64,000 bases of DNA from Bacteroidota bacterium (GTDB lineage: Bacteria > Bacteroidota > Bacteroidia > Bacteroidales > FEN-979), in the NCBI GenBank assembly GCA_026391835.1, contig JAPLDF010000016.1, forward strand, positions 1 to 64,000. The letters run 5' to 3'. The position numbers and the translations under genes were made by a program. How positions within the stretch are numbered: position 1 is the first letter of the stretch; each line of letters starts with the position of its first letter. Positions 1-64,000 of this stretch are shown piece after piece. Below the pieces are notes generated by a model. The model had not been told where the DNA came from. It searched no databases and saw nothing but the letters and a program-made list of their open reading frames with translations.

Positions 1-17
1 GGAAAATATCGTTCTAA

Positions 18-131
18 GGGGTGGTCAATTTGAATCGGCAGGGGGTGGTCAATTTGCCCCGGCGCGAACCGATTTTTACACCGGCACAGGGGTGGTCAAT
101 TTGGATCGGCAGACACTGGTCAAAGTGAATG
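18..131. repeat. IS21-like terminal repeat cluster
   Basis: Three copies of the core GGGGTGGTCAATTTG lie at 18-40, 42-60 and 89-111, two of them followed by (A/G)ATCGGCA, and a degenerate fourth copy (CTGGTCAAAGTGAAT) sits at about 116-130. Multiple spaced end repeats of this kind are a known property of IS21-family insertion sequences. No istA/istB gene is inside the window, so the body of the element either lies to the left or is lost. The assignment to IS21 is from memory of the repeat style and is moderately sure; the repeats themselves are plain in the sequence. Confidence 0.55.
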
Positions 132-738
132 GTTTATCCAAGGGGTCTTCTTGAAAAGAAAAGAATAATGAGAAGAAAGTTAAGTCCAAAAGTGTACCTT
201 CCAAAAAGGGGACTATTTGTTTCATCCCGAATATACCACGTGAACCACTTGATTTTAATAGGTCTTTCCCAAATTGATCGTCATCCTTAAAAAGAGAACA
301 TGAGGAGAAGTAGAGAATGTTGGGAAAATCCTTGAATTTCCCCTCACATAATTCCAAAATATCTTCTTTAGTGATGACTTCTTCAGGTAGTTCTAACCCT
401 AAAGAAATTCCATGAAACCCGAAATACGTTACAGTAAATTTTTCTTTGTGATCACAAATTATTCCTGGGTCTTTAAAATAGTATGACAGACTTTTTTTTG
501 AATCTATAAATCGATGATTTATTTTCACCTCCTTTCCTCCGATTAGATATGAAATATTGTTTAAAAATGGTGTAACAGATAGATTATCAAAATCATCAAA
601 ATATGTGTTGTTCCAATAATTTTCGAATACTATCATTTTTCTTTCATGTGAATCCCAAAAGTTCTTTGTCTCTTGTTTTTTTTCGATCAGTTTAAAAAAT
701 GGTTGATGACCCAAGAAATATTTGAACTTTGTTATCAT
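76..738 (-). CDS. Caspase-like (CHAT/DUF6642-type) protein, C-terminus run into IS repeats
   Basis: A 220-residue protein with the layout of a compact caspase-fold peptidase: a hydrophobic strand followed by His109-Gly (TYFGFHGISLG), then about 38 residues later a strand ending in Ser-Ser-Cys147 (LYFSSCSLF), and a helix-strand pair (LLKSSGSRGIFGMK). The His-Gly and Ser-Cys spacing matches the dyad of CHAT/C14 proteins and resembles the short DUF6642 family. There is no signal peptide or membrane segment. The last 20 or so residues are translated from the IS21-like repeats at 18-131, so the natural C-terminus may have been replaced. The gene is AT-rich like the rest of the left segment. Peptidase function is inferred from the dyad only; no partner gene such as a gasdermin or nucleotide-binding sensor is visible. 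Confidence 0.55.
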   Translation of the reverse strand: MITKFKYFLGHQPFFKLIEKKQETKNFWDSHERKMIVFENYWNNTYFDDFDNLSVTPFLNNISYLIGGKEVKINHRFIDSKKSLSYYFKDPGIICDHKEKFTVTYFGFHGISLGLELPEEVITKEDILELCEGKFKDFPNILYFSSCSLFKDDDQFGKDLLKSSGSRGIFGMKQIVPFLEGTLLDLTFFSLFFSFQEDPLDKPFTLTSVCRSKLTTPVPV

Positions 739-1026
739 AAAAGTGGAAGGTTTTCCTTCTATATATTATTGTCAGAAAATGGTTTTCTTAATTCCTTTTA
801 TTTCTTAAATACACCTCCCCCCAAAAAATCCCCCCAACCCACCCCACTCCCCAATCTTTCACTTTCTTCCAAACTGAAACATCCCAAAAACCACTTATAA
901 CACAGTGAATCAATCCACTGTGACATATCCTCAAGATTATCAATGAATTATACCTTTCACTTTCCTAGAAATAATTTTTTTTTGAAAGAAAACGTCTCCA
1001 CCTTTGTAGTCTAAAACACCTTGAGG
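739..1026. other. Intergenic region of the left accessory segment
   Basis: This gap between the divergent caspase-like and recombinase genes holds a strongly C-rich, G-poor tract at about 812-875 and a perfect 7-bp inverted repeat CACAGTG-N8-CACTGTG at 901-922. The inverted repeat sits about 100 bases upstream of the recombinase and could be a recombinase or regulator binding site, but nothing else supports this. A short plus-strand reading frame across the C-rich tract has no protein-like features. Confidence 0.4.
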
Positions 1027-1614
1027 ATGAGTTTAATAGGTCAGAGAACCAAGTCGGATTTTATAGAATGGGAAAAACTTCAATCCCTCACCCAAAAACT
1101 GGAAAGAGATGGTGATTGGAAATTCTGTACCCTTATCACCGTATCAATGTTTTCTGGTCTCCGTATCGGAGATTTACTCACCATACGGTGGAATGACCTA
1201 CTGGGGAAAGACCATCTTGAAATTATTGAGAAGAAAACAGGTAAGACCAGGAAGATTTTGATCAACCAACAACTCAGGGAAACCATCGGTAGAATATCAA
1301 CCAAATTACCAGGAATCGAACCCACTGACTTTATATTCCTGAACCGTTGGAACACCAAACCGATTTCTCCCCAGTTCGTCAACTGGAAGTTAAAATTCTT
1401 GATGAAGAAATACGAGGTGGTCAAGGATACCACCAAGATAAAAAGTCATTCCATCCGAAAATCATTCGGACGGAGGGTATGGGAAAATTCTGAAAGAAGT
1501 GAAAAGGGGTTGATCATGTTGAATGAAATCTTCAACCACACCTCAATCAAAACCACCAAAATTTATCTGGGGATCAGGGAGAAGGAATTGTTTGATGTTT
1601 ATCAGAACCTGTAA
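1027..1614 (+). CDS. Tyrosine recombinase/integrase, catalytic domain
   Basis: A site-specific DNA recombinase of the phage integrase family. Counting from the upstream in-frame TTG at 1021, the catalytic residues are Arg48 (SGLRIGD), a candidate Lys75, His143-x-x-Arg146 (SHSIRKSFG), His173 (NHTS) and the nucleophile Tyr182 (KIYLGI), so the full R-K-H-R-H-Y set is present. The ATG at 1027 is preferred as start over the TTG. At about 195 residues it holds the catalytic domain but little of a core-binding domain, so it is shorter than ordinary integrases of 300 or more residues. It is the likely mobility gene of the AT-rich segment at 1-3550, although no att repeats could be matched within the window. 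Confidence 0.85.
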   Translation: MSLIGQRTKSDFIEWEKLQSLTQKLERDGDWKFCTLITVSMFSGLRIGDLLTIRWNDLLGKDHLEIIEKKTGKTRKILINQQLRETIGRISTKLPGIEPTDFIFLNRWNTKPISPQFVNWKLKFLMKKYEVVKDTTKIKSHSIRKSFGRRVWENSERSEKGLIMLNEIFNHTSIKTTKIYLGIREKELFDVYQNL

Positions 1615-1632
1615 CCAAACAGGGGAAGTGGT

Positions 1633-1854
1633 TTATATCTTCGTGATGGTAATTTGGGAGATGTAGTCAATGGAGAGGTACTTTTCATGAATACTATCTT
1701 CCAGTACAACACAATCATCTTCGATTCTCAATACTTTATATGAACTTGTATCTGTTACTGGATAGTAAATTGTAAAACCTCCACTATTACTGTGAGGTAA
1801 GTACACCCTTTTCCCAATCAATTCTTTCAACTTGTTCTTGATTCCATTATTCAT
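1633..1854 (-). CDS. Small hypothetical protein
   Basis: A 73-residue basic and hydrophobic protein with alternating short strands (RVYLPHSNSGGFTIYYPV, YKVLRIEDDCVVLED, YLSIDYISQITI), which suggests a small beta-barrel, possibly SH3-like. It lies 18 bases downstream of the convergent recombinase gene. No family was recognised. It is supported by a clean ATG start, AT-rich coding like its neighbours and a protein-like composition only. Confidence 0.5.
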   Translation of the reverse strand: MNNGIKNKLKELIGKRVYLPHSNSGGFTIYYPVTDTSSYKVLRIEDDCVVLEDSIHEKYLSIDYISQITITKI

Positions 1855-1917
1855 AGTAACTGGTTTTTAGTTGACCTGAACCAAAGGTAAGATTAATCCC
1901 ATAAAACCAGTCAGGTG

Positions 1918-2361
1918 TTAATCGACCTTCCCATTCTTGGGGTCATCCTTTGGGTTTTCGAACTTCCAGATGTAAAGAGAGTAAAAGAACAGGATGATAC
2001 TCATACACAGGAGAAGTTGACCCCACCAAGAGAACTCATACAATTTCCTTTCAATTTCCTTTAACCCTTCGTAAAGACAAATCCCTACGAAGAAAATCCC
2101 ACCCATCCAACTCAACATCATCCATATGACAGTACCCACTTTGAGAAGTATGTCCTCATTCCATTTTTGGACTACCCCCTTGAGATTTAACCACTCCTTG
2201 TTGTTTTTGTACAGGTAATGACATCCAATGGTAAAACCGATTAGGAAGACCAGTTTCAGTGGAGATTCATATGTTGTAAGAAATTCCATGGGTGGTTTTA
2301 TTTTAGTGTTGTAAAGAACCTGACCCAAAGTTAAGATTATAATAATCCATTCAGATACCAT
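1918..2361 (-). CDS. Hypothetical four-helix membrane protein
   Basis: A 147-residue protein with four predicted membrane segments, at about residues 3-17, 31-48, 73-100 and 113-132, and a charged C-terminal tail (KFENPKDDPKNGKVD). No family was recognised. It is transcribed towards the small gene at 1633-1854 in the same direction and is divergent from the gene at 2491. The composition is AT-rich and typical of the accessory segment. Confidence 0.55.
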   Translation of the reverse strand: MVSEWIIIILTLGQVLYNTKIKPPMEFLTTYESPLKLVFLIGFTIGCHYLYKNNKEWLNLKGVVQKWNEDILLKVGTVIWMMLSWMGGIFFVGICLYEGLKEIERKLYEFSWWGQLLLCMSIILFFYSLYIWKFENPKDDPKNGKVD

Positions 2362-2431
2362 GTATCCTCTGGAGGTCTGGACAAGTACTTTATATCACCA
2401 TTTTCCCCATCCTTACCCCCAAAGTCAACCC

Positions 2432-2464
2432 CTTGGAATCGGTATCTGACTCAATATATCTTTG
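2432..2464 (+). promoter_or_regulatory. Candidate Bacteroidota promoter
   Basis: A -7 box TATCTTTG at 2457-2464 is preceded about 20 bases upstream by CTTGG at 2432-2436, which fits the TTG-N17-21-TAnnTTTG pattern of the Bacteroidota housekeeping sigma factor. The ATG of the gene at 2491 follows 26 bases after the box. Confidence 0.5.
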
Positions 2465-2490
2465 TAATCATAAACTTTAAAAACAACAAG

Positions 2491-3012
2491 ATGGACAAAT
2501 TACAAGTGATTATTACAACAACTCTGAGTCTCCTGACACTGATTTTTCTTTACAAACAGTACCGTAATCAACGGTATCGTGTCAAGATGGACTTGTTTGA
2601 CAAACGATTTAAAGTGTACTCCCATGTAAGAAAATTTATCTGGATGGGGAGTCAGGGGGGGACGAAGTTGGAGGTAGTACAAGAGTTCCTGTCCAACATT
2701 CCTGAACACGAGTTTATCTTTGACAATGAAGGTGAGATTGTCAAGTATATAGATGATCTGTGGAAAAAAGGTCTGGATTTATATCACTTTCAGGAAGACA
2801 TTAAGAATTTGAACTCTTATCCAGTCGGTTCTCATGAACGAGACCAACTCATCGAAGAGAAACGTCCATACAGGGAATTCTTCACCCGTGAATACGAACA
2901 GGTAAAATACCGATTCTCCAAATATCTTCACTTAGGGGAAGTCGAAGAAGAAAATCACTTGTCAAGACTGTTCAATAAAATCAGGAAACAAACAGTTAAC
3001 TATCTGTTTTAG
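2491..3012 (+). CDS. Hypothetical membrane-anchored protein
   Basis: A 173-residue protein with one N-terminal membrane helix (about residues 5-21) followed by a basic, mostly helical cytoplasmic part. The juncture reads YRVKMDLFDKRFKVYSHV. The DLFDKRFKVY stretch is a recurrent signature of unassigned single-pass proteins found on many bacterial genomic islands, but no function is known to me. A good promoter lies immediately upstream. It is flanked by other accessory genes. Confidence 0.6.
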   Translation: MDKLQVIITTTLSLLTLIFLYKQYRNQRYRVKMDLFDKRFKVYSHVRKFIWMGSQGGTKLEVVQEFLSNIPEHEFIFDNEGEIVKYIDDLWKKGLDLYHFQEDIKNLNSYPVGSHERDQLIEEKRPYREFFTREYEQVKYRFSKYLHLGEVEEENHLSRLFNKIRKQTVNYLF

Positions 3013-3088
3013 AAATCATAACGAAATTGACATAGGTTTCACTTTGTACCCAAGTCGATTTTTGGGGGAAAAGGTAAGTACGTTATAT

Positions 3089-3547
3089 TCAATCGGTCTT
3101 GGGTTCATAATCCACCATATCCACCTTCATGTCGGTAACCGAATGGTTATACTCCCTTGAAAATCTTTTTATACTCCGTAGTTTCTTCGTGTAGATCGAC
3201 CAGACATGATTTTCTTTGAAAACTTTACCCCTTGGGGTCTTATACCCGTTCCCATTCAACCAGTCGGAAATCTGTTTGAAGTTCCATCCATCATCCTCAT
3301 GGAGTTTTCGGATGATCCCGTACAGTTCCTGTTGATAAAGGGTATAAGGTGATGTCCAGAGATTAGGTGACTCCAGATCAACCGACATCCTCAGGGAATA
3401 TCCCTTGTCTGGGTTATATTCATTATTTTTACCCTCCGAAGAAGAAGTCCTGATCACCGTGGAGTAGTTTCCAACAACTTCAAGTTGATCATCAGCACTG
3501 ACGGGGGCATCCTGTTTAAGGATCAGCTTCTCCCCGCCATCGCTCAA
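3089..3547 (-). CDS. Small serine-recombinase-accessory-like protein
   Basis: The C-terminal half (from about residue 66) carries LYGIIRKLHEDDGWNFKQIS and WLNGNGYKTPRGKVF, then a helix ending in KKLRS. The pattern LN-x2-G-x-x-TPRG-x-x-F is that of the Recombinase DNA-binding domain which follows the resolvase core in large serine recombinases, but no catalytic resolvase domain is present. Short stand-alone proteins of this type occur in Bacteroidota accessory regions. The open frame begins with TTG at 3547 and overlaps the stop of the PKD gene by 4 bases; an ATG at 3388 (MSVDLESPN) gives a 99-residue protein and is equally plausible. The gene lies at the right boundary of the AT-rich segment. 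Confidence 0.6.
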   Translation of the reverse strand: MSDGGEKLILKQDAPVSADDQLEVVGNYSTVIRTSSSEGKNNEYNPDKGYSLRMSVDLESPNLWTSPYTLYQQELYGIIRKLHEDDGWNFKQISDWLNGNGYKTPRGKVFKENHVWSIYTKKLRSIKRFSREYNHSVTDMKVDMVDYEPKTD

Positions 3548-5817
3548 TACCTGATGATAAAATCCTGGTTTGTTTTATTGGCAGTGACCTGGGTATAATC
3601 AATATAATCCTGGCCGAAGAAGATACCCGGTAATGTACATTTAAAAACAAATCCCGGCTTTGAAGGGGTAATCGTTCCCGACCAGTTTTCCGGAACTGTC
3701 ACCTGGTAATATCCTGTGCTGTCAGTCATACCGGGTGAGGGATTGCCCATGTTTCCGTTGGAGGCGGTGATGGTTACGCCATCCAGGTCAACATCTACCG
3801 GCAGCAGGCGTATGTGGCCGGAAATGACATAGGTTATCGGTGTTGCTGTAAAATCCTGGTTTACCAGGTTGCCGGCCAATGGGGTGTTCATGATGAGGGG
3901 ACCAGTCAAGGAATAACCGCCTGGCGGGTAAGTCGCTGCCAGATCGCCCGTCCAGCCAGATGGAACATTTGTGATCGTATAATATCCCTGTCCATCCGAA
4001 GCGGCATTCCCGCCGCTGTTGCCGGCCGTTATGGTCACGCCGGGCAAGCCATTGGCAGTGCCGCTGATACCCACACGTCCTGAAATGGAAAATACTGCCG
4101 GGACAGGAATGGCAATATAGTTCTGATTTGATTGGCTGGAGTTGAGGTTTGAATAGGTGATGGATGAAGGAATAAAGGCACTGTACCCGGCAACAGGTGC
4201 CGGTGCAATGGTACCACTCCATCCAAATCCTTCATCAAAAGAGTACGCTCCTGTACCCGTTGATGTCGTTGCAAGAACCACATTCCCCTCCCTGATCTGT
4301 ACTCCACCGATGCCCTGTCCTGCCCCGTCGGTTACCTGCCCGCTTATGCTGAATGCGGGGAAAGGTATCTTATTGTGTAAATTAAACAAAGGTTTCGTCG
4401 GCAGGGAGAAAGTTTGCGCATTGCAGGCAGTACCCTGAGAATCCGGGTTGTTGATTACCAATCCGCCATATGCGGGTCCTGTTGTCCGGCTGAAAAAACT
4501 CGCATAGATCTTCCCGTCAGGTCCAAGCTCAATAACGCCAATCTGCCCCGTGGCATAGGGAACAACTGTTGTTGACGGAAAACCGGGACTGGCCAGGTCA
4601 ATTTGTTTTATCCATGAATTATATGCACTTGCATAGTAAATAAATCGCCCTGAACGGGAAAACTCAAGTCCGTATTTATCAGCTTCTGAAGTATTCGGAA
4701 TTTCAAAACCCGGACTGACGATGCCAGTTTGATTGTTAAATGGAAATATTTCGATATTCGGGCTTGGATAATTTAAAACCTGGGCGATCTTATCTCCGTT
4801 CAGCGAAGCAACCAACTCACCTGCGGTTTGTCCGGGGTCAGTCAGGGGAGTTCCTACAGTGCTGATGACAGGTGTGGTATTGAACCCGTTTTCATTTAAA
4901 AGAAACACCTGGAACTGGTTTTGCGGATAGGCATGGGTGATGATCCATAAATCATGTTTGTTGTTGTGAACGACAGCTATGAGCTTTTCGGAAACAGGTG
5001 TATACACCAGAACATTTTTATTGGCTGCTCCCGGCATGACCCCGCCCAGCCCGCCATCAAGGTTCATATCGACAATAGAATACCGGAACCCCAAACTTTG
5101 GGCATAATGATCTGTCGTAAAAACATAATACTTACCGTAATTTTGATTGATCCCGCTGGCAAGGAACCTGGCAGGTTGCGGAACGATCAGGATCCCCTGT
5201 GTGGAACTAATTCCCCCAAGGAGAGAATTCCCGTTTTGCATGACCTGGTTATGGCGGTTGTACAAGGTATGGGATGATCCGTAAAAAAGCAGGTTGCCGT
5301 CGCCATTCGAAATGGATGCATCACCTTCATAGCTATCCATGGTCACCGTCGCCTGGCTTACCACCAATGCCTGGCCGCTGTTCTCAAATGAAAAGACATT
5401 CTGATCCCGGAAATACCATTGATCGTTTTCCCTGCCCGTCAGATCCCTGAATTCCGGGGACGGGATTATATGGATATATTGTGTCTTGCTTTCGGTAACA
5501 GGTACGCCCTGGGAAGTGACGGTGAGTGAAACATTATAATACCCTGATGTGTAATAGGTGACAACAGGGTTTGAATTAGTTGATGTGGCCGGGGTGCCTC
5601 CGGGAAAAGACCATTGATAGGTAACGGGAGGAACAAGCGTGATCAATGGGGCAAATGTCACAGGATGCCCTGTCACCACCGTCTGAAAGTTCGAAGAAAA
5701 ATCAACAGGTGATGAATGACAGTTGCTCCAGGAAAACACAGCAACCAAAATGGCAATCGTCTTCAGGAAAATGATTGCTTTATGCCCGGCAGCGTAATTT
5801 TTGTTATAGTTACACAT
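3544..5817 (-). CDS. Secreted PKD / beta-propeller / carboxypeptidase-like repeat protein, probably 3'-truncated
   Basis: A 757-residue exported protein. After a hydrophobic export segment at about residues 15-33 comes a PKD domain (about 40-118, with YQWSFPGGTPATSTNSNPVV and GYYNVSLTV), then a long region that reads like a beta-propeller of the kind found in gliding-motility-type surface proteins (about 145-480), then three carboxypeptidase-regulatory-like beta-sandwich repeats (about 490-757) containing ISG...GVTI...GYY...NQDF units. The third repeat ends with NQDF and then stops after four further residues (IIRY), just where the next unit should start and where base composition drops. No T9SS sorting domain is present. 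I infer that the natural 3' end, including the export signal, was lost when the AT-rich segment was inserted. It is monocistronic as far as seen. Confidence 0.75.
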   Translation of the reverse strand: MCNYNKNYAAGHKAIIFLKTIAILVAVFSWSNCHSSPVDFSSNFQTVVTGHPVTFAPLITLVPPVTYQWSFPGGTPATSTNSNPVVTYYTSGYYNVSLTVTSQGVPVTESKTQYIHIIPSPEFRDLTGRENDQWYFRDQNVFSFENSGQALVVSQATVTMDSYEGDASISNGDGNLLFYGSSHTLYNRHNQVMQNGNSLLGGISSTQGILIVPQPARFLASGINQNYGKYYVFTTDHYAQSLGFRYSIVDMNLDGGLGGVMPGAANKNVLVYTPVSEKLIAVVHNNKHDLWIITHAYPQNQFQVFLLNENGFNTTPVISTVGTPLTDPGQTAGELVASLNGDKIAQVLNYPSPNIEIFPFNNQTGIVSPGFEIPNTSEADKYGLEFSRSGRFIYYASAYNSWIKQIDLASPGFPSTTVVPYATGQIGVIELGPDGKIYASFFSRTTGPAYGGLVINNPDSQGTACNAQTFSLPTKPLFNLHNKIPFPAFSISGQVTDGAGQGIGGVQIREGNVVLATTSTGTGAYSFDEGFGWSGTIAPAPVAGYSAFIPSSITYSNLNSSQSNQNYIAIPVPAVFSISGRVGISGTANGLPGVTITAGNSGGNAASDGQGYYTITNVPSGWTGDLAATYPPGGYSLTGPLIMNTPLAGNLVNQDFTATPITYVISGHIRLLPVDVDLDGVTITASNGNMGNPSPGMTDSTGYYQVTVPENWSGTITPSKPGFVFKCTLPGIFFGQDYIDYTQVTANKTNQDFIIRY

Positions 5818-5943
5818 CCCAAAAGCAAATTGGAACGGGTAAAGATAATCAAAACTGCAGGCAAATACAAATTATTGTCAGAGAACCAGGTAACAAGATT
5901 AGATGCATTTTCAATATCCATGCTTACATGTTGCTGAATCCAT

Positions 5944-6060
5944 GCTGCCTCGATGCTGCCTCGATGCTGCTTTCTATATGCTTTCTATATGCTTTCTATA
6001 TGCTTTCTATATGCTTTCTATATGCTTTCTATATGCTTTCTATATGCTTTCTATATGCTA
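5944..6060. repeat. 11-bp tandem repeat (VNTR)
   Basis: Eight perfect head-to-tail copies of CTTTCTATATG occupy 5970-6057. They are preceded by two copies of a different 11-base unit, GCTGCCTCGAT, at 5944-5965. The repeat lies upstream of the PKD-type gene, about 130 bases before its start. Because the unit is 11 bases the reading frame rotates, so plus-strand frames through it are not genes. Confidence 0.95.
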
Positions 6061-6113
6061 TTTCAGGATAAGACAAGGATAAGACACACGTTCATGGTAT
6101 CAGAGATACGTAC

Positions 6114-6203
6114 GATGAATGACGAATAGGCGAATGACGGATTAGACGCTTTCATTCGTCATTCCTGTCATTCCCATATTCGTCATTCCTGTCATTCCCA
6201 ACT
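6114..6203. repeat. GAATGACGAAT/ATTCGTCATTC interspersed repeat
   Basis: Copies of ATTCGTCATTCCTGTCATTC occur twice in tandem here (about 6153-6200) and face inverted copies GAATGACGAAT and GAATGACGG just upstream (about 6117-6145), so the stretch can fold. Related sequences occur at 14070-14160 and 40690-40755. The element is directly downstream of sodB and may also serve as its transcript end. Confidence 0.6.
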
Positions 6204-6204
6204 T

Positions 6205-6780
6205 CTACAGTCTTCCAGCAACGGCATCCCAATCCACAAGTTTCCAGAAATCGGCGATATAATCGGGGCGGACATTCTGCTTGTCGAGGTAATAGGCGTG
6301 TTCCCATACATCGCACGTGAGCAGGGGGGTTGCACCGTGTTTCAGCGGGTTGCCGGCATTGCTTTCCTGGACGATTTCGAGGCTTCCGTCATCCTTTTTG
6401 ATGAGCCAGGCCCAGCCCGAACCAAACAATGTTGCAGCTGCAGTTGAGAACTTTTCCCTGAATTCGGCAACGGATCCGAAGTTCTTCAATATTGCCGCGG
6501 CAAGTGCACCGGCCGGTTCGCCACCACCCTGCGGTTTCATGCAGTTCCAGTAAAAGGTATGGTTCCATACCTGGGCGCCATTGTTGAAAATTCCGGCACC
6601 GGCTTTCCTTACGATGTCATCAAGCGAAGCGTTTTCAAATTCAGTTCCGACGATAAGCTTATTCAGGTTATTCACATAGGCCTGGTGATGCTTTCCATAA
6701 TGAAACTCAATGGTCCGTTTCGAAATATACGGTTCCAGCGCTTCCAGTGCATAAGGAAGCTTGGGAAGTTCATGTATCAT
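6205..6780 (-). CDS. sodB: Superoxide dismutase, Fe type
   Basis: Cytoplasmic dismutation of superoxide to oxygen and hydrogen peroxide. At 191 residues it has the standard length. The metal ligands are His27 (FHYGKHHQAYV), His74 (WNHTFYW), Asp157 and His161 (DVWEHAYY). The active-site Gln70 in GAQVWNHTFYW is the feature of iron enzymes, as opposed to a Gln in the C-terminal domain of manganese enzymes. The start at 6780 gives the usual N-terminus (HELPKLPYALEALEP). It is followed by an interspersed repeat and preceded by an AT-rich 60-base gap, with the protease gene further upstream on the same strand. Confidence 0.97.
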   Translation of the reverse strand: MIHELPKLPYALEALEPYISKRTIEFHYGKHHQAYVNNLNKLIVGTEFENASLDDIVRKAGAGIFNNGAQVWNHTFYWNCMKPQGGGEPAGALAAAILKNFGSVAEFREKFSTAAATLFGSGWAWLIKKDDGSLEIVQESNAGNPLKHGATPLLTCDVWEHAYYLDKQNVRPDYIADFWKLVDWDAVAGRL

Positions 6781-6842
6781 AATAATTAATGTTAAAGGTT
6801 AATAATCAACTATATAAAATCAAAAATCAAAATGCAAAAATA

Positions 6843-8450
6843 TTAAAATTTCAGGGCTCCTTTTTCCAGGAGTTCCACTGCTTTTAAAAATCCGGGATCA
6901 ATGGTGTTCAGCACTGGGTAAAAACCGGCGTTATCAAGCATGTTCCTGCCGATGTAGGCCTTGAGCATGGTTTTCACGTACCGGTCTGATTTTGAAAGGT
7001 CTTTTCCATCGTGTTTCACACCTTTTTTTACGGCATACGCAACAAAGTCAGCATAGATCGCATCGGCAACAACGAATCCCGTTTCAAACTGGACAGCAGT
7101 TTTAAAACGCCGCAGCTGGATCCTGTTGCGGTCGGTATAGTCGAAAGCATACTGGTAAACCAACCCCTTGTTGATACATTGCGTATAATAGAACATCGCG
7201 GAGTCCTTCTCGAGCGGTATGAAGATGTCGGGCATGATGCCGCCGCCGCCATAAACCGTCCTGCCTTTCGGCGTTTTGTATTTCAGCGAATCAGGGAACT
7301 TTATTGAATCGGCATGCTCAAGTTCACCATTCATGAAACGGTGGTAAGTATCACTGTTGTATACCTCCAGGCCATCTTTGTAGGATTTCTGGATGCAGCG
7401 CCCGGTGGGGGTGTAATACCGTGCAACCGTAAGCCGCAACGCGCTCCCGTCTTTAAAGTCAAGTTGTTCCTGCACGAGCCCTTTCCCGAATGACCTTCGT
7501 CCAACGATCATCCCCCGGTCATGGTCCTGGATTGCACCCGACACAATTTCAGCAGCCGAGGCAGTTCCCTCATCCACGAGGATGATGAGATCGCCCTTTT
7601 CAAACAACCCGTCGGATGTGGCTTTGGACACTTCCCGCTTATGGTTCATTCCTTCGGTATATACAATCAGGTCATCAGTGCCCAGGAATTCATCCGCAAC
7701 GTCAATGGCAGCTTTCAGGTACCCCCCGCCATTGCTCCGGAGATCAAGGATCAGCTTCTTCATGCCGTCATCCTTCAGGGTTTCAATTGCACGGTGTACC
7801 TCTTCATGGGTTGTGGCTGAAAAATTATTAAGACGGATATACCCGATACCGGGTTCGGGCATGTAGGCAATGTCCATGCTGTAGGTTGGAATGACGTCGC
7901 GGGTGATGGTGAAATCAAGCAACCCCCCGGCGCCTCTTCTGAAAATGGCCACCTTGACCTCGGTGCCTTTGGCACCTTTAAGCTTCCGCATGACATCGTT
8001 GGTTGAGATCTTGATGCCGGCGATATTTTTCCCGTCAACTTTCACGATCCGGTCTCCCGCATGAATGCCAAGTTTTTCTGAAGGCCCCCCTGCGACCGGA
8101 TTTATAACCGTCACCGTGTCGTTCTCAATGCGAAACTGCACCCCGATCCCTTCAAAACTTCCAAGCAGGGGATCATTTGCATCATGAAACTCTTCGGCCG
8201 AAATATACACCGAATGCGGATCAAGCTTTTCAAGCATGCCTGTTATCGCTTTCTCCTCCAGGACCTTCCGGCTCATGGTATCTACATAATTCTCCTCCAC
8301 GTAATTGATTACCTCCTTCAGTTTATCCTTTTGCGAGGCTAGAAGATTGAAGTTTCCGGTACGGTTTCCTAAAAAAATTCCCAGAATTATTCCGCCGATG
8401 AGGACAACGGCAAACCAGATTGGCAAATAGGGATTATTCTTTTTCTCCAT
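6843..8450 (-). CDS. C-terminal processing peptidase (S41A, CtpA/Prc family)
   Basis: A periplasmic serine protease anchored by an N-terminal membrane helix (about residues 11-28). A PDZ domain spans about 95-175 (GIGVQFRIENDTVTVINPV), and the S41 domain follows. The catalytic dyad is Ser298 in GTASAAEIVSG and Lys323 in RRSFGKGLVQ, separated by the canonical 25 residues. The 535-residue length is normal for Bacteroidota tail-specific proteases, which degrade misfolded or C-terminally tagged envelope proteins. It reads on the same strand as sodB with a 62-base gap and is divergent from the hydrolase gene at 8636. Confidence 0.93.
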   Translation of the reverse strand: MEKKNNPYLPIWFAVVLIGGIILGIFLGNRTGNFNLLASQKDKLKEVINYVEENYVDTMSRKVLEEKAITGMLEKLDPHSVYISAEEFHDANDPLLGSFEGIGVQFRIENDTVTVINPVAGGPSEKLGIHAGDRIVKVDGKNIAGIKISTNDVMRKLKGAKGTEVKVAIFRRGAGGLLDFTITRDVIPTYSMDIAYMPEPGIGYIRLNNFSATTHEEVHRAIETLKDDGMKKLILDLRSNGGGYLKAAIDVADEFLGTDDLIVYTEGMNHKREVSKATSDGLFEKGDLIILVDEGTASAAEIVSGAIQDHDRGMIVGRRSFGKGLVQEQLDFKDGSALRLTVARYYTPTGRCIQKSYKDGLEVYNSDTYHRFMNGELEHADSIKFPDSLKYKTPKGRTVYGGGGIMPDIFIPLEKDSAMFYYTQCINKGLVYQYAFDYTDRNRIQLRRFKTAVQFETGFVVADAIYADFVAYAVKKGVKHDGKDLSKSDRYVKTMLKAYIGRNMLDNAGFYPVLNTIDPGFLKAVELLEKGALKF

Positions 8451-8635
8451 GCTGCAAAGATACCATAATTAAAAAAAACGACACCGGGATTCAGATATTG
8501 TATTAAATCATATTGTTCAGAAAGATGAGCATAAAACACATTTGCACCCAGTGCATATGTTTAGAATCCGTATAAATAACCGGGTATGCGCCGCGATCGC
8601 GGAAAAAACCCGATTTTTGCCGAAAATCATGACAC

Positions 8636-9583
8636 ATGAACAAACTGGTGTTGCTTCTATTGCTCATTACTACCCTCAGCGCCCTTGGCCAAATCCCCGG
8701 AGGCGACACACAGGCCGGGCCATATGCAAACAGCCACTTTATTGTCATCGATTCAATTTCTATTCATTACCGGACGTGGAACGATAGTTTGATCAAACCG
8801 AAAGGCAAGGTTTTGCTTATTCACGGGTTTTGCGGATCCACTTTTTGCTGGAGAAACAATTATGATGCGCTTATCCGGGCGGGGTATATGGTGGTGGCCA
8901 TCGATCTGCCTGGTTTTGGATATAGTTCACGCTCGGCAAAGATAAACCAGTCACAAAGCAACAGGGCCCGGCTGATCTGGAATTTGATTGCAGGAATTGA
9001 TCATTCAGATTCATCGAAATGGAACATCGTTGGCCATTCAATGGGCGGGGGCGCTGCAGAGGCTGTTGCGCTTACCAATCCCGGCCGGACAAAAAGCCTG
9101 ACCATCCTCGACGGCATGATCTTTATCAAAAACGACAATGTAAACATGCGTATTGTCGGCCTGGTAAACCTCCCGGTATACAAAAAGCTCCTCCTTTCCT
9201 ATACCGAACACACCTATCTCTCATTCAACAATTTCAGGCGTGAACTGAAAGGCACGTATGGGTTTCTCCCCGACACACTTACGGTAAACGGATATTGGGT
9301 GCCGCTGCAGATAGAGGGAACAGCCGAAACCGTCGTTAACCTGCTGGCCAACTCGAATGAAATCCAACCCCTTGATGCCATTGGACTGGAACAGTTCCCG
9401 GTGTTGGTCATCTGGGGAAAGAAAGACAAGACGATCAGGCTGAAACATGGGAAAAAGCTGAAAAAATACGTCCCGTCCATTGAACTCAGGGTGATCCCGG
9501 ATGCCTATCATATGGCCATGGAAACACATCCCGCGATTTTCAATGCGCTGCTCACCGAATTTCTTGACAGGAACAACCCGTAA
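8636..9583 (+). CDS. Secreted alpha/beta hydrolase
   Basis: A 315-residue alpha/beta-hydrolase-fold enzyme with a signal peptide (residues 1-19, ending LSALGQ). The nucleophile elbow is GHSMGG with Ser135; the oxyanion region LLIHGFCGS precedes it; the acid is in the strand VLVIWGKKDKTI and the base His in PDAYHMAMETHP. The substrate cannot be told from sequence; ester or amide hydrolysis in the periplasm is the safe statement. Upstream, at 8591-8602, there is a perfect 12-base palindrome CCGCGATCGCGG that may be a regulatory site in the divergent promoter region shared with the protease gene. Confidence 0.88.
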   Translation: MNKLVLLLLLITTLSALGQIPGGDTQAGPYANSHFIVIDSISIHYRTWNDSLIKPKGKVLLIHGFCGSTFCWRNNYDALIRAGYMVVAIDLPGFGYSSRSAKINQSQSNRARLIWNLIAGIDHSDSSKWNIVGHSMGGGAAEAVALTNPGRTKSLTILDGMIFIKNDNVNMRIVGLVNLPVYKKLLLSYTEHTYLSFNNFRRELKGTYGFLPDTLTVNGYWVPLQIEGTAETVVNLLANSNEIQPLDAIGLEQFPVLVIWGKKDKTIRLKHGKKLKKYVPSIELRVIPDAYHMAMETHPAIFNALLTEFLDRNNP

Positions 9584-9623
9584 TTACATACAAAGGGTTA
9601 TCCTTTCAACAGAAAACACCTCC

Positions 9624-10922
9624 TTATTTCTTTTTCTTTGCCCCGGCGATCTCACTGATCCTTTTCCTGGCATAGTCGCTGTAGGATACCTGCTGCGGGA
9701 CGTTGGCGACAGCCTGGCCCCCGGGATCTGCATTTTTAAGAAACTCCCGGTAGTAAGGCAACCCATCGTAGGGCATCCTGAGGTGAAAATCATACTGGTA
9801 GGCGATCTTGAACCGGAGGTTGTTGTTTTGCGGATTCGCCTCAAGCGCCTTCTGCAGAAAAAACACCGCAGTATCGGCATTCCCTTTGGATGTATTGGCG
9901 TCGGCAAGTTCACTGTAAAGCGTCGACAGGAACTTCCCGGGCGGCATCAGCAACCTCAGCGTACTGTTGAGGTAAACCAGGCCTGTGTCGACTGCCAGTG
10001 AACGGTATGCCGAAACTCCGTAATAAAAACACACCTCCGCATCAGTGGTATCGAGATGGAAAGCTGAACGAAAAAAGGGCAGGGCCGTATCATATTTTTC
10101 CTGTTTGTAATACGACAGTCCAAGATACTTCATGGTGAATTTCGAGGAGTCACCAAGTTTTGCACATTCCAGGAACTGCTTTGCCGCCGACTTGAAATCG
10201 ATGAGCAGGTAATTGCAGTAGCCGCTTTGTTTCAGGATGGGTATATTGACTGAATCCCGGGCCAGGTATACCTGGGCATGGTAAAGTGCCATGGCAATCT
10301 CGTCTTCCCGGATAAATATGTTGACAAGTTTGCCCGTCACATAAGGATCAAAGGGAATAATCCGCAATGCCCGCCTGTAAAACCTTATGGCCGAGTCGGA
10401 GCGTTTCAGTTCATTGTAACAATTGCCCAGTTGTTTGGCCACAAAAAACGAGGATGAGTCAGACATGTAAACAGGCAGGAGCACTTTTAATGCCTGCCGG
10501 TAATTCTCTTCCGAATAAAGAAGGCTGGCCAGCTGAAGACTGAAATACCTGTTACCCGGAGCCAGGGTGCATACCTTCCTGCAGATTGCAATGGCTGTGG
10601 CCGGGTCACCAGATTGCCGGTAAACATCGGCAAGTTCATTCAATATCTTAATGTTTGCCGTGTCAAGTCTTTGCGCCTGCAGGAGTACCCCGATTGCCTC
10701 CCTGTACTGGTACCCGGCTGCGAGGGCGCGCCCCTTCAGCAGCATCAGGTCGGTGCGGGTACTGTCCCTGGAAAGGAAAAGTTCAGCCAGACCGACGGCC
10801 TGGCTGAACTGGCAGGATTCCATCAAAGATTTAACCTGTTCTGCCGGTTCCCGCTCCTGGGCTCCTGAAAATCCCGGGATGAGGAGAAGTAAAAGCACAA
10901 CAGTCACATGAGGTTTTCCCAT
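9624..10922 (-). CDS. Exported tetratricopeptide repeat protein, third gene of the first blaI operon
   Basis: A 432-residue protein with a signal peptide (residues 1-21, GFSGAQ) and about ten TPR units from residue 30 onward, with repeated A..Y...A alternation (for example AISICRK-type helices, DSAIRFYRRALRIIPFDP, DTALPFFRSAFHLDTTDA). The tail is lysine-rich (RKRISEIAGAKKKK). It starts 6 bases after the BlaR1-like gene, so it belongs to the blaI-blaR1-TPR operon. A periplasmic scaffold or assembly role is inferred; no enzymatic motif is present. Confidence 0.85.
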   Translation of the reverse strand: MGKPHVTVVLLLLLIPGFSGAQEREPAEQVKSLMESCQFSQAVGLAELFLSRDSTRTDLMLLKGRALAAGYQYREAIGVLLQAQRLDTANIKILNELADVYRQSGDPATAIAICRKVCTLAPGNRYFSLQLASLLYSEENYRQALKVLLPVYMSDSSSFFVAKQLGNCYNELKRSDSAIRFYRRALRIIPFDPYVTGKLVNIFIREDEIAMALYHAQVYLARDSVNIPILKQSGYCNYLLIDFKSAAKQFLECAKLGDSSKFTMKYLGLSYYKQEKYDTALPFFRSAFHLDTTDAEVCFYYGVSAYRSLAVDTGLVYLNSTLRLLMPPGKFLSTLYSELADANTSKGNADTAVFFLQKALEANPQNNNLRFKIAYQYDFHLRMPYDGLPYYREFLKNADPGGQAVANVPQQVSYSDYARKRISEIAGAKKKK

Positions 10923-10928
10923 GAAATC

Positions 10929-12281
10929 CTAGTTTTTTGGCTCCTCCTTTTTATGAGAATCCAGCCTGAAATTGATCGGGAGGTTAAACTGAACGTCTAC
11001 AGGTTTTCCTTTTTGCTGGCCCGGGTTCCATTTCGGCATCAGTTTTATCACGCGCACTGCTTCCTCATCGCATCCGCTTCCGATCCCCCTGAGGACCTTG
11101 ACTTCATTGACAGACCCATCCGCCCTGATTATAAACGTAATATAAACTGTACCCTGGGTATTTTTTTTAATGGCCTCTTCAGGGTACTTGATGTTGGTGG
11201 CAAGAAAATTCACACGGGCTTCGTCTCCTCCCGGATAGGTAGGCATCTTCTCTACAACTTTATATACACCATTTTCCATTACAACAGGTGCTACATATTT
11301 TACCTTCTGTTCCTGTTTTTGTTTATCCTGAAATACAGTGACGGGGACCGGAGCAGGAGGAGCAAGTGCCGGGGCAAATACCGGGCTGCCGGCAACCTTC
11401 AGCACATCCGCATTGGTGTATGATCGGGCTGTGAGCATAAACAGCAGGACCAGCAGTGCAGGCAGGGCGATGAACAATTTGCCTTTCGCCCATGTTTTCG
11501 ATTTCGATTTTGTCATCATGGCTATACGTTTTTTAAGTAATGAAACATTGAAATTATTGGTCAGGTTATTCACCTGAATGCCCATGGTCTCATTCAGGAT
11601 CATTTGCTGGTATAATGGGCGGCTGATCCCGTTCTGCAGAACGCCTTCATCAGCCAGGTATTCATGGATGCTTTTCATTTCGCGGCCGGCCAGCCAGATC
11701 ACAGGGTTGAACCATTGCAGGAGGGTGGCCAGTTCGATCAGGATCATATCGGCGGTATGATATTGCCGGATATGGATCCGCTCATGTTCAAGAATGGTGG
11801 AAAGGCTCTCGGATGGCAGCGCAGCCTCATTGAGGAAGATCAGGTTAAAGAAGGAGAACGGGGAATATCCGCGGTCGACAAAGACCACGCGCTGTCCATT
11901 CCGCTTCCTGATCCCAAAACGCCGGGTAATCCTGTGCAGCTGGATCAGCTGAAGTCCGAAACGGAACAGGAAGATCAGCACACCGGTAAAATATACCACA
12001 GTGGCAATTTCAATCCATTGCAGGTTCGCCTGGAAAGCATGCGCCACTTTTGAGGGAGTGATCATCACGGGTTCAAGCAATACCACCATGGCTGCCGACG
12101 GATCTGAGGGTGTCCAGCGGATGGGCATCAAAGGCAGCAGCACCGAAAGCAGCACCATTGAAAGGAGGTAAAAACGGTTCATCTGAAAAAAGGTTTCCCT
12201 CCTGAGGAAGAACCAGTACACAGCGTACAGGGTCGAAACACACAGTGTCGACTCCATCAGGTATAATAACAGCGTGTTCAT
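10929..12281 (-). CDS. BlaR1-like M56 metallopeptidase with C-terminal TonB domain
   Basis: A membrane zinc protease and sensor. N-terminal membrane helices at about 5-27, 36-55 and 90-112 precede the cytosolic M56 domain with zinc motif His166-Glu167-x-x-His170 (LEHERIHIRQYH) and a downstream YLADEG motif. A further membrane helix lies near 265-285, and a TonB C-terminal domain occupies about 345-440 (YPEEAIKKNTQGTVYITFII). In BlaR1/MecR1 this last position holds the penicillin-binding sensor; here it is TonB-like, a frequent arrangement in Bacteroidota whose signal is unknown. The gene overlaps blaI by 4 bases (12278-12281) and is followed by the TPR gene. Proteolysis of BlaI as the output is the family model, not shown here. 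Confidence 0.9.
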   Translation of the reverse strand: MNTLLLYLMESTLCVSTLYAVYWFFLRRETFFQMNRFYLLSMVLLSVLLPLMPIRWTPSDPSAAMVVLLEPVMITPSKVAHAFQANLQWIEIATVVYFTGVLIFLFRFGLQLIQLHRITRRFGIRKRNGQRVVFVDRGYSPFSFFNLIFLNEAALPSESLSTILEHERIHIRQYHTADMILIELATLLQWFNPVIWLAGREMKSIHEYLADEGVLQNGISRPLYQQMILNETMGIQVNNLTNNFNVSLLKKRIAMMTKSKSKTWAKGKLFIALPALLVLLFMLTARSYTNADVLKVAGSPVFAPALAPPAPVPVTVFQDKQKQEQKVKYVAPVVMENGVYKVVEKMPTYPGGDEARVNFLATNIKYPEEAIKKNTQGTVYITFIIRADGSVNEVKVLRGIGSGCDEEAVRVIKLMPKWNPGQQKGKPVDVQFNLPINFRLDSHKKEEPKN

Positions 12282-12691
12282 GATTGTCCCTCCTTCTGTT
12301 TTCTGATCTGTGCATCAATTGTTTTCTGCACCTCCTCCAGTTCCCTGATGCTGAGTTTTCCTTCGGTGGCAAAAAAAGATGCCAGCGATTTGTAGGAATT
12401 GCCAAAATAATTGGTCATGAAGCCCTTGAAGGAGGATTTGGTATAGGCTGTCTTGCTGATCACCGGGAAATACTCATGGGTGCGGCCGTATGCCTTGTGC
12501 CCGACAAATCCTTTTTGTTCAAGGATACGGATGATGGTTGATACAGTATTATAGGCCGGCTTCGGCTCGGGAAATTTCTCCAGCAGGTCGTGAACCATCC
12601 CTTTTTCAATTTCCCAGAGGATCTGCATTACCTCCTCCTCAGCCCGGGTAAGGGTTGAAGGAACATCGGCGTTGTTTTTTTTGGTTGACAT
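12278..12691 (-). CDS. BlaI/MecI family transcriptional repressor
   Basis: A 137-residue winged-helix repressor. The N-terminal domain reads LTRAEEEVMQILWEIEKG then FPEPKPAYNTVSTIIRILEQ, the usual recognition-helix region of BlaI/MecI; the C-terminal part (about 75-137) is the dimerisation domain where BlaR1 would cut. It is the first gene of the blaI-blaR1-TPR operon. Its own promoter region carries palindromes that match those in front of the second blaI gene at 29354, which points to autoregulation and cross-recognition. Confidence 0.93.
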   Translation of the reverse strand: MSTKKNNADVPSTLTRAEEEVMQILWEIEKGMVHDLLEKFPEPKPAYNTVSTIIRILEQKGFVGHKAYGRTHEYFPVISKTAYTKSSFKGFMTNYFGNSYKSLASFFATEGKLSIRELEEVQKTIDAQIRKQKEGQS

Positions 12692-12702
12692 GGGAAAATG
12701 GA

Positions 12703-12755
12703 TAAAATGAATATCGAATATTGAACAACGAATTTAGAATAATGAATAATGAATA
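12703..12755. repeat. ATATCGAATATTGAACAACGAAT interspersed repeat
   Basis: GAATATCGAATATTGAACAA is followed by runs of GAATAATGAATAATGAAT. The same block recurs inverted at 12895-12979 and in direct copies at 14070-14100 and 42415-42470. It lies between the blaI promoter and the start codon, so it forms part of the 5' leader of that operon. Confidence 0.75.
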
Positions 12756-12768
12756 GAAAAAGCAGCAA

Positions 12769-12802
12769 CAAATATACAACTAAATATTTAGTTTGTCAAC
12801 TA
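12769..12802 (-). promoter_or_regulatory. Promoter and BlaI operator of the first blaI operon
   Basis: Read on the minus strand, TTGAC (12799-12795) is followed by 18 bases and TATATTTG (12776-12769), a strong Bacteroidota promoter. The spacer and -33 box are covered by two overlapping palindromes: AACTAAATATTTAGTT, a perfect 16-base palindrome at 12778-12793, and TAGTTGACAAACTA (12802-12789), whose arms TAGTT and AACTA are separated by 4 bases. The second one is identical to the operator at 29307-29320. A bound repressor would block RNA polymerase. Confidence 0.75.
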
Positions 12803-12894
12803 AATTCTTAATTTTACACCGAAGATTTTAGGGATTTCACCGAAAAGAATCAGCCTTTAGCCGAAAAGGGGGTCAGAAGAGAGGTATTTGCTGA

Positions 12895-12979
12895 ATGATA
12901 ATTGTTGACGAAAGTCAAAACTTCATCATTCAACCTTCGTTGTTCAATATTCGATATTCAGATTTTCATCATTCATTTA
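12895..12979. repeat. Inverted copy of the ATATCGAATATTGAAC interspersed repeat
   Basis: CGTTGTTCAATATTCGATATTC at about 12942-12961 is the reverse complement of the block at 12703-12730, with CATTCA-type repeats on either side. The stop codon of the dehydrogenase gene at 12969 lies inside the element, so the last codons of that gene overlap it. Confidence 0.7.
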
Positions 12980-14060
12980 CATGGGGGCAATCGAACGGCA
13001 CCCCAATCTTTTCGCCTTCCATGATCAGGTCGTCGACAATGGGTTTGATCAGGGGAACGCCATGGATTTCGTTAAATTCGGCATATTCGAATTCCTTTTC
13101 ACCGGCAACAAGGATTTCATCGCGGCCAACAGCCAGCGGTGATTTCTTCAGCAGGGTGATCATGTCGTCCATATGCATCTTGAAATCAAGGATGGGGCGG
13201 AATGCTTCGATGTTGATGGCCATGAAGAAATGAGAAACGCCGGTAGGTTCCGGTTTCCCCGGCCCTCCAACATTTGTAAGGAAATTCCCGCCCGACAGGG
13301 CTGAGCAAAGTATCTCAACCAGCACGGCCAGCCCGTAACCCTTGTAGCCTGCCGTAATATCCATGCCGCCAAGCGGCAGTAGTGCCCCGTGTCCGCCTGG
13401 TTTGATCAGCGAAGGATCGTTCGTTGCAAGCCCCTGCTCATCAATTCCCCAGCCGATCGGGATGTGTTCATGTTTTTTTTCATACACCTGGATCTTACCA
13501 TAGGCTACCGCACTGGTAGCCATATCGAGAAGAAACGGGTATGCCTTGTCGGATGGGGCAGCCATCGCGATCGGGTTGGTGCCCAGTACGGCAGTGCGGC
13601 CGAATGTTGGTGCAACCAGGGGCTGGGAATTGGTAAGGGAGATGCCGATCATCCCCTGCTGCATGGCCATCAAGGCATAATAGCCTGCAATGCCGTAGTG
13701 GTTGCTGTTGCGCACCGTAATTGCGGCAAGGCCTGCGGCTTTCGCCTTTTCGATGGTCATCTGCATGGCTTTGAAGGAGACCACCTGGCCACAGCCGTTT
13801 CCTCCGTCGATGAGCGCAGTGGAAGGTGTTTCACTGATGATCTTATATGGGGTCAGCGGATCAATCCAGCCTTTGCTGATGCGGTTTCCGTAATAGGAGC
13901 CCAGCCGGTGCAGCCCGTGTGATTCCACCCCGCGGATATCCGCTGTGATGAGCACATCGCCCACAACTTTAGCATCTTCGGCCGGAACGCCCAGCCTTGT
14001 CATATATCTTACCACGAAGTCCATCAGGTCTTCATGCTTGAATCGGAGAGTTGTTTCCAT
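12969..14060 (-). CDS. Ldh-family (malate/L-lactate/L-sulfolactate type) NAD(P)-dependent dehydrogenase
   Basis: A 363-residue soluble oxidoreductase of the YlbC/AllD/MDH2 fold that interconverts 2-hydroxy acids and 2-oxo acids. Diagnostic stretches are RGVESHGLHRLGSYYGNRI near the N-terminus, the catalytic His in TVRNSNHYGIAGYY at about residue 118, and LGTNPIAMAAPSD in the nucleotide-binding region. The exact substrate is not determined; malate, lactate, ureidoglycolate and sulfolactate enzymes all share these motifs. It lies directly downstream of the L-2-hydroxyglutarate oxidase gene on the same strand with about 90 bases between, which suggests shared 2-hydroxy acid metabolism. Confidence 0.9.
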   Translation of the reverse strand: METTLRFKHEDLMDFVVRYMTRLGVPAEDAKVVGDVLITADIRGVESHGLHRLGSYYGNRISKGWIDPLTPYKIISETPSTALIDGGNGCGQVVSFKAMQMTIEKAKAAGLAAITVRNSNHYGIAGYYALMAMQQGMIGISLTNSQPLVAPTFGRTAVLGTNPIAMAAPSDKAYPFLLDMATSAVAYGKIQVYEKKHEHIPIGWGIDEQGLATNDPSLIKPGGHGALLPLGGMDITAGYKGYGLAVLVEILCSALSGGNFLTNVGGPGKPEPTGVSHFFMAINIEAFRPILDFKMHMDDMITLLKKSPLAVGRDEILVAGEKEFEYAEFNEIHGVPLIKPIVDDLIMEGEKIGVPFDCPHVNE

Positions 14061-14061
14061 A

Positions 14062-14160
14062 GCTGTAAAAATGAATATCGAATATTGAACAACGAATTTT
14101 GAATGACGAACTTATGACATTCGTCACTTGTCACTGGTCACTTGTCATTTGTCATTTGTC
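14062..14160. repeat. Composite interspersed repeat (ATATCGAATATTGAAC plus GTCACTTGTCATTTGTC)
   Basis: GAATATCGAATATTGAACAA and GAATGACGAA are followed by a run of 10-base units of the form GTCA(C/T)TTGTCA from 14120 to 14160. The last units supply the final codons and the TGA stop of the L-2-hydroxyglutarate oxidase gene. A similar array on the other strand orientation is at 40691-40753. Confidence 0.8.
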
Positions 14161-15354
14161 AATATAATTATCAACCACCCACTTCGCAAACGGGAAACTG
14201 CAGGTAAATGCAGGAGATACCGCGTTGAGCACATGAATGGTGGTATTGTCGCCTTCAACCACGAAATCCATCACCAGTTCGAGGGTTTTGGTATTGAGCA
14301 GCTGGGCCCTGATCCCGGGTTTGCTCCATTCGGTAAAGCCCGATTTGTCAATGTTGTGAACCATGCTGGTGGCGAGGTTCACAAAGTAGGATTTGTTGTA
14401 TTTCTTCATCTCATCATAGGCGAGGCTGCGGAATCCGAAGGCATTCGACAGGAAAAGCCTGGCTTCCCAGCTCAGGACATTGCCAAGTTCCGCTGCCTTG
14501 AAATTGTCCATCCCCCTGTAATTCTCCCGCCAGAAAGCCGGTATGGAGGTAGGCCCGATCTTGATGGTACCATCCACCGTGATGGTGTAGTGTACCCCGA
14601 GGAACGGATTCTTCAGGTTCGGTACCGGGTAGATGTTTGTCTTGATGGGCTTGTCTTTTTTTGTATACTTGAGGTAGATCCCTTTGAAGGGGATGATGGT
14701 ATATTGCTGCGAGAATCCAAAGTCTCGGGCGATCTTGTCGGCATAGAGCCCGGCGGTGTTGATCACCTTTCCGGCCGTAAGCATCTTTCCGGCAGTTGTT
14801 TCAATGGTATTTCCGTCAATTCTGCGCTTGTAACCTTCGTCGAACAGGAATCTTACGCCGCCGGCCTTCAACTCGTTGCGCACGGCTTTGTTCAGCTCGG
14901 TGGGATCAACGGTAGCAGTGTTCGGAGAATAGAGGGCATATTTGAAAGTCCTGGCATTCGGATCGATCTCCTTCAGTTCAGCCTCGGTAATGATCCTGAC
15001 ATCCACACCATTGCGTTTCCCTCGACGGTCGAGCTCATAAAGCGGTTCGAGTTCCGATTCATCCCTGGCGACCACCACTTTCTGGCATTCATTGAGCTTC
15101 AGCCCCTTCTGGCGGCAGAAATCCTTCATCGCAAAGTTGCCGTCGCGGGTAAATTTGGCCTTCAGCGAATCGGCGGAATAATAAAACCCTGCATGCAGCA
15201 CCCCGCTGTTGCGTCCGCTGGAATGGTAAGCCACATCGGGTTCTTTTTCAATGATGGTCACGGAGGCCTCCGGATGGCGCAATTTCAGCTCACGGCCAAT
15301 GGCAAGGCCAATAATTCCGGCCCCTATGATGAGGTAATCAGATTGTTCTGTCAT
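14152..15354 (-). CDS. lhgO: L-2-hydroxyglutarate oxidase/dehydrogenase
   Basis: A 400-residue FAD-dependent enzyme oxidising L-2-hydroxyglutarate to 2-oxoglutarate. The N-terminal dinucleotide-binding motif IIGAGIIGLAIGREL and the following TIIEKE acidic strand are clear. The segment SSGRNSGVLHAGFYY is highly diagnostic for the LhgO/L2HGDH family, as is VINTAGLYADKIA. The length is normal. The final Asp-Lys and stop codon are encoded by a short interspersed repeat, which implies a slightly altered C-terminus. The gene lies upstream of an Ldh-family dehydrogenase on the same strand. Confidence 0.93.
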   Translation of the reverse strand: MTEQSDYLIIGAGIIGLAIGRELKLRHPEASVTIIEKEPDVAYHSSGRNSGVLHAGFYYSADSLKAKFTRDGNFAMKDFCRQKGLKLNECQKVVVARDESELEPLYELDRRGKRNGVDVRIITEAELKEIDPNARTFKYALYSPNTATVDPTELNKAVRNELKAGGVRFLFDEGYKRRIDGNTIETTAGKMLTAGKVINTAGLYADKIARDFGFSQQYTIIPFKGIYLKYTKKDKPIKTNIYPVPNLKNPFLGVHYTITVDGTIKIGPTSIPAFWRENYRGMDNFKAAELGNVLSWEARLFLSNAFGFRSLAYDEMKKYNKSYFVNLATSMVHNIDKSGFTEWSKPGIRAQLLNTKTLELVMDFVVEGDNTTIHVLNAVSPAFTCSFPFAKWVVDNYIDK

Positions 15355-15414
15355 ACATTAAAAGTCAAATACAAAAAACGGTGAAAGTGAAAATAATTGC
15401 CTTGTCCAAAGATT

Positions 15415-15789
15415 TTAATTCGGGGGGAGGGTAACACCGTCGACCAGGTAAACTGTTTCACCGCGCCAGGGAAGTACCCCGTTTTTCTCTTTGTAATGCA
15501 GCACAACCATGGTGCCTTCCAGCTTGAGCAGTTGCTCGGCCAGGGCTTTTTCCGGTACCGAAAAGTGAAATTTCTCCGAAGCAAGTGAAACATCCTGGTT
15601 GCTTTTCACACTGCTCAGGATCAGTTCACCTTCGTAGGTTTTGAATATAGTCCCTTTGTAGGAAAATTTCTGCAATAGCCCTGAACGGTTGCCTTCGCTG
15701 AAGGTGAAGCTGTATTTCCAGTAACTAAACAGAGCAAGCACCAGGACAAGGATCGCCAGGCTCCAATATAAAAATTTTTTCATATTCAA
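15415..15789 (-). CDS. Conserved hypothetical membrane-anchored protein
   Basis: A 124-residue protein with one N-terminal membrane helix (about residues 5-23) and a periplasmic beta-rich part beginning SFTFSEGNRSGLLQKFSYKG and FKTYEGEL. I recognise this as a small protein widespread in Bacteroidota that often carries a misleading 6-phosphogluconate dehydrogenase label; it has no dehydrogenase features. Function unknown. It lies 60 bases upstream of lhgO on the same strand. Confidence 0.75.
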   Translation of the reverse strand: MNMKKFLYWSLAILVLVLALFSYWKYSFTFSEGNRSGLLQKFSYKGTIFKTYEGELILSSVKSNQDVSLASEKFHFSVPEKALAEQLLKLEGTMVVLHYKEKNGVLPWRGETVYLVDGVTLPPN

Positions 15790-15968
15790 TTCTTTAGAAT
15801 TATTCTACAAAACTAATGGAACTTTTGCAAAAATCAAACTCCGCCTTCAAGAGTTTTTTACTTTTTCGGAATGACAAAAAAAAACACCCCTGAACCCCTG
15901 ACTTTTTTCAGTAAAAACTATTCATTGACAGGAATTTTTCGCAACTTCGCAAATCAAACGTCTTAACA

Positions 15969-17609
15969 ATGAATGCCAAAACCACGAATCTGATTGCTGT
16001 TTTTGAAACTGCCATTCGCGATAACTGGGACCTTACAGCACTTTCTGATTACGGAGGCGAATCGTTTACCTACAAACAAATCGGGGAACGGATCATCAAG
16101 ATCCACTCCCTTTTCAAAACAGCCGGGATACAAAAAGGCGACCATGTGGCACTTTTAGGCAAGAATTCTGCCCACTGGTGCATGGTCTATCTCGCAACGG
16201 TTACCTTTGGTGCCGTCGTTGTTCCCATTCTTCCCGATTTCAAGCCTGCCGACATTCACTACATCGTAAACCACTCCGATTCACTCCTCCTGTTCGCCGA
16301 AGAGTCCATCTTCAAAGACCTGGACCCCGAAGCCATGCCGCTCCTCAGGTCGGTCCTGAAAGTCCAGGACGACCCGGTATTGTTCACACGGGAAAGCACC
16401 CTGGAAAAAACCGCATCCCTCCTCCTTCATTCCCCTGCACAGGTTTCACCTGACCAGATAAAATTCCCCTCCTCGCACCCCGACGACATCGCCGTGATCA
16501 GCTATACCTCGGGAACCACGGGGTTTTCCAAAGGCGTGGTGCTGCAACACAAGAGCCTCCTGGGCAACATCCTCTATGCACACAGGAACATGCCGTTGAA
16601 TCCGAGGGATAAGATCCTCTCCTTTTTACCGCTGGCCCATACCTACGGGTGTGCATTTGAATTTCTTTTCCCCTTCACCCTGGGATGCGACATTACATTC
16701 CTTACCAAGACACCCTCGCCAAAGATCATCATGCAGGCTTTCCAGGAGATCCGCCCGGCTTTGATCCTCTCAGTGCCGCTGGTCATCGAAAAAATTTACA
16801 AGTCACAGATCCTGCCGGCGCTAAGGAAACCCGCCGTGCGCATCCTTACCAGGATCCCGGTCATCAACGACCTTGTTTACAAAAAGATACGGAAAAAGAT
16901 GGTGGAGGTCTTCGGTGGCAATTTCAGGGAGCTGGTGATCGGCGGCGCCCCGTTCAACGCCCAGGCCGAACGGTTTTTCAAAAAGATGAATTTCCCTTTC
17001 ACCGTAGGATACGGCATGACCGAATGCGGCCCGCTCATTTCATATGCCTCCTGGAAGACCACGCATGTTGGCGCTTCAGGAAGGGCTGTCGACGAACTCG
17101 AGGTGCGCATCGACTCGCCTGATCCGCACAGCCGGTCGGGGGAGATCCTGATGCGCGGAAGCCATGTGATGCTTGGTTATTATAAAAACGAAGAAGCTAC
17201 CAATGCCGTACTCGACAAGGACGGATGGCTTCACTCCGGCGACCTCGGCGTCATCGACAGGAAGGGGAACATATACATCAGGGGACGCAGCAAGAGCATG
17301 ATCCTCGGCCCTTCCGGTAAAAACATCTATCCCGAGGAGATCGAATCGGTGCTCAACAACCGGTTTATCGTGATGGAATCGCTGGTGACCGAACGCGATG
17401 ACAAACTGGTTGCCCTGATCTATCCTGATTATGATGCCATGGAAAAGGCCGGACATAAGAAAGAGGAGTTGCCGGGGATTTTCAAAGGCTACATTCACGA
17501 CCTGAACCACCACCTGCCGAAATATATCCGCATTGCCGATTTTGAAATTGTGTCGGCCGAGTTCGAGAAAACACCGAAGAAAAGCATTAAACGGTTCCTT
17601 TACCAGTAG
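15969..17609 (+). CDS. AMP-binding long-chain acyl-CoA synthetase
   Basis: An ATP-dependent ligase activating fatty acids to acyl-CoA. The P-loop-like AMP-binding motif is VISYTSGTTGFSKGV at about residues 176-190, followed by YGMTECGP at about 350, SGDLGVIDRKGNIYIRGRSK at about 425 and the C-terminal hinge with the adenylating Lys in EKTPKKSIKR. At 546 residues it has the length of the FadD-type family. The start at 15969 gives a normal N-terminus. It converges on the cyclase gene with only 12 bases between stops. Chain-length specificity cannot be read from sequence. Confidence 0.92.
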   Translation: MNAKTTNLIAVFETAIRDNWDLTALSDYGGESFTYKQIGERIIKIHSLFKTAGIQKGDHVALLGKNSAHWCMVYLATVTFGAVVVPILPDFKPADIHYIVNHSDSLLLFAEESIFKDLDPEAMPLLRSVLKVQDDPVLFTRESTLEKTASLLLHSPAQVSPDQIKFPSSHPDDIAVISYTSGTTGFSKGVVLQHKSLLGNILYAHRNMPLNPRDKILSFLPLAHTYGCAFEFLFPFTLGCDITFLTKTPSPKIIMQAFQEIRPALILSVPLVIEKIYKSQILPALRKPAVRILTRIPVINDLVYKKIRKKMVEVFGGNFRELVIGGAPFNAQAERFFKKMNFPFTVGYGMTECGPLISYASWKTTHVGASGRAVDELEVRIDSPDPHSRSGEILMRGSHVMLGYYKNEEATNAVLDKDGWLHSGDLGVIDRKGNIYIRGRSKSMILGPSGKNIYPEEIESVLNNRFIVMESLVTERDDKLVALIYPDYDAMEKAGHKKEELPGIFKGYIHDLNHHLPKYIRIADFEIVSAEFEKTPKKSIKRFLYQ

Positions 17610-17621
17610 CGAACTAGAAAA

Positions 17622-19913
17622 TCAGCTGATGCCGGCATCCACAAAATACATGTCGATCTCACCTTTGTGTTTTGCCTGGACTTTGCCGCGATAGGTGCAC
17701 CTGAAATGGGGTTTTACCTTCTCATAGGTTTCGCCGCTGATGTTCACCTTGTTCGGCACACCGCTGTTTTCCATCCTTGATGCGGTGTTTACGGTGTCGC
17801 CCCAGATGTCATAGGCGAACTTCTTCAGTCCTACAATTCCCGCCACCACCGGCCCGGTATGAATACCGATGCGCAATTCAAAATAGGATTCCCCCAGGTT
17901 GCTTCTTTTCTCTTTTTGTGTAATCATAAATTCCTGGAAATCCATGGCAGCCCTTACCACATCCCAGGCATGGGTATCATTGGCAACCGGCAGCCCGCCG
18001 GCACACATGTAACTGTCGCCAATGATCTTGATTTTTTCAATGTTATACCGCGAAATGATGTGGTCAAATTCGGTGAAGTAGAAGTTTATTTCATCCACAA
18101 GTTTTTCTGCGCTCATGCGCTCGCTCGCCTGGGTAAAATCCTTGAAGTCGGTAAACATGACCGTGACTTCATCAAACCGCTTTGCTTTTGCCTTCCCCGT
18201 TGTTTTGAGTTCTTCTGCCGTTTCATGGGGCAGGATGTTCAGCAACAGGGTTTCCGACCGCTTTCTTGCTGCATCAAGCAACCTGTTCAGGCTTTTCTGT
18301 TTACGGAAATTCCAGTAGGCCAGGATAAAAATGATGAATAAGAAAACCACCCCGCCGGCCATCATGTTGCGCTCATTTTTTCCCTGCCTGATCTTTTCCC
18401 TGTCTTTTGCGGCAGCCTCCTCCTTTTGCGACCTCTCCCGTTTAACTGCCCCGGTCATGAGCTGGTCCTTTTTCGAAATGATGCTGATGCTGTCATTGAT
18501 CCGGAGATGCGCTGACGCATAAAACCATGCATTTTTATAATCGCCGGCTTCCTGGTATAATTTTTCAAGCTGACTGCAGGCAGTAAGCATGAATTCAAAT
18601 CTTCCAAATAAAACATCCGATTCGCCTATGGTATACGACCTGGTAAACTTTTCGACGGCTTCCTTTTTCCGGCCCTGCCGGATAAGAAACTGACCATACC
18701 GGTTATAAAAGTTTGACTGGTACAAATGCCGCTTCCCCGGCGCCGTCATCACCAGTTGTTCTGCTTTTTTAAAATAACGGAGGGCCGAATCAGGCTTTTT
18801 TTCAAATTCCGCAAAATAGGCACTGAGCCTGTAATACATTTCCGGATCGGTCGCGTATAAATTCAGGAATTCCCCCGGATAGATCTTCTTGTAGAGGCGA
18901 TAAAGTATATCAACCTGCTCCGATTTGAGGAGATGTGCGCGGTAAAGGGCAAATGCAAAATCCTTCATCCGGTTGTTCCGTGTACGAATTGTAAAATCAA
19001 TGATTTTTTTAACACTATCCTCATTTAAACTGTTGTTCTGGTAACGGAGGCTGACCAGGTGCAAATCGCATTGCGCCCACATGAGTGCCACTGAATCGAC
19101 GGGATGTTCCCCAAGGATGATCTTACCCTCCTTTTGTTTATAGTCGATCGCTTCGTCATACATCATGGCATCCCTGTAAAATGCTGAAAACTGGGAATAG
19201 CATTTCCTCAGCAGCAACGGGTCCATGGCTTCCCCGGCGATATTTACGGCATTAAGATAATTCCTGAAGGCGTCGATCTTCTGGTTCATAAATTCATAAC
19301 TGCTTCCGATATTGAGATAGCTTTGGGCAATCAGGTTTTTATTGTCAATGGTTTTGGCGATCATCAGTGCCTCATTGCTGACAGTAAGCGCATTTTTAAA
19401 ATCAAGTTTTGAGAGATGCAGCTTTGCAAGGTTCCTGTATACGCGCCATTGCATGGGCAAATTATGGGCGATCCTGTATTTTAACAACGCTTTGTTGGCA
19501 TAAACAACCGCCTTGTTATAAAAACGCTCATTGTCTGTCGATTCAGCATAACTGCAATAAGCGCTCAGCAGCAAACCCTGGCGATGGCTTCTCCTGGCAA
19601 GCGTAATGGCAGCTTCTGCAAGGCTGTCTGACTTCTCCTTATCCTCAATAAAGTCATTGTAGAAAAAGGCAAGCGCCGACAGGTATGTAACCCTGGCGCT
19701 GTCGTCCGTTGCATTTTCATACCTGTTCCACAAGGTGGTAATTGTATCGGGCAGATTTGACTGGGAGGTTAGCTGCAAAGGGATCCAAAGGAAAAAGAAA
19801 AGAAAAAGAAAGGTCAGCCCAGATAAAACAACTGGTGATTTTTTCCCGCAATGAATCATTCCCTGCACCGGTTGTCTCACCTCCATGACTTGATAAACTT
19901 TCTTAAAATGCAA
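17622..19913 (-). CDS. TPR sensor-type adenylate cyclase (class III)
   Basis: A 763-residue protein with an export helix near residues 30-48, a periplasmic TPR array (about 60-510), a membrane helix near 520-540 (GVVFLFIIFILAYW) and a cytosolic class III nucleotide cyclase domain (about 585-760). Metal-binding Asp residues are in MFTDFKDFT and IIGDSYM. The substrate-selecting positions are Lys (EKIKIIGDSY) and Asp (YDIWGDTVN), both of the adenylate rather than guanylate type. The transition-state Asn/Arg lie in NTASRME. It probably turns a periplasmic protein or ligand interaction into cyclic AMP. An internal Met at residue 10 or 19 could be the true start. No cAMP receptor gene is seen nearby. 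Confidence 0.88.
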   Translation of the reverse strand: MHFKKVYQVMEVRQPVQGMIHCGKKSPVVLSGLTFLFLFFFLWIPLQLTSQSNLPDTITTLWNRYENATDDSARVTYLSALAFFYNDFIEDKEKSDSLAEAAITLARRSHRQGLLLSAYCSYAESTDNERFYNKAVVYANKALLKYRIAHNLPMQWRVYRNLAKLHLSKLDFKNALTVSNEALMIAKTIDNKNLIAQSYLNIGSSYEFMNQKIDAFRNYLNAVNIAGEAMDPLLLRKCYSQFSAFYRDAMMYDEAIDYKQKEGKIILGEHPVDSVALMWAQCDLHLVSLRYQNNSLNEDSVKKIIDFTIRTRNNRMKDFAFALYRAHLLKSEQVDILYRLYKKIYPGEFLNLYATDPEMYYRLSAYFAEFEKKPDSALRYFKKAEQLVMTAPGKRHLYQSNFYNRYGQFLIRQGRKKEAVEKFTRSYTIGESDVLFGRFEFMLTACSQLEKLYQEAGDYKNAWFYASAHLRINDSISIISKKDQLMTGAVKRERSQKEEAAAKDREKIRQGKNERNMMAGGVVFLFIIFILAYWNFRKQKSLNRLLDAARKRSETLLLNILPHETAEELKTTGKAKAKRFDEVTVMFTDFKDFTQASERMSAEKLVDEINFYFTEFDHIISRYNIEKIKIIGDSYMCAGGLPVANDTHAWDVVRAAMDFQEFMITQKEKRSNLGESYFELRIGIHTGPVVAGIVGLKKFAYDIWGDTVNTASRMENSGVPNKVNISGETYEKVKPHFRCTYRGKVQAKHKGEIDMYFVDAGIS

Positions 19914-19980
19914 ATAAACATAAATTTAACTATATTTACGCGAATTTACTTATTATTGTTAACCCTGTAAATCAACCACA

Positions 19981-20433
19981 ATGAAAAACAAATTTATTTT
20001 TTTGGTGTTATCTTTTGCAGCAGGTGCAATCATCGGAGCCGCAATTGTTTGGATGTTATGTTGCAATTGTTGTTCATCGCGCTGCTCCGCACAAAAAGAC
20101 TCCAGCATTGCAGATTCAGCCGGAATGCGGATAATTACCGTTCAGGAGGCAAATACCTACTTCCATACCTATATGAACCACCCCGACAGTGCAATTCCAT
20201 TCAAGGCATTTTCAATTAATCTTGAACAATTCAATGCCATGAAACTCATTGCCAACGGCGACACAAGCGTTCACGGCTTCAGGGTATACATGGGAATGGA
20301 CAGTTTAACACCGGTGAGAATGGTAGTAGGTACCGGCAGTCCTGACAAAGTCAGACTTATCTATATGACTGAAGAGTCGGGTTCGGCTCCCTGCCCGTGG
20401 CTGTGTGACGTTACCAGCCCGATCATGAATTAA
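19981..20433 (+). CDS. Hypothetical Cys-rich membrane-anchored protein
   Basis: A 150-residue protein with an N-terminal membrane helix or signal (residues 6-26) followed at once by a Cys cluster (LCCNCCSSRC), and a second cysteine pair near the C-terminus (CPWLC). The soluble part is short and mixed. The cluster could be lipidated, bind metal or form disulphides; the sequence does not decide. No family was recognised. It is divergent from the cyclase gene with 67 bases between starts. Confidence 0.65.
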   Translation: MKNKFIFLVLSFAAGAIIGAAIVWMLCCNCCSSRCSAQKDSSIADSAGMRIITVQEANTYFHTYMNHPDSAIPFKAFSINLEQFNAMKLIANGDTSVHGFRVYMGMDSLTPVRMVVGTGSPDKVRLIYMTEESGSAPCPWLCDVTSPIMN

Positions 20434-20461
20434 CTGCCGGGTGTATTGATAATCCTGCACA

Positions 20462-21319
20462 TCAGCCGGCCAGATCGGCCCGGTCGATGAACATCACGGG
20501 AACCTGGCCGGGGTTGAACATCAGCCTTTCATTCCAATCTGAAAAACCATAGCCGGTGGCTCCCGATGCCGGCATGGTCATGGTCATGATCAGATCTGCG
20601 CTGCCGGCATTTGCGAAAGCAATCACCTGGCCCGAAAAATCGGATGCCGACGCTGCAGCATTCAGGGAGAACGGGATGTTATTCTCCCTGAAAATACCGG
20701 TCATTTGAGCGATGATCGCTTTTACATTGCTGTTCCCGCCAGGACTTGTTTCAACCGGCTGCAAAAGCCGGATTTCCGATTTGAACAACCTGCTCAACTG
20801 CAACACCCACTCTGCCAGGTGTTGTGAATCAGTGTCGCCGTTCACCGGCAGCACAATCCGACGGTATCCGGTATCAAAGGAGCGCTCCTGGACAACCATC
20901 ACCGGGCATGGGGTGTCAAGTACCACCCTCAGGGCATGGCTGCCGAACAAGTGCTGCAGCCCCTGCTTCCCATGGGTTCCCAAGACCATCATCCTTGGTT
21001 TAATTTCACGGACGGTGTTGTTGAATACTTTAAACAGGTTGCCCTCCCTGATCACTGTGTCGATGCTAACCGGGTATTGTTGTTCATACAGTTCCTTACA
21101 TTTCAACAAATCCAGGCGGGCAACCTCATATGCTGCATCCTCCTTATTATATATGGTGCCGGGCTTAATCCCATATACATGCAGCAGGCACACCCTGTAC
21201 TGAAAGAGCCGGGCAAGCTCAAGCCCGTGTACAATGGCATTTTCAGCAACCGTGGAGAAGTCGGTCGGAATAAGAATCACTTTGTTTGACCTTGTTGCCA
21301 TGTTTCTGTTGCCAGCCAT
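20462..21319 (-). CDS. Tandem universal stress protein
   Basis: A 285-residue cytosolic protein with two Usp domains. The first (about 12-145) begins VILIPTDFSTVAENAIVHGL and contains the ATP-binding signature GTHGKQGLQHLFGSHALRVV. The second (about 150-285) is degenerate and lacks a clear G-2x-G-9x-G loop. A second in-frame Met at residue 7 is a possible start. The gene lies 35 bases downstream of another tandem Usp on the same strand, so the two are probably co-transcribed. Confidence 0.9.
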   Translation of the reverse strand: MAGNRNMATRSNKVILIPTDFSTVAENAIVHGLELARLFQYRVCLLHVYGIKPGTIYNKEDAAYEVARLDLLKCKELYEQQYPVSIDTVIREGNLFKVFNNTVREIKPRMMVLGTHGKQGLQHLFGSHALRVVLDTPCPVMVVQERSFDTGYRRIVLPVNGDTDSQHLAEWVLQLSRLFKSEIRLLQPVETSPGGNSNVKAIIAQMTGIFRENNIPFSLNAAASASDFSGQVIAFANAGSADLIMTMTMPASGATGYGFSDWNERLMFNPGQVPVMFIDRADLAG

Positions 21320-21354
21320 TTAATTTTTGTTTAATACCCGGATTGGGGAAAGCG

Positions 21355-22167
21355 TCAGGCACCCGCTCCGCCACCGGCACACAGAACAGGCAGGTGGGCG
21401 TCATTCAACAGCATTGCCTCTTTATATGCTTTCGCCATATAGTAATACTCCTGTGAGGCAACAGACATCATCCACATGGTATCCGCCCCGATCGACCGGG
21501 CGTACCTGAGTGTTTGCCTGGCATACCCGGGAGAAAAATCAGTCTGCTCTTCCTTTATCCTGATCATGCGTACACCCCTTTCTTCAAATTTCCGGGTGGA
21601 TTCCTCGATGTTGGTCAACATCTGCAGGGGCCAGTCAAAACCCGGCTTGTGGATTGAATAGAGGTGCACTTCAACATCATAGATGCCTGCAAAAAGAAGC
21701 ACGGCATTAACTGCCTGATGAAAATTGTCGTGGCTGCCAACAGGAAGTACAATCCTGCTGAATGTTTCAACCAGCGGAGAGTCTTCCTGGACGACCAGCA
21801 CCGGAACAGGAACCCTCGCCACAAGTTTCAGGATGTCGGCCCCGAAAAGTTTCTGCCGGATACCGGTAGCGCCATGTGTCCCGATAACCATGAGGTCATA
21901 ATCCTTTTCACAGACAGTGTTCGCTATCATATCAAAAACACTTCCCTCTTTGATTAACACCTCACAGCTGATCCCGTTATTCTTGCTAATGCTTTCAGCT
22001 TCAGCTGTCAGCCTGTCCCTGGTCTCTTCCAGCGTCGCGGCATTATCGTCAATTACATGAAACAATGTTACAGATGCATCTGCCTTCATTGCAATGGCAA
22101 CAGCCTGCTTGATCGCCTGGATTGCAGCTTTGGTAAAATCAGTGGGAACGATAATTTTCTTTTTCAT
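21355..22167 (-). CDS. Tandem universal stress protein
   Basis: Two Usp domains in 270 residues. The start is set at the Met of MKKKIIVPTDFTKAAIQA, because the reading frame upstream to 22239 adds 24 residues with no family match. The first domain carries VIGTHGATGIRQKLFGADIL, the nucleotide-binding loop of ATP-binding Usps; the second is more divergent. The gene is the first of the two-gene usp cluster and is divergent from the small secreted protein at 22435. Confidence 0.92.
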   Translation of the reverse strand: MKKKIIVPTDFTKAAIQAIKQAVAIAMKADASVTLFHVIDDNAATLEETRDRLTAEAESISKNNGISCEVLIKEGSVFDMIANTVCEKDYDLMVIGTHGATGIRQKLFGADILKLVARVPVPVLVVQEDSPLVETFSRIVLPVGSHDNFHQAVNAVLLFAGIYDVEVHLYSIHKPGFDWPLQMLTNIEESTRKFEERGVRMIRIKEEQTDFSPGYARQTLRYARSIGADTMWMMSVASQEYYYMAKAYKEAMLLNDAHLPVLCAGGGAGA

Positions 22168-22276
22168 TGTATACGGATTGAGGCGTTTACATTTTTCAAA
22201 TTTAATAAATAATGATATATCAATGCATTCTCCTGACATTTTAATTGCCTTATTTTACAGGCATTCCGCGATATTC

Positions 22277-22396
22277 TGCGTAAATCTGCGCAGTGAGACC
22301 AGGGTTTTTCCGCAAGGATATTCCGTTGAAACACCCATGAATATCGGGCATTACGGCGCTTGATTCCACCCCTTGCGCCGTGGTAATTTTACATCA
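22277..22396 (+). promoter_or_regulatory. Promoter box A of the small secreted protein family
   Basis: Shares with the regions before 23821 and 34213 the block (A/G)GGCATTnC(A/G)GCGCTTGA (here 22346-22363) followed by exactly 20 bases and TAATTTTACATCA (22384-22396). TTGA-N20-TAATTTTA fits a Bacteroidota -33/-7 promoter. About 67 bases upstream of the -33 box lies TGCGTAAATCTGCGCA (22277-22292), an imperfect inverted repeat that is perfect at 23666. Confidence 0.7.
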
Positions 22397-22434
22397 CAAA
22401 ACAAACAACAACCAACCCTTAAAAAACCAAAGCC

Positions 22435-22869
22435 ATGAAAACAACAAAGATTTTCTCAGTTCTCAGTCTTGCACTGATTTTAACAGCGGTTACTTCAGTT
22501 TTTTCCGCACCCATTGACAATAAAAACAACCTGGTTTCCGCAACCCCTGTTATTCACTACCGCGTGAACATCACATTATCTGTTGACAAGCCGCTCTGCA
22601 ACCTGTGGCTGGTTAAAATTCTTGACGAGAACGGCAGAATGGTTGCTCCTGCCAAACCATATACCAACGGCATTACCAAATATGACTTTTACGAGCGCGG
22701 TCCGGCTTCGGGTACAAGGATTGCAGTTCTGGTCAAAAATCAGCATGGCGACCCTTATGTTTGCGCAACAGAACTCTTTACCACGCCGGTGGCCATATTT
22801 GGCAAATTTTTCAACGGGGAGACCTACAGGTTTGATCTCTATCCGACAACCCAAAATCCAAAACAGTAA
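22435..22869 (+). CDS. Small secreted protein, paralog 1 of 4
   Basis: A 144-residue protein with a signal peptide (residues 1-25) and a mature part of short strands. Four paralogs in this window share the core YDFYERGP (here residues 83-90) then G-x-RIA-x-L and a tail Y-(R/K)-F-x-L-(Y/F)-P-x-TQ. Two cysteines, Cys55 (CNLWLV) and Cys110 (VCATELF), match those of paralogs 2 and 3 and probably pair. The family is unknown to me; a small extracytoplasmic beta-sandwich is the best description. It has promoter box A and ends at a shared bidirectional terminator opposite the response regulator gene. Confidence 0.8.
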   Translation: MKTTKIFSVLSLALILTAVTSVFSAPIDNKNNLVSATPVIHYRVNITLSVDKPLCNLWLVKILDENGRMVAPAKPYTNGITKYDFYERGPASGTRIAVLVKNQHGDPYVCATELFTTPVAIFGKFFNGETYRFDLYPTTQNPKQ

Positions 22870-22901
22870 AGTTGGGTGATTCTCCTGCCGGTTAGCATGC
22901 G

Positions 22902-22936
22902 AAAAAACCGTCCCGGACACCGGGGCGGTTTTTTTT
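22902..22936. terminator. Bidirectional terminator
   Basis: A hairpin with arms AAAAAACCGTCCCGG and CCGGGGCGGTTTTTT around a 3-base loop, followed by T on both strands. It serves the small secreted gene (plus) and the response regulator (minus), whose stop codon overlaps its edge. Confidence 0.9.
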
Positions 22937-23576
22937 ACATGATAACCAGCTTGTTGCGCAGGGCGAAAATAACAAGGTTGATCACATTGGCAGAGCCGGT
23001 TTTCTGGAGCAGCTTGTTTCTGTAACCCTCTACCGTGCGTACACTGAGGAATAATTTATCAGCGATCTCATTGTTTGACAAACCCTTGCACAACAGCCGC
23101 AGCACCTCCATCTCCTTTTCTGTGAAGGTGATTTTTTCCACGGCATCGATCTGCCTGACCTTTTTCACCAGCAACCCCATGATCTCTTCCGAATAGTATT
23201 GCTGGCCCTCGGAAACGCGGTTGATGGCCTTTTCAAAATCAAGCAGCCCGGAGGTTTTTAATATAAACCCATACACCCCCTTCTCGACCATGGAATACAC
23301 ATACTCCTCTTCACCAAACATGCTGATCACCAATATCTTCAACGACGGATCGATCTTCAGCGCCTTTTCAGTGGCTTCCAGGCCATCCATCACCGGCATC
23401 TGGATATCCATCAGCACAATGTCAGGCGTGACTTTTTTAAGTTTTTCAAGGAATATCGCCCCGTTTTCAGCTTCACCAACAAGTTCCACATCCTCCATTT
23501 CGGCGATGACCCTTTTCAGCCCTTCCCTAAAAACAGCATGGTCCTCAACGATAAAAACCCTCTTTTTTGTTTTCAT
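22935..23576 (-). CDS. NarL/FixJ-type response regulator
   Basis: A 213-residue cytosolic regulator. The receiver domain (1-120) has the acidic pocket Glu11-Asp12, phospho-acceptor Asp57 (LMDIQMP), Ser85 and Lys107. The LuxR-type HTH (about 150-205) reads FTEKEMEVLRLLCKGLSNNE and KLFLSVRTVEGYRNKL. There is no kinase gene beside it. It is embedded between two paralogous small secreted protein genes and is divergent from the second, whose upstream region contains a perfect TGCGTA-N4-TACGCA repeat. The PAS histidine kinase at 32679, likewise divergent from a paralog, is the most likely partner (inference). Confidence 0.93.
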   Translation of the reverse strand: MKTKKRVFIVEDHAVFREGLKRVIAEMEDVELVGEAENGAIFLEKLKKVTPDIVLMDIQMPVMDGLEATEKALKIDPSLKILVISMFGEEEYVYSMVEKGVYGFILKTSGLLDFEKAINRVSEGQQYYSEEIMGLLVKKVRQIDAVEKITFTEKEMEVLRLLCKGLSNNEIADKLFLSVRTVEGYRNKLLQKTGSANVINLVIFALRNKLVIM

Positions 23577-23665
23577 CAGTTCGATTTTTTATGATTGCAT
23601 TTGCCGGCGAAAGGTACATCCAATTTTATTTTTTTACAACAATAACAAGCCTTTTCTTAATGTAT

Positions 23666-23784
23666 TGCGTAAATATACGCAGGACAATGTTGGGGTTATA
23701 CGCAGGGATAAACGTAAAAACCGTTGTAAAATCAGGCATTTCAGCGCTTGAATCGCCATGTCTCCCGGTTGTAATTTTACATCA
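23666..23784 (+). promoter_or_regulatory. Promoter box B with perfect inverted repeat
   Basis: TGCGTAAATATACGCA (23666-23681) is a perfect hexamer inverted repeat with a 4-base spacer, and TATACGCAG recurs at 23697-23705. Downstream, AGGCATTTCAGCGCTTGA (23734-23751) is followed by 20 bases and TAATTTTACATCA (23772-23784). The region separates the divergent response regulator and paralog 2 genes, so it may control both. The inverted repeat is a plausible site for the NarL-type regulator encoded next door. Confidence 0.72.
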
Positions 23785-23820
23785 TCAAACAAATAAACCC
23801 AACCTTAAAAAACCAACGCC

Positions 23821-24255
23821 ATGAAAACAACAAAAATTTTATCCATTCTCGGTTTCGCAATGATCCTTACAGCAGCAATTTCCGTTTCAGCCTTCGCCAT
23901 TGACAAAAAGAATGACCGTGTTTCCGTAACCCCGATGATCAACCATCATGTCAATGTAAATTTGTCACTCGAAAAACATCTGTGCAATGTATACCTGGTT
24001 GAAATCCTGGACGGGCAGGGACGTATGGTTGCGCCTGCAAAGACCTTCATACCGGGGGTTTCAAAGTATGATTTTTACGAACGGGGACCGGCCTCTGGCG
24101 CCAGGATTGCTGTACTTGTTCTTGCACCCGTGTACGGACATTTTTCCTGCGACACCGAATTGTTTACCAAACCGTTCATTTTAACCGGAAAGTTTTCAGC
24201 AGGCGAAACCTACCGTTACGACCTGTTTCCACAAACACAACCCAACAAGGAATAG
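23821..24255 (+). CDS. Small secreted protein, paralog 2 of 4
   Basis: A 144-residue close relative of the protein at 22435, with which it shares the signal peptide start MKTTKI, the cysteines at exactly positions 55 and 110, RMVAPAK at 68-74, YDFYERGPASG at 83-93 and an identical overall length. The two genes flank the response regulator gene, so one arose by duplication around it. The leader (AACCTTAAAAAACCAA) is also alike. The function is unknown. A strong bidirectional terminator follows. Confidence 0.8.
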   Translation: MKTTKILSILGFAMILTAAISVSAFAIDKKNDRVSVTPMINHHVNVNLSLEKHLCNVYLVEILDGQGRMVAPAKTFIPGVSKYDFYERGPASGARIAVLVLAPVYGHFSCDTELFTKPFILTGKFSAGETYRYDLFPQTQPNKE

Positions 24256-24310
24256 GCATGCGACCTTCCCCGGATCACAGTGCAACCGGGCTACATGTTG
24301 ATTGACTAAT

Positions 24311-24347
24311 AAAAGAAGAGTCCTGGAACCAGGACTCTTCTTTTTTC
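24311..24347. terminator. Bidirectional terminator
   Basis: Perfect 16-base arms, AAAAGAAGAGTCCTGG (24311-24326) and its complement (24329-24344), surround a 2-base AA interval and end in T on the plus strand and, reading leftward, on the minus strand. It separates the convergent paralog 2 and DUF6624 genes. Confidence 0.93.
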
Positions 24348-24354
24348 TGTTACC

Positions 24355-24963
24355 TTATTTTTTCCTTTCAAGAAAATTATCATTCATGATCCTGATGTAG
24401 TCTTCAATTGTTGACAACCCAACCTGTTTTCTCCGTTCGTTGAGTTTTTCCGGGTCGGCAACAGGGTCTGGTTTGTAGGACATTTGCAGTGAATCCAGGG
24501 TCATTTGTGTCCCGTACAACTGGAACTTCCCGCTATTCACTTTAACCCTGTCATAAAGGTAGGCATAATCTTTTAAGGAGGCATTGCCTTTATCGGCCTC
24601 TGCTTTCATTTTCACCAGCACGCTTTCCTGGAAATCAGGATGGAAATCGGCATGCTGGACCAACAACCAGAAATTATGGGAGCTTTGATCACCCACCTGA
24701 TCATACCCCGGGTAACCATATTTGTCAAAAAGGGGTTTTATGACCAGGTAGTTCAAACTATCCGTTTTACTGACATGCATCATGCAAATCTCAATGGTTA
24801 CGGTATCAATTTCATGTTTATAAACCCTGGAGGATAAATTTCTCCATTCCTGGTCTGCAACCTTCAGCGAGTCGATTAATTTTGACAAATCGGCGTTGAC
24901 CTGTCCAAAAAAAGGAAGTGCCTGAAACAGGAACAGAAAAACCAGAATAATGCGATGGTTCAT
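24355..24963 (-). CDS. Exported DUF6624 family protein
   Basis: A 202-residue protein with a signal peptide (1-20, FFGQ). The middle and C-terminal parts have the features of the DUF6624 family: WLLVQHADFHPDFQESVL, AYLYDRVKVNSGKFQLYGTQ and NERRKQVGLSTIEDY. Members are widespread in Bacteroidota and occur as lone exported proteins; the biochemical role is unknown. It ends at the bidirectional terminator and has no clear operon partner. Confidence 0.85.
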   Translation of the reverse strand: MNHRIILVFLFLFQALPFFGQVNADLSKLIDSLKVADQEWRNLSSRVYKHEIDTVTIEICMMHVSKTDSLNYLVIKPLFDKYGYPGYDQVGDQSSHNFWLLVQHADFHPDFQESVLVKMKAEADKGNASLKDYAYLYDRVKVNSGKFQLYGTQMTLDSLQMSYKPDPVADPEKLNERRKQVGLSTIEDYIRIMNDNFLERKK

Positions 24964-25010
24964 TTTTAACAGATTTTAGCGTTCAATGGTTTAACCTTCA
25001 ATGATTGTTT

Positions 25011-25724
25011 TTAAAATTTCCTGGCAATAAATGTCATTGTTTTTGCTTCATCCAATATTTCCAGGACTTCAAAGCCGGCCAATTTCAGGAAAAGCAAAAT
25101 TTCATCCTTCGTAAACGCACGTAAAGTAGTATAATCATCATATTCCGCCACTTCCCCATTCTCTTCAATCATATATTTCGCATACCAGTCATACGTCCAC
25201 CCGGTTTCAAGGTTCATTGTTAATTTACTGGTTCGTTGTATGCGTTTATTGTTGTGTTCTATAACCTGCTCGAAATCAGTTAAATTATTAAATATGCCGT
25301 TTGCCTCAAAAACGCCGAAAACAAATAACCCATTATTCTTAAGCGATTTGTAAACACCTGCCAATGTATCAATGATTCCCCTGTTTTCGGTCACGTATGA
25401 AATAGACCGTCCCGTAATTAATACGGCATCAAATTGCCCGGAAAAAGGCAAATTGCGCATGTCACATTGTACGAATGTGCCTGCCGGGACTTCAGTCCTT
25501 GCAATATCCAGCATTTCATTGAATAAATCCAGGCCAAGATAGTTGTACCCGTTTTTCAGAAACCTCCGTGCAAGCATCCCGGAGCCACAGCCTACCTCTA
25601 AAATCCGCGTACACCCATTCTTTTTTAATATTGAATCGTAGAAATCAAATTCTTCATCATAATTAAAGATGTGCTGGTACATCTCATGATAGATCTTCGC
25701 TAAACTGGAATAGAGCTGTGTCAT
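25011..25724 (-). CDS. Class I SAM-dependent methyltransferase
   Basis: A 237-residue Rossmann-fold methyltransferase. Motif I is ILEVGCGSGMLARRFL (about residues 41-56), the acidic ribose-binding residue follows in YLGLDLFNEML, and motif II-like CDMRNLPFSGQFDAVLI comes next. The substrate is not evident; the family includes many small-molecule methyltransferases. It is preceded by the truncated acetyltransferase gene on the same strand with 35 bases between, which suggests co-transcription. Confidence 0.88.
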   Translation of the reverse strand: MTQLYSSLAKIYHEMYQHIFNYDEEFDFYDSILKKNGCTRILEVGCGSGMLARRFLKNGYNYLGLDLFNEMLDIARTEVPAGTFVQCDMRNLPFSGQFDAVLITGRSISYVTENRGIIDTLAGVYKSLKNNGLFVFGVFEANGIFNNLTDFEQVIEHNNKRIQRTSKLTMNLETGWTYDWYAKYMIEENGEVAEYDDYTTLRAFTKDEILLFLKLAGFEVLEILDEAKTMTFIARKF

Positions 25725-25759
25725 TTATTTATTGTTATATGCCTGGCAACGTTGTTTCC

Positions 25760-26236
25760 TTACAAGTTTAACTGCGTTGGGAGAATATGTTTTTCCTTAA
25801 ATGGAAATTGGCTGTCAAATTTACTTAATTCGATGGCGTCGACGCAATATGATTCATCCTCGTAAAAATTCCCACAGATCCCTTTCAGCCCGTCTTTTTG
25901 CAATTCTTTTGCCATAAACGGTTCAAAATTCATCCCCTCTTTGGTTTGTATTCCAAATTCAATTGCATTCCTGAACCCAAACCGATGGTAATAGTCCGGG
26001 TTGCCAAAAAGGATTATGCCGGGATAGGCGGATTCTCCTGCTTTTTTAATGCAGTACTCCATTAACCTGGAACCATGACCTTTTCTTTGATAATCATTCA
26101 TGATGGAAAATGGTCCGGCGCATAAGACCAAATGCTCATCACAACCCGGTTTGTAAACATCCCAGAAAGCTTCCCTTGTCAACTGTTCGGTTTCTTTGAA
26201 GTCCTTCTGCATTGCTTGTCTGAAAATTATCTCCAT
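25760..26236 (-). CDS. GNAT acetyltransferase with an internal deletion
   Basis: A 158-residue GNAT-fold protein. The N-terminus (FRQAMQKDFKETEQLTREAF then YKPGCDEHLVL), the acetyl-CoA loop (YQRKGHGSRLMEYCI) and the C-terminus (LFGNPDYYHRFGFRNAIEFG) are typical of a YhbS-like family in which about 35-40 residues, covering the central strands before motif A, normally separate HLVL from the GPFS segment. Here they are joined directly (LVLCAGPFSIM). The acetyl-CoA-binding part is retained but the core sheet is incomplete, so the protein is likely non-functional or atypical. The deletion is in frame. Family length is from memory. Confidence 0.8.
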   Translation of the reverse strand: MEIIFRQAMQKDFKETEQLTREAFWDVYKPGCDEHLVLCAGPFSIMNDYQRKGHGSRLMEYCIKKAGESAYPGIILFGNPDYYHRFGFRNAIEFGIQTKEGMNFEPFMAKELQKDGLKGICGNFYEDESYCVDAIELSKFDSQFPFKEKHILPTQLNL

Positions 26237-26284
26237 ATTTCCTTGTATTGGTGACTGGTTAAAAATCTTATTTTAAAATCGGTT

Positions 26285-26430
26285 ACTGTGCAACTTAGTG
26301 CCGCAGGCACAAAATACGGGTAGAAATCGAATGTTCGTATAGCCATTTCGTCCCGTACGGGACGAAACAATGCACCTCTTCATGCCATTCTACCCACATA
26401 AAATCCCTAAAGGGATATAAAAACAATTTT
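26285..26430. repeat. Interspersed block of short palindromes
   Basis: The 324-base gap between the acetyltransferase and membrane methyltransferase genes holds several short palindromes in a row: GTGCCGCAGGCAC at about 26299-26311, TTTCGTCCCGTACGGGACGAAA at about 26347-26368, and ATCCCTAAAGGGAT at about 26402-26415, with GGGTAGAAATC and its near-inverse between them. The same style of block (palindromic TCCCGGAGGGA and GTAG) recurs at 28890-29010. This is a known type of dispersed repeat in Bacteroidota genomes. The rest of the gap, to 26560, shows no gene. Confidence 0.7.
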
Positions 26431-26560
26431 AAACAGTCTCTTAGAGTATTCTACAATGTCACCTGGCCGGACCATCCAGCGGGGTATTCCCATGCCTCAC
26501 AAAACCGGCCACCTTGCCCGGGAGCCGGCCTGTTGAGTGTGCCTTTCATATTATTATGTT

Positions 26561-27241
26561 TTACCAGATACATGGGATTAGCCTGTACCGGACTTTTTTA
26601 CAGTAATCTGTATATCCATGCAACTCTTCACGCAATACTTTTTCCTCATCCAGGCTTCGCAGGATTAAGACCATAATCATCAAAGGCAATGTTAACAGGG
26701 CCCAATATGAGCCCAGCGATAAAGGAGTGAACAAAAAAAGTAACACCGCAGCCGAATACATGGGGTGCCTCACTACTGAATATGGCCCGTCAGTGACGAT
26801 TTGCTGTTGTTCTTTTACCTCGATTGTTGCGCTTAACGATGTGTTTTTCCTGAAAATTACAAACAGCAATATCATGGCTGAAATCAAAAGTGCATCCGAG
26901 AAAATCCATAACCAACCGGGCACATCAGACCATTTACAGCGCTGATCAAAACCGGAAATGATGTACATTCCGATAAAGCCTGCAGATGCGATACCCTGGA
27001 TGATCTTCTGGGCTCTTCGTTTTTCTGCCATTGACCCAACCTGCAAACGGCTTTGCAGCAGGTTTTTGTCATTGATAAAAACATATACCGTAATAATAAG
27101 CGCTCCACCGAAAAAAATAACAAGGTAATACCATGCCTGGTTATAATGCAGTGTCCCTGGGGGAATAAATATTGACAAACCCATCATCACCAACAGGTTC
27201 AAAAAACCAAGGATAGTTTTGATTGCAAGGTGTTTGTTCAT
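26561..27241 (-). CDS. Isoprenylcysteine carboxyl methyltransferase-like membrane protein
   Basis: A membrane protein of 226 residues from the preferred start MNKHLAIKTILG; the frame extends to 27361 but the extra 40 residues look non-coding. Five or so membrane segments are visible. The C-terminal signature GPYSVVRHPMYSAAVLLFLF (about residues 155-175) followed by EEKVLREELHGYTDYCKKVRYR is the SAM-binding region of the ICMT/PEMT family. Bacterial members methylate diverse or unknown lipophilic substrates, so the substrate is not assigned. Confidence 0.85.
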   Translation of the reverse strand: MNKHLAIKTILGFLNLLVMMGLSIFIPPGTLHYNQAWYYLVIFFGGALIITVYVFINDKNLLQSRLQVGSMAEKRRAQKIIQGIASAGFIGMYIISGFDQRCKWSDVPGWLWIFSDALLISAMILLFVIFRKNTSLSATIEVKEQQQIVTDGPYSVVRHPMYSAAVLLFLFTPLSLGSYWALLTLPLMIMVLILRSLDEEKVLREELHGYTDYCKKVRYRLIPCIW

Positions 27242-27425
27242 CGTTAATGAATCCGTCAATTTAATTTCCGTTTGAACAGCGGAACTGCCAGGATCACTTA
27301 TATTCGTATCTCGGGGGTGAGTTCCACTGCTGGGTTCCAACAGAACCCTGCGTAAACCCAACGATTTAATTGGTTGTTCAATAATTGGCCAGTTCTAAAT
27401 TGTATTAACAAATTCAAATACATGT

Positions 27426-28058
27426 CTATTGTTTCACGGTAAATGCAATTATGTCGACAATTACTTTACAAGGGCTTGTGAGTGAATGATTTTGAAATGC
27501 TAGAATTATGTGATCCTTACTGCCCAATTCATCAACCTTGATTGAAATTGCAAATGATTGTGTATTAAGCCTTGTATAGTTGTCCACATAGTTCACTTCA
27601 CTGGTTTTAAATTGCCAGGGATGGCCCTCCTCAAGAAATTTTTTCTTTTCCTCCTGGCTCACAGGCATGTAAAAATCACACATTTTTCCTGAACCCTTTG
27701 GAGAAACTGCCTCAATAAGAAATGAACCTGACAATAAAAGATATTGGTTGCTGGATACACTGGTGAATTTACTCATTAGGCTTTGATAATTCTTTCTATC
27801 AACTAAGAAGTCATAGTTGTCAATGAGAACCCGGAGAATTGCATATTTGGCATTCGGTGGTAAGGAATAAACCATAGCGTTCCTATTCCTGCCATTTGCG
27901 AAATTTGTATTATTAACAGAGTTTAATACGTAAACATCACCTGAGGCTATGGATACATTATCATAGTCTTTCGCCTCTTGAGCGTTCAAATTATCGCCAA
28001 TGGAAATCCATATAACAAAAAGAGTTACAAAAATTGAAAGTAAAAATTTAGAACTCAT
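27426..28058 (-). CDS. Hypothetical secreted protein, AT-rich
   Basis: A 210-residue protein with a signal peptide (residues 1-26, GDNLNAQ). The mature part is beta-rich and contains a predicted strand AKYAILRVLIDNYDFLVD and a C-terminal strand CKVIVDIIAFTVKQ. No family was recognised. It is markedly more AT-rich than the surrounding chromosome, together with the next gene upstream, and may be recently acquired. Confidence 0.65.
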   Translation of the reverse strand: MSSKFLLSIFVTLFVIWISIGDNLNAQEAKDYDNVSIASGDVYVLNSVNNTNFANGRNRNAMVYSLPPNAKYAILRVLIDNYDFLVDRKNYQSLMSKFTSVSSNQYLLLSGSFLIEAVSPKGSGKMCDFYMPVSQEEKKKFLEEGHPWQFKTSEVNYVDNYTRLNTQSFAISIKVDELGSKDHIILAFQNHSLTSPCKVIVDIIAFTVKQ

Positions 28059-28129
28059 TAGAATGAAATTTAGTTGTTAATATCCATCTCTCTAACCATG
28101 TGTGTTTTACGTTGCTCAAACACCTTATT

Positions 28130-28531
28130 TCATATTAAATCTTTTACCACAGTCGCACCATGTATTGCAATCAACACAATGTTTGGAGTGGTTTTGTCAG
28201 AAGTAACAAAAATTAAGTTCGCACAACTGTTCAATCTATATGCTATAGGAGTATAAATACTTATGTCCTTTATTCGGAATAATTCAATTTCTTCGAGATA
28301 GTGATTTATAATCCCATGCTTGATAATAAGCCTTTGGTTCGTGATGGTTATACTTGATAATTCAATACTCAAATAATTCCACATAATCCAAATAGCAGGA
28401 ACCAATATTAAACATCTATAATACCCATGGGCTTTGAAATAAATTAATAGAGCAGTGCAAAACATTATTGAATAGGTAAACAGATACCGAACATGAGAAG
28501 TTTTTCCGCTCCAAATAATTTCCTCTTCCAT
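28130..28531 (-). CDS. Bacterial PH-domain (bPH2) membrane protein
   Basis: A 133-residue protein with two membrane segments (about residues 17-31 and 38-54) followed by a PH-like domain with ITITNQRLIIKHGIINHYLEEIELFRIKDI, the pattern of bPH2/DUF304 proteins. Members sit in the inner membrane and have no assigned activity. The last strand of the domain ends at GATVVKDLI, which is near the normal end. It is AT-rich like the gene downstream. Confidence 0.75.
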   Translation of the reverse strand: MEEEIIWSGKTSHVRYLFTYSIMFCTALLIYFKAHGYYRCLILVPAIWIMWNYLSIELSSITITNQRLIIKHGIINHYLEEIELFRIKDISIYTPIAYRLNSCANLIFVTSDKTTPNIVLIAIHGATVVKDLI

Positions 28532-28844
28532 CGTAGTTTTTTAGTTGTTTTAATCACAAAGTTTCCCATAACGCCTTTTAGCCGCCATGTTATGCTTATT
28601 TGAACAATAGCCGATATTAAAATTGAAGTCTTTGCAGTAAAATTAATTATTATTGAGATTACCAGAATAATAACATTAAGATTTTTATTTCGATTAATCG
28701 GAATCTTACCCATTGACGTGACTTTGATCCTCAAAGACCTTCCCTGGAAGTCCCATTGAAGGCAGCGTTATTCACATCTTTTAAATCAGGAAATACCGAT
28801 GCTGATCTTTTACACCTGGATCTTTGCAAGTTGAATCCGGGCAT

Positions 28845-29020
28845 AAGAACGGACAATTGACTGAGCAGGTCATCACTCCCTGTAAGAGGATGATCCCGGA
28901 GGGATCAAATATCGGTAGCAATGGGAGGACAATTCAACCTACCGGCCCTGTAGGGGTCGCATATATTGGAAAATCAAAATACGACTCCTCCGGAGTCAGG
29001 CTTGCAATTTTGTGGTTAAA
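28845..29020. repeat. Second interspersed palindrome block
   Basis: Within the long gap from 28532 to 29353, the sequence holds GATCCCGGAGGGATC (about 28892-28906), ATATCGGTAGCAATGGG, CCCTGTAGGG (about 28946-28955) and GACTCCTCCGGAGTC (about 28983-28997), a series of short palindromes like that at 26285-26430. A plus-strand reading frame across it is a translation of the repeat, not a gene. Further right, 29150-29262 is a separate element. No coding sequence is supported between 28532 and 29353. Confidence 0.7.
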
Positions 29021-29149
29021 GAGTAGCCTCCGGGGGGAGTGCGGGAGAAGGGGCCCTCCTGATGGCGATTTAGTGGGTATTTCAGGACAAGACACCTCCG
29101 AATGGATTTTTCTTTTTTATTTCCACAATTGAGTCCTCCGTGTATAATG

Positions 29150-29262
29150 GATAATTGCCACAAGGTCACAAAGACACAAAATTTCACCAGGCATATCCTG
29201 CATATGCCTGACAATTTATGCTGCCTGGTGTCCTGCCGTCCTGGTGGCATTTTTTATTGATA
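29150..29262. repeat. Inverted TTGCCAC/GTGGCA interspersed element
   Basis: AATTGCCACAAGGTCACAAAGACACAAA at the left and a degenerate inverted copy ending CCTGGTGGCATTTT at the right face each other over about 60 bases. Sequences of the type TGCCACAAAGACACAAAG are common dispersed repeats in this phylum. The element lies just upstream of the second blaI promoter. Confidence 0.55.
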
Positions 29263-29306
29263 GTTTTTCGGAGCAGCATCATAATTTAACGCCTAACTAA
29301 AAATAA

Positions 29307-29339
29307 TAGTTGACAAACTATAAAATATAGTTATATTTG
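29307..29339 (+). promoter_or_regulatory. Promoter and BlaI operator of the second blaI operon
   Basis: TTGAC (29310-29314), 17 bases, then TATATTTG (29332-29339). Two overlapping palindromes cover it: TAGTTGACAAACTA at 29307-29320, identical to the operator of the first blaI operon, and AACTATA-AAA-TATAGTT at 29316-29332. A repressor bound here would cover both -33 and -7 boxes. The blaI start follows 14 bases after the -7 box. Confidence 0.78.
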
Positions 29340-29353
29340 TAAAAAAATTCCGG

Positions 29354-29725
29354 ATGAATAAGATTACCGTCAAAGAGGAAGAGATCATGAATTTTTTCTG
29401 GGAGAAGGGAGAACTGTTCGTGAAGCAGATCGTGGAGTTCTATCCCGAGCCGAAACCGCATTACAACACGGTATCCACCATGGTCAGGGCGCTGGAGGAA
29501 AAAGGGTTCCTTGGGTACCATTCGTTTGGAAACACCTACCAGTACTATCCGCTGATCTCAAAGGAAGAGTACAACAACAAAAATCTCCGGAGCATGATCA
29601 AAAAACATTTCGGGAACTCCTTCAAGCGCATGGTATCAACGCTGGTGGAGGAGGAGGATTTGTCGCTGGAGGAACTCAGGGATCTGATCAGGGAAATTGA
29701 ACAGAAACGTAAAACCAAAAAGTGA
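29354..29725 (+). CDS. BlaI/MecI family transcriptional repressor
   Basis: A 123-residue winged-helix repressor of the second bla-like operon, with VKEEEIMNFFWEKGELFV and YPEPKPHYNTVSTMVRALEE, the recognition region being nearly identical to that of the BlaI at 12278 (PEPKP-x-YNTVST). That likeness, with the identical operator half, argues that each can bind the other's promoter. It overlaps blaR1 by 4 bases (29722-29725). Confidence 0.93.
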   Translation: MNKITVKEEEIMNFFWEKGELFVKQIVEFYPEPKPHYNTVSTMVRALEEKGFLGYHSFGNTYQYYPLISKEEYNNKNLRSMIKKHFGNSFKRMVSTLVEEEDLSLEELRDLIREIEQKRKTKK

Positions 29726-31146
29726 TGGACGCTTTCATCCTCTATACCATCAAATCGTCCCTGTGCCTTTCGGCGGGATATTTCCTTTACCGGCTCCTGC
29801 TCAGGCACGAGACCTTTCACCGGTTCAAGCGGTTTGTCATTCTCGCGATCCTCTTCATTTCGATGGCTGTTCCCCTGGTAAAACTGCAGGTGGATGCCAC
29901 CGCGGCGAGCGTTCCTGCACAAAAACAGGGACCGGTGTTTTTTACAGCAGAGAATGCCATCTTTGCCGGACAAGACAACCATAAAACCGCTGTGCAACCG
30001 GAAACAGGAAGCAGTATCAACATCCTTGCGCTGGTGTATCTTGCAGGTGCCTCCATCCAGGTATTCCTGGTCCTGTTTTCCATGGCCAGGACCATCCTCA
30101 TCATCCGGAGATCAAAAAAGATCAATTTTCACGGAGTTCCTCTTGCGCTGACAACCTCATCCATGGCTCCATGCTGCTTCGGCCGGCTCATCATCATTTC
30201 TGAAAAGGATTTCAGGGAGCACGGGAAGGAGGTGGTCCTGCACGAAACCTCCCACATGAAACAATTTCATGGACTGGACCTGTTCATTTCTGAAATGTGT
30301 CTTGTAGTCACCTGGTACAATCCCGTAACCTGGCTGATCAGGCATGAACTCCGGCAAAATCACGAGTTTGAAGCCGACAGCCATGTCCTTAGCCAGGGGA
30401 TCGATGCATCGGACTACCAGTTGCTGCTGGTGCGAACGGTTGCAGGTGAATCACGGTTTAACCTGGCCAATCAGTTCAACCAGAGCAGTATCAAAAACCG
30501 GATCAGCATGATGAACCGCGGAAAATCAAATCGCCTTGCAATCCTGAAAGGGCTGTTGTTCATTCCGCTTATCGCCCTGATGGTGCAGGTTTTTGCGCAG
30601 AAGGTGGTACGCCAGGCCTATGCACCGCCCAGGGCGGTTACCCATGGAAAATACCTGGAACTCACGGCCGACCAGCTGAACAGCCTGGGATTTGACTGGA
30701 ATCAGAACGGGTTGTTTTATAAAAACAGGCGGGTAAACCGTCCCGATAAAAACATTCTCTGCATGTACTTTACCGACAGCATGTACAGCGCCAGCATCAT
30801 TCTCGGCCCGGGGGAAAAACTGAACAATACGCTGCCCCAGAGAATCCTGAAGAACCAGGCGACCACCAGTTTTGATTTTTACCCGGTGGTTGTTGCCGGC
30901 GTGAACGGGTTATACACCCTTGTCATGGGAAACCCGGGAAAGAATCCCGGGGAGAAGCTGTTGCCGGTCCAGGTCAACATGGCCGACCTGAAAGTGCGTA
31001 AAAGATCAGACACCCTGGTTTTCTGGTTCAGGCCGACCGCCACAATGATGGAGATACTGTCGCCGGTGGTGAAGGCAGAAGATTTCCTGCAGCCATGTCC
31101 GCCCGACATTCGTGAAACGCGAAAAGCACCAAACAGTCATATATGA
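29722..31146 (+). CDS. BlaR1-like M56 metallopeptidase with a novel C-terminal sensor region
   Basis: A 474-residue membrane protease. N-terminal helices are at about 5-25, 36-54 and 102-125; the zinc motif is His174-Glu175-x-x-His178 (LHETSHMKQFHG) with NHEFEAD as the second Glu region; a fourth helix is near 270-290. The extracytoplasmic C-terminal part (about 300-474) shows neither a TonB nor a penicillin-binding domain and was not recognised. It overlaps both neighbours by 4 bases, so blaI, this gene and the S41 peptidase form a tight operon. Confidence 0.88.
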   Translation: MMDAFILYTIKSSLCLSAGYFLYRLLLRHETFHRFKRFVILAILFISMAVPLVKLQVDATAASVPAQKQGPVFFTAENAIFAGQDNHKTAVQPETGSSINILALVYLAGASIQVFLVLFSMARTILIIRRSKKINFHGVPLALTTSSMAPCCFGRLIIISEKDFREHGKEVVLHETSHMKQFHGLDLFISEMCLVVTWYNPVTWLIRHELRQNHEFEADSHVLSQGIDASDYQLLLVRTVAGESRFNLANQFNQSSIKNRISMMNRGKSNRLAILKGLLFIPLIALMVQVFAQKVVRQAYAPPRAVTHGKYLELTADQLNSLGFDWNQNGLFYKNRRVNRPDKNILCMYFTDSMYSASIILGPGEKLNNTLPQRILKNQATTSFDFYPVVVAGVNGLYTLVMGNPGKNPGEKLLPVQVNMADLKVRKRSDTLVFWFRPTATMMEILSPVVKAEDFLQPCPPDIRETRKAPNSHI

Positions 31147-32627
31147 ACCCGAAACTTTTATCAACCATGCTGGGATTCGGCATGTTCTTTATGGTTCACG
31201 CGCAGCAGGCAGACTGCATCACTGACTTTAATTACCTGGTCAACAAGATGAAGACCGATTATCCCGGTTATCATGACAAGGTTACGAAAAACACAGAAAA
31301 GGAGCTGGCTGACCTGGAGGTAAAACTGAGAGCCAAAATCACTGAGGTTCCTGATTCCTGCGGACGATGTTTAAGGGCGTATACCTCCTGGTTTAAGGAT
31401 GAACATTTGTTTGTAAGCCGGATCAGGAAGAACAAACAACCCGCACCAGGACAACCTGTCAAGCCGGCGCGGCAACATATCGTCCCTGACAGGGAGACGA
31501 TCGCCGAACTGGGCAGAAAAAGCACAACCATCGAAGGAATCTGGGTGTCATTCAGGGGTAAAATTGCTGTTAAAAAAGCAGATGGGGAAAACAAATACTA
31601 CGGAACCGTCATCCAGTACCCCGGGTATGAGCCCGGCCAGGTCATATTCGAATTTATTCCACGGGAGGAGCATCAGTTTTCGGCGAAAAACTACCCGGTC
31701 TATAACAATTTCGAACCGGTCGACTGTATTGCTTCCCTCCACCTGGATGACAGGATTTTTGAAATACACGGTGACAACAACCGTTTTGTCCGCCAGTCGG
31801 CATCGCCCGTATATGACAAAGCGCTGCTCTACTCATACCTGGCTGAGTACCCCAACGGTGTAAACATCTATCCGCTGGCTGCCAGCCTGGATGACAGCAC
31901 CTATTACCTCCGGGTTACCGGCTTTGAAGATGACCTGGCAGAGAACCTGGTCAGGCCGCACTGGAAAGAGATCATGGCCCGCCCGAACCTGATCATCGAT
32001 ATCCGACACAACGGCGGGGGGCAGGATGAATATTACCAGGTACTGTCGTCACTCGTATACACCACCCCCTACGAAAGCAAAGGCGTGGAGTGGCTGGCAA
32101 GTGAGGGGAACATCCGCAATTTCGAGGAGGCGCTGAAGTTGGGGGATATCAGGAACGGCGAAGAGGGCGTCAAATGGATAAATGAGTTGCTGGCCGTCAT
32201 GAAGAAAAACGTGGGAGGATTTGTCATCCATCCCCTGATGGGAAAGGATGTGGTGGTAAAAGAGGATACGGTGTATCCATTTCCTAAACGGGTCGGGATC
32301 ATCATCGATGAGGGAAACGGATCGTCGGCCGAACAATTTATCCTGGAAGCCAAAGAGAGTAAAAAAGTGGTTTTGTTTGGCAACCACAATACCGCGGGAG
32401 TTCTTGATTACTCAAACCGCGTGAACGAAGAATTACCCTCTGGAAAGTATGAAATTTACTGGCCGATGACACGCTCAAGACGGCTTCCTGAACACCCCAT
32501 CGACAATATCGGCATCGCCCCGGATGTGATGATACCCTATCCTGAAACAAAGCAACTTTATGACCGGCTGGATGAATGGGTGTACTTTGTAAAAAAATAC
32601 CTGGAGTTCTCGGGACAACAAAATTAA
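31143..32627 (+). CDS. S41 family peptidase of the second blaI operon
   Basis: A 494-residue exported serine peptidase with a signal peptide (1-21). The strand LIIDIRHNGGG (about 283-293) and the nucleophile region DEGNGSSAEQF (Ser394 in S-x-A-E) are the S41 landmarks. The Lys usually found 25 residues downstream is a Gly (NTAGVLDYSN), as in the S41B/IRBP-like branch, which uses other residues. There is no PDZ domain. Two Cys pairs (C73/C76) lie in the N-terminal part. As a target of BlaI control it is a candidate effector for cell-envelope stress. Confidence 0.87.
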   Translation: MNPKLLSTMLGFGMFFMVHAQQADCITDFNYLVNKMKTDYPGYHDKVTKNTEKELADLEVKLRAKITEVPDSCGRCLRAYTSWFKDEHLFVSRIRKNKQPAPGQPVKPARQHIVPDRETIAELGRKSTTIEGIWVSFRGKIAVKKADGENKYYGTVIQYPGYEPGQVIFEFIPREEHQFSAKNYPVYNNFEPVDCIASLHLDDRIFEIHGDNNRFVRQSASPVYDKALLYSYLAEYPNGVNIYPLAASLDDSTYYLRVTGFEDDLAENLVRPHWKEIMARPNLIIDIRHNGGGQDEYYQVLSSLVYTTPYESKGVEWLASEGNIRNFEEALKLGDIRNGEEGVKWINELLAVMKKNVGGFVIHPLMGKDVVVKEDTVYPFPKRVGIIIDEGNGSSAEQFILEAKESKKVVLFGNHNTAGVLDYSNRVNEELPSGKYEIYWPMTRSRRLPEHPIDNIGIAPDVMIPYPETKQLYDRLDEWVYFVKKYLEFSGQQN

Positions 32628-32678
32628 CACCATGGACCCCGTTATCCTTTAACCGGCAAGGGGATCATTGCCAGCAGG

Positions 32679-34037
32679 CTACAACTCCTTCCTGATTTTA
32701 ACCTCTGTCTTGCCTTTGCGGTTGACAAACTGAATTTTCGCGTCGATGAGGTTCACCCGCTGGATGATGTTCCCGACGCCCATCCCCCCGGGTTTTTTAT
32801 TGATTTCGGTGATGTCATAACCCTTGCCGTTATCGGTATAATCAAGTTTCAACCGGGCGCCGGCGTAATTCAGCTTTATTGTGGCACTGGTTGCCCCGGC
32901 GTGTTTGACGGTGTTGTTGATCAGCTCGCAGATGATCCTGTAAAAATGAAGTTCCGTCTGTTTCTGGAAACGCCGCCCCTTCAGGTTGCAGACGAAGCTG
33001 ATGTTAAAGACCTCCTCGTGCTGCATGGTGTTGATAAAGGAATTTACTGCTGCCTCGAGCCCGAAATTTTCGATGAGCCTTGGCATCAGGTTGTTTGCAA
33101 CGATCCTCATTTTGGCGATGGCTTCCGACAGCTGGTGGTTGCAGATACCAAGCGTTTCGGTAAATTTTTCGGGGGTTTTCGCATGTTCAAGCAAACCCAG
33201 GTGGAGTTTTATGCTCGACAGGATGGGGCCAAGGTCGTCGTGAAGATCTGCAGCAAACTGTTTGCGGTCTTTTTCTTCCGTCTCGATCACCCGGCCCAGC
33301 ACATATTTTTCGAGGTGTTTCCGTTCAGTAATATCGATGAGGATGGTCATTACCGCGTCCTGCCCCTTATATTTCAGCTTGCTGTTGCGCAGGAGGAAGT
33401 TCCTGATGACAACTTTCCTGTTTTCTGTCCTGATCTCAAACTCTTCTTCGGCCACGAATGAATCGCCCGACAGGTTCTTAAAAACCGCCTTGTTTTTATC
33501 ATCGGCAGGATCAGTCAACAGTGCCGCCGCATTTTTCCCGATGATCTCCTCCTTGCTGTAACCGGTTATTTCGAGGATCAGGTCGTTTGCAAAGACCACA
33601 TTCCCGTCGATATGGATCAGGATCGGGTTCGGGAGCTGGTTGACCAGTGTCCTGTAGAGCTCCTCGCTTTCATGCAGCGACGCCTCGGCCTGCTTATGTT
33701 CGGCGAGGTCCTTGAGGGTAAAAACCTCGAGGGCCCGGTCTTCGATCTGCGCCCTGAGTACTGAGACCAGGTATGGGCTGACCTCCCCGCTGCCGTTCGG
33801 GATATGAATTTCGCTGTTGTTGGCGCTTCCCGGTTTCCCCTTGAATACGCGACTCACCTCAGGAGGAAACACATGATCGATGTGGGTCCCGACGACCTCG
33901 TGCAGGGGAATTGCCGCGAGATCGCAAAAGGCCTGGTTGGCAAGGACAAAGCACCTCTTTTTGTCCAGGGCAAAGATGGGGTTTGGAATCGAATTAAACA
34001 CCCCGGGAAGAAATCCGGATTCTGTTATCGGTTTCAT
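32679..34037 (-). CDS. PAS-domain histidine kinase (HisKA_3/NarX type), soluble
   Basis: A 452-residue kinase without membrane segments. Two PAS domains lie at about 12-112 and 122-237, followed by a HisKA_3 dimerisation domain with phospho-accepting His266 in ADLHDDLGPILSS, and a HATPase domain with the N-box CELINNTVKHAGA and DNGKGYD. This kinase type pairs with NarL/LuxR-type regulators, such as the one at 22935, and no regulator gene adjoins it. It is divergent from paralog 3 of the small secreted proteins, whose upstream region carries the shared promoter box. A cytosolic signal such as redox or a small ligand sensed by the PAS domains is likely. Confidence 0.93.
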   Translation of the reverse strand: MKPITESGFLPGVFNSIPNPIFALDKKRCFVLANQAFCDLAAIPLHEVVGTHIDHVFPPEVSRVFKGKPGSANNSEIHIPNGSGEVSPYLVSVLRAQIEDRALEVFTLKDLAEHKQAEASLHESEELYRTLVNQLPNPILIHIDGNVVFANDLILEITGYSKEEIIGKNAAALLTDPADDKNKAVFKNLSGDSFVAEEEFEIRTENRKVVIRNFLLRNSKLKYKGQDAVMTILIDITERKHLEKYVLGRVIETEEKDRKQFAADLHDDLGPILSSIKLHLGLLEHAKTPEKFTETLGICNHQLSEAIAKMRIVANNLMPRLIENFGLEAAVNSFINTMQHEEVFNISFVCNLKGRRFQKQTELHFYRIICELINNTVKHAGATSATIKLNYAGARLKLDYTDNGKGYDITEINKKPGGMGVGNIIQRVNLIDAKIQFVNRKGKTEVKIRKEL

Positions 34038-34105
34038 TCGTTTGATGTTCTGTTTAACTGATTTAGGTCAGAAAGATACAATAATTGAGTGAAATTTTCA
34101 CAATT

Positions 34106-34179
34106 GAGTAAAAATACGCAGCAAGATCAGGCATTCCAGCGCTTGAAACGCCCCTGCCCGCGGATGTAATTTTACATCA
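34106..34179 (+). promoter_or_regulatory. Promoter box C of the small secreted protein family
   Basis: AGGCATTCCAGCGCTTGA (34129-34146), 20 bases, then TAATTTTACATCA (34167-34179), matching boxes A and B in sequence and spacing. AAAATACGCAG at 34111-34121 preserves half of the TGCGTA/TACGCA repeat. The region also separates the histidine kinase gene from paralog 3. Confidence 0.7.
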
Positions 34180-34212
34180 TAAAAATATTAACAAACAAGT
34201 AAAAACAAAGCC

Positions 34213-34659
34213 ATGAAAACAACAAAAATTTACTTCGCCCTGGGAATCGCCCTGATCATATCGCTGGTTAACGGATTATATGCCGGCAACCCGGCAAGCA
34301 AAAACACCCAGGTGCCGTCAAACCCGGTCATCCGCTACCAGGTTTACGTCAGCCTGCCTTCTGAAAAAGCACCATGCAATCTTTACCAGGTTGAGATCCT
34401 GAACGGGAACGGGTACCAGGTTGCACCCGCCAAAATCCTTGCCAGTGGCGTATCTGTATACGAATTTTACGAAAGGGGCCCGGTAAAAGGTGTCCGTATT
34501 GCACGCCTTGTGCTCGCTCCCATTGGGAAAGATGGCGACCACCATTTTATCTGCGACCAGGAATATTTTACCGCACCGGCAGCCCTGGCGGGACCGTTTG
34601 AAAATGGCCTGACCTATAAGTTTGAGTTGTTCCCTCAAACCCAGTCACCCAAATGGTAA
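34213..34659 (+). CDS. Small secreted protein, paralog 3 of 4
   Basis: A 148-residue secreted protein with MKTTKI at the start, Cys55, VAPAK at 70-74, YEFYERGPVKG at 83-93, RIARLVLAPIG, and a second Cys at position 114 (ICDQEYF). It ends in LFPQTQSPK, close to paralogs 1 and 2. It is divergent from the histidine kinase gene, and paralog 4 follows 61 bases downstream, probably on the same transcript. Function unknown. Confidence 0.8.
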   Translation: MKTTKIYFALGIALIISLVNGLYAGNPASKNTQVPSNPVIRYQVYVSLPSEKAPCNLYQVEILNGNGYQVAPAKILASGVSVYEFYERGPVKGVRIARLVLAPIGKDGDHHFICDQEYFTAPAALAGPFENGLTYKFELFPQTQSPKW

Positions 34660-34720
34660 TCATTGAACAGCAAAAAGTTAAAATTACAGAAAACAAAAAT
34701 AAATCCAAAAATCAAAAGCC

Positions 34721-35164
34721 ATGAAAACAGCAAAATTAATCTTCGCCCTCAGTTTCGCACTGATCTTCTTTGCAGGAATGAGCACCAGCTTTGCCGGCAA
34801 AAATCAAAGGAGTGACATCCCGGTTGACAGGAAAGCAAGAATGGTTGCCTATGTCGTCAGAATTGAAAATTTAAACTATATCGCGAATCACGGTTCCCAT
34901 TTCCTGGTCATGATGACCGATGAGGCCGGCAACCTTGTTGCACCTGCCCAAACCTTTCGCCCGGGTGTATCGGATTACACCTTTTTTGAAGGCGGGACCG
35001 TACGCGGCACCAGGATCGCAAAACTGATGAGGCTGCCCATCGGGCCAAAATCCTTTGACATTCCTGCAACTTCAAAAACCGGGATTTTTTACGGAGGGGC
35101 AAGCTACCTGTTCATCATCAGGCCTGTGCCTGCCGCAAGCGACACTGATGTTGATAAACATTAA
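34721..35164 (+). CDS. Small secreted protein, paralog 4 of 4 (divergent, no cysteines)
   Basis: A 147-residue secreted protein starting MKTAKL with a signal peptide to about residue 25. It keeps the family core LVAPAQTFRPGVSDYTFFEG and RGTRIAKLMRLPIG but replaces YERGP by FEGGT and lacks both conserved cysteines. The C-terminal tail ends in a charged stretch rather than the TQ-P-K pattern. It has no copy of the promoter box of its own, which suggests read-through from paralog 3. Confidence 0.78.
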   Translation: MKTAKLIFALSFALIFFAGMSTSFAGKNQRSDIPVDRKARMVAYVVRIENLNYIANHGSHFLVMMTDEAGNLVAPAQTFRPGVSDYTFFEGGTVRGTRIAKLMRLPIGPKSFDIPATSKTGIFYGGASYLFIIRPVPAASDTDVDKH

Positions 35165-35191
35165 TTTTAAAGGATCATCAATGCAACGGTG

Positions 35192-35227
35192 AAAAGAGCC
35201 GCGCGGGAAATCCGGGCGGCTCTTTTT
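35192..35227. terminator. Bidirectional terminator
   Basis: A G+C-rich hairpin with arms of about 13 bases (GAGCCGC...GCGGCTC) flanked by AAAA and TTTTT. It lies between paralog 4 (plus) and the FG-GAP protein gene (minus), whose stop codon is immediately adjacent. Confidence 0.88.
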
Positions 35228-38155
35228 CTATTTGCATACAACCTTGATATGCTGAATGCCCTCGCCGGTCTCAACAGCGAGGATATATATTCCGCTGACG
35301 GCTTCTCCCTTAAACAGTCCGGGGGCCAGGTCATATACCTGTTTGCCAGGGTTTACATTTTTAAAGGAAGCTGTGTAAACAAGCCTGCCGGTGATCCCGG
35401 TAACGGCCAGGTTGACATCCGACCTCCGGTGAAGGTTGACTGCAACGTGCAAAACATCACCGCACGGATTGGGATATACCGATACAAGATTCCCGTGAAG
35501 GTTTTCCCTGCCGGGAACTGCGATAAGGGTGGAGTCGTACCCGCCCGAAAGGCAGGCCACTCCCCCGTTGCGGCCACCAACAACCAACTCCATGCTGTTG
35601 TCGCCGACAATATCGGGAATTGCATCCAGCGCATCGATGGGCGTATTGCCGATCACCGATTTCAGCGTTTCGCCATTGCTGCCGTCCATAAAATAGGTGC
35701 GGTTGTCCTGGTACAAGGTGCCGATCGCCGCATCACTTGTGCCATCCCAGGTGATATCACCCATGTTGGCAACATTCCATGATTTATCAGCCAGCGGCTT
35801 TTCCCACAGGATCGATGCATCATACCCGTTGATCATCACGCCTTTTGCGCCGCTGTGCGCCACCAGGAAATCGGGATGTCCGTCCTTGTTCACATCACCC
35901 ATATCCTGGAACCGCAGGATGATCGCATTCGACTGTACGAGGGTGGTTTTCTCCCTGAACCCCGTAACGGCGTTGTGAAAGTTGACACTCCCCGCATAAT
36001 CGCCCGAAGCTATATCTTTGATGCCGTCGCCGGTCATGTCATCGACCTGTAAAAGCGCCCACACGGATGAGCCCGCCGGGATATTGGTCCACATGATGGC
36101 CCCGTTCGTACCGTTTATCCCGTATACCCTTGATTGAGCCTGGCTGGCATTGGTAGCGCCGGCCACCACATCCGGTTTGCCGTCGCCTGTAAAATCCTCA
36201 ACCCCGGTTACGGAAAACACCGCGCCTTCGGCGGGGCATATCCAGATCGGGAGACCGGTGATTCCATCTAGGCAGAACACGCGCCTCGGGCCGGTCATAT
36301 TTCCGTCATCTCCCGCGCAGGCAAGGACATCGGGGGATCCGTCGTTGTTGTAATCGTATTTTGTATCAACCTGGTACACCCAGCCGCCCCCGCCAAAAGC
36401 GTGGGTATCATAACGCCACAGCATAAGCCCGGTCTTTCCCGAAAGGGCTCGGACGGAACGATCGCCGCCGGTAGTGCCAACCACGATATCCCGGTTGCCG
36501 TCGCCGTCGATATCGTTGATGGTTGCCATGGCGTTCTGCTGGTATACATTGCCCGAATAGATCTCGGTGGCCCACATCAGATCTGCGTCTCCCGAGGAGT
36601 TGCCGTTGAAACCACGTACATAATTATCTTCAGAGGCAATCACAACATCATCAACACCATCGCCGGTAATGTCCTGGAGAGGCCTGATCCCTTTTGGACT
36701 GGTATCGAAAGAACCGGAGATAAAGTAGGTCCACAGCGGGGTTCCAACCGGGTAAACCGTATCAACACCAGTTCCCTGCAGGTGAACGATGAACGGATCC
36801 TGGGTGGGATCGTTTGAATGAACAGCCAGGGTAGTTGCATAAGGAATCCCTTCGGTTGAATGAAACCAGACACCAATTTTCGTGGTCTGCAGGGGTTGAA
36901 CCGAAAGTGGCAGCACCACGGATGCGTCAATGATAAAATGGGGATCGGCACAGGTTAACGTACTGATCGTCAATGGCTGGCTACCATTGTTGCTGACATC
37001 CAGGTACCAGCGTGAATAAGCTCCTTTTCGCCGGTCGCCCCAGTTGTGTGAAGTGTCGGTGATATTGATGTGAGGGCCTGATATCACTGCGTTTCCGGTA
37101 AGGGTTACGGTTACCGACGGGTGGATCGGATCGCCGGAGTTGATATAGGCTTCGGTATTCAGTGCGCCCGGCACTAGCGGATGGTAGGCAAACGGAATGT
37201 TCACCGAATTTCCCGGCGCGATGGTCGCGGGCACGGAAAAGGATGTTGAGACAGGCTGGCCCGGGATCAGCCCGATGCTGTTGATCACAAGATTGGCCGT
37301 GCCGGTATTCTGAACCTGGCAATTCCAGACAGGTGAACTTCCAACGGTCACCGTTCCGTAATTATGTGCGACGACCGGCACCGTGATAACCGGCGTTCCC
37401 GATCCCAGCAGGTCCACTTTATACAGGGTACTGTTCGCCCCCAGTTCGCCTGCGCAGTACCAAAGATAGGTGCCATCGTAAACGATTCCCGAAGGTTTCG
37501 GTATTTGCGAGGGATGGCTGTCGAGGACCGTTCCGGTAGTGGTAACTTTATAAACCATGTTCCCGTAATAATCGGCAATCCACAGGTCGCTGCCCTGCAG
37601 ACAGATGTCCCACGGCTGGGCATTCGGCGACACAAATTGCGACAGAACCGTTCCCGAGGCATTTATGTGGTATACCAGTCCCGGGTCGGGGTAGTAGGTA
37701 CAAACCCAGTAGCTGCCATTGTCATGGGCAATGCCCGACATGTAATGATCAGGCAGGGTAATGGTCGAAACCTGGCTGCCCGACATGGAAAACTCCAGGG
37801 CGACAGCAGGTTGTGAGGAGCTGGACGGCTGGCTGATGGTCACCAGGTCAGGACCTTTGAAGGTAAGTCCAAAGGCATCGTCGAAGGTGCCGGTGCATTG
37901 CAGGGCGTAAGTGCCATCGGCCGGGTTGAACCGGTAGATGTTGCCCCCGTTTACGCCATATATCCCGAAATAGATGTATGTCCCGTCCCATGCCAGTCCG
38001 GAGGCTTTGCCCGGTATGGTATACGATGCCACCACCGACCAGGAAGCCGGGGATGAGGGTAATGGCGGAATTTGTGCGGCCAGTGAACCTGCCAGGTACA
38101 GAATGCCCAGTAACATTGAAAGGGCCGGGTGCCACGCTGAGACTGCTTTTTTCAT
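35228..38155 (-). CDS. T9SS-exported FG-GAP/beta-propeller surface protein
   Basis: A 975-residue exported protein with a signal peptide (1-27, GSLAAQ), an N-terminal propeller-like region (about 40-265, with repeated GLAWDGTYIYFGIYG-type units), two choice-of-anchor ASH-like domains (about 270-480, with NYGTVTVGSSP and NWGDRRKGAYS), and a second propeller of FG-GAP/VCBS units rich in Asp turns (DITGDGVDDVVIAS, DVNKDGHPDFLVAH; about 490-870). A T9SS type A sorting domain ends the protein (SVYPNPCGDVLHV to QHIKVVCK). It is the last gene of a three-gene operon with the CBM48 protein and the aspartic protease, 29 bases after the former. Confidence 0.92.
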   Translation of the reverse strand: MKKAVSAWHPALSMLLGILYLAGSLAAQIPPLPSSPASWSVVASYTIPGKASGLAWDGTYIYFGIYGVNGGNIYRFNPADGTYALQCTGTFDDAFGLTFKGPDLVTISQPSSSSQPAVALEFSMSGSQVSTITLPDHYMSGIAHDNGSYWVCTYYPDPGLVYHINASGTVLSQFVSPNAQPWDICLQGSDLWIADYYGNMVYKVTTTGTVLDSHPSQIPKPSGIVYDGTYLWYCAGELGANSTLYKVDLLGSGTPVITVPVVAHNYGTVTVGSSPVWNCQVQNTGTANLVINSIGLIPGQPVSTSFSVPATIAPGNSVNIPFAYHPLVPGALNTEAYINSGDPIHPSVTVTLTGNAVISGPHINITDTSHNWGDRRKGAYSRWYLDVSNNGSQPLTISTLTCADPHFIIDASVVLPLSVQPLQTTKIGVWFHSTEGIPYATTLAVHSNDPTQDPFIVHLQGTGVDTVYPVGTPLWTYFISGSFDTSPKGIRPLQDITGDGVDDVVIASEDNYVRGFNGNSSGDADLMWATEIYSGNVYQQNAMATINDIDGDGNRDIVVGTTGGDRSVRALSGKTGLMLWRYDTHAFGGGGWVYQVDTKYDYNNDGSPDVLACAGDDGNMTGPRRVFCLDGITGLPIWICPAEGAVFSVTGVEDFTGDGKPDVVAGATNASQAQSRVYGINGTNGAIMWTNIPAGSSVWALLQVDDMTGDGIKDIASGDYAGSVNFHNAVTGFREKTTLVQSNAIILRFQDMGDVNKDGHPDFLVAHSGAKGVMINGYDASILWEKPLADKSWNVANMGDITWDGTSDAAIGTLYQDNRTYFMDGSNGETLKSVIGNTPIDALDAIPDIVGDNSMELVVGGRNGGVACLSGGYDSTLIAVPGRENLHGNLVSVYPNPCGDVLHVAVNLHRRSDVNLAVTGITGRLVYTASFKNVNPGKQVYDLAPGLFKGEAVSGIYILAVETGEGIQHIKVVCK

Positions 38156-38184
38156 GGTTCGGAGATTAAAAATCGTTGTTATCT

Positions 38185-39630
38185 CTATGGTTCTATCCAG
38201 AGCACCGAATTCCCGGTGCCGTATTCATTATCTTCCCACAGCGGGTTGGCGGGATCGAGGATCCATTTGTTGTCGACAATAAACTTATAGGTATATTTTC
38301 CCGGCCTGAGACTGATGGGGAACCACCACGTTCCCTGGCGGAGTTCCATCCGGTAATCCTGGGTGTTCCAGTTGTTGAAAATCCCGGTCACAATGACTTT
38401 ATCGGCGTCGGAATGCTGATCCAGCCTGAACCAGTAATTGGGTTTTACGGCCAGGTATGAGTTGGTGATATCGCCCAGGCCAACCGTGTAGGGGTTATTT
38501 GGATCGGTAATCCAGGTGCCATCGACAATGAATTTGTATTCGTAGTTGCCGGCGGCAAGCACATAGGGCAACTGCCACCCCCCGCGGGTTTTGTTCATGC
38601 CCAGTTCCTCATGGTTCCATGCGTTGAAATTCCCGCTGACAACCACCTTGCCGGCATTCGGATATCCTTTGAGTGTAAAGAAGAGCGTATCGCCGATCCC
38701 GAGAAATGAATTCAAATTGCCTTTGCCATCGGGCCGGGTTACTTTATTGGCCGGGTCGGTAATCCATTCGCCATCGACGACAAACTTGTATGCATGGGTT
38801 CCTTCCCTGAGGTACATGGATAAAATCCAGCTCCCCTGGAACCTGATCATCCTCAATTCTTTCGGGTTCCAATCGTTGAAACTGGCCGATACCACAACAT
38901 TCCGTGCATTGGGATACCCGTTCAGCACAAATTTATGGTTGTAGCAATAGAAGATATTGTTATACCCTGCATTTTTATCATCTTCGCGCAGCTTGTTGTA
39001 CGAATCGTTGGACCATTTGCCATCGATGATGTATTTGTAGGCGTACTTTCCCGGGCGGAGGGTTATGGTAACATTCCAGCCCGAATCGCATGGCACCATG
39101 GGTGTCTGAAGGGTACTCCAGGCATTGAAGGTTCCGGAGAGATAAACCTTTTTCGCACTCTTTTGCCCCGGCAGGAAAAACCGCAACCGGTTTCCCGACA
39201 ATTGTATGATAGAATTGCGTGTAAGCCGGTTCACCCCGTAGGGCACCGATTCCATTTCATAGCCTGATTCGTAGTTGATCCATTTGTCGTCGAGGAGAAA
39301 TATTTTATCTTTTGAACCATCTTTTACAGCGGTTTTGCCAGGTACGACGGACAATTCGATGTGGTTTGCATCAATTTTGCGGGTTTTCCATACATTACTG
39401 CTATCCCTGATCAAGGGTTTTAAGGCAAATGCGTTGGCAAGAAGGGCACTGTCGAGGGCGAACATCCGGGTGATCTCTTTTCGCTGCGCGGCATTCCAGC
39501 GTGTATCGAGCGTGAAGGACATGTGGCCATCCACAATGCGGCAAACTTTTTTGGGGTCAAACTGGGCATGAGCATCCAGGGCCGTAACCAGCAAGATCAG
39601 CACCAATATCCATGCACCCCGGGTTCTCAT
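38185..39630 (-). CDS. Exported protein with four AMPK/CBM48-type glycogen-binding-like domains
   Basis: A 481-residue protein with a signal peptide (1-23, DAHAQ). An N-terminal domain of about 120 residues is unrecognised. Four successive early-set domains of about 80 residues follow at about 145-230, 235-315, 320-400 and 405-481, each with a FN-x-W turn and a YKF-(I/V)-VD-x-x-W-x-x-DP motif, the hallmark of the AMPK beta/CBM48 carbohydrate-binding fold. Four copies in a stand-alone exported protein without a catalytic domain is unusual. It overlaps the aspartic protease gene by 4 bases (39627-39630). Confidence 0.88.
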   Translation of the reverse strand: MRTRGAWILVLILLVTALDAHAQFDPKKVCRIVDGHMSFTLDTRWNAAQRKEITRMFALDSALLANAFALKPLIRDSSNVWKTRKIDANHIELSVVPGKTAVKDGSKDKIFLLDDKWINYESGYEMESVPYGVNRLTRNSIIQLSGNRLRFFLPGQKSAKKVYLSGTFNAWSTLQTPMVPCDSGWNVTITLRPGKYAYKYIIDGKWSNDSYNKLREDDKNAGYNNIFYCYNHKFVLNGYPNARNVVVSASFNDWNPKELRMIRFQGSWILSMYLREGTHAYKFVVDGEWITDPANKVTRPDGKGNLNSFLGIGDTLFFTLKGYPNAGKVVVSGNFNAWNHEELGMNKTRGGWQLPYVLAAGNYEYKFIVDGTWITDPNNPYTVGLGDITNSYLAVKPNYWFRLDQHSDADKVIVTGIFNNWNTQDYRMELRQGTWWFPISLRPGKYTYKFIVDNKWILDPANPLWEDNEYGTGNSVLWIEP

Positions 39631-40640
39631 TTCCTTGCCTCCGTTTTAAGGCAGATACCCATCTCATTTTTAACTAAATTGAGATAAAACCTGCCTTTCT
39701 CAAAAAAATCATATCCCAGCATGCCATCGATGGGATACCCATATTTCTGTGACATGTCGGTAAGACTGCAAATGATGGTTTCCATGGGCACCATCTGATG
39801 GTTCCCCATTGAAAATTCATTGAGCGTTCCGTAAAGAACCTCCCCCCGGTTTTCTCCGGCGCCGCTGAGGCCCGACCTCCGCTTAATGGTGACCGTAGCC
39901 AGCACATTTTTATTTGCGTCGATGCTCAGCACATTGGATTCGGCTCCGGTATCGAGACAAAAATCCAGGACTTTTCCGCCAATCACAGCCTTTACAAACA
40001 ACACATGGTGATAAATTTCAATTTTCTGAATGATATCGTATTTAACCACAGGGGCGGGAGGGCCAAGACGGTTTCCGTTTTTATCCAGTTTGAAGATTTG
40101 CAATTCATTGCTATTGATATCGAGCACCATTTCAACATTTTTCAGCAGGCTCATGCCAAATAATCCAAGAATCTTCACCCCCCGGCGGTTTTCGAGATGC
40201 CCAAGCGGAATGACATCTGCAAAGATCTTTACATAGCTCAGCTCGCCCACCTGCAATTGCTTTACATGAATGCGTGCGACAGACGATGTGGATCCGGTCA
40301 CTCCCCCGCCTTCTTCATCATCAAAAGTCATGGCACTGCGGAAATAGGTTTTATTCAGCACCAGGCAGGAGGACCCGGTATCGAGGATGAAGTTGCCGGT
40401 GATGTTGTCGAGCGTGCCTTCAAGCAGCAGCAGCCTCCCTGCCCGTTTGAGCGGAATGGTTGCCCCGATAACATCTCCCCGCGGGCTGAGCAGGGTAGTG
40501 GCATAGATGGTCACGCTTCTCCCCGTTGCCGGCTCCATGCCCGGTACAGCAGGCCTGGCGAGGGTTCCCGGCAGGAACAACAACAGTGTGGCCGTCATCC
40601 CGAGAAAAAATCTTAAATATCTGCCTGTCCGGAGGATCAT
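39627..40640 (-). CDS. Exported double-DTG retropepsin-like aspartic protease
   Basis: A 337-residue protein with a signal peptide (about residues 1-29). Two retropepsin-like halves each keep an aspartic active-site triplet: Asp87 in FILDTGSS and Asp230 in FCLDTGAE, each followed by a hydrophobic psi-loop pattern (LGLFGMSLL and DGMLGYDFF). Single-chain proteins with two such lobes are found in Bacteroidota; these act in the periplasm or outside the cell and the substrate is unknown. It is the first gene of the operon, and the small 4-base overlap with the next gene suggests translational coupling. Confidence 0.88.
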   Translation of the reverse strand: MILRTGRYLRFFLGMTATLLLFLPGTLARPAVPGMEPATGRSVTIYATTLLSPRGDVIGATIPLKRAGRLLLLEGTLDNITGNFILDTGSSCLVLNKTYFRSAMTFDDEEGGGVTGSTSSVARIHVKQLQVGELSYVKIFADVIPLGHLENRRGVKILGLFGMSLLKNVEMVLDINSNELQIFKLDKNGNRLGPPAPVVKYDIIQKIEIYHHVLFVKAVIGGKVLDFCLDTGAESNVLSIDANKNVLATVTIKRRSGLSGAGENRGEVLYGTLNEFSMGNHQMVPMETIICSLTDMSQKYGYPIDGMLGYDFFEKGRFYLNLVKNEMGICLKTEARK

Positions 40641-40690
40641 AAAAAGCGTTCCAGCAAATTTTACGCAAGATAATAAAAATGGTTATATGA

Positions 40691-40753
40691 CAGGGAGAAA
40701 TGACAAGTGACAAATGACAAGTGACAAGTGACAAATGACGGGTCAGGCGTCAG
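40691..40753. repeat. GACAAATGACAAGT tandem interspersed repeat
   Basis: About six imperfect copies of the 10-base unit GACAA(A/G)TGAC run from 40691 to 40742, ending in GGGTCAGGCGTCAGG. It is the reverse complement of the array at 14120-14160. The array lies in the divergent region between the aspartic protease and radical SAM genes. Confidence 0.85.
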
Positions 40754-40764
40754 GCCTTTTTGCG

Positions 40765-40772
40765 TATCTTTG
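40765..40772 (+). promoter_or_regulatory. Promoter -7 box of the radical SAM gene
   Basis: TATCTTTG matches TAnnTTTG exactly and lies 26 bases before the ATG at 40799. It overlaps the longer upstream frame that begins at 40760, so the ATG at 40799 is taken as the start. No clear -33 partner is visible because the interspersed repeat runs into that position. Confidence 0.6.
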
Positions 40773-40798
40773 CACGTTTTTTGATTGAGATTGGCATT

Positions 40799-42409
40799 AT
40801 GAAAGATTTGCACGATGGAGTAACAAAATGTCTGCTGGTGCAGACAAAATTTTCAGCCTATAGTTTCTGGAATTACCAGGAAGTATGTGAAATGGTTGGA
40901 AAAAAATATCCGGCCGCCCCGCTGGGCCTGCTTACCGTAGCTGCCCTTTTCCCCCAGCACTGGCAGTTCCGGCTGATTGATGAAAACGTTGAGCCGTTGC
41001 TTGATGAACATATGCAGTGGGCCGATCTTGTTTGCATCGGGGGAATGCTGCCCCAGCAGAACAGCATGCTTGAACTCATCACCCGGGCACATGAACTGGG
41101 TGCAGTGGTGGTGGTTGGCGGGCCGGATCCCACATCCCAGCCCGATCTTTACAAAGAGGCCGATTTTCTTGTTCTTGGGGAGGGAGAAATTACCATTCCC
41201 CTGTTCCTGAATGACCTGAAAAATGGTGTGACCCATGGTAAATACGTCTCTCCCGACAGGGCAGATATGCTACAGGCGGTTATTCCCCGTTACGACCTCA
41301 TCAGGTTTACAGATTACATCATGATCGGGCTGCAATTTATCCGCGGTTGTCCCTTCAACTGCGAATTCTGTGATGTGATCGAACTTTACGGCCGCATTCC
41401 CCGGTTCAAGAAAAATGAACAGGTTATCGCGGAACTGCAATCTCTGTACGACCTGGGATACCGTGGCCATATCGACATGGTGGATGATAATTTCATCGGC
41501 AACAAGAAAAAGGTCAAGGATCTTCTGCGGGAGATCATCGCCTGGACAAAGGCCCGTAAATACCCGTTTTATTTTACCACCGAAGCCTCGGTAAACCTGG
41601 CCGACGACGACGAATTGCTGCAACTCATGAAGGACGCCGATTTCAGGTATGTCTTCCTTGGAATTGAAACACCCGACAGTGAAACACTCGCACTGAACAA
41701 TAAAAACCAGAACGTCGACAAGTCCATTGAAGATGCGGTAATGAAGATCATGTCGTATGGGATGGTGAGCAATGGCGGCTATATTCTTGGATTTGACAGT
41801 GACCGTGCACAAATTGCCGACCAGATGATCAACTCCATACAGGATTCGGGCATCTGCATGGCCATGATCGGGCTGTTATATGCCTTGCCAAATACACAAC
41901 TTACCCGCCGGCTTGAAACGGAAAAGCGGTTGTTCAATTATCATTCAAAGTCGGTGACCGATGGCGATATTGACCAGATGACCAGCGGGTTAAACTTTTT
42001 AACCCTTACTTCGCGCGTCGTTATCCTGAGTAACTATATCCGGATCATCGAAGCTATTTTCAAACCATCAAATTACTACAAACGGGTTATATACACCGGT
42101 TTGCATGTAAAAACCGATTATAAGCACAAGCCGGATTTCAAAACGTGGCTGGTATACATGCGCTCATTCCTGAGGGTTTGTAAAAAGGCCGGGTTTTCGA
42201 AGGCTACCGGGATCTATTACTGGAAGATGTTTTTCACTATTATTTTCAGGAATCCCGTGGGCATTGAACCGGCAGTTAACCTGGCCGCCATGTTCATTCA
42301 TTTTCAAAAACAAAAAGAGTACATTGTTTCAGTCACAAGGAAGATGATCTCCCGTATTGAAGCTTCAGGCGAAGATGCGTTTAATGAGCAGATGATGGGA
42401 AAGGGATGA
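40799..42409 (+). CDS. Cobalamin-binding-domain radical SAM protein (DUF4070-type)
   Basis: A 536-residue radical SAM enzyme. An N-terminal B12-binding-like Rossmann domain (about residues 30-140, with VVVVGGPDPTSQPD and LVLGEGE) lacks the DxHxxG His. The radical SAM barrel carries the 4Fe-4S motif Cys184-x3-Cys188-x2-Cys191 (GCPFNCEFC) and DMVDDNFIGNKKK. A C-terminal helical extension resembles DUF4070, found in many anaerobe methylases and in hopanoid C-methylases. The substrate is unknown. The gene stands alone on its transcript, with interspersed repeats at both ends. Confidence 0.88.
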   Translation: MKDLHDGVTKCLLVQTKFSAYSFWNYQEVCEMVGKKYPAAPLGLLTVAALFPQHWQFRLIDENVEPLLDEHMQWADLVCIGGMLPQQNSMLELITRAHELGAVVVVGGPDPTSQPDLYKEADFLVLGEGEITIPLFLNDLKNGVTHGKYVSPDRADMLQAVIPRYDLIRFTDYIMIGLQFIRGCPFNCEFCDVIELYGRIPRFKKNEQVIAELQSLYDLGYRGHIDMVDDNFIGNKKKVKDLLREIIAWTKARKYPFYFTTEASVNLADDDELLQLMKDADFRYVFLGIETPDSETLALNNKNQNVDKSIEDAVMKIMSYGMVSNGGYILGFDSDRAQIADQMINSIQDSGICMAMIGLLYALPNTQLTRRLETEKRLFNYHSKSVTDGDIDQMTSGLNFLTLTSRVVILSNYIRIIEAIFKPSNYYKRVIYTGLHVKTDYKHKPDFKTWLVYMRSFLRVCKKAGFSKATGIYYWKMFFTIIFRNPVGIEPAVNLAAMFIHFQKQKEYIVSVTRKMISRIEASGEDAFNEQMMGKG

Positions 42410-42414
42410 CCGCT

Positions 42415-42470
42415 GTTGAATATCGAATATCGAATATTGAATAATGAATAATGAATGCTGAATGATAGTT
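42415..42470. repeat. ATATCGAATATTGAATAATGAAT interspersed repeat
   Basis: GAATATCGAATATCGAATATTGAATAATGAATAATGAATG repeats the block at 12703-12755. It fills the short gap between the radical SAM and 3-hydroxyacyl-CoA dehydrogenase genes. Confidence 0.8.
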
Positions 42471-42525
42471 GACGGTATGTGGGGGTGGAAAGATTGTTAA
42501 ATTTTGAATTAATTTCTATATCAAC

Positions 42526-43488
42526 ATGGCAGAAATGGTTGTAGAGCCGATTGAAAAATACGGGCTCAGCAAAGAATCGAGACCCAAGATACTGTTTTCA
42601 AAGATAGGCATCGTCGGGTGCGGCAGTGTGGGACAGGAGCTGGCGATCACTGCTTCGAAACACGGCATTGAGGTGATTTTCCTTGAGCTCAGTGAAGAAT
42701 TGATCCTTCATTCGTTTGGCGAAATTAAAAAAGAGCTGGATCATGAAATAAACCACTGGGGCCTGACCCCGGGCGAAAAAACAGCAATCCTTTCCCGGAT
42801 AAAAGGGACGCTGTTGTATGCTGATTTCCACGATTGCGAACTGGTTATCGAAACCATCAAATCGAAGCAGGGGCAGTCAAGTTTTGAGTTGCGGAAGGAG
42901 GTTTTTCTCAACATCGAGCAGGAGGTGAGCCCGGCATGCATTATTGCCACGAATTCCTCAACCATTGTTGTTACTGAATTATCGTCGGAACTTAAGCACA
43001 AAGAGCGGTGCGTGAGCCTCCACATATCCACTACCGCCCCGGGCGCCAGTGTTGTGGAACTTGCTAAAGGACTTCATACCACGAACGAAGCCTATGAAAA
43101 GGTGATCAAGTTTGTAAAGCTGCTCGAAAAGATCTCAATACCTGTCATGGAGTCTCCCGGGCTGGTGAGCGTGAGATTGTTCGTGGTGCTGCTCAACGAA
43201 GCATGCGAGACCCTGATGGAGGGTGTCAGCTCCATGGAAAACATCGACCTCACCATGCGTTCATGTTTCAACATGCCCCTGGGTCCGTTTGAGTTTGCCG
43301 ATAAAGTCGGACTGGACAAGGTAGTGCGCTGGATGGAAAACCTTTACAGTGAATTCGGATCCTCCCGGTATATTGCTTCCCCGATGATCAAGAAACTCGT
43401 CCGGGCAAACAGGCTTGGCAGGATCAGCGGCATCGGGTTTTATGAATATGACGCCGACGGAAATAAAATTACGGAAGAAAGTTTGTAA
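42526..43488 (+). CDS. 3-hydroxyacyl-CoA dehydrogenase family protein
   Basis: A 320-residue NAD-dependent dehydrogenase. After a short leader the dinucleotide fold IGIVGCGSVGQELAITASKHGIEV begins at residue 28, followed by an acidic strand (VIFLEL). ATNSSTIVVTEL and SLHISTTAPGASVVEL mark the HCDH family, with the catalytic His in the latter segment, and the C-terminal domain has GPFEFADKVGLDKV. It is nearest to 3-hydroxybutyryl-CoA dehydrogenase in length. It lies 75 bases upstream of the acetate kinase gene on the same strand, suggesting a fermentative butanoate or acyl-CoA route, not proven. Confidence 0.9.
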   Translation: MAEMVVEPIEKYGLSKESRPKILFSKIGIVGCGSVGQELAITASKHGIEVIFLELSEELILHSFGEIKKELDHEINHWGLTPGEKTAILSRIKGTLLYADFHDCELVIETIKSKQGQSSFELRKEVFLNIEQEVSPACIIATNSSTIVVTELSSELKHKERCVSLHISTTAPGASVVELAKGLHTTNEAYEKVIKFVKLLEKISIPVMESPGLVSVRLFVVLLNEACETLMEGVSSMENIDLTMRSCFNMPLGPFEFADKVGLDKVVRWMENLYSEFGSSRYIASPMIKKLVRANRLGRISGIGFYEYDADGNKITEESL

Positions 43489-43562
43489 ACATCCCGCCAC
43501 CAATGGCTGATTCACCGGCCAGGGTGCAAAAAACACAAAGCGGAAGAGTAAAAAATGAACCT

Positions 43563-44768
43563 ATGAATATTCTCGTATTAAACTGTGGAAGTTCTTCCAT
43601 TAAATATCAACTCTTCAATATTGAAACCAACCAGCTCTTTGCAAAAGGGATTGTAGAAAAAGTGGGGCTGAAAGGTTCGTTTTTAAGGCATGAGAAGGAA
43701 AACGGCGACAAGGTAAAGCTGGAAGGCGAAGTTATTGACCACCAGACAGGGATTGAATATGTGCTTGGCATACTTATCAGCAAGGAACATGGTTGCATCA
43801 GTTCCCTGTCGGAGATCAATGCAGTAGGGCACCGGATGGTTCATGGCGGAGAGCGTTTCCAGGAAAGCAGCCTGATCAATGAAGATACCATTAAAGATTT
43901 CAAGGCCTGCATCCCCCTGGCGCCGCTTCACAACCCTGCCAACTTAAAAGGAGTGATGGCCATGAAACATTTGCTGCCGGAAGTCCCACAGGTTGCAGTA
44001 TTCGACACGGCTTTCCACCAGACCATGCCAGCACATGCCTACATGTACGCGATCCCGTATTCCCTCTATAAAAAATATGGCATCCGCAGGTACGGATTTC
44101 ATGGCACCAGCCATTATTATGTAGCGCGACGGGCCTGCGAAATCCTGGGCGTGAGCATGGAATCCATGAAAATCATCACATGCCACCTTGGAAACGGGAC
44201 CTCCATGGCGGCCATCAAAAACGGCAAATCGATTGACACTTCCATGGGGCTGACGCCGGTTGAAGGGCTGATCATGGGCACACGTGCCGGCGATATGGAC
44301 CTGGGTGTACTTACCTTTGTGATGGAAAAAGAAGAACTGAATATTGCGGTGGCCAATACGCTGGTAAACAAACACAGCGGGATGCTGGGTATTACCGGTG
44401 TTTCGTCCGACATGCGCGAAATCGAAAAAGAGGCGGAAGCAGGCAACAAGAGGGCCATTCTCGGCCTCGACATGTTCCGCTACCGGATTAAAAAATACAT
44501 CGGCGCCTACGCAGCGGCACTTGGCGGACTTGACCTGCTCATTTTCACCGGCGGTATCGGGGAAAACGACCCGGTAACACGTGAATTATGCTGCGCCGAA
44601 CTGGAATTCATGGGCCTGGAATTTGACCAGGAGAAAAATGCAGGAGTAAGGAGCAAAGAGGTCCTGTTGAGTAAACCAGGCTCAAGGGTAAAGGTCATGA
44701 CAATCCCTACCAACGAAGAGCTTGTGATTGCCGAACACACGTACAGGATTGTTTCGGCGTTGAAGTAA
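43563..44768 (+). CDS. ackA: Acetate kinase
   Basis: A 401-residue cytosolic ASKHA kinase converting acetyl phosphate and ADP to acetate and ATP. Diagnostic motifs are MNILVLNCGSSSIKYQLF at the start, the phosphate-binding HRMVHGGE, FHGTSHYYVARR, GTSMAAIKNGKSIDTSMG with TRAGDMDLG, and FTGGIGENDP. The ATG at 43563 is chosen because the 20 residues before it have no counterpart in the family. No phosphotransacetylase gene lies in the window. A butyrate kinase is excluded by the acetate-kinase-specific motifs and length. Confidence 0.96.
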   Translation: MNILVLNCGSSSIKYQLFNIETNQLFAKGIVEKVGLKGSFLRHEKENGDKVKLEGEVIDHQTGIEYVLGILISKEHGCISSLSEINAVGHRMVHGGERFQESSLINEDTIKDFKACIPLAPLHNPANLKGVMAMKHLLPEVPQVAVFDTAFHQTMPAHAYMYAIPYSLYKKYGIRRYGFHGTSHYYVARRACEILGVSMESMKIITCHLGNGTSMAAIKNGKSIDTSMGLTPVEGLIMGTRAGDMDLGVLTFVMEKEELNIAVANTLVNKHSGMLGITGVSSDMREIEKEAEAGNKRAILGLDMFRYRIKKYIGAYAAALGGLDLLIFTGGIGENDPVTRELCCAELEFMGLEFDQEKNAGVRSKEVLLSKPGSRVKVMTIPTNEELVIAEHTYRIVSALK

Positions 44769-44774
44769 GGGGAG

Positions 44775-44812
44775 CGGATTTACGATTTACGATTTTGGAT
44801 TTACGATTGCGG
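44775..44812. repeat. GGATTTACGATTTACGATT short repeat
   Basis: Three copies of (G/C)GATTTACGATT in tandem after the acetate kinase gene. The unit is of the same style as the GATTTTCGATTTTCG array inside the hydrogenase-like gene at 56911. No gene function is indicated. Confidence 0.7.
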
Positions 44813-44827
44813 GGAGATTTTTGCTTA

Positions 44828-44857
44828 TTGACTTTATCGTGGCTTTTAGTACCTTTG
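44828..44857 (+). promoter_or_regulatory. Bacteroidota promoter of the YCF48-like gene
   Basis: TTGA at 44828-44831, 18 bases, and TACCTTTG at 44850-44857 form a good -33/-7 pair. The ATG at 44888 follows 30 bases later, and this supports that start over the upstream frame from 44795. Confidence 0.6.
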
Positions 44858-44887
44858 AATAGGATTCCTGACAAAACCGGAGCATTT

Positions 44888-46240
44888 ATGAATTATAGAC
44901 AAAAAATGTCTTTCCTGTTCATCTTGTTCCTGGCGGGTGTTGCGTCACACGCCCAGGGCACATGGGAGCGTATTCATGTTGCAACCACCCAGGATTTGAA
45001 TTCTGTTTGTTTTGTAGACAGTCTGTATGGCTGGGTGGCAGGCGACTCCGGGGTAATATTCCATACCACCGACGGGGGATTCAACTGGGTTCAGCAGGAC
45101 ACCCATGCCACCAATGACGTTGAGGATATCTTTTTCCTGGATCGCAACCTGGGATGGGCTTCCACGTATAATTACACCTCGGTTCCTTATGGCACGGTCC
45201 TGCTGAAAACCACCAATGGCGGTGCCAACTGGGCAAGCCATGTCTACCCTGTTGAAAACATCTTTATAACCTGCATCCTGTTCAGAGACACGCTGAATGG
45301 CTGGATGGGCGGCAGGCCGCATGCGCTCGTTAAAACGACCGATGGCGGCATCAACTGGATACAGGCTGCGATCGATACCAGCACACTGGCCTTTTTTCCT
45401 GTACTGAGCATCCAGTTTTACAACGAAAAATACGGTTATGCCAGCGGGGGGATGTTTGACATTGCCGGAGTGACCTGGCACACTTCGAACGGGGGAGAGA
45501 TGTGGTATGCGATCGATGCTGACGAAGCTCCCGCCGATGAGGTTCACGGTTTACATATGTTCGATTCGCTGCACGTGATGGGATCCGGCGGAGACCCGGA
45601 TTTTGGCTATGGGGTCGGCATGATCCGTACTTCCGATGGCGGCCTGAACTGGACCTACGATGAACTTGACATCCAGGGCAATGCATATGACCTGGATTTC
45701 AGGAATGACCATGAAGCCTGGGCTCCTCTTGGTACGAGGCGAAAGCTGATTTACAGCATGGATGCCGGTGTGACCTGGGCACCTGTAATCACACCCGATA
45801 CGACTGCAATCTATGACATGATCTTTCCGGATACCCTGCATGGATTTGCCGTCGGGAAAGAGGGGGCCGTTATAAAATATCATCCACCGGTCATTCCTTC
45901 CGTACCGGCTTTCGGCCTCCCCCATGAACGTTACGCGCTTTCCCAGAACATTCCCAACCCGGTACAGGCAAGAACCACCTTCAGGTTTACGGTTCCGCCT
46001 GCCTGCACGTACCAGTCCAGTGTCACCCGGCAAACGGCCTTGTTACAGTTGAAGGTCTGCAATATTTTCGGAGAGGAGGTTGCCAGCCTGGTAAATGAAG
46101 CACCATCTCCCGGGGATCATGAGGTGGTGTTCGATGCCGGCAACCTGCCTGCCGGGATATATTTTTACCTGCTCCGGCTTTCCACCCCCGGGCAGGAAGT
46201 TGTGGTTGCAGGGCCATACCGCATGGCCGTCATACGGTGA
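44888..46240 (+). CDS. T9SS-exported YCF48/BNR-like propeller protein
   Basis: A 450-residue exported protein from the start MNYRQKMSFLFILFLAGV with a signal peptide (1-23, SHAQ). The body is a YCF48/photosystem-II-stability-type propeller: repeated units with TTDGG-x-NW (for example TTDGGFNW, TTNGGANW, TTDGGINW, TSDGGLNW) that correspond to one blade each, six or seven in all. A T9SS type A sorting domain with SQNIPNPVQARTTFRFTV and IYFYLLRLSTPGQEVV closes the protein. It is a cell-surface or secreted protein of unknown target. It converges on the TonB receptor gene. Confidence 0.9.
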   Translation: MNYRQKMSFLFILFLAGVASHAQGTWERIHVATTQDLNSVCFVDSLYGWVAGDSGVIFHTTDGGFNWVQQDTHATNDVEDIFFLDRNLGWASTYNYTSVPYGTVLLKTTNGGANWASHVYPVENIFITCILFRDTLNGWMGGRPHALVKTTDGGINWIQAAIDTSTLAFFPVLSIQFYNEKYGYASGGMFDIAGVTWHTSNGGEMWYAIDADEAPADEVHGLHMFDSLHVMGSGGDPDFGYGVGMIRTSDGGLNWTYDELDIQGNAYDLDFRNDHEAWAPLGTRRKLIYSMDAGVTWAPVITPDTTAIYDMIFPDTLHGFAVGKEGAVIKYHPPVIPSVPAFGLPHERYALSQNIPNPVQARTTFRFTVPPACTYQSSVTRQTALLQLKVCNIFGEEVASLVNEAPSPGDHEVVFDAGNLPAGIYFYLLRLSTPGQEVVVAGPYRMAVIR

Positions 46241-46299
46241 GATCCGATGCCCGGTCAGCAGGCCATTGCCCCTGGATCTGACATCTTCCCGTCATAATG

Positions 46300-48435
46300 T
46301 CAAAAAGTATATCCCAGGTTGAGCGAGACAAAGTAATTGCGGGGGGCTCCGGCTTCGTAGTAACGCATATCGGCAGCATTGGTATTTGTAAACCCCACAT
46401 AAACCTCATCAAAGATATTGCGAATGCCGCCTGAGGCCATCATGCTGAATTTTCCAAATTTCAAGTCGATCCCCAACAGCCCGTTCAACAGGTTAACGGG
46501 GCTTGTTTTAACTGTGTTTGCATCATCAACCCAAAATCCGCTGATACCCTGGCAGCCGGCTTTTACAAAGAAACCGAAATGGTTGTTCAGTGAGCGGGAA
46601 TAAGCAATCGACACATTTACATTGTTCGCGGGAACACCCGGCTCCGTATTCCCCGAATAAACCTTATCGGCTTCGGCCAATACCCCGGCTGTATCGGCCT
46701 CAAAGACTTTGGTTTCATATGTGAGATATTCGAAGTGAGACCATGTGTAGGTCAGTCCTAAGGTAAACCCTTCAAACAGTTCAAGGTGAGCGCCCAGTTC
46801 CATCCCCAGCCTGTTGGCGCTGGCCGCATTCCGGGCCTGAAACTCCCCGGACACCTCATACGGGACAATCTCGTTGTATATACGCGAATTGAAAAAAGTT
46901 GCTTCATACAAAAACCTGTTTAAAAAAGTCTTCTTGCCCCGCACGAGGTCGCCCTTGATCCCCACCTCAAAATTCCTGGATTCCTGTGCTTTAAGATCCT
47001 TGTTGAGCAGGGAGTCAGGGTCCGTACTGCGAAGTTCATCTGCCGCCGGGGAATCAAAACTCCATCCGAAAGAGGTATACACGGCAATGGCTGGGGCAAT
47101 TTTGTAATTGAGCGCCAGTTTTGGTTTGACAGCGTTGAAGATCCTGCTTTCACTGAGCAGGGGCAGTGTCTCTTCGGCCAGTTTATATTTCACGTTGTCA
47201 TACCTGCAGGTCAGCAACATGAATAACTTTTCCTTCAGCAGTTCGAAATTATCGGAGATATAGATGCCGTTGCCGGAAAGATGCTCGCTTTCAACCTGGT
47301 CGATCATGTCCCCCCGCACCCCTTTAAGATTTTTATAAATTGCAGTCCTTGAAGGTTGAGACAACAGGTCGATGCCTATTGAACACTCATTGTGACGCGC
47401 TCCGATCAGCGCTTTGTTTATATACCGGGCATTCAGTCCAAATCCATACCGGTTGATCACCCGGTAGTCGTAGTCGGCGATATTAAAATATTTGATGGTG
47501 CCGTAAAATGTGACCTCCACTTCATTGTTCAAATTCCCCCCGAAAACAGCATCGTACCTGATACCAACCCTGCCCCTGGTGGTGATCCGCTTTTCGTCGC
47601 GGGTTACCGACATTGGATCAGCCTGCCATGGATCCTGTTGAAACTCCTCCCTGGTCAGGGAGCCGGGAAGTTTGCAGGCCCCATCGACAAAATACCCAAG
47701 GATTGATAGTTTTGTATGCGCCGAAGGAGTGGCCTCAATCACCATGTTGAGCACATGCCTGAACCCGGTATTGTGTTGCCTGTAGCCATCGTAATTGATG
47801 TAGCTGTAGGTTGTGAGAACGCGGTAATTTGCTGTCTTCACCGCTGCTTTAAACCCGTTTTGATGCAACCCGAAGGATCCAAACTGGTTGAACTGGACAA
47901 CGGAAGACCGGTCAAAACCGAGATCATTGAAAAAACCTGCTACCCCGCCGGGAGCGTTTGTATAGAGCGAGGAAGAATTCCCCTTAACGATCTCAATGTG
48001 GCCGATGGCATTAAAATCAATCGCATCGAGGCGGGTTTGCCCGTCGGGTTCCGATTCGGGAATATCATCCAGCGTCACCTGTATTCCCCTCACGCCCGCA
48101 GTTGACCTGCTGCCAAATCCCCTGGCAGAAAACCTGACATCCTGATCACCATACCGCGATTGCAGGAAAAGTCCCGGAACCGAAGAGAGTATCCCATCGC
48201 AACCGATTTTCCTGTCGTATTTATAGTTCACATAATTCAATCGTACAACAGGACATGGGATATCAATGATCCGTTTTGACACTTTTAACGGTGAAACGGC
48301 AACCTCATCCAGGCCCCGGCACAAACTATCGGAAGAGATTGCCGGGGGTCCTTCATGCGTGTTTGCCTGTGCAAAGATGTTGCTGTTGCCAAAAGGCAAT
48401 ATTCCCAAAAGAAAGAATACCCATACCCGGTTCAT
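46300..48435 (-). CDS. TonB-dependent outer membrane receptor
   Basis: A 711-residue receptor with a signal peptide (1-23, FAQ), a plug domain (about 45-170, with FSARGFGSRSTAGVRGIQV and VKGNSSSLYTNAPGGVAG), and a 22-stranded barrel ending in an aromatic residue (LNLGYTF). The plug resembles siderophore and cobalamin receptors more than SusC proteins; no SusD partner or N-terminal carboxypeptidase-like domain is present. The ligand cannot be told from sequence. No neighbouring TonB system is seen. Confidence 0.92.
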   Translation of the reverse strand: MNRVWVFFLLGILPFGNSNIFAQANTHEGPPAISSDSLCRGLDEVAVSPLKVSKRIIDIPCPVVRLNYVNYKYDRKIGCDGILSSVPGLFLQSRYGDQDVRFSARGFGSRSTAGVRGIQVTLDDIPESEPDGQTRLDAIDFNAIGHIEIVKGNSSSLYTNAPGGVAGFFNDLGFDRSSVVQFNQFGSFGLHQNGFKAAVKTANYRVLTTYSYINYDGYRQHNTGFRHVLNMVIEATPSAHTKLSILGYFVDGACKLPGSLTREEFQQDPWQADPMSVTRDEKRITTRGRVGIRYDAVFGGNLNNEVEVTFYGTIKYFNIADYDYRVINRYGFGLNARYINKALIGARHNECSIGIDLLSQPSRTAIYKNLKGVRGDMIDQVESEHLSGNGIYISDNFELLKEKLFMLLTCRYDNVKYKLAEETLPLLSESRIFNAVKPKLALNYKIAPAIAVYTSFGWSFDSPAADELRSTDPDSLLNKDLKAQESRNFEVGIKGDLVRGKKTFLNRFLYEATFFNSRIYNEIVPYEVSGEFQARNAASANRLGMELGAHLELFEGFTLGLTYTWSHFEYLTYETKVFEADTAGVLAEADKVYSGNTEPGVPANNVNVSIAYSRSLNNHFGFFVKAGCQGISGFWVDDANTVKTSPVNLLNGLLGIDLKFGKFSMMASGGIRNIFDEVYVGFTNTNAADMRYYEAGAPRNYFVSLNLGYTF

Positions 48436-48923
48436 CGTTCCAATCCCTTTTTCAAATCATTGGTAAAATTATAACTTTTTAGGATGATCCCATAATCGGA
48501 TGATGATTGACCGGCAACCCGATCCAATTACCTGCCTGCGATGGGTTTTTGTATCCAATCAGTGAAACCGAGAATCTGTGGACGTCCCCGCGCCGATTTT
48601 ATTATGCTGTTATCTCTTTGAATGTGTGAATTATGTAACTTTTTTCTAAAATTATGTAAGGTCATTGGAAGCAAAGCATTGTATCTTGCATTGGGAATTT
48701 CCGGATTTTCTTTAGATTAAAAAATCATCCTGTGGGGAACATTGTAACCATTATCCCAATTCAGGTAAAATAATATGTATTTACCGTTTAACCATAACAT
48801 ATTATGATGGATACAAATGTTAATTAATTGTTTTTCTGAGAATTATAAGTTGAGAAAAGATTCTTTTATATGTTCTATCAATTTATTTTTTTTTAACTTT
48901 GCATTAAATAAAATTTATCCTCC
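48436..48923. other. AT-rich intergenic region with promoter for the giant repeat protein
   Basis: The 488-base gap is AT-rich. It ends in a -7 box TAACTTTG at 48894-48901, 22 bases before the ATG at 48924, with a weak AT-rich -33 region. Otherwise no inverted repeats, RNA genes or reading frames of note were seen. The TonB receptor promoter must lie in its left part, but no clear box stands out. Confidence 0.5.
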
Positions 48924-51900
48924 ATGAAAATGAAAAAAATATTTACTCATGTTATTATACTGATTCTGAGTTGTATAACCTTTGAGCTTTTTGCTCAGGT
49001 TGGAATCAACAACAGTAACCTCACTCCTGCAGGCAGTGCAATGCTTGATATCTTTTCTACCGATAAAGGACTATTAATTCCACGAATGAGCACTGTAAGC
49101 AGGGATCTCATCCCTTCACCCGCCACGGGGCTCTTGATTTACAACACAACAACAAAATTTTTCAACTATTTCAATGGCGGTGCCTGGTTTAAAATTGAAG
49201 GATCTTTCGTTTCGGCCAATTCAGGATCCTCCAGGCCTGGCGGTGGTGTTTCAGTTTCCGCTCTTCCTACCAAGCTTCCTGACAGTTCAGCCATGCTCGA
49301 TGCGAGCGACCCATCCAGGGGATTTTTACTTACCCGGACCACCCCCGAATCAATTCCAAATCCTGACAATGGATTAATTATCTATGATATATCGGCCAAT
49401 GTCCTCAAATATTTTAGCAACGGAACATGGTACCAGCTATGCGGCTTCACGACAGGCTCTTCAGGAATTACCGGCATTCAGAATTCTGTGGGGGTCGCGA
49501 TCTCTATTAGCAACGCCGCTCCTGATCCTTCAGCGATCCTCGATGTTATTTCGTCCAGCAAAGGGGTTTTAATCCCAAGACTCACAAATGCCCAGCGCAA
49601 TTTGATTGCTCCCGCAACAGGTCTCACGATTTTCAACACAGATTCAAAGGCAATAGAGTATTACAACGGATCTGAGTGGTTCAGGATGAACGTCATGTTT
49701 AATGCAGGTATTTCCATTACCGCCAGCGCCCTGTCGGTTTGTTCCGGATCATCTGTCAATTTTACGGCATTCCCTGAAAACGGGGGAGATCCTCCATCTT
49801 ATCAGTGGAAGGTGAACGGTTTAATTATTTCCGGGGCCACCAATTCGACATTTTCTTATGTGCCGGTCAATTTTGATGCCGTTACATGTGTAATGACTCT
49901 TTCATCGCCCTGTGCCATCGGGAGTCCTGCCATTTCGAATACGATGTTAATGACCGTCAGCCCTATTTTGCCGGTAAGTATCTCAATTTCACCTTCTGTA
50001 AACCCGGTTTGTTCCGGATCACCTGTCACATTCAGCTCATCGGTAACCAACGGAGGCCCGGCTCCCACATTCCAATGGAAGCTCAATGGCTTCCCGATAT
50101 CAGGGGCAACCGGCGCAGCCTATACCTTTGTGCCTGCCAGTACCGGCGTTTATACCTGCACGGTAACTTCAAATGCAACCTGCACTTCAGGAAATCCGGC
50201 AACATCCGGTCCGGTCACGCTCACAGTCACGCCTAACCCAACCGCCGTTGTATCCATAGCCGCTTCGGCAAACCCTGTATGTGCAGGCACCTTGGTTACA
50301 TATACTGCAACAAATGTATCGGGGGGAGGAACAACTCCAGGTTACCAATGGAAGGTAAACAACATCAATGCCGGTTTAAACAGCACCACGTTCAGTTACA
50401 ATCCTGTAAACAATGATGTGATCACCTGTGTGATGACTTCCAGCCTATCATGCGTAACAGGAAGCCCGGCAACATCCAACGCGGTTACCATGACGGTTAA
50501 CCCGCTTTTACCGGCCAGCGTGAGTATTGCAGCCGTTCCTTCAGGACCGGTCTGTACAGGCACTTCGGTTACATTTACCGCCACCCCTGTATTCGGAGGA
50601 GCAGGACCTTTGTACCAATGGAAGAATGGCGCAAACCCGATTGCAGGGGCAACAAATGCATCCTATACTTCCGCCACCCTATCAAATGGCGCAGCAATTA
50701 CTGTGGTGATGACTTCAAATGCCACACCATGTCTGACCGGTTCGCCGGCAACATCCAACCTGATCACCATGACGGTATACCCCGTAACTTCGGTCAACCT
50801 GGTTGCCAATGAAACTTATTGCAACGGAGCAACCACACTGGCAATTGTTTTTAGCAGCCCTGTTTCAGGCACCACCTACGCCTGGACAAACAACACTCCG
50901 GCGATTGGCCTGGCTGCAAACGGAACCGGCAATATCCCTTCATTTACCGCTGCCAACCCCGGAACAGCGCCTGTTATTGCCACCATTACGGTAACCCCGA
51001 CTGCAAACGGTTGTACCGGAATCCCCTTATCCTTTACCATTACCATAAACCCAACCCCGACCGTGAACACGGTTACCAGTCCATCTTATTGCAATGGGGC
51101 CACCACTTCGGCAATCACTTTTGGAAGCCCGGTTTCAGGGGCAACCTATACCTGGGCCAACAACAACCCGTCAATCGGCCTGGCAGCGAATGGAACAGGC
51201 ATCGTTCCTGTATTTACCGCAACCAACCCCGGAACAGCCCCTGAAATTGCAACCATCACGGTAACCCCGACAGCAAACGGATGTATCGGGACACCCCGGT
51301 CGTTTACCATCACCGTAAACCCAACGACAACAGTCTTTACGGTGGGCAATGCCGATTATTGCAATGGCGCAACCACCCTGGCAATCACCTTTGGCAGCCC
51401 TGTGGCAGGTACAACCTACGCCTGGGTTAACAACACCCCATCAATCGGACTGGCTGCAAATGGTACAGGCAACATCCCCGTTTTTACAGCAACCAACCCG
51501 GGAACAGCGCCGGTCATTGCCACCATTACGGTAACTCCCACAGCAAACGGATGCACAGGAACCCCCTTATCGTTCACCATCACCGTAAACCCGACCGCAA
51601 CTGTAAATGCGGTTGGCAATGCAGCTTATTGTAACGGAGCCACCACCCCTGTGATTACTTTTAGCAGCCCTGTTGCAGGAACAACCTATGCATGGGCAAA
51701 CAGCAATCCATCGGTAGGCCTGGCAGCAAACGGAACAGGCAACATCCCTGCATTTACCGCAACCAACCCCGGAACAGCCCCTGAAATTGCAACCATCACG
51801 GTAACCCCGACAGCAAACGGATGTATCGGGACACCCCGGTCGTTTACCATCACCGTAAACCCGACAACAACAGTCTTCGCTGTAGGCAATGCCGATTATT

Positions 51901-54900
51901 GCAACGGAGCCTCCACGTTAGCGATCACCTTTGGCAGCCCGGTAGCTGGTACCACCTACGCCTGGGTCAACAATACCCCGTCAATCGGACTGGCTGCAAA
52001 CGGAACAGGCAACATCCCGGTCTTTACTGCAACCAACTCCGGAACATCCACTGTTATTGCTGCCATCACGGTAACTCCAACTGCAAACGGATGTACCGGA
52101 ACTACTTTAACCTTTGATATCACTGTATACCCGACAACCACTGTTTTCGCGGTGAGCGATGCCACTTATTGCAATGGAGCCGCCGCTTCAGCAATCACCT
52201 TTGGAAGCCCGGTTGCAGGAACCACCTATACCTGGGCCAACAACAACCCTTCAATCGGACTGGCTGCAAACGGAACAGGCAATATTCCATCATTTACCGC
52301 AACCAATACGGGAACAGCACCTGAAATTGCCTCCATCACTGTAATTCCGGCAGCAAACGGTTGTACCGGAACGCCCCGGTCGTTTACCATCACTGTAAAC
52401 CCGACCACGACGGTCTTCCCGGTGGGCAACGAAGCACACTGCAACGGCGCCACCACAGCAGCGATCACGTTAAGCAGCCCTGTTGCAGGAACAACGTATG
52501 CATGGGTTAACAATACACCATCCATCGGACTGGCAGCAAACGGAAACGGGAATATCCCTGTATTTACCGCAACCAACACGGGAACAGCACCTGTGGTTGC
52601 GTCCATTACAGTTACACCAACGGCAAACGGATGCACAGGTATACCTATTTCGTTTACCATTACTGTAAACCCGACCTCCACGGTTTACCAGGTAAGTGAT
52701 GCCGTTTATTGCAATGGAGTTTCAGCCGCAGCGATCACTTTTGGCAGTCCTGTTGCAGGAACTACTTATACATGGGCAAACAACAACCCATCCATCGGAC
52801 TGGCAGCAAACGGAACCGGGAATATCACGTCATTTACAACTACCAACTCCGGAACGGCTCCTGAAATTGCAACCGTCACGGTAACCCCGGCAGCAAACGG
52901 ATGTACCGGTACTCCTTCATCGTTCACAATAACTGTAAACCCGACCGCAACGGTCTTCCCGGTGAGCAATGAAGCATATTGCAATGGTGCGGCCACTGCT
53001 GCCATCACTTTTGGCAGCCCTGTTTCAGGAACAACCTATGCCTGGGTAAACAACACCCCGTCAATCGGCCTGGCACCAAACGGAACCGGTAACATCCCCG
53101 TATTTACAGCAACCAACACGGGAACAGCACCTGAAGTTGCAAACATTACTGTAACTCCCACGGCAAACAGTTGCACAGGAACCCCTTTATCGTTCAGCAT
53201 CACTGTAAACCCCACTGCGACAGTTTACCCGGTGAACAACACCGCTTACTGCAACGAAGCCACTACCGCAACGGTCATCTTTGGCAGCCCGGTGTTGGGA
53301 ACAACTTACGCCTGGGCAAACAACAACCCATCGATCGGCCTGGCCGCTAACGGAACTGGCAATCTTCCTTCATTCACCGCAACCAATACGGGAACAGCCC
53401 CTGAAGTTGCAACCATCACCGTAACACCTACAGCAAACGGATGCACAGGAACACCACTGTCATTTACCATCACCGTAAACCCGACCACAACGGTTTTCGC
53501 TGTGAGCAATGAAACATACTGCAACGGCGCCACAACTGCAGCAATCACTTTTAGCAGCCCTGTTGCAGGAACCACTTATACCTGGTCAAACAACACACTG
53601 TCGATCGGCCTTGAGGCAAGCGGAACCGGCAACCTCCCGGTATTTACGGCAACCAACTCCGGCACTGCACCGGTTATTGCAACCATCACGGTAACTCCTG
53701 CAGCAAACGGGTGCACCGGAATACCTTCATCTTTCACCATTACCGTATACCCTACCGCAACGGTCTTCCCGGTAAGCAATGAAACATATTGCAACGGAGC
53801 TACCACCACACTGGTCACCCTGGGTAGTCCTGTTGCAGGAACCACCTATGCCTGGACAAACAGCACCCCGTCAATTGGCCTTGCTGCAAGCGGAACAGGC
53901 AACATCCCGGTATTTTCGGCCACCAACACGGGGACGGCACCGGTGGTTGCAACCATCGGAATAACCCCGACAGCGAACGGATGCACCGGAACGCCTTCAT
54001 CCTTTACCATCACGATTTACCCGACTGCGACGGTGAACGCTGTAAACGATGCAGTTTATTGCAACGGAGCCCTGACAACACTGGTTACATTGGGCAGTCC
54101 TGTTGCAGGAACTACATATGCATGGACCAACAACACTCCTTCGATCGGCCTTGCAGCAAGCGGAACAGGCAATATTCCTGTATTTACTGCAACCAACCCC
54201 GGAACGGCTCCTGTCGTTGCAACCATCACGATAACTCCGACAGCCAACGGCTGCACCGGAATACCTTCTACTTTTACCATCACGGTAAACCCGACCGCAA
54301 CTGTCAACACAGTTTCGAATGTTGTTTATTGCAATGGAGCCACTGCTGCGGCGATTACCTTTGGCAGTCCGGTCGCAGGCACTACCTTTACCTGGACCAA
54401 CAGCAACGCAACGATCGGGCTGGCAGCCACCGGAACCGGGAACATTGCCTCATTTACGGCCACCAACACCGGTGCCGCACCTGTCATTGCAACTATCACG
54501 GTAACACCGACTGCAAACAACTGCACAGGAACACCGTTGTCGTTTACCATCACCGTAAACCAGTCTTTACCTGCAAGCATTGTGGTGACACCGTCTGCCA
54601 ACAACGTTTGTGCCGGTACATCCGTCACATTCAGCACGGCGATTGTTAATGGAGGATCAACGCCCTTGTATCAATGGAAATTGAACAATGTCAATATTAC
54701 AGGAGCAACCAATGCAACCTATACCTATGTTCCGCTGAATACACAGGTGATCTCATGCGTGCTTACTTCCAACGCGACCTGTGTGACATTAAGTCCGGCC
54801 ACTTCGAACCTGGTAACCATGACTGTTGTCCCACTGGTACCTGTGCGTGCAGGGATTGTTGCTTCACTTTACGCAGTGATGCCGGGAACTTCGGTTACCT

Positions 54901-55727
54901 TCACAGCATCTGTCGAAAACGGTGGCACTTCACCTGTATATCAATGGAAAGTGAATAATGTTGCGGTTGGAACAAACAGCAGCACATACACCTATACACC
55001 GTTAAACAATGACAAAGTAAATTGTGTCATCACTTCGAACAGCACAACTTATTGTTTGTCAAACAACCCTGCTACTTCCAACAGGCTCAGCATGATTGTC
55101 TACGTGACAGGGACTGCCTGCGCAGGGCTCCCCACCGTGTTATTCGACGGGATTACCTACAATACTGTTCAGATCGGCTCGCAATGCTGGCTGAGGGAGA
55201 ATATAAACAGCGGCACCAAGATACCCATCACCACAGCGCAAACAAACAACGCAATTCTTGAAAAGTACTGTTATAACGACTCCCTCATCAACTGCTCCAT
55301 GTACGGTGGTTTGTACCAGTGGAATGAAATGATGCAATATGTTACGACACCCGGAACACAGGGTATCTGTCCGACAGGCTGGCATATCCCGACGGAAGCT
55401 GACTTCATAACCCTGGCAACCACTGCAGGTGGAGTTGCTGTGGCTGGTGGAAAACTGAAAGAAGCCGGATTCGGACATTTCAGGTCACCCAATACCGGTG
55501 CGACCAATGAATTCGGCTTCACGGCATTGCCAACCGGAAGCAGTTTCAACAACGCCGGCAGTATCTTTTATACGAATATATACCAGACCGGCTACTTCCA
55601 TACTTCTACAGATTATCCATCGCCCAACGGGCCTGTTTTCAGGACTGTTTCACTGTCGGTCGCATCTTTTGGCAGTTATTACAATCTCAAGTCGACCGGG
55701 AACCCGGTACGTTGCCTGAAAAACTAA
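48924..55727 (+). CDS. Giant exported repeat protein (PKD-like, Ig-like, FISUMP)
   Basis: A 2267-residue exported protein with a signal peptide (1-24, LFAQ). Three tail-fibre-like units of about 75 residues follow (27-255), each with SAMLD or SAILD and GLLIPR or GVLIPR turns ending in a YFNGG or YYNGS motif. Then come several Ig-like repeats with SVxFTAxxxNGG-x-x-P-x-YQW (about 265-620), fourteen tandem PKD-like repeats of exactly 90 residues (about 620-1880) with YCNGA, W-x-NN-x-PSIGLAANGTGNIPxFTATN and NGCTG-x-PxSFTITVNP, two more Ig-like repeats, and a C-terminal FISUMP domain (about 2080-2267) starting VLFDGITYNTVQIGSQCWLREN. No T9SS type A tail is seen; FISUMP proteins lack one as a rule. 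A long fibrous adhesin or surface structure is inferred. Confidence 0.93.
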   Translation: MKMKKIFTHVIILILSCITFELFAQVGINNSNLTPAGSAMLDIFSTDKGLLIPRMSTVSRDLIPSPATGLLIYNTTTKFFNYFNGGAWFKIEGSFVSANSGSSRPGGGVSVSALPTKLPDSSAMLDASDPSRGFLLTRTTPESIPNPDNGLIIYDISANVLKYFSNGTWYQLCGFTTGSSGITGIQNSVGVAISISNAAPDPSAILDVISSSKGVLIPRLTNAQRNLIAPATGLTIFNTDSKAIEYYNGSEWFRMNVMFNAGISITASALSVCSGSSVNFTAFPENGGDPPSYQWKVNGLIISGATNSTFSYVPVNFDAVTCVMTLSSPCAIGSPAISNTMLMTVSPILPVSISISPSVNPVCSGSPVTFSSSVTNGGPAPTFQWKLNGFPISGATGAAYTFVPASTGVYTCTVTSNATCTSGNPATSGPVTLTVTPNPTAVVSIAASANPVCAGTLVTYTATNVSGGGTTPGYQWKVNNINAGLNSTTFSYNPVNNDVITCVMTSSLSCVTGSPATSNAVTMTVNPLLPASVSIAAVPSGPVCTGTSVTFTATPVFGGAGPLYQWKNGANPIAGATNASYTSATLSNGAAITVVMTSNATPCLTGSPATSNLITMTVYPVTSVNLVANETYCNGATTLAIVFSSPVSGTTYAWTNNTPAIGLAANGTGNIPSFTAANPGTAPVIATITVTPTANGCTGIPLSFTITINPTPTVNTVTSPSYCNGATTSAITFGSPVSGATYTWANNNPSIGLAANGTGIVPVFTATNPGTAPEIATITVTPTANGCIGTPRSFTITVNPTTTVFTVGNADYCNGATTLAITFGSPVAGTTYAWVNNTPSIGLAANGTGNIPVFTATNPGTAPVIATITVTPTANGCTGTPLSFTITVNPTATVNAVGNAAYCNGATTPVITFSSPVAGTTYAWANSNPSVGLAANGTGNIPAFTATNPGTAPEIATITVTPTANGCIGTPRSFTITVNPTTTVFAVGNADYCNGASTLAITFGSPVAGTTYAWVNNTPSIGLAANGTGNIPVFTATNSGTSTVIAAITVTPTANGCTGTTLTFDITVYPTTTVFAVSDATYCNGAAASAITFGSPVAGTTYTWANNNPSIGLAANGTGNIPSFTATNTGTAPEIASITVIPAANGCTGTPRSFTITVNPTTTVFPVGNEAHCNGATTAAITLSSPVAGTTYAWVNNTPSIGLAANGNGNIPVFTATNTGTAPVVASITVTPTANGCTGIPISFTITVNPTSTVYQVSDAVYCNGVSAAAITFGSPVAGTTYTWANNNPSIGLAANGTGNITSFTTTNSGTAPEIATVTVTPAANGCTGTPSSFTITVNPTATVFPVSNEAYCNGAATAAITFGSPVSGTTYAWVNNTPSIGLAPNGTGNIPVFTATNTGTAPEVANITVTPTANSCTGTPLSFSITVNPTATVYPVNNTAYCNEATTATVIFGSPVLGTTYAWANNNPSIGLAANGTGNLPSFTATNTGTAPEVATITVTPTANGCTGTPLSFTITVNPTTTVFAVSNETYCNGATTAAITFSSPVAGTTYTWSNNTLSIGLEASGTGNLPVFTATNSGTAPVIATITVTPAANGCTGIPSSFTITVYPTATVFPVSNETYCNGATTTLVTLGSPVAGTTYAWTNSTPSIGLAASGTGNIPVFSATNTGTAPVVATIGITPTANGCTGTPSSFTITIYPTATVNAVNDAVYCNGALTTLVTLGSPVAGTTYAWTNNTPSIGLAASGTGNIPVFTATNPGTAPVVATITITPTANGCTGIPSTFTITVNPTATVNTVSNVVYCNGATAAAITFGSPVAGTTFTWTNSNATIGLAATGTGNIASFTATNTGAAPVIATITVTPTANNCTGTPLSFTITVNQSLPASIVVTPSANNVCAGTSVTFSTAIVNGGSTPLYQWKLNNVNITGATNATYTYVPLNTQVISCVLTSNATCVTLSPATSNLVTMTVVPLVPVRAGIVASLYAVMPGTSVTFTASVENGGTSPVYQWKVNNVAVGTNSSTYTYTPLNNDKVNCVITSNSTTYCLSNNPATSNRLSMIVYVTGTACAGLPTVLFDGITYNTVQIGSQCWLRENINSGTKIPITTAQTNNAILEKYCYNDSLINCSMYGGLYQWNEMMQYVTTPGTQGICPTGWHIPTEADFITLATTAGGVAVAGGKLKEAGFGHFRSPNTGATNEFGFTALPTGSSFNNAGSIFYTNIYQTGYFHTSTDYPSPNGPVFRTVSLSVASFGSYYNLKSTGNPVRCLKN
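50785..54565 (+). repeat. Fourteen in-frame 270-bp repeats with 540-bp higher-order pattern
   Basis: The motif coding YCNGA recurs at 50817, 51087, 51357 and so on to 54327 with a constant period of 270 bases and no indel. Within repeats 2-9 a two-unit alternation is seen: NNNPSIGL with APEIA against NNTPSIGL with APVIA. Repeats 2 and 4 share a stretch of about 115 identical bases (51212-51330 and 51752-51870), which implies recent duplication or gene conversion of a two-repeat block. Confidence 0.95.
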
Positions 55728-55743
55728 CCTTCTCTTAAGTCAG

Positions 55744-55804
55744 AAAGGAGTAAGACCATCTTGAAATTCCTGTGAATTTCAAGATGGTCTTACTCCTTTT
55801 TTTG
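55744..55804 (+). terminator. Rho-independent terminator with long perfect stem
   Basis: Perfect 25-base arms at 55744-55768 and 55775-55799 enclose a 6-base loop (CCTGTG) and are followed by a run of T on the plus strand, giving efficient termination after the giant gene. The arms also end in A/T tracts on the minus strand, so the hairpin can act on transcripts of the hydrogenase-like operon too. Confidence 0.93.
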
Positions 55805-55851
55805 ATGAAACCATGTGCGGTGAAGATGCCGCGTATAACCTGTAAAATGAA

Positions 55852-56688
55852 TTACAACCTGCCGATCAAATCAAGCACACCATTGATGAAGGTGAGCGGA
55901 TGGGGCGGATTCCCCGGAACATACAGGTCTACATAATGGTGATTGAGGAAAGTCCGGTTCAATGCGGGACTTCCACTGAATATCCCGCTGCTGATGGCAT
56001 CGGTACCTGCCAATATGATTATTTTGGGTGTAGGAATCGCATCATAACAAATCTGAAGGGCTTCAGCCATATTTTCCGAAATGGGTCCGGTAATGACAAT
56101 CCCGTCAGCATGGCGCGGTGATGCAACGAATTCAATACCATACCTGCCCATGTCGAAGTTCACATTGCCGGCAGCATTCAGTTCCATTTCGGTTGAATTA
56201 TCACCACCTGCCGAAACCTGCCGCAGTTTCAACGCATGTTTGAAAAATGAACGGATCTCCTTGCGCACCTTCCCAGGATCAAGCCCTGCAGGTTGATCCC
56301 CGCCGGAAACAACTACAAGCCGCTCGCGGACATTGGTGGCCATTTTATAATCGCCGGTAAACCTTATTTTGCCGGGGAGCGCAAATTCACACTCCCGGCA
56401 AAACACGCATTTACCAAGATCAATGGTATATAATCCATGATCCGCGTCAGGATTGGCAGGAAGCAAGCCGACAGCCCCGGTGGGGCAGAGGTTCATTGCA
56501 AGATGCCCTTCGGCCGGAGTGATATAGTGGCCGATGACCGGCTTCCCGCGAAAAATTTCCGGCAGGCGGACTTTACGAAGGTCGGGTACATATTGACTGC
56601 CATGTCGGCGGAATATGTTTATCTCTTTCAGGGGCATCGGTTCATTAAAATTAATTGCTACATCCAAACTTACAGGTCGTTCCCGCAA
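55852..56688 (-). CDS. Ferredoxin-NuoB-like fusion subunit without proximal-cluster cysteines
   Basis: A 278-residue peripheral subunit of the operon's membrane complex, corresponding to HyfH and HyfI of hydrogenase 4 (NuoI and NuoB of complex I) joined in one chain. The N-terminal half (1-125) is ferredoxin-like but keeps only Cys68 (LCPTGAV) and Cys94/97/100 (CVFCREC), enough for one 4Fe-4S cluster. The C-terminal half (about 145-278) has the NuoB fold with PRHADG, but the four N2-type ligands are replaced: GSCxxCE by GGDNSTE (Asp163, Thr166), GACA by GTDA (Asp230) and PGCPP by PGNPP (Asn260). The protein overlaps the large subunit gene by 19 bases. It therefore cannot hold the usual cluster next to the active site. 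Confidence 0.88.
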   Translation of the reverse strand: MRERPVSLDVAINFNEPMPLKEINIFRRHGSQYVPDLRKVRLPEIFRGKPVIGHYITPAEGHLAMNLCPTGAVGLLPANPDADHGLYTIDLGKCVFCRECEFALPGKIRFTGDYKMATNVRERLVVVSGGDQPAGLDPGKVRKEIRSFFKHALKLRQVSAGGDNSTEMELNAAGNVNFDMGRYGIEFVASPRHADGIVITGPISENMAEALQICYDAIPTPKIIILAGTDAISSGIFSGSPALNRTFLNHHYVDLYVPGNPPHPLTFINGVLDLIGRL

Positions 56689-58208
56689 TAACTCAGGTTA
56701 AAGCTTTTATTGCACAGCGGGAAATCCGAGATTTCCTGGTTTCTCACGGCAAGCGCCAGGGCCATCCAGTTGTGAAATGACGGATCTTTGGCCTTGTAAT
56801 GAATCATCTTTCCCGAATCGCCGGTGACTGCAATATGACAAATCTCTCCCCGCCAGCCTTCCACCATTGAAATGGCCAGGGATGAAGGAGCCAGGCTGAG
56901 ATCGTATATAGGATTTTCGATTTTCGATTTTCGATTTTCGATTTCGGTCGATGTAAAAGTCCTGATCAATTCCCGGATGACCTCCATTGATTTCTCCACT
57001 TCCCTTTTACGCAGCATGGCTCTTGACCACACGTCGCCCTTGTGCAGCATCACCGGTTCATACCGGTGACCGGCATACGCCGAAAATGGGTGTGACCACC
57101 TGATATCCCGGTACATGCCGCTGCTTTTCGCGGCCATTCCTACGGCACCGATGAGGGAAGCCTGCATGGTTGTCAGTTTCCCGGTTCCCTCAAAACGACC
57201 AAGGGCACTTGGCAAGGAGAAGATCCTGTCGGTAACCTGGACATAGCGCTCCTCAACATCCTTCAGGTTTTTCAATATCTCAGCGATGGTTGCACCGGAA
57301 AGCGGGTAGTGGCTTCCGCCCGGGCGCACCAGCCCTTTTCCAAACCGGTTGCCGCACCACAACTGTGTCGTATTGATGACAATGGTCCGCAGGGCTTCGT
57401 TCACCACCTGGCCCAGCTGGTAAGCGATATCGGTACACAGCGCGGCTGTATCGCCGATGTGCATGGCTATCCGTTCAAGTTCGAGGGCGATTACGCGTTC
57501 AGCAGATAAATAAGGAGGAACCACAATGCCTGCAAGTGATTCAACTACGCCGGCATAGGCCATTGAGTGACCAACGGCAGTGTCGCCTGCAATGCTTTCG
57601 GCAAGGAGCGACTGGTGCAAAATACCCGGCTTTTCAATAAACAAATGCTCCACGCCGCGATGCTGGTACCCCAGCTGAATTTCAAGGTGCAACACCTGTT
57701 CGCCATGGCATATAAACCGGAAATGACCTGGTTCGATAATACCGGCGTGGACCGGTCCGACGCCTACTTCATGAAGTTCCTCCCCGTCGATGGAAAAGAA
57801 GGGATAATTGTTCATGATCCTTGATTGATCTGCCCTGTCGAAAGGATAGCGGACGGGTTTCATCCAGGGATGCTCCCGGAAGGTAATCCCGAAATTTTCA
57901 TGGATCTCCCGTTCGAACGCATGAAACTGGAAGTGCCTGGCAGTGAGCGATTGCAAAGAAAGTGAAGGTTCCAGAGGCTGTTCGTGCGAAAAGATCAGGA
58001 GCGCATGGTTTTCATCGGCAGCCATGCAACAGATAAACCGGTATGTATCCGGCTTGGGAAGCACAAAATAGGAAACACAATGGGTGCCCTCCTCCCCCAT
58101 CAACAAATCAACAAATGCCGAAAATTCAGGATATTGCAATACTGGGATATCAGCAAGTTTTACTGTCCCGGGGTTTGTAAGGATCTCGATGTATCTCTGG
58201 TCCATCAT
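56670..58208 (-). CDS. NuoC/D-like large subunit lacking NiFe ligands
   Basis: A 512-residue fusion of a NuoC-type domain (about 1-130, with FEREIHENFGITFREHP) and a NuoD/HyfG-type domain. The ATG at 58208, which overlaps the upstream stop codon as TAATG, is preferred to the frame's extra upstream 38 residues. At the N-terminal NiFe site the usual E-R-I-C-G-I-C is E-S-I-A-G-D-T (residues about 204-210), and the C-terminal D-P-C-x-x-C is absent (FPLCNKSFNLSYCGNDL), so all four metal-binding cysteines are missing. A repeat array codes EIENRKSKIENP in the loop at about 436-447. The subunit groups with energy-converting hydrogenase-related (Ehr) complexes rather than true hydrogenases. Confidence 0.88.
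   Translation of the reverse strand: MMDQRYIEILTNPGTVKLADIPVLQYPEFSAFVDLLMGEEGTHCVSYFVLPKPDTYRFICCMAADENHALLIFSHEQPLEPSLSLQSLTARHFQFHAFEREIHENFGITFREHPWMKPVRYPFDRADQSRIMNNYPFFSIDGEELHEVGVGPVHAGIIEPGHFRFICHGEQVLHLEIQLGYQHRGVEHLFIEKPGILHQSLLAESIAGDTAVGHSMAYAGVVESLAGIVVPPYLSAERVIALELERIAMHIGDTAALCTDIAYQLGQVVNEALRTIVINTTQLWCGNRFGKGLVRPGGSHYPLSGATIAEILKNLKDVEERYVQVTDRIFSLPSALGRFEGTGKLTTMQASLIGAVGMAAKSSGMYRDIRWSHPFSAYAGHRYEPVMLHKGDVWSRAMLRKREVEKSMEVIRELIRTFTSTEIENRKSKIENPIYDLSLAPSSLAISMVEGWRGEICHIAVTGDSGKMIHYKAKDPSFHNWMALALAVRNQEISDFPLCNKSFNLSYCGNDL
56911..56946. repeat. In-frame GATTTTC array inside the large subunit gene
   Basis: Four to five copies of GATTTTC run as GGATTTTCGATTTTCGATTTTCG over 56911-56946, giving ENRKSKIEN in the protein's reading frame. 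The array resembles the intergenic units at 44775 and 12703 and interrupts the otherwise conserved C-terminal region of the subunit. Confidence 0.85.
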
Positions 58209-59656
58209 TATTTCGGCAGTGACTGAATGATTGATGCGATAAGTTGCCGCAAAGGCTCCGGCTGAACAAAACAGATAAAAATGACCAGCCCGAATAAGAC
58301 ATATTGACTGGCTGATTGCCACGGGTTGACCTTGTACTGCTCATGAAGTGGTTTTTCGCGCGGCTGGGAATATACGATATGCAGCACCCTCGTAAGCAGC
58401 GCATACAATACAAAGCAGAGCAGCAGGGCGGTCACTCCCAGCAGCAAATAATCATGGGAGCCTACCATGGCCTTCATCAGGTATAGTTCGGATATGAACA
58501 TGCCGGATGGCGGGATGGCGGTGATGCACAAAAACCCCAAAAGCAGGGCGGTAGCGCCGGCCGGGTAGAGTGCCATATAATTCCCGGATTCGTCGAGTTT
58601 ATAGGTTCCCATCACTTTGTACGATTGCCCCATCTGGTAGAACAAACCCGCTTTTGTAAATGAGTGAAGTACGATGTGGAGAATGGCTGCATAGTAACCT
58701 ATTCCTCCCACACCAAGGGCGATGGCAACAATTCCCATGTTTTCGAGGCTCGAATAGGCCAGCATGCGTTTGTTGTGTTTGGCCTTGAGCATATATCCCG
58801 CAGATACGAGCAACGACAATACCCCTGACAGGATCAGCACATGGTTCATGAAGGGCAGGATGGTGGTGGCCGAGAACAGGGCATAGATCCGGAAAATGGC
58901 GAGAAACCCAACATTCATCAGGGTTGTGGATATGAATGCACTGATTGGCGGTGGTGAAACCGTATGGGCATCCACTGTGACGGTGTGCATTGGGAAAAGT
59001 CCCATCTTGGTGCTGTATCCCACCAGGACAAATACAAATGAGATTTTCAGGTAGAGCGGGTTGGCCATTCTTGCTATTTCAGAGATGCTGTCGAAGGAGA
59101 GGTGAAGCAAACGGGCATCATGCACGGTAAATCCGAGGAAGAGGATCCCGAGGTATGCAAGGGCTATCCCAACCGAACAAACAAAGACATATTTCCAGGT
59201 AGCCTCCAGCGCCATCGGGGTACGGTCGTGGTAAATGAGGGCTGCCACAGCCAGCGTGGTTGCTTCAACAAAGATCCAGACGGTGGTCATCCCATTTGCA
59301 AGGTAGGCTCCCGACATGGCTGCAACAAGGGCAATGAGCGCGGCGTGATAGATGGAATAGACCCGGTTCCCGGCATCCTTTACATAGATGAAGCCATGAT
59401 AAACGGTTGTGATGGTGAGTATTGACAGGATTGACAGCAACAACACACCGAGCGGATCGAAGGTAAAATAATCAAGCACCGTCTCACCCAGGTGAAGCCA
59501 TGCATACCCAGAGAAGGCAATATGGGTGGCAACATAGAGGATGGTCAGGATCCGCGCCAGCGGCTTGTGATGCACCAGTCCGACAACAGCACCCGTGAGG
59601 AGCGAAATCACAAAAAAACCAATCAATATGTACCCTGATCCGGCCATTAAAATCAT
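58208..59656 (-). CDS. Proton-translocating antiporter-like subunit (HyfF/NuoN type)
   Basis: A 482-residue membrane protein with about 14 membrane segments of the NuoL/M/N (Mrp antiporter) family. Key residues in the conduction path are in TTVWIFVEATTLAVAAL with the conserved Glu, GYSTKMGLFPMHT with the broken-helix Lys, and KHNKRMLAYSSLENMG with the second Lys/His. Position in the operon and length correspond to HyfF. Its stop overlaps the start of the large subunit gene by one base. An alternative start lies at Met4 (59647). Confidence 0.9.
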   Translation of the reverse strand: MILMAGSGYILIGFFVISLLTGAVVGLVHHKPLARILTILYVATHIAFSGYAWLHLGETVLDYFTFDPLGVLLLSILSILTITTVYHGFIYVKDAGNRVYSIYHAALIALVAAMSGAYLANGMTTVWIFVEATTLAVAALIYHDRTPMALEATWKYVFVCSVGIALAYLGILFLGFTVHDARLLHLSFDSISEIARMANPLYLKISFVFVLVGYSTKMGLFPMHTVTVDAHTVSPPPISAFISTTLMNVGFLAIFRIYALFSATTILPFMNHVLILSGVLSLLVSAGYMLKAKHNKRMLAYSSLENMGIVAIALGVGGIGYYAAILHIVLHSFTKAGLFYQMGQSYKVMGTYKLDESGNYMALYPAGATALLLGFLCITAIPPSGMFISELYLMKAMVGSHDYLLLGVTALLLCFVLYALLTRVLHIVYSQPREKPLHEQYKVNPWQSASQYVLFGLVIFICFVQPEPLRQLIASIIQSLPK

Positions 59657-59733
59657 TTTCTACCGATGATTCCGCACCTGCGCCGCGGAAAATTAACAAT
59701 TTCCTTCATTGTTTGCATTGTTTTCATTGCCTG

Positions 59734-60351
59734 TCAATCATCCTTAAGCATCGTCAACTCATGTGCACTTTGCTTCAGGCGCATCACGAATATTCCCAGG
59801 ATCAGCACGCTGACAAAAATATCGAGCAGGATGCCGATGTTGATCAGCATGGGCATTTCGCTGCCGATGGCAAGGGAAAGTAACAAAACGGCATTCTCAA
59901 TGACCAGGAATCCAACCAGGTGGGAAAATATTTTCTTATGTGAAATGATCATAAAGAGCCCGGTATACACGGCAAAAAAGGCAACGATGAAGTATATCAT
60001 GTTTTCCGGCGTCGTGTTCATTGAAAAGGAGACCACGATGCTCAGCAGAAGTCCGAGGGTGATGAACAGCAGCGAATAAAACCCCGGCAGCGCTTTGTCG
60101 TGCACCCTGGCTTCACCGGTTTTGCTTATAATCCGGAATAACAGATACGGAACAACGATCACCTTGAAAACCAGCGTTTCAAGTGCAACGAAAATCAAGG
60201 TTGCAAGGGTGATGGCGTGCAGTTCAAGAAATGACAGGATGAATAGCAATGCCCCCTGGAACCCGATGAGCCCGGCATATACCGGGAACCGCTCGGTCAT
60301 GCTGAGGTAGATCAGTGTGATGGCAAACATTATGATAATCAATACATTCAT
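59734..60351 (-). CDS. HyfE-like membrane subunit
   Basis: A 205-residue membrane protein with six helices, corresponding in length and context to HyfE, which combines NuoK-like features. Helix 3-4 contains KVIVVPYLLFRI and the later region SHKKIFSHLVGFLVIENAVLLLSLAIG, with the Glu of NuoK-type subunits in LVIENAVLL. It starts where the HyfC-like gene ends, with a 1-base overlap at 60351. Role: membrane proton path between the peripheral arm and the large antiporter subunits. Confidence 0.88.
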   Translation of the reverse strand: MNVLIIIMFAITLIYLSMTERFPVYAGLIGFQGALLFILSFLELHAITLATLIFVALETLVFKVIVVPYLLFRIISKTGEARVHDKALPGFYSLLFITLGLLLSIVVSFSMNTTPENMIYFIVAFFAVYTGLFMIISHKKIFSHLVGFLVIENAVLLLSLAIGSEMPMLINIGILLDIFVSVLILGIFVMRLKQSAHELTMLKDD

Positions 60352-61337
60352 TAATCAACCATTTTAAACGTGATCAACAATACCAGGATAAATGCTACCA
60401 GGGCGATCGAACTCAGGGTAACGATGAATTGCGGGTTCCGAACAAGTTTCTTCCGCGCCCTGAATGACTCCATCAAACCGATCAGCGATGCAAACACAGC
60501 CTGTATCATAAAATAAACGCCAACCTGCATCACCACCATCCATCCTGAACCCACATTGTGCAACATTCCTTTTTCACCGTTCATCAGCAACTGTTCACTG
60601 TTCGCTATAAGCTGTCCGCCATCCACCGGGACCAGGAAGTTGGCGATGAGCAGTCCGTACATGGCAAATTTCAGGGCGGTGCCAATTTGTATCAGTGCCA
60701 GGTCAAATCCGCTATGGTCAAGGATCATCACCTCATGGATCATGGTGAGTTCTAAATGCGTTTTCGGATCATCCACCGGCATGCGGCTGTTTTCGATCAT
60801 GGCGATCTGGATCAGCAGGTAAACTGCGATAAACCCGATGATGAACGCGTTGTGCCCGGTAAACTGGAACGATTCAAATATTTGCTGCATGGAGGTATGG
60901 CCGGTAAGCAATGCCAGCGTACCAAACAAGATAAAGAAAGCCGGTTCGGCCAGCATGGAGTAGAGTGCTTCTCGGTTGGCCCCCATTCCTTCAAAACTGC
61001 TCCCTGTGTCTAGTGCACCCAGGATGAACATGAATTTGCCGAGTGCGAGCAGGTAGGCAAAGAGGACAAAGTCGCCGTTAAAGCCAAACAACGATGGCAT
61101 TCCCGGGAAGGGGAGCAACAGCATGGCGCAGATAATGGTCGACAAATAGATTGCCGGGGCAATTTGAAAGATGTAACTCGTGGTGGTACTGAATACGCTT
61201 CCTTTGCGCAACAGCACCAGGATGTTTTTCCAGGGCTGCAGGATGCCGGGTCCTTTCCGGCCACTGGCAATGCTCTTTATCCGCAGGATCAATCCCGGGA
61301 AAAAGACGGCAGTAACGATGGCAAGCAAAAAACCCAT
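60351..61337 (-). CDS. HyfC/NuoH-like membrane subunit
   Basis: A 328-residue protein with about eight membrane helices. ILRIKSIASGRKGPGILQPWKNIL is typical of the NuoH/HyfC N-terminus, and PVDDPKTHLELTMIHEVMILDHSG is the conserved loop carrying acidic residues that face the quinone/active-site channel (EMTMxHE-type). It links the membrane arm to the large/small subunit pair. It is in the middle of the operon with 1-base overlaps on both sides. Confidence 0.92.
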   Translation of the reverse strand: MGFLLAIVTAVFFPGLILRIKSIASGRKGPGILQPWKNILVLLRKGSVFSTTTSYIFQIAPAIYLSTIICAMLLLPFPGMPSLFGFNGDFVLFAYLLALGKFMFILGALDTGSSFEGMGANREALYSMLAEPAFFILFGTLALLTGHTSMQQIFESFQFTGHNAFIIGFIAVYLLIQIAMIENSRMPVDDPKTHLELTMIHEVMILDHSGFDLALIQIGTALKFAMYGLLIANFLVPVDGGQLIANSEQLLMNGEKGMLHNVGSGWMVVMQVGVYFMIQAVFASLIGLMESFRARKKLVRNPQFIVTLSSIALVAFILVLLITFKMVD

Positions 61338-63319
61338 TATAATATGTTCAGATAGAGTAAAATAAAAATGATCAGCATGAAGACGAAGGCATATAAAATA
61401 TAGTGCTGGATATTGCCTGTTTGCAGCCGCGCAATTTTTTTCAACGCCAGCATGGAGTAATCGGTGATCTTCGTGAGCACTGTCCGGAATACATCTGCCG
61501 GCCGGAGCGTGAAGGAGCGTTTGGCCGGGAAGATGTCTTCTTCATGAATATCCCTGTATTCAATCTTTTTGGCAAAAACCGGGTTGGCAAGTTCGGCAAA
61601 ATTCGAGGCGTATGACGTTGCTGTGTACTGCTGACGGGAGGTTCCCGCAGTATAGCCACATCCCCAGGTGGGGCCGTATACCACTTTACCCGGTTTCATG
61701 ACCGCTTTTCGAAGGATCATCATCGCCACCACCACCAGGATGAAGATGATTCCCATGAGGCTCATCTTTGACAGGGTGTGGACCAGGGGCAGCACAATTG
61801 GTTCAGGATTCAGCTGAAACTGTGCACCGATCATGCCAAACAGTGGCAGGAGAAATAACACCGGGGCCAGCCCGATCAGCAGTATGACGGACGCGATCAG
61901 CAGTTTCGGAAACAACATTGCCGGGCTCACTGCATTTACATCAACATGGATCTCTGATCGGGATGATCCCAGGAAGGTTAGTCCGAAAGCCTTTGAAAAC
62001 CCGAAGAGGGCCAGCCCGCCGATGAGGGCCAGGGCGATGATTGACATCATCATCGACATGGTCTGAAAAACTGTACTTGCCTGCATTCCGGCGAAGAGAC
62101 CGTAATAAATGAGAATTTCCGAGATAAACCCGTTGAGCGGCGGCATGGCGCAGATGGCCATGGAACCGAACAGGAACAGCGCTGCCGTGCGGGGCATCCT
62201 GTGAATCAAACCGCCCAGTTGTTCGATGTTGCGGGTATGTGTGGCTTTATACACCGAACCTGCGCAATAAAAGAGCAATGACTTGAAAAGAGAGTGGTTC
62301 AAAACATGGAACAAACCTCCACCAAATCCAAGGATCATGAGTACAGGGCTGTGCGCTCCCATGCCAAGGGCGCCCATACCAAGCCCCATCCCTATGATCC
62401 CAACATTCTCGATGGTTGAATATGCAAGCAGTTTTTTAAGGTCGGTTTGTACGATCGACATCATGATCCCGTACAACCCGGTCAGGGTGGCGATGATCAT
62501 CATGATGATGCCAATGAGGTAGGCATCGGACTGGACAAAGGTGAGGATGCGGACAATGCCAAAAATCCCCATCTTGATCATCACGCCCGACATGACGCCC
62601 GAAACATGCGACGGGGCTGCAGGATGCGCCTCGGGAAGCCATGTGTGAAACGGCACAAACCCGGCTTTCACTGCAAAACCGGCAAAGAACAGGAAGAAGA
62701 TGGGAAGGTTTGGATGGCTGGCAAAGTACAGTTGCAATCCATCAAAACCGAAATGCCCGGTGGATACTTCCGCCAGCAGGAAGCCAATGATCAGCAACAC
62801 CAACCCGACGTGCATCTGGATCAGGTAATTGACAGCTGTTTTCAGCGTAGTTCTTTTCTCAGCTTCAAAAAGTATCAGCATAAATGACGAAACGGCCATC
62901 AGTTCCCAGGCAATCAGGAATGACGTGCCATCGCGCAGCATCAGGACACTCAGCATGGAGAGGTGCAGCCAGGAGTAACTGAAATAATGCAATGCAAACT
63001 GGGCGGGCGTTTTTGTTAACCTGTATGATTCAAGGTACCCGTTAGAATAGAGCAACCCGGTGAGAACGGTAAAATTGGTTACCAGGATGAAAAAAGCGCT
63101 GAGACTGTCGATCGTGAACGCAATCGTACCCAGGAAACCACCGGCAATAAAGGTTTGCACGGGGCCGGCGGGATGAACCAACGCTTCAGCTGCTGGCACC
63201 GATGTCAACAGGATTATAAAAATGGTAACCCCAAGCGTATATATATAGCGTATCCCGGAAGGGACAACCAGGATGAAAAATGTGAGGATAACCGATGCAA
63301 AAATGGCAATATTGTCCAT
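61337..63319 (-). CDS. HyfB/NuoL-like proton-translocating subunit, first gene of the operon
   Basis: A 660-residue membrane protein from the start MDNIAIFASVI; 11 residues of upstream frame, beginning with GTG, look untranslated. It belongs to the NuoL/HyfB antiporter family: IAWELMAVSSFMLILFEAEKR with the pore Glu, FAVKAGFVPFHTWLPEAHPAAP with the broken-helix Lys, and DLKKLLAYSTIENVGIIGMGLG. About 16-17 helices are present, and the C-terminal part ends in a hydrophobic helix. It opens the six-gene operon. The intact conduction residues contrast with the metal-less peripheral arm. Confidence 0.92.
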   Translation of the reverse strand: MDNIAIFASVILTFFILVVPSGIRYIYTLGVTIFIILLTSVPAAEALVHPAGPVQTFIAGGFLGTIAFTIDSLSAFFILVTNFTVLTGLLYSNGYLESYRLTKTPAQFALHYFSYSWLHLSMLSVLMLRDGTSFLIAWELMAVSSFMLILFEAEKRTTLKTAVNYLIQMHVGLVLLIIGFLLAEVSTGHFGFDGLQLYFASHPNLPIFFLFFAGFAVKAGFVPFHTWLPEAHPAAPSHVSGVMSGVMIKMGIFGIVRILTFVQSDAYLIGIIMMIIATLTGLYGIMMSIVQTDLKKLLAYSTIENVGIIGMGLGMGALGMGAHSPVLMILGFGGGLFHVLNHSLFKSLLFYCAGSVYKATHTRNIEQLGGLIHRMPRTAALFLFGSMAICAMPPLNGFISEILIYYGLFAGMQASTVFQTMSMMMSIIALALIGGLALFGFSKAFGLTFLGSSRSEIHVDVNAVSPAMLFPKLLIASVILLIGLAPVLFLLPLFGMIGAQFQLNPEPIVLPLVHTLSKMSLMGIIFILVVVAMMILRKAVMKPGKVVYGPTWGCGYTAGTSRQQYTATSYASNFAELANPVFAKKIEYRDIHEEDIFPAKRSFTLRPADVFRTVLTKITDYSMLALKKIARLQTGNIQHYILYAFVFMLIIFILLYLNIL

Positions 63320-63357
63320 ATGGCGGTGCAAAGTAAAGCATTTTCGCGACACCGGAC

Positions 63358-63384
63358 AAAAAAAGCCCCCTCCCTGGGGGAGGG
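63358..63384 (-). terminator. Terminator of the T9SS protein gene
   Basis: Read on the minus strand, arms CCCTCCC and GGGAGGG flank a 3-base loop and are followed by CTTTTTTT. It directly follows the stop codon at 63385 and precedes the hydrogenase-like operon, which therefore must have its own promoter within a short span (63320-63357). Confidence 0.85.
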
Positions 63385-64000
63385 TTACCTCGTCTTAACC
63401 AGTTTAATGGTCTCAACATAATCATCTGCAACGACTTTGACAAAGTAGAGGCCGGCAGGAATGCCGGAGAAGCGGAATTCATGGCTCTTTTCACCAATCA
63501 TCTGTTCGGTCATGATTTTCCTGCCATTCATCGGGTAAACTTCCATCTTCAATGTTCCATAAACTATATCCCCCTTTTGCACAAGGGTGAAATTGCCGCT
63601 GGTCGGGTTCGGGTAGATGGCAAAATGGGAGCCGGACGGAATAACCGCCGGTTCATTCAATCCATCTGCAGCTGATACGAACTGTTTGTCAGTTGGTGAA
63701 CAGAAGGAAGTTGAAATATACCCATGCATATAAGCGCCACTATCAATTTGTGTTCCGGGCTCAAAAAGAATATTCATCCCAGCGATGAAGGTTGCACTGT
63801 CACCCGGCATTGCTTCATTAAATGTTGCACCTCCGCCTGCAACGGTAATGGTTAACAGTGCGTCATAACAAGCTTTACCGGGGGACGATCCTGTAACCAA
63901 CTTGTAATCGCAAATGGGATTGGCTGCCCCTACCAGCCAGGACCCGGTCTTTGAACAGCCATTCCCATCCGAAATGGTCACCGTGTATGTTCCCACCTGA
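63385..64000 (-). CDS. T9SS-exported protein, C-terminal part (runs off the window)
   Basis: The last 205 or so residues of a larger exported protein; the 5' end lies beyond the right edge. The first residues, GTYTVTISDGNGCSKT, are a SprB-type repeat, so upstream repeats of that kind are expected. After an intervening beta-domain (about 30-110) comes a T9SS type A sorting domain with FAIYPNPTSGNFTLVQKG and LYFVKVVADDYVETIKLVKTR. It is a surface-anchored or secreted protein. Confidence 0.9.
   Translation of the reverse strand, partial: QVGTYTVTISDGNGCSKTGSWLVGAANPICDYKLVTGSSPGKACYDALLTITVAGGGATFNEAMPGDSATFIAGMNILFEPGTQIDSGAYMHGYISTSFCSPTDKQFVSAADGLNEPAVIPSGSHFAIYPNPTSGNFTLVQKGDIVYGTLKMEVYPMNGRKIMTEQMIGEKSHEFRFSGIPAGLYFVKVVADDYVETIKLVKTR

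Follow-up and report, generated by a model that had tools for sequence, protein, structure and literature searches.

A six-gene Ehr-type operon of the Bacteroidales with conserved Asp/Asp/Asn residues in place of the N2 cluster ligands

The window analysed here, a stretch of 64,000 nucleotides from a Bacteroidota bacterium (contig JAPLDF010000016.1), carries on its minus strand at 55852-63319 a six-gene operon with the order hyfB-C-E-F-large-small. All six frames are intact at the coordinates proposed by the sequence-only reading, and its assignment to the Ehr (energy-converting hydrogenase-related) type was borne out. The hyfB-like antiporter subunit P0006 (660 aa, 61337..63319) has the Pfam domain Proton_antipo_M; in NCBIfam, hydrogenase 4 subunit B ranks first, below cut-off. 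It is followed by the hyfC/NuoH-like subunit P0005 (328 aa, 60351..61337, Pfam NADHdh) and the hyfE-like membrane subunit P0004 (205 aa, 59734..60351), for which the Pfam scan yielded no family and the NCBIfam match, to the hydrogenase 4 membrane subunit, stays below cut-off at E 1.5e-11. The hyfF-like antiporter subunit P0003 (482 aa, 58208..59656) is again a Proton_antipo_M protein, with an NCBIfam match to hydrogenase 4 subunit F below cut-off. The NuoC-D/HyfG-like large subunit without NiFe ligands (Pfam Complex1_49kDa) corresponds to P0002 minus the first residue (56670..58208). The small subunit P0001 (55852..56688), defined by domain matches and alignment, comprises 278 aa when read from the TTG at 56688, on which the residue numbering used here is based. 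The ATG at 56637 (residue 18) appears to be the likelier start, because the alignment of the relatives begins there. A consensus scan, the sole basis for both features, placed terminator-like hairpins between the operon and a convergent gene (55748..55795, no strand assigned) and on the upstream side of the operon (63366..63384, minus strand).

The large subunit P0002 has lost the signature of a NiFe enzyme. At the first NiFe motif position, residues 205-211 read ESIAGDT (57579..57599, minus strand), and at the second position LSYCGNDL is found (56673..56696, minus strand). The C-terminus, NKSFNLSYCGNDL, lacks a CxxC. Both features had been noticed in the first reading and are present. With both NiFe-binding CxxC motifs absent, the protein does not qualify as a group-4 NiFe hydrogenase. 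The pocket itself persists: E205, D210, N501, S503, S507, G510 and D512 are invariant in the 58 large subunits (of 86 long ones) used for the pocket comparison and the structure prediction, N2-bearing and N2-less alike. An AlphaFold2 model of the large subunit (pLDDT 91.6) has HycE of formate hydrogenlyase (FHL; 7z0s_E) as its top Foldseek match.

In the small subunit, a HyfH-like ferredoxin domain is fused to a HyfI/NuoB domain. Alignment with E. coli HyfI confirms that D163 (codon 56200..56202), T166, D230 (55999..56001) and N260 (55909..55911; all minus strand) occupy the columns of the four ligand cysteines, as had been proposed. In the same alignment, the complex I NuoB of the same genome retains its cysteines with the adjacent CC pattern. 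All four positions of the proximal cluster, N2, are therefore without Cys in the window protein, which does not have the N2 site of complex I, and no substitute cysteine is seen in the ligand columns among window and relatives. Only one of the two clusters remains in the ferredoxin half, from which the first three cysteines of motif 1 and the 'CP' cysteine of motif 2 are missing. C68, C94, C97 and C100 (56389..56487, minus strand) form the single complete predicted [4Fe-4S] site, which is kept in 109/109 sequences having a ferredoxin domain. The earlier account of a remaining ferredoxin cluster is thus correct for this one site but incomplete, as the loss of the second cluster of the domain had gone unremarked. 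The AlphaFold2 model of the small subunit reached a pLDDT of 92.6, and Foldseek aligned it to 6cfw_J with an rmsd of 1.9 over 129 columns; the prediction made use of 73 of the 110 small subunits.

The membrane subunits had been claimed to keep their key charged residues, and residue conservation upholds this for HyfB (E139, K218, K249, K346), HyfC (E123, E131, E182, E196, E202) and HyfF (E131, K217, E305, K335). These ion-channel residues are conserved in the N2-bearing and the N2-less group, and some fixed differences between the groups exist in the membrane subunits, too. P0005 contains an extra ANSEQLLMNGE-type stretch that is not found in the relatives shown. Two hyfB copies are present in 14/23 N2-less versus 1/25 N2-bearing loci, the 14 loci being mutually related and not independent.

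The operon order is the same in the relatives. For all counts, L003 and L005, which are the window itself, were removed beforehand, whereas L017 and L036, apparently one record obtained via two collections, were both counted. All four N2 cysteines are found in 36/110 small subunits. The replacement is common to 73/110, the window included (D163 in 71, D230 in 67, N260 in 72), and the remaining N2-less case outside this clade, L116, was seen once. Cys is missing from three of the four positions in 73/73 and from all four in 29/73. The codons were compared in 73 rows, from which the window was omitted and in which L034, the small subunit of L116, was included: GAY is used at 163 in 71/73, GAY at 230 in 67/73 and AAY at 260 in 71/73. 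Starting from Cys codons, each of these three replacements takes two base changes. Position 166, by comparison, accommodates nine different residues among 73 sequences. At a 70% threshold, fixed differences between N2-bearing and N2-less small subunits occur only at 163, 165, 229, 230 and 260, with 163 and 260 having served to define the two groups. Some comparisons label L034 as N2-less, which gives 74 sequences versus 73 in the window's clade.

With the ligand columns masked, the N2-less sequences form a single clade (65/65 tips, UFBoot 100) nested within N2-bearing Ehr. The first tree comprised 98 tips including the outgroup, 13/110 small subunits being excluded for want of a large partner of at least 380 aa; in the second tree, 27 N2-less tips among the 63 were hand-picked. 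In a tree built without published Ehr sequences, the window operon groups with lineages named as Ehr-bearing; loci of Gastranaerophilales and Geomonas are among those within which it is nested. dN/dS amounts to 0.06-0.15 in 12/14 comparisons, the other 2 being saturated. The N2 change is an ordered replacement and not decay. The NiFe ligands, the N2 ligands and one ferredoxin cluster are lost, and the one predicted [4Fe-4S] site, the pocket and the channel residues are retained under purifying selection. The search among relatives for a conserved cysteine loss, suggested by the sequence-only reading, yielded 72 with the same replacement. None of the objections which that reading had foreseen applies: the frames are intact instead of damaged by base errors, close homologs share the loss and no alternative cysteine takes over a ligand position.

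L116 has D/C/D/D at the N2 positions, and its operon lacks the ferredoxin domain altogether. The tree ruled out that it is kin of the window's clade. Its lineage is, on this phylogeny, a second, independent N2 loss within Ehr, so that at least two losses are indicated overall. Further L116-like genes did not turn up in the order (295 genomes), its own family (6 genomes) or the phylum (395 genomes) at thresholds of E 1e-20, 1e-26 and 1e-30; part of the order-level matches were not turned into loci. L147 was considered as another case without a ferredoxin domain and rejected: its frame begins at the edge of the locus and is probably cut off.

A recurrent redox-partner gene was not found beside the operon: each non-operon neighbour cluster occurs in at most 4/44 N2-less loci. 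The neighbour scan took 134/134 and 124/127 genes, three long or operon-like genes being omitted. Two individual N2-less loci do have redox genes nearby, namely L075 with two NuoE-NuoF-type genes within 2.5 kb and L057 with molybdopterin-oxidoreductase-type genes 1.2 kb downstream. SulP and EIIA genes neighbour some loci, the window not among them, and provide a lead only. The earlier statement that hyp maturation genes are lacking holds for the window, but not for the genome, which encodes HypD; in addition, its contig C73 contains a full-length family-level match to the NiFe-hydrogenase large-subunit family. The search of this genome for MnhE gave no match.

Co-occurrence was assessed in 295 genomes of the order with 68 Ehr matches at a cut of E 1.5e-29, which include the N2-bearing type and the genome of L116. 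Ehr matches are present in 18/29 genomes lacking Rnf/Nqr versus 50/266 others (Fisher p 2e-6), a lead only, since kinship was ignored here and in the following comparisons. When the window's family is left out, the numbers are 14/25 versus 50/266. Ehr is also commoner in genomes with a heme-copper oxidase gene above cut-off (44/129 versus 24/166; kinship ignored). Among oxidase-positive genomes it occurs in 17/22 Rnf/Nqr-lacking ones versus 27/107 others, whereas among oxidase-negative genomes this link is not seen (1/7 versus 23/159), both again with kinship ignored. No link between Ehr and MnhE exists in the genomes of the order (14/72 versus 54/223).

As N2 is replaced by fixed acidic and amide residues, the complex is probably powered not by electron flow along the usual wire but by something else. 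The best explanation, held tentatively and with a little less than even confidence, is an ion-translocating Ehr complex that is no longer driven via N2 and whose peripheral arm serves in gating or coupling. Electron transfer along ferredoxin clusters, N2 and active-site pocket would have been abandoned in an otherwise working complex. The membrane arm would still translocate H+ or Na+, and its movement of ions via the HyfC Glu path might be driven or gated by a non-redox ligand that is bound or converted in the former NiFe/quinone pocket or, alternatively, by occupancy of the new Asp/Asp/Asn site. The lone [4Fe-4S] cluster may be a redox sensor or structural. Against this stand the retention of the ferredoxin cluster in every domain-bearing sequence, which points to some redox role, the redox genes near L075 and L057 and the group differences in the membrane subunits. 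A stricter version, a complex I-family machine with no electron transfer at the former active site, and perhaps none at all, that couples a non-redox ligand to ions, is conceivable but rather doubtful. If it is true, the L116 lineage would have a peripheral arm without any predicted metal cluster. The sequence-only reading had recognized the NiFe and N2 loss and posed the question of the driver, but it missed the ordered replacement, the at least two losses and the duplicated antiporter subunit. Because of these three observations and the cluster loss, the evidence tilts towards the first of its two options, the still unproven coupling of ion flow to something other than electron transfer at that site.

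Several rivals keep the electrons. A mononuclear redox metal (for example Fe or Mn) bound by D163, D230 and N260, with C166 where present, might replace N2 in a pump still driven by electrons, which would run from the N6b-type cluster via the metal to the pocket. The fixed, convergent Asp/Asp/Asn-or-Asp set lies where the cluster ligands converge in the fold, the adjacent ferredoxin cluster is universally retained in domain-bearing members and the pocket is kept, but position 166 is free to vary and L116 has no ferredoxin domain to supply electrons; we regard this as unlikely. We also consider it rather improbable that a redox pump has acquired a new acceptor site, with electrons entering the lone N6b-type cluster and leaving directly to a nearby ligand, quinone or partner protein. 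Retention of the cluster in all fused members, the possibility that loss of the outer cluster exposes the remaining one and the NuoE-NuoF-type genes of L075 agree with such an exit. However, relay steps in the superfamily are below 14 A (FHL; PMC9474812, in the part available), skipping N2 would presumably create a longer gap towards the pocket, and the 44 N2-less loci share no recurrent partner gene. An unusual Fe-S cluster at the N2 site, held by Asp/Asn, water or backbone ligands and transferring electrons as in other Ehr complexes, has a precedent in the non-cysteine ligation of the proximal cluster of MBS with its three cysteines (PMC7684303, available part); with three of four positions free of Cys throughout the clade, and all four in 29 members, it is quite improbable. 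Decay of a hydrogenase-like operon or a sequencing or assembly error is hardly credible: decay would indeed start with the simultaneous loss of several cofactors, but six intact frames, 72 other sequences with the same replacements, the low dN/dS and the conserved channel and pocket residues speak against it, and it was rejected on the shared replacements and dN/dS.

The complex belongs to the known Ehr kind, and the N2-less clade is a variant of Ehr. In the parts of the literature available, the name Ehr stands for complexes of the group-4 hydrogenase fold that lack the NiFe ligands, with reports from Melainabacteria, CPR bacteria, Sulfobacillus, comammox Nitrospira and ammonia-oxidising archaea. 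The operon order and the missing NiFe motifs are shared; the Ehr complexes described there lack NiFe ligands only, whereas here the N2 ligands and, in most cases, the outer ferredoxin cluster have been lost as well. The 36 N2-bearing relatives are ordinary Ehr, from which the window differs in N2, and the same parts of the Ehr literature do not state the proximal cluster as part of the definition. With E. coli Hyf/Hyc (hydrogenase-4, formate hydrogenlyase), the complex shares subunit types and folds, but it has neither NiFe nor N2 ligands, neither HyfA nor HyfD, and only one ferredoxin cluster, with ferredoxin and NuoB parts fused. The sulfane sulfur reductase MBS of Pyrococcus furiosus is likewise a group-4 relative with lost NiFe activity. 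According to the available part of the report, its proximal cluster on three cysteines is used as catalyst (PMC7684303), whereas the window small subunit lacks Cys at all four positions. In the DAB2 CO2 uptake complex, a complex I-type channel subunit is proposed to be coupled to a cytoplasmic non-redox reaction (PMC13144422, part available). DAB2 is a working analogy only for non-redox coupling. Mrp Na+/H+ antiporters have antiporter-like subunits, too, and exchange ions without electron transfer; the conserved Glu and Lys residues are present in the window proteins, but they are common to complex I and insufficient alone for an Mrp assignment. A peripheral arm of large and small subunits is absent from Mrp. 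Respiratory complex I (NuoB, NuoCD, NuoH, NuoL/M/N) shares the large and small folds, the HyfC Glu path and the antiporter-like subunits, while the window operon is without N2 and NADH module and has the pocket sequence of Ehr. The function of Ehr is still a puzzle in the literature, and for complex I the main unsolved problem is how proton channels far from N2 and the quinone pocket are driven by the redox chemistry at these sites. A natural N2-less family with pocket, channels and fixed Asp/Asp/Asn beside an N2-bearing sister group offers a way to ask which coupling parts work without N2.

The operon runs on the minus strand from 63319 to 55852 in the order hyfB-C-E-F-large-small, and all six frames are intact. 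Five of its six proteins are recognised by Pfam. In NCBIfam, the matching rows are those of hydrogenase-4 and complex I subunits, every row shown being under its curated cut-off. The hydrogenase-4/complex I-like operon that the sequence-only reading had placed at 55852-63319 is borne out by the ordered, intact frames and the family matches. Terminator-like hairpins at 63366-63384 and 55748-55795 flank it in a consensus scan, which found 17 hairpins where 9.3 were expected. The operon has a single hyfB. In the large-subunit gene, an in-frame short repeat (56912-56944, 7 bp in 4.7 copies) yields IENRKSKIEN, and the HyfC gene (60351-61337) encodes an ANSEQLLMNGE stretch with which the relatives shown dispense. 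A 2267-aa frame with a 270-bp repeat in 13.9 copies (48924-55727) is convergent to the operon.

The small subunit fuses two domains: residues ~37-126 weakly match NuoI and the ferredoxin models of formate hydrogenlyase (FHL), and residues 167-273 match NuoB. An alignment that includes E. coli HyfH+HyfI and the NuoB of the same genome places D163, T166, D230 and N260 in the four ligand columns of the proximal cluster N2, the same four replacements that the sequence-only reading had named. The ferredoxin half retains C68, C94, C97 and C100. In 2[4Fe-4S] ferredoxins, one cluster takes three of its cysteines from one motif and the fourth from the end of the other motif. By this usual bookkeeping, the four cysteines would form one complete N6b-like cluster, the other cluster's ligands all being absent.

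Homologues came from two sources. Among 60 relatives plus the window's genome, 51/61 genomes match at E 1e-10, many matches being ordinary NuoB; of at least 582 relatives in the genomes of named species, the best 80 were kept. The final set comprises 110 small subunits, the window's included. All four N2 cysteines are kept in 36, from Gastranaerophilales, Ignavibacteriales, Geomonas, Lentisphaeria, Aminicenantes, Magnetobacteriaceae, Extensimonas and some Bacteroidota, among others. The window's clade accounts for 73, with D163 in 71, D230 in 67 and N260 in 72. At position 166, 44 carry Cys and the remainder one of eight residues. Among the matches listed, its named loci are from Bacteroidota, except L075 (Spirochaetia) and L076 (Phycisphaerae). 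The remaining sequence, L034, is described below with L116. C68, C94, C97 and C100 occur in all 109 sequences that have a ferredoxin domain. By a simple cysteine count, all eight ferredoxin cysteines are present in 19/36 N2-bearing vs 2/73 N2-less sequences (L050 and L072). By these counts, N2 was probably lost before the N6a-like cluster in this clade. In the first tree, L050 and L072 branch as sister to all other members of the clade; the second tree puts them in the window's half.

The first tree (both peripheral subunits, ligand columns masked, rooted on E. coli Hyf) unites the N2-less sequences in one clade (65/65 tips, UFBoot 100) inside N2-bearing Ehr, the energy-converting hydrogenase-related complexes. 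The codons are GAY at 163 and 230 and AAY at 260, each two base changes away from TGY. Decay was set aside, since one clade, such specific codon changes and a dN/dS of 0.06-0.15 in 12/14 comparisons (two were saturated) make the replacement an ordered one. At a 70% threshold, fixed differences between the groups occur in the small subunit only at 163, 165, 229, 230 and 260, of which 163 and 260 defined the groups and 165, 229 and 230 played no part in the definition. In the large subunit (75% threshold), the differing positions are 44, 150, 235, 288, 292, 303, 480 and 484. Residues 288 and 292 flank a column, placed by hand, that is aligned with a complex I histidine near N2. HyfC, HyfE, HyfF and HyfB differ at 3, 2, 7 and 4 positions.

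A further loss is seen in L116 (536-7752), an Ehr operon with the gene order small-hyfB-C-E-F-large from one genome of the same order as the window's organism. Its small subunit, L034, reads D/C/D/D across the N2 ligand columns and lacks a ferredoxin domain; no ferredoxin-like frame of at least 30 aa was found in the 618 bases before its gene. Nearest to it among the sequences found are L156 and L157 (58-59% identity; regions L166 and L167), which retain all N2 cysteines and a ferredoxin domain. In the tree, L166/L167 are the first to branch off and L116 the second, ahead of every other N2-bearing and N2-less sequence; both nodes have UFBoot 100. Because L116 branches apart from the window's clade, after the N2-bearing L166/L167, there were at least two losses of N2, and in both cases acidic or amide residues took over positions 163, 230 and 260, L116 being a single case of its type.

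Large-subunit residues E205, D210, N501, S503, S507, G510 and D512 are invariant in 58 aligned sequences of both groups. The channel residues of HyfB, HyfC, HyfE and HyfF are likewise conserved in N2-bearing and N2-less complexes, so that these subunits do keep their key motifs as first read. Two tandem hyfB genes occur in 14/23 N2-less vs 1/25 N2-bearing loci with readable hyfB; the 14 are kin to one another, and a locus truncated upstream cannot reveal a second copy. Nine of 11 key hyfB positions never vary among the copies of the 15 loci, and variation at the other two is confined to a single copy. In the N2-less operons L041, L043, L045, L046, L051, L052, L054, L057, L058, L061, L062, L066, L069 and L071, the extra full-length hyfB-type gene, its key residues retained, sits immediately upstream of hyfB.

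The evidence speaks for an ion machine of the complex I kind in which the drive through N2 has been given up. Against this reading stand two NuoE-NuoF-type proteins near L075 and molybdopterin-oxidoreductase-type genes near L057. A redox role of the remaining ferredoxin cluster, direct or regulatory, is left open because one such cluster is universally retained in fused members. No neighbour cluster besides the operon recurred in more than 4 of the 44 named N2-less loci. In a survey of genes of at least 120 aa within 2.5 kb, PTS_EIIA_2 is the commonest Pfam family around the 36 N2-bearing loci (8 members), followed by the anion-transporter family SulP (4). A gene of the EIIA cluster, a regulator type, overlaps or abuts hyfB in nine (L080, L085, L090, L094, L096, L099, L100, L102, L115), Pfam confirming 5/5 scanned singly. 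SulP follows two N2-less operons, L047 and L056, and L167 encodes a SulP-STAS-EIIA protein (6921-9137) between its genes for the large and the small subunit. These genes offer a lead towards a connection between Ehr and anion transport. Ehr was commoner without Rnf/Nqr (18/29 vs 50/266 among 295 genomes of the order, in counts that ignore kinship).

The main paper on Ehr is Marreiros 2013. Passages of five papers describe Ehr as devoid of NiFe ligands, several calling its function unknown (PMC6349859, PMC4378227, PMC7304191, PMC10432482, PMC10284858). One passage proposes a formate dehydrogenase-Ehr link (PMC6349859); in either neighbour tally, no formate dehydrogenase family was among the 25 families listed of ~150, rarer partners being possible. 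A hyfBCEFGI cluster is non-hydrogenase according to a passage of PMC7735108, and a cluster of this type is treated as a putative group-4 hydrogenase in one of PMC5596200. These cited passages do not mention loss of the small-subunit cluster, and the literature searched yielded no publication on it, an earlier mention being possible. The N2-less complex is a real, conserved variant of Ehr and, as far as our literature searches reach, an undescribed one.

The predicted folds are of high confidence and match subunits of FHL, Mbh and complex I. Of the four metal centres that a Hyf-type complex holds in its large subunit, small subunit and ferredoxin, the window's complex lacks three: NiFe, N2 and the N6a-like cluster.
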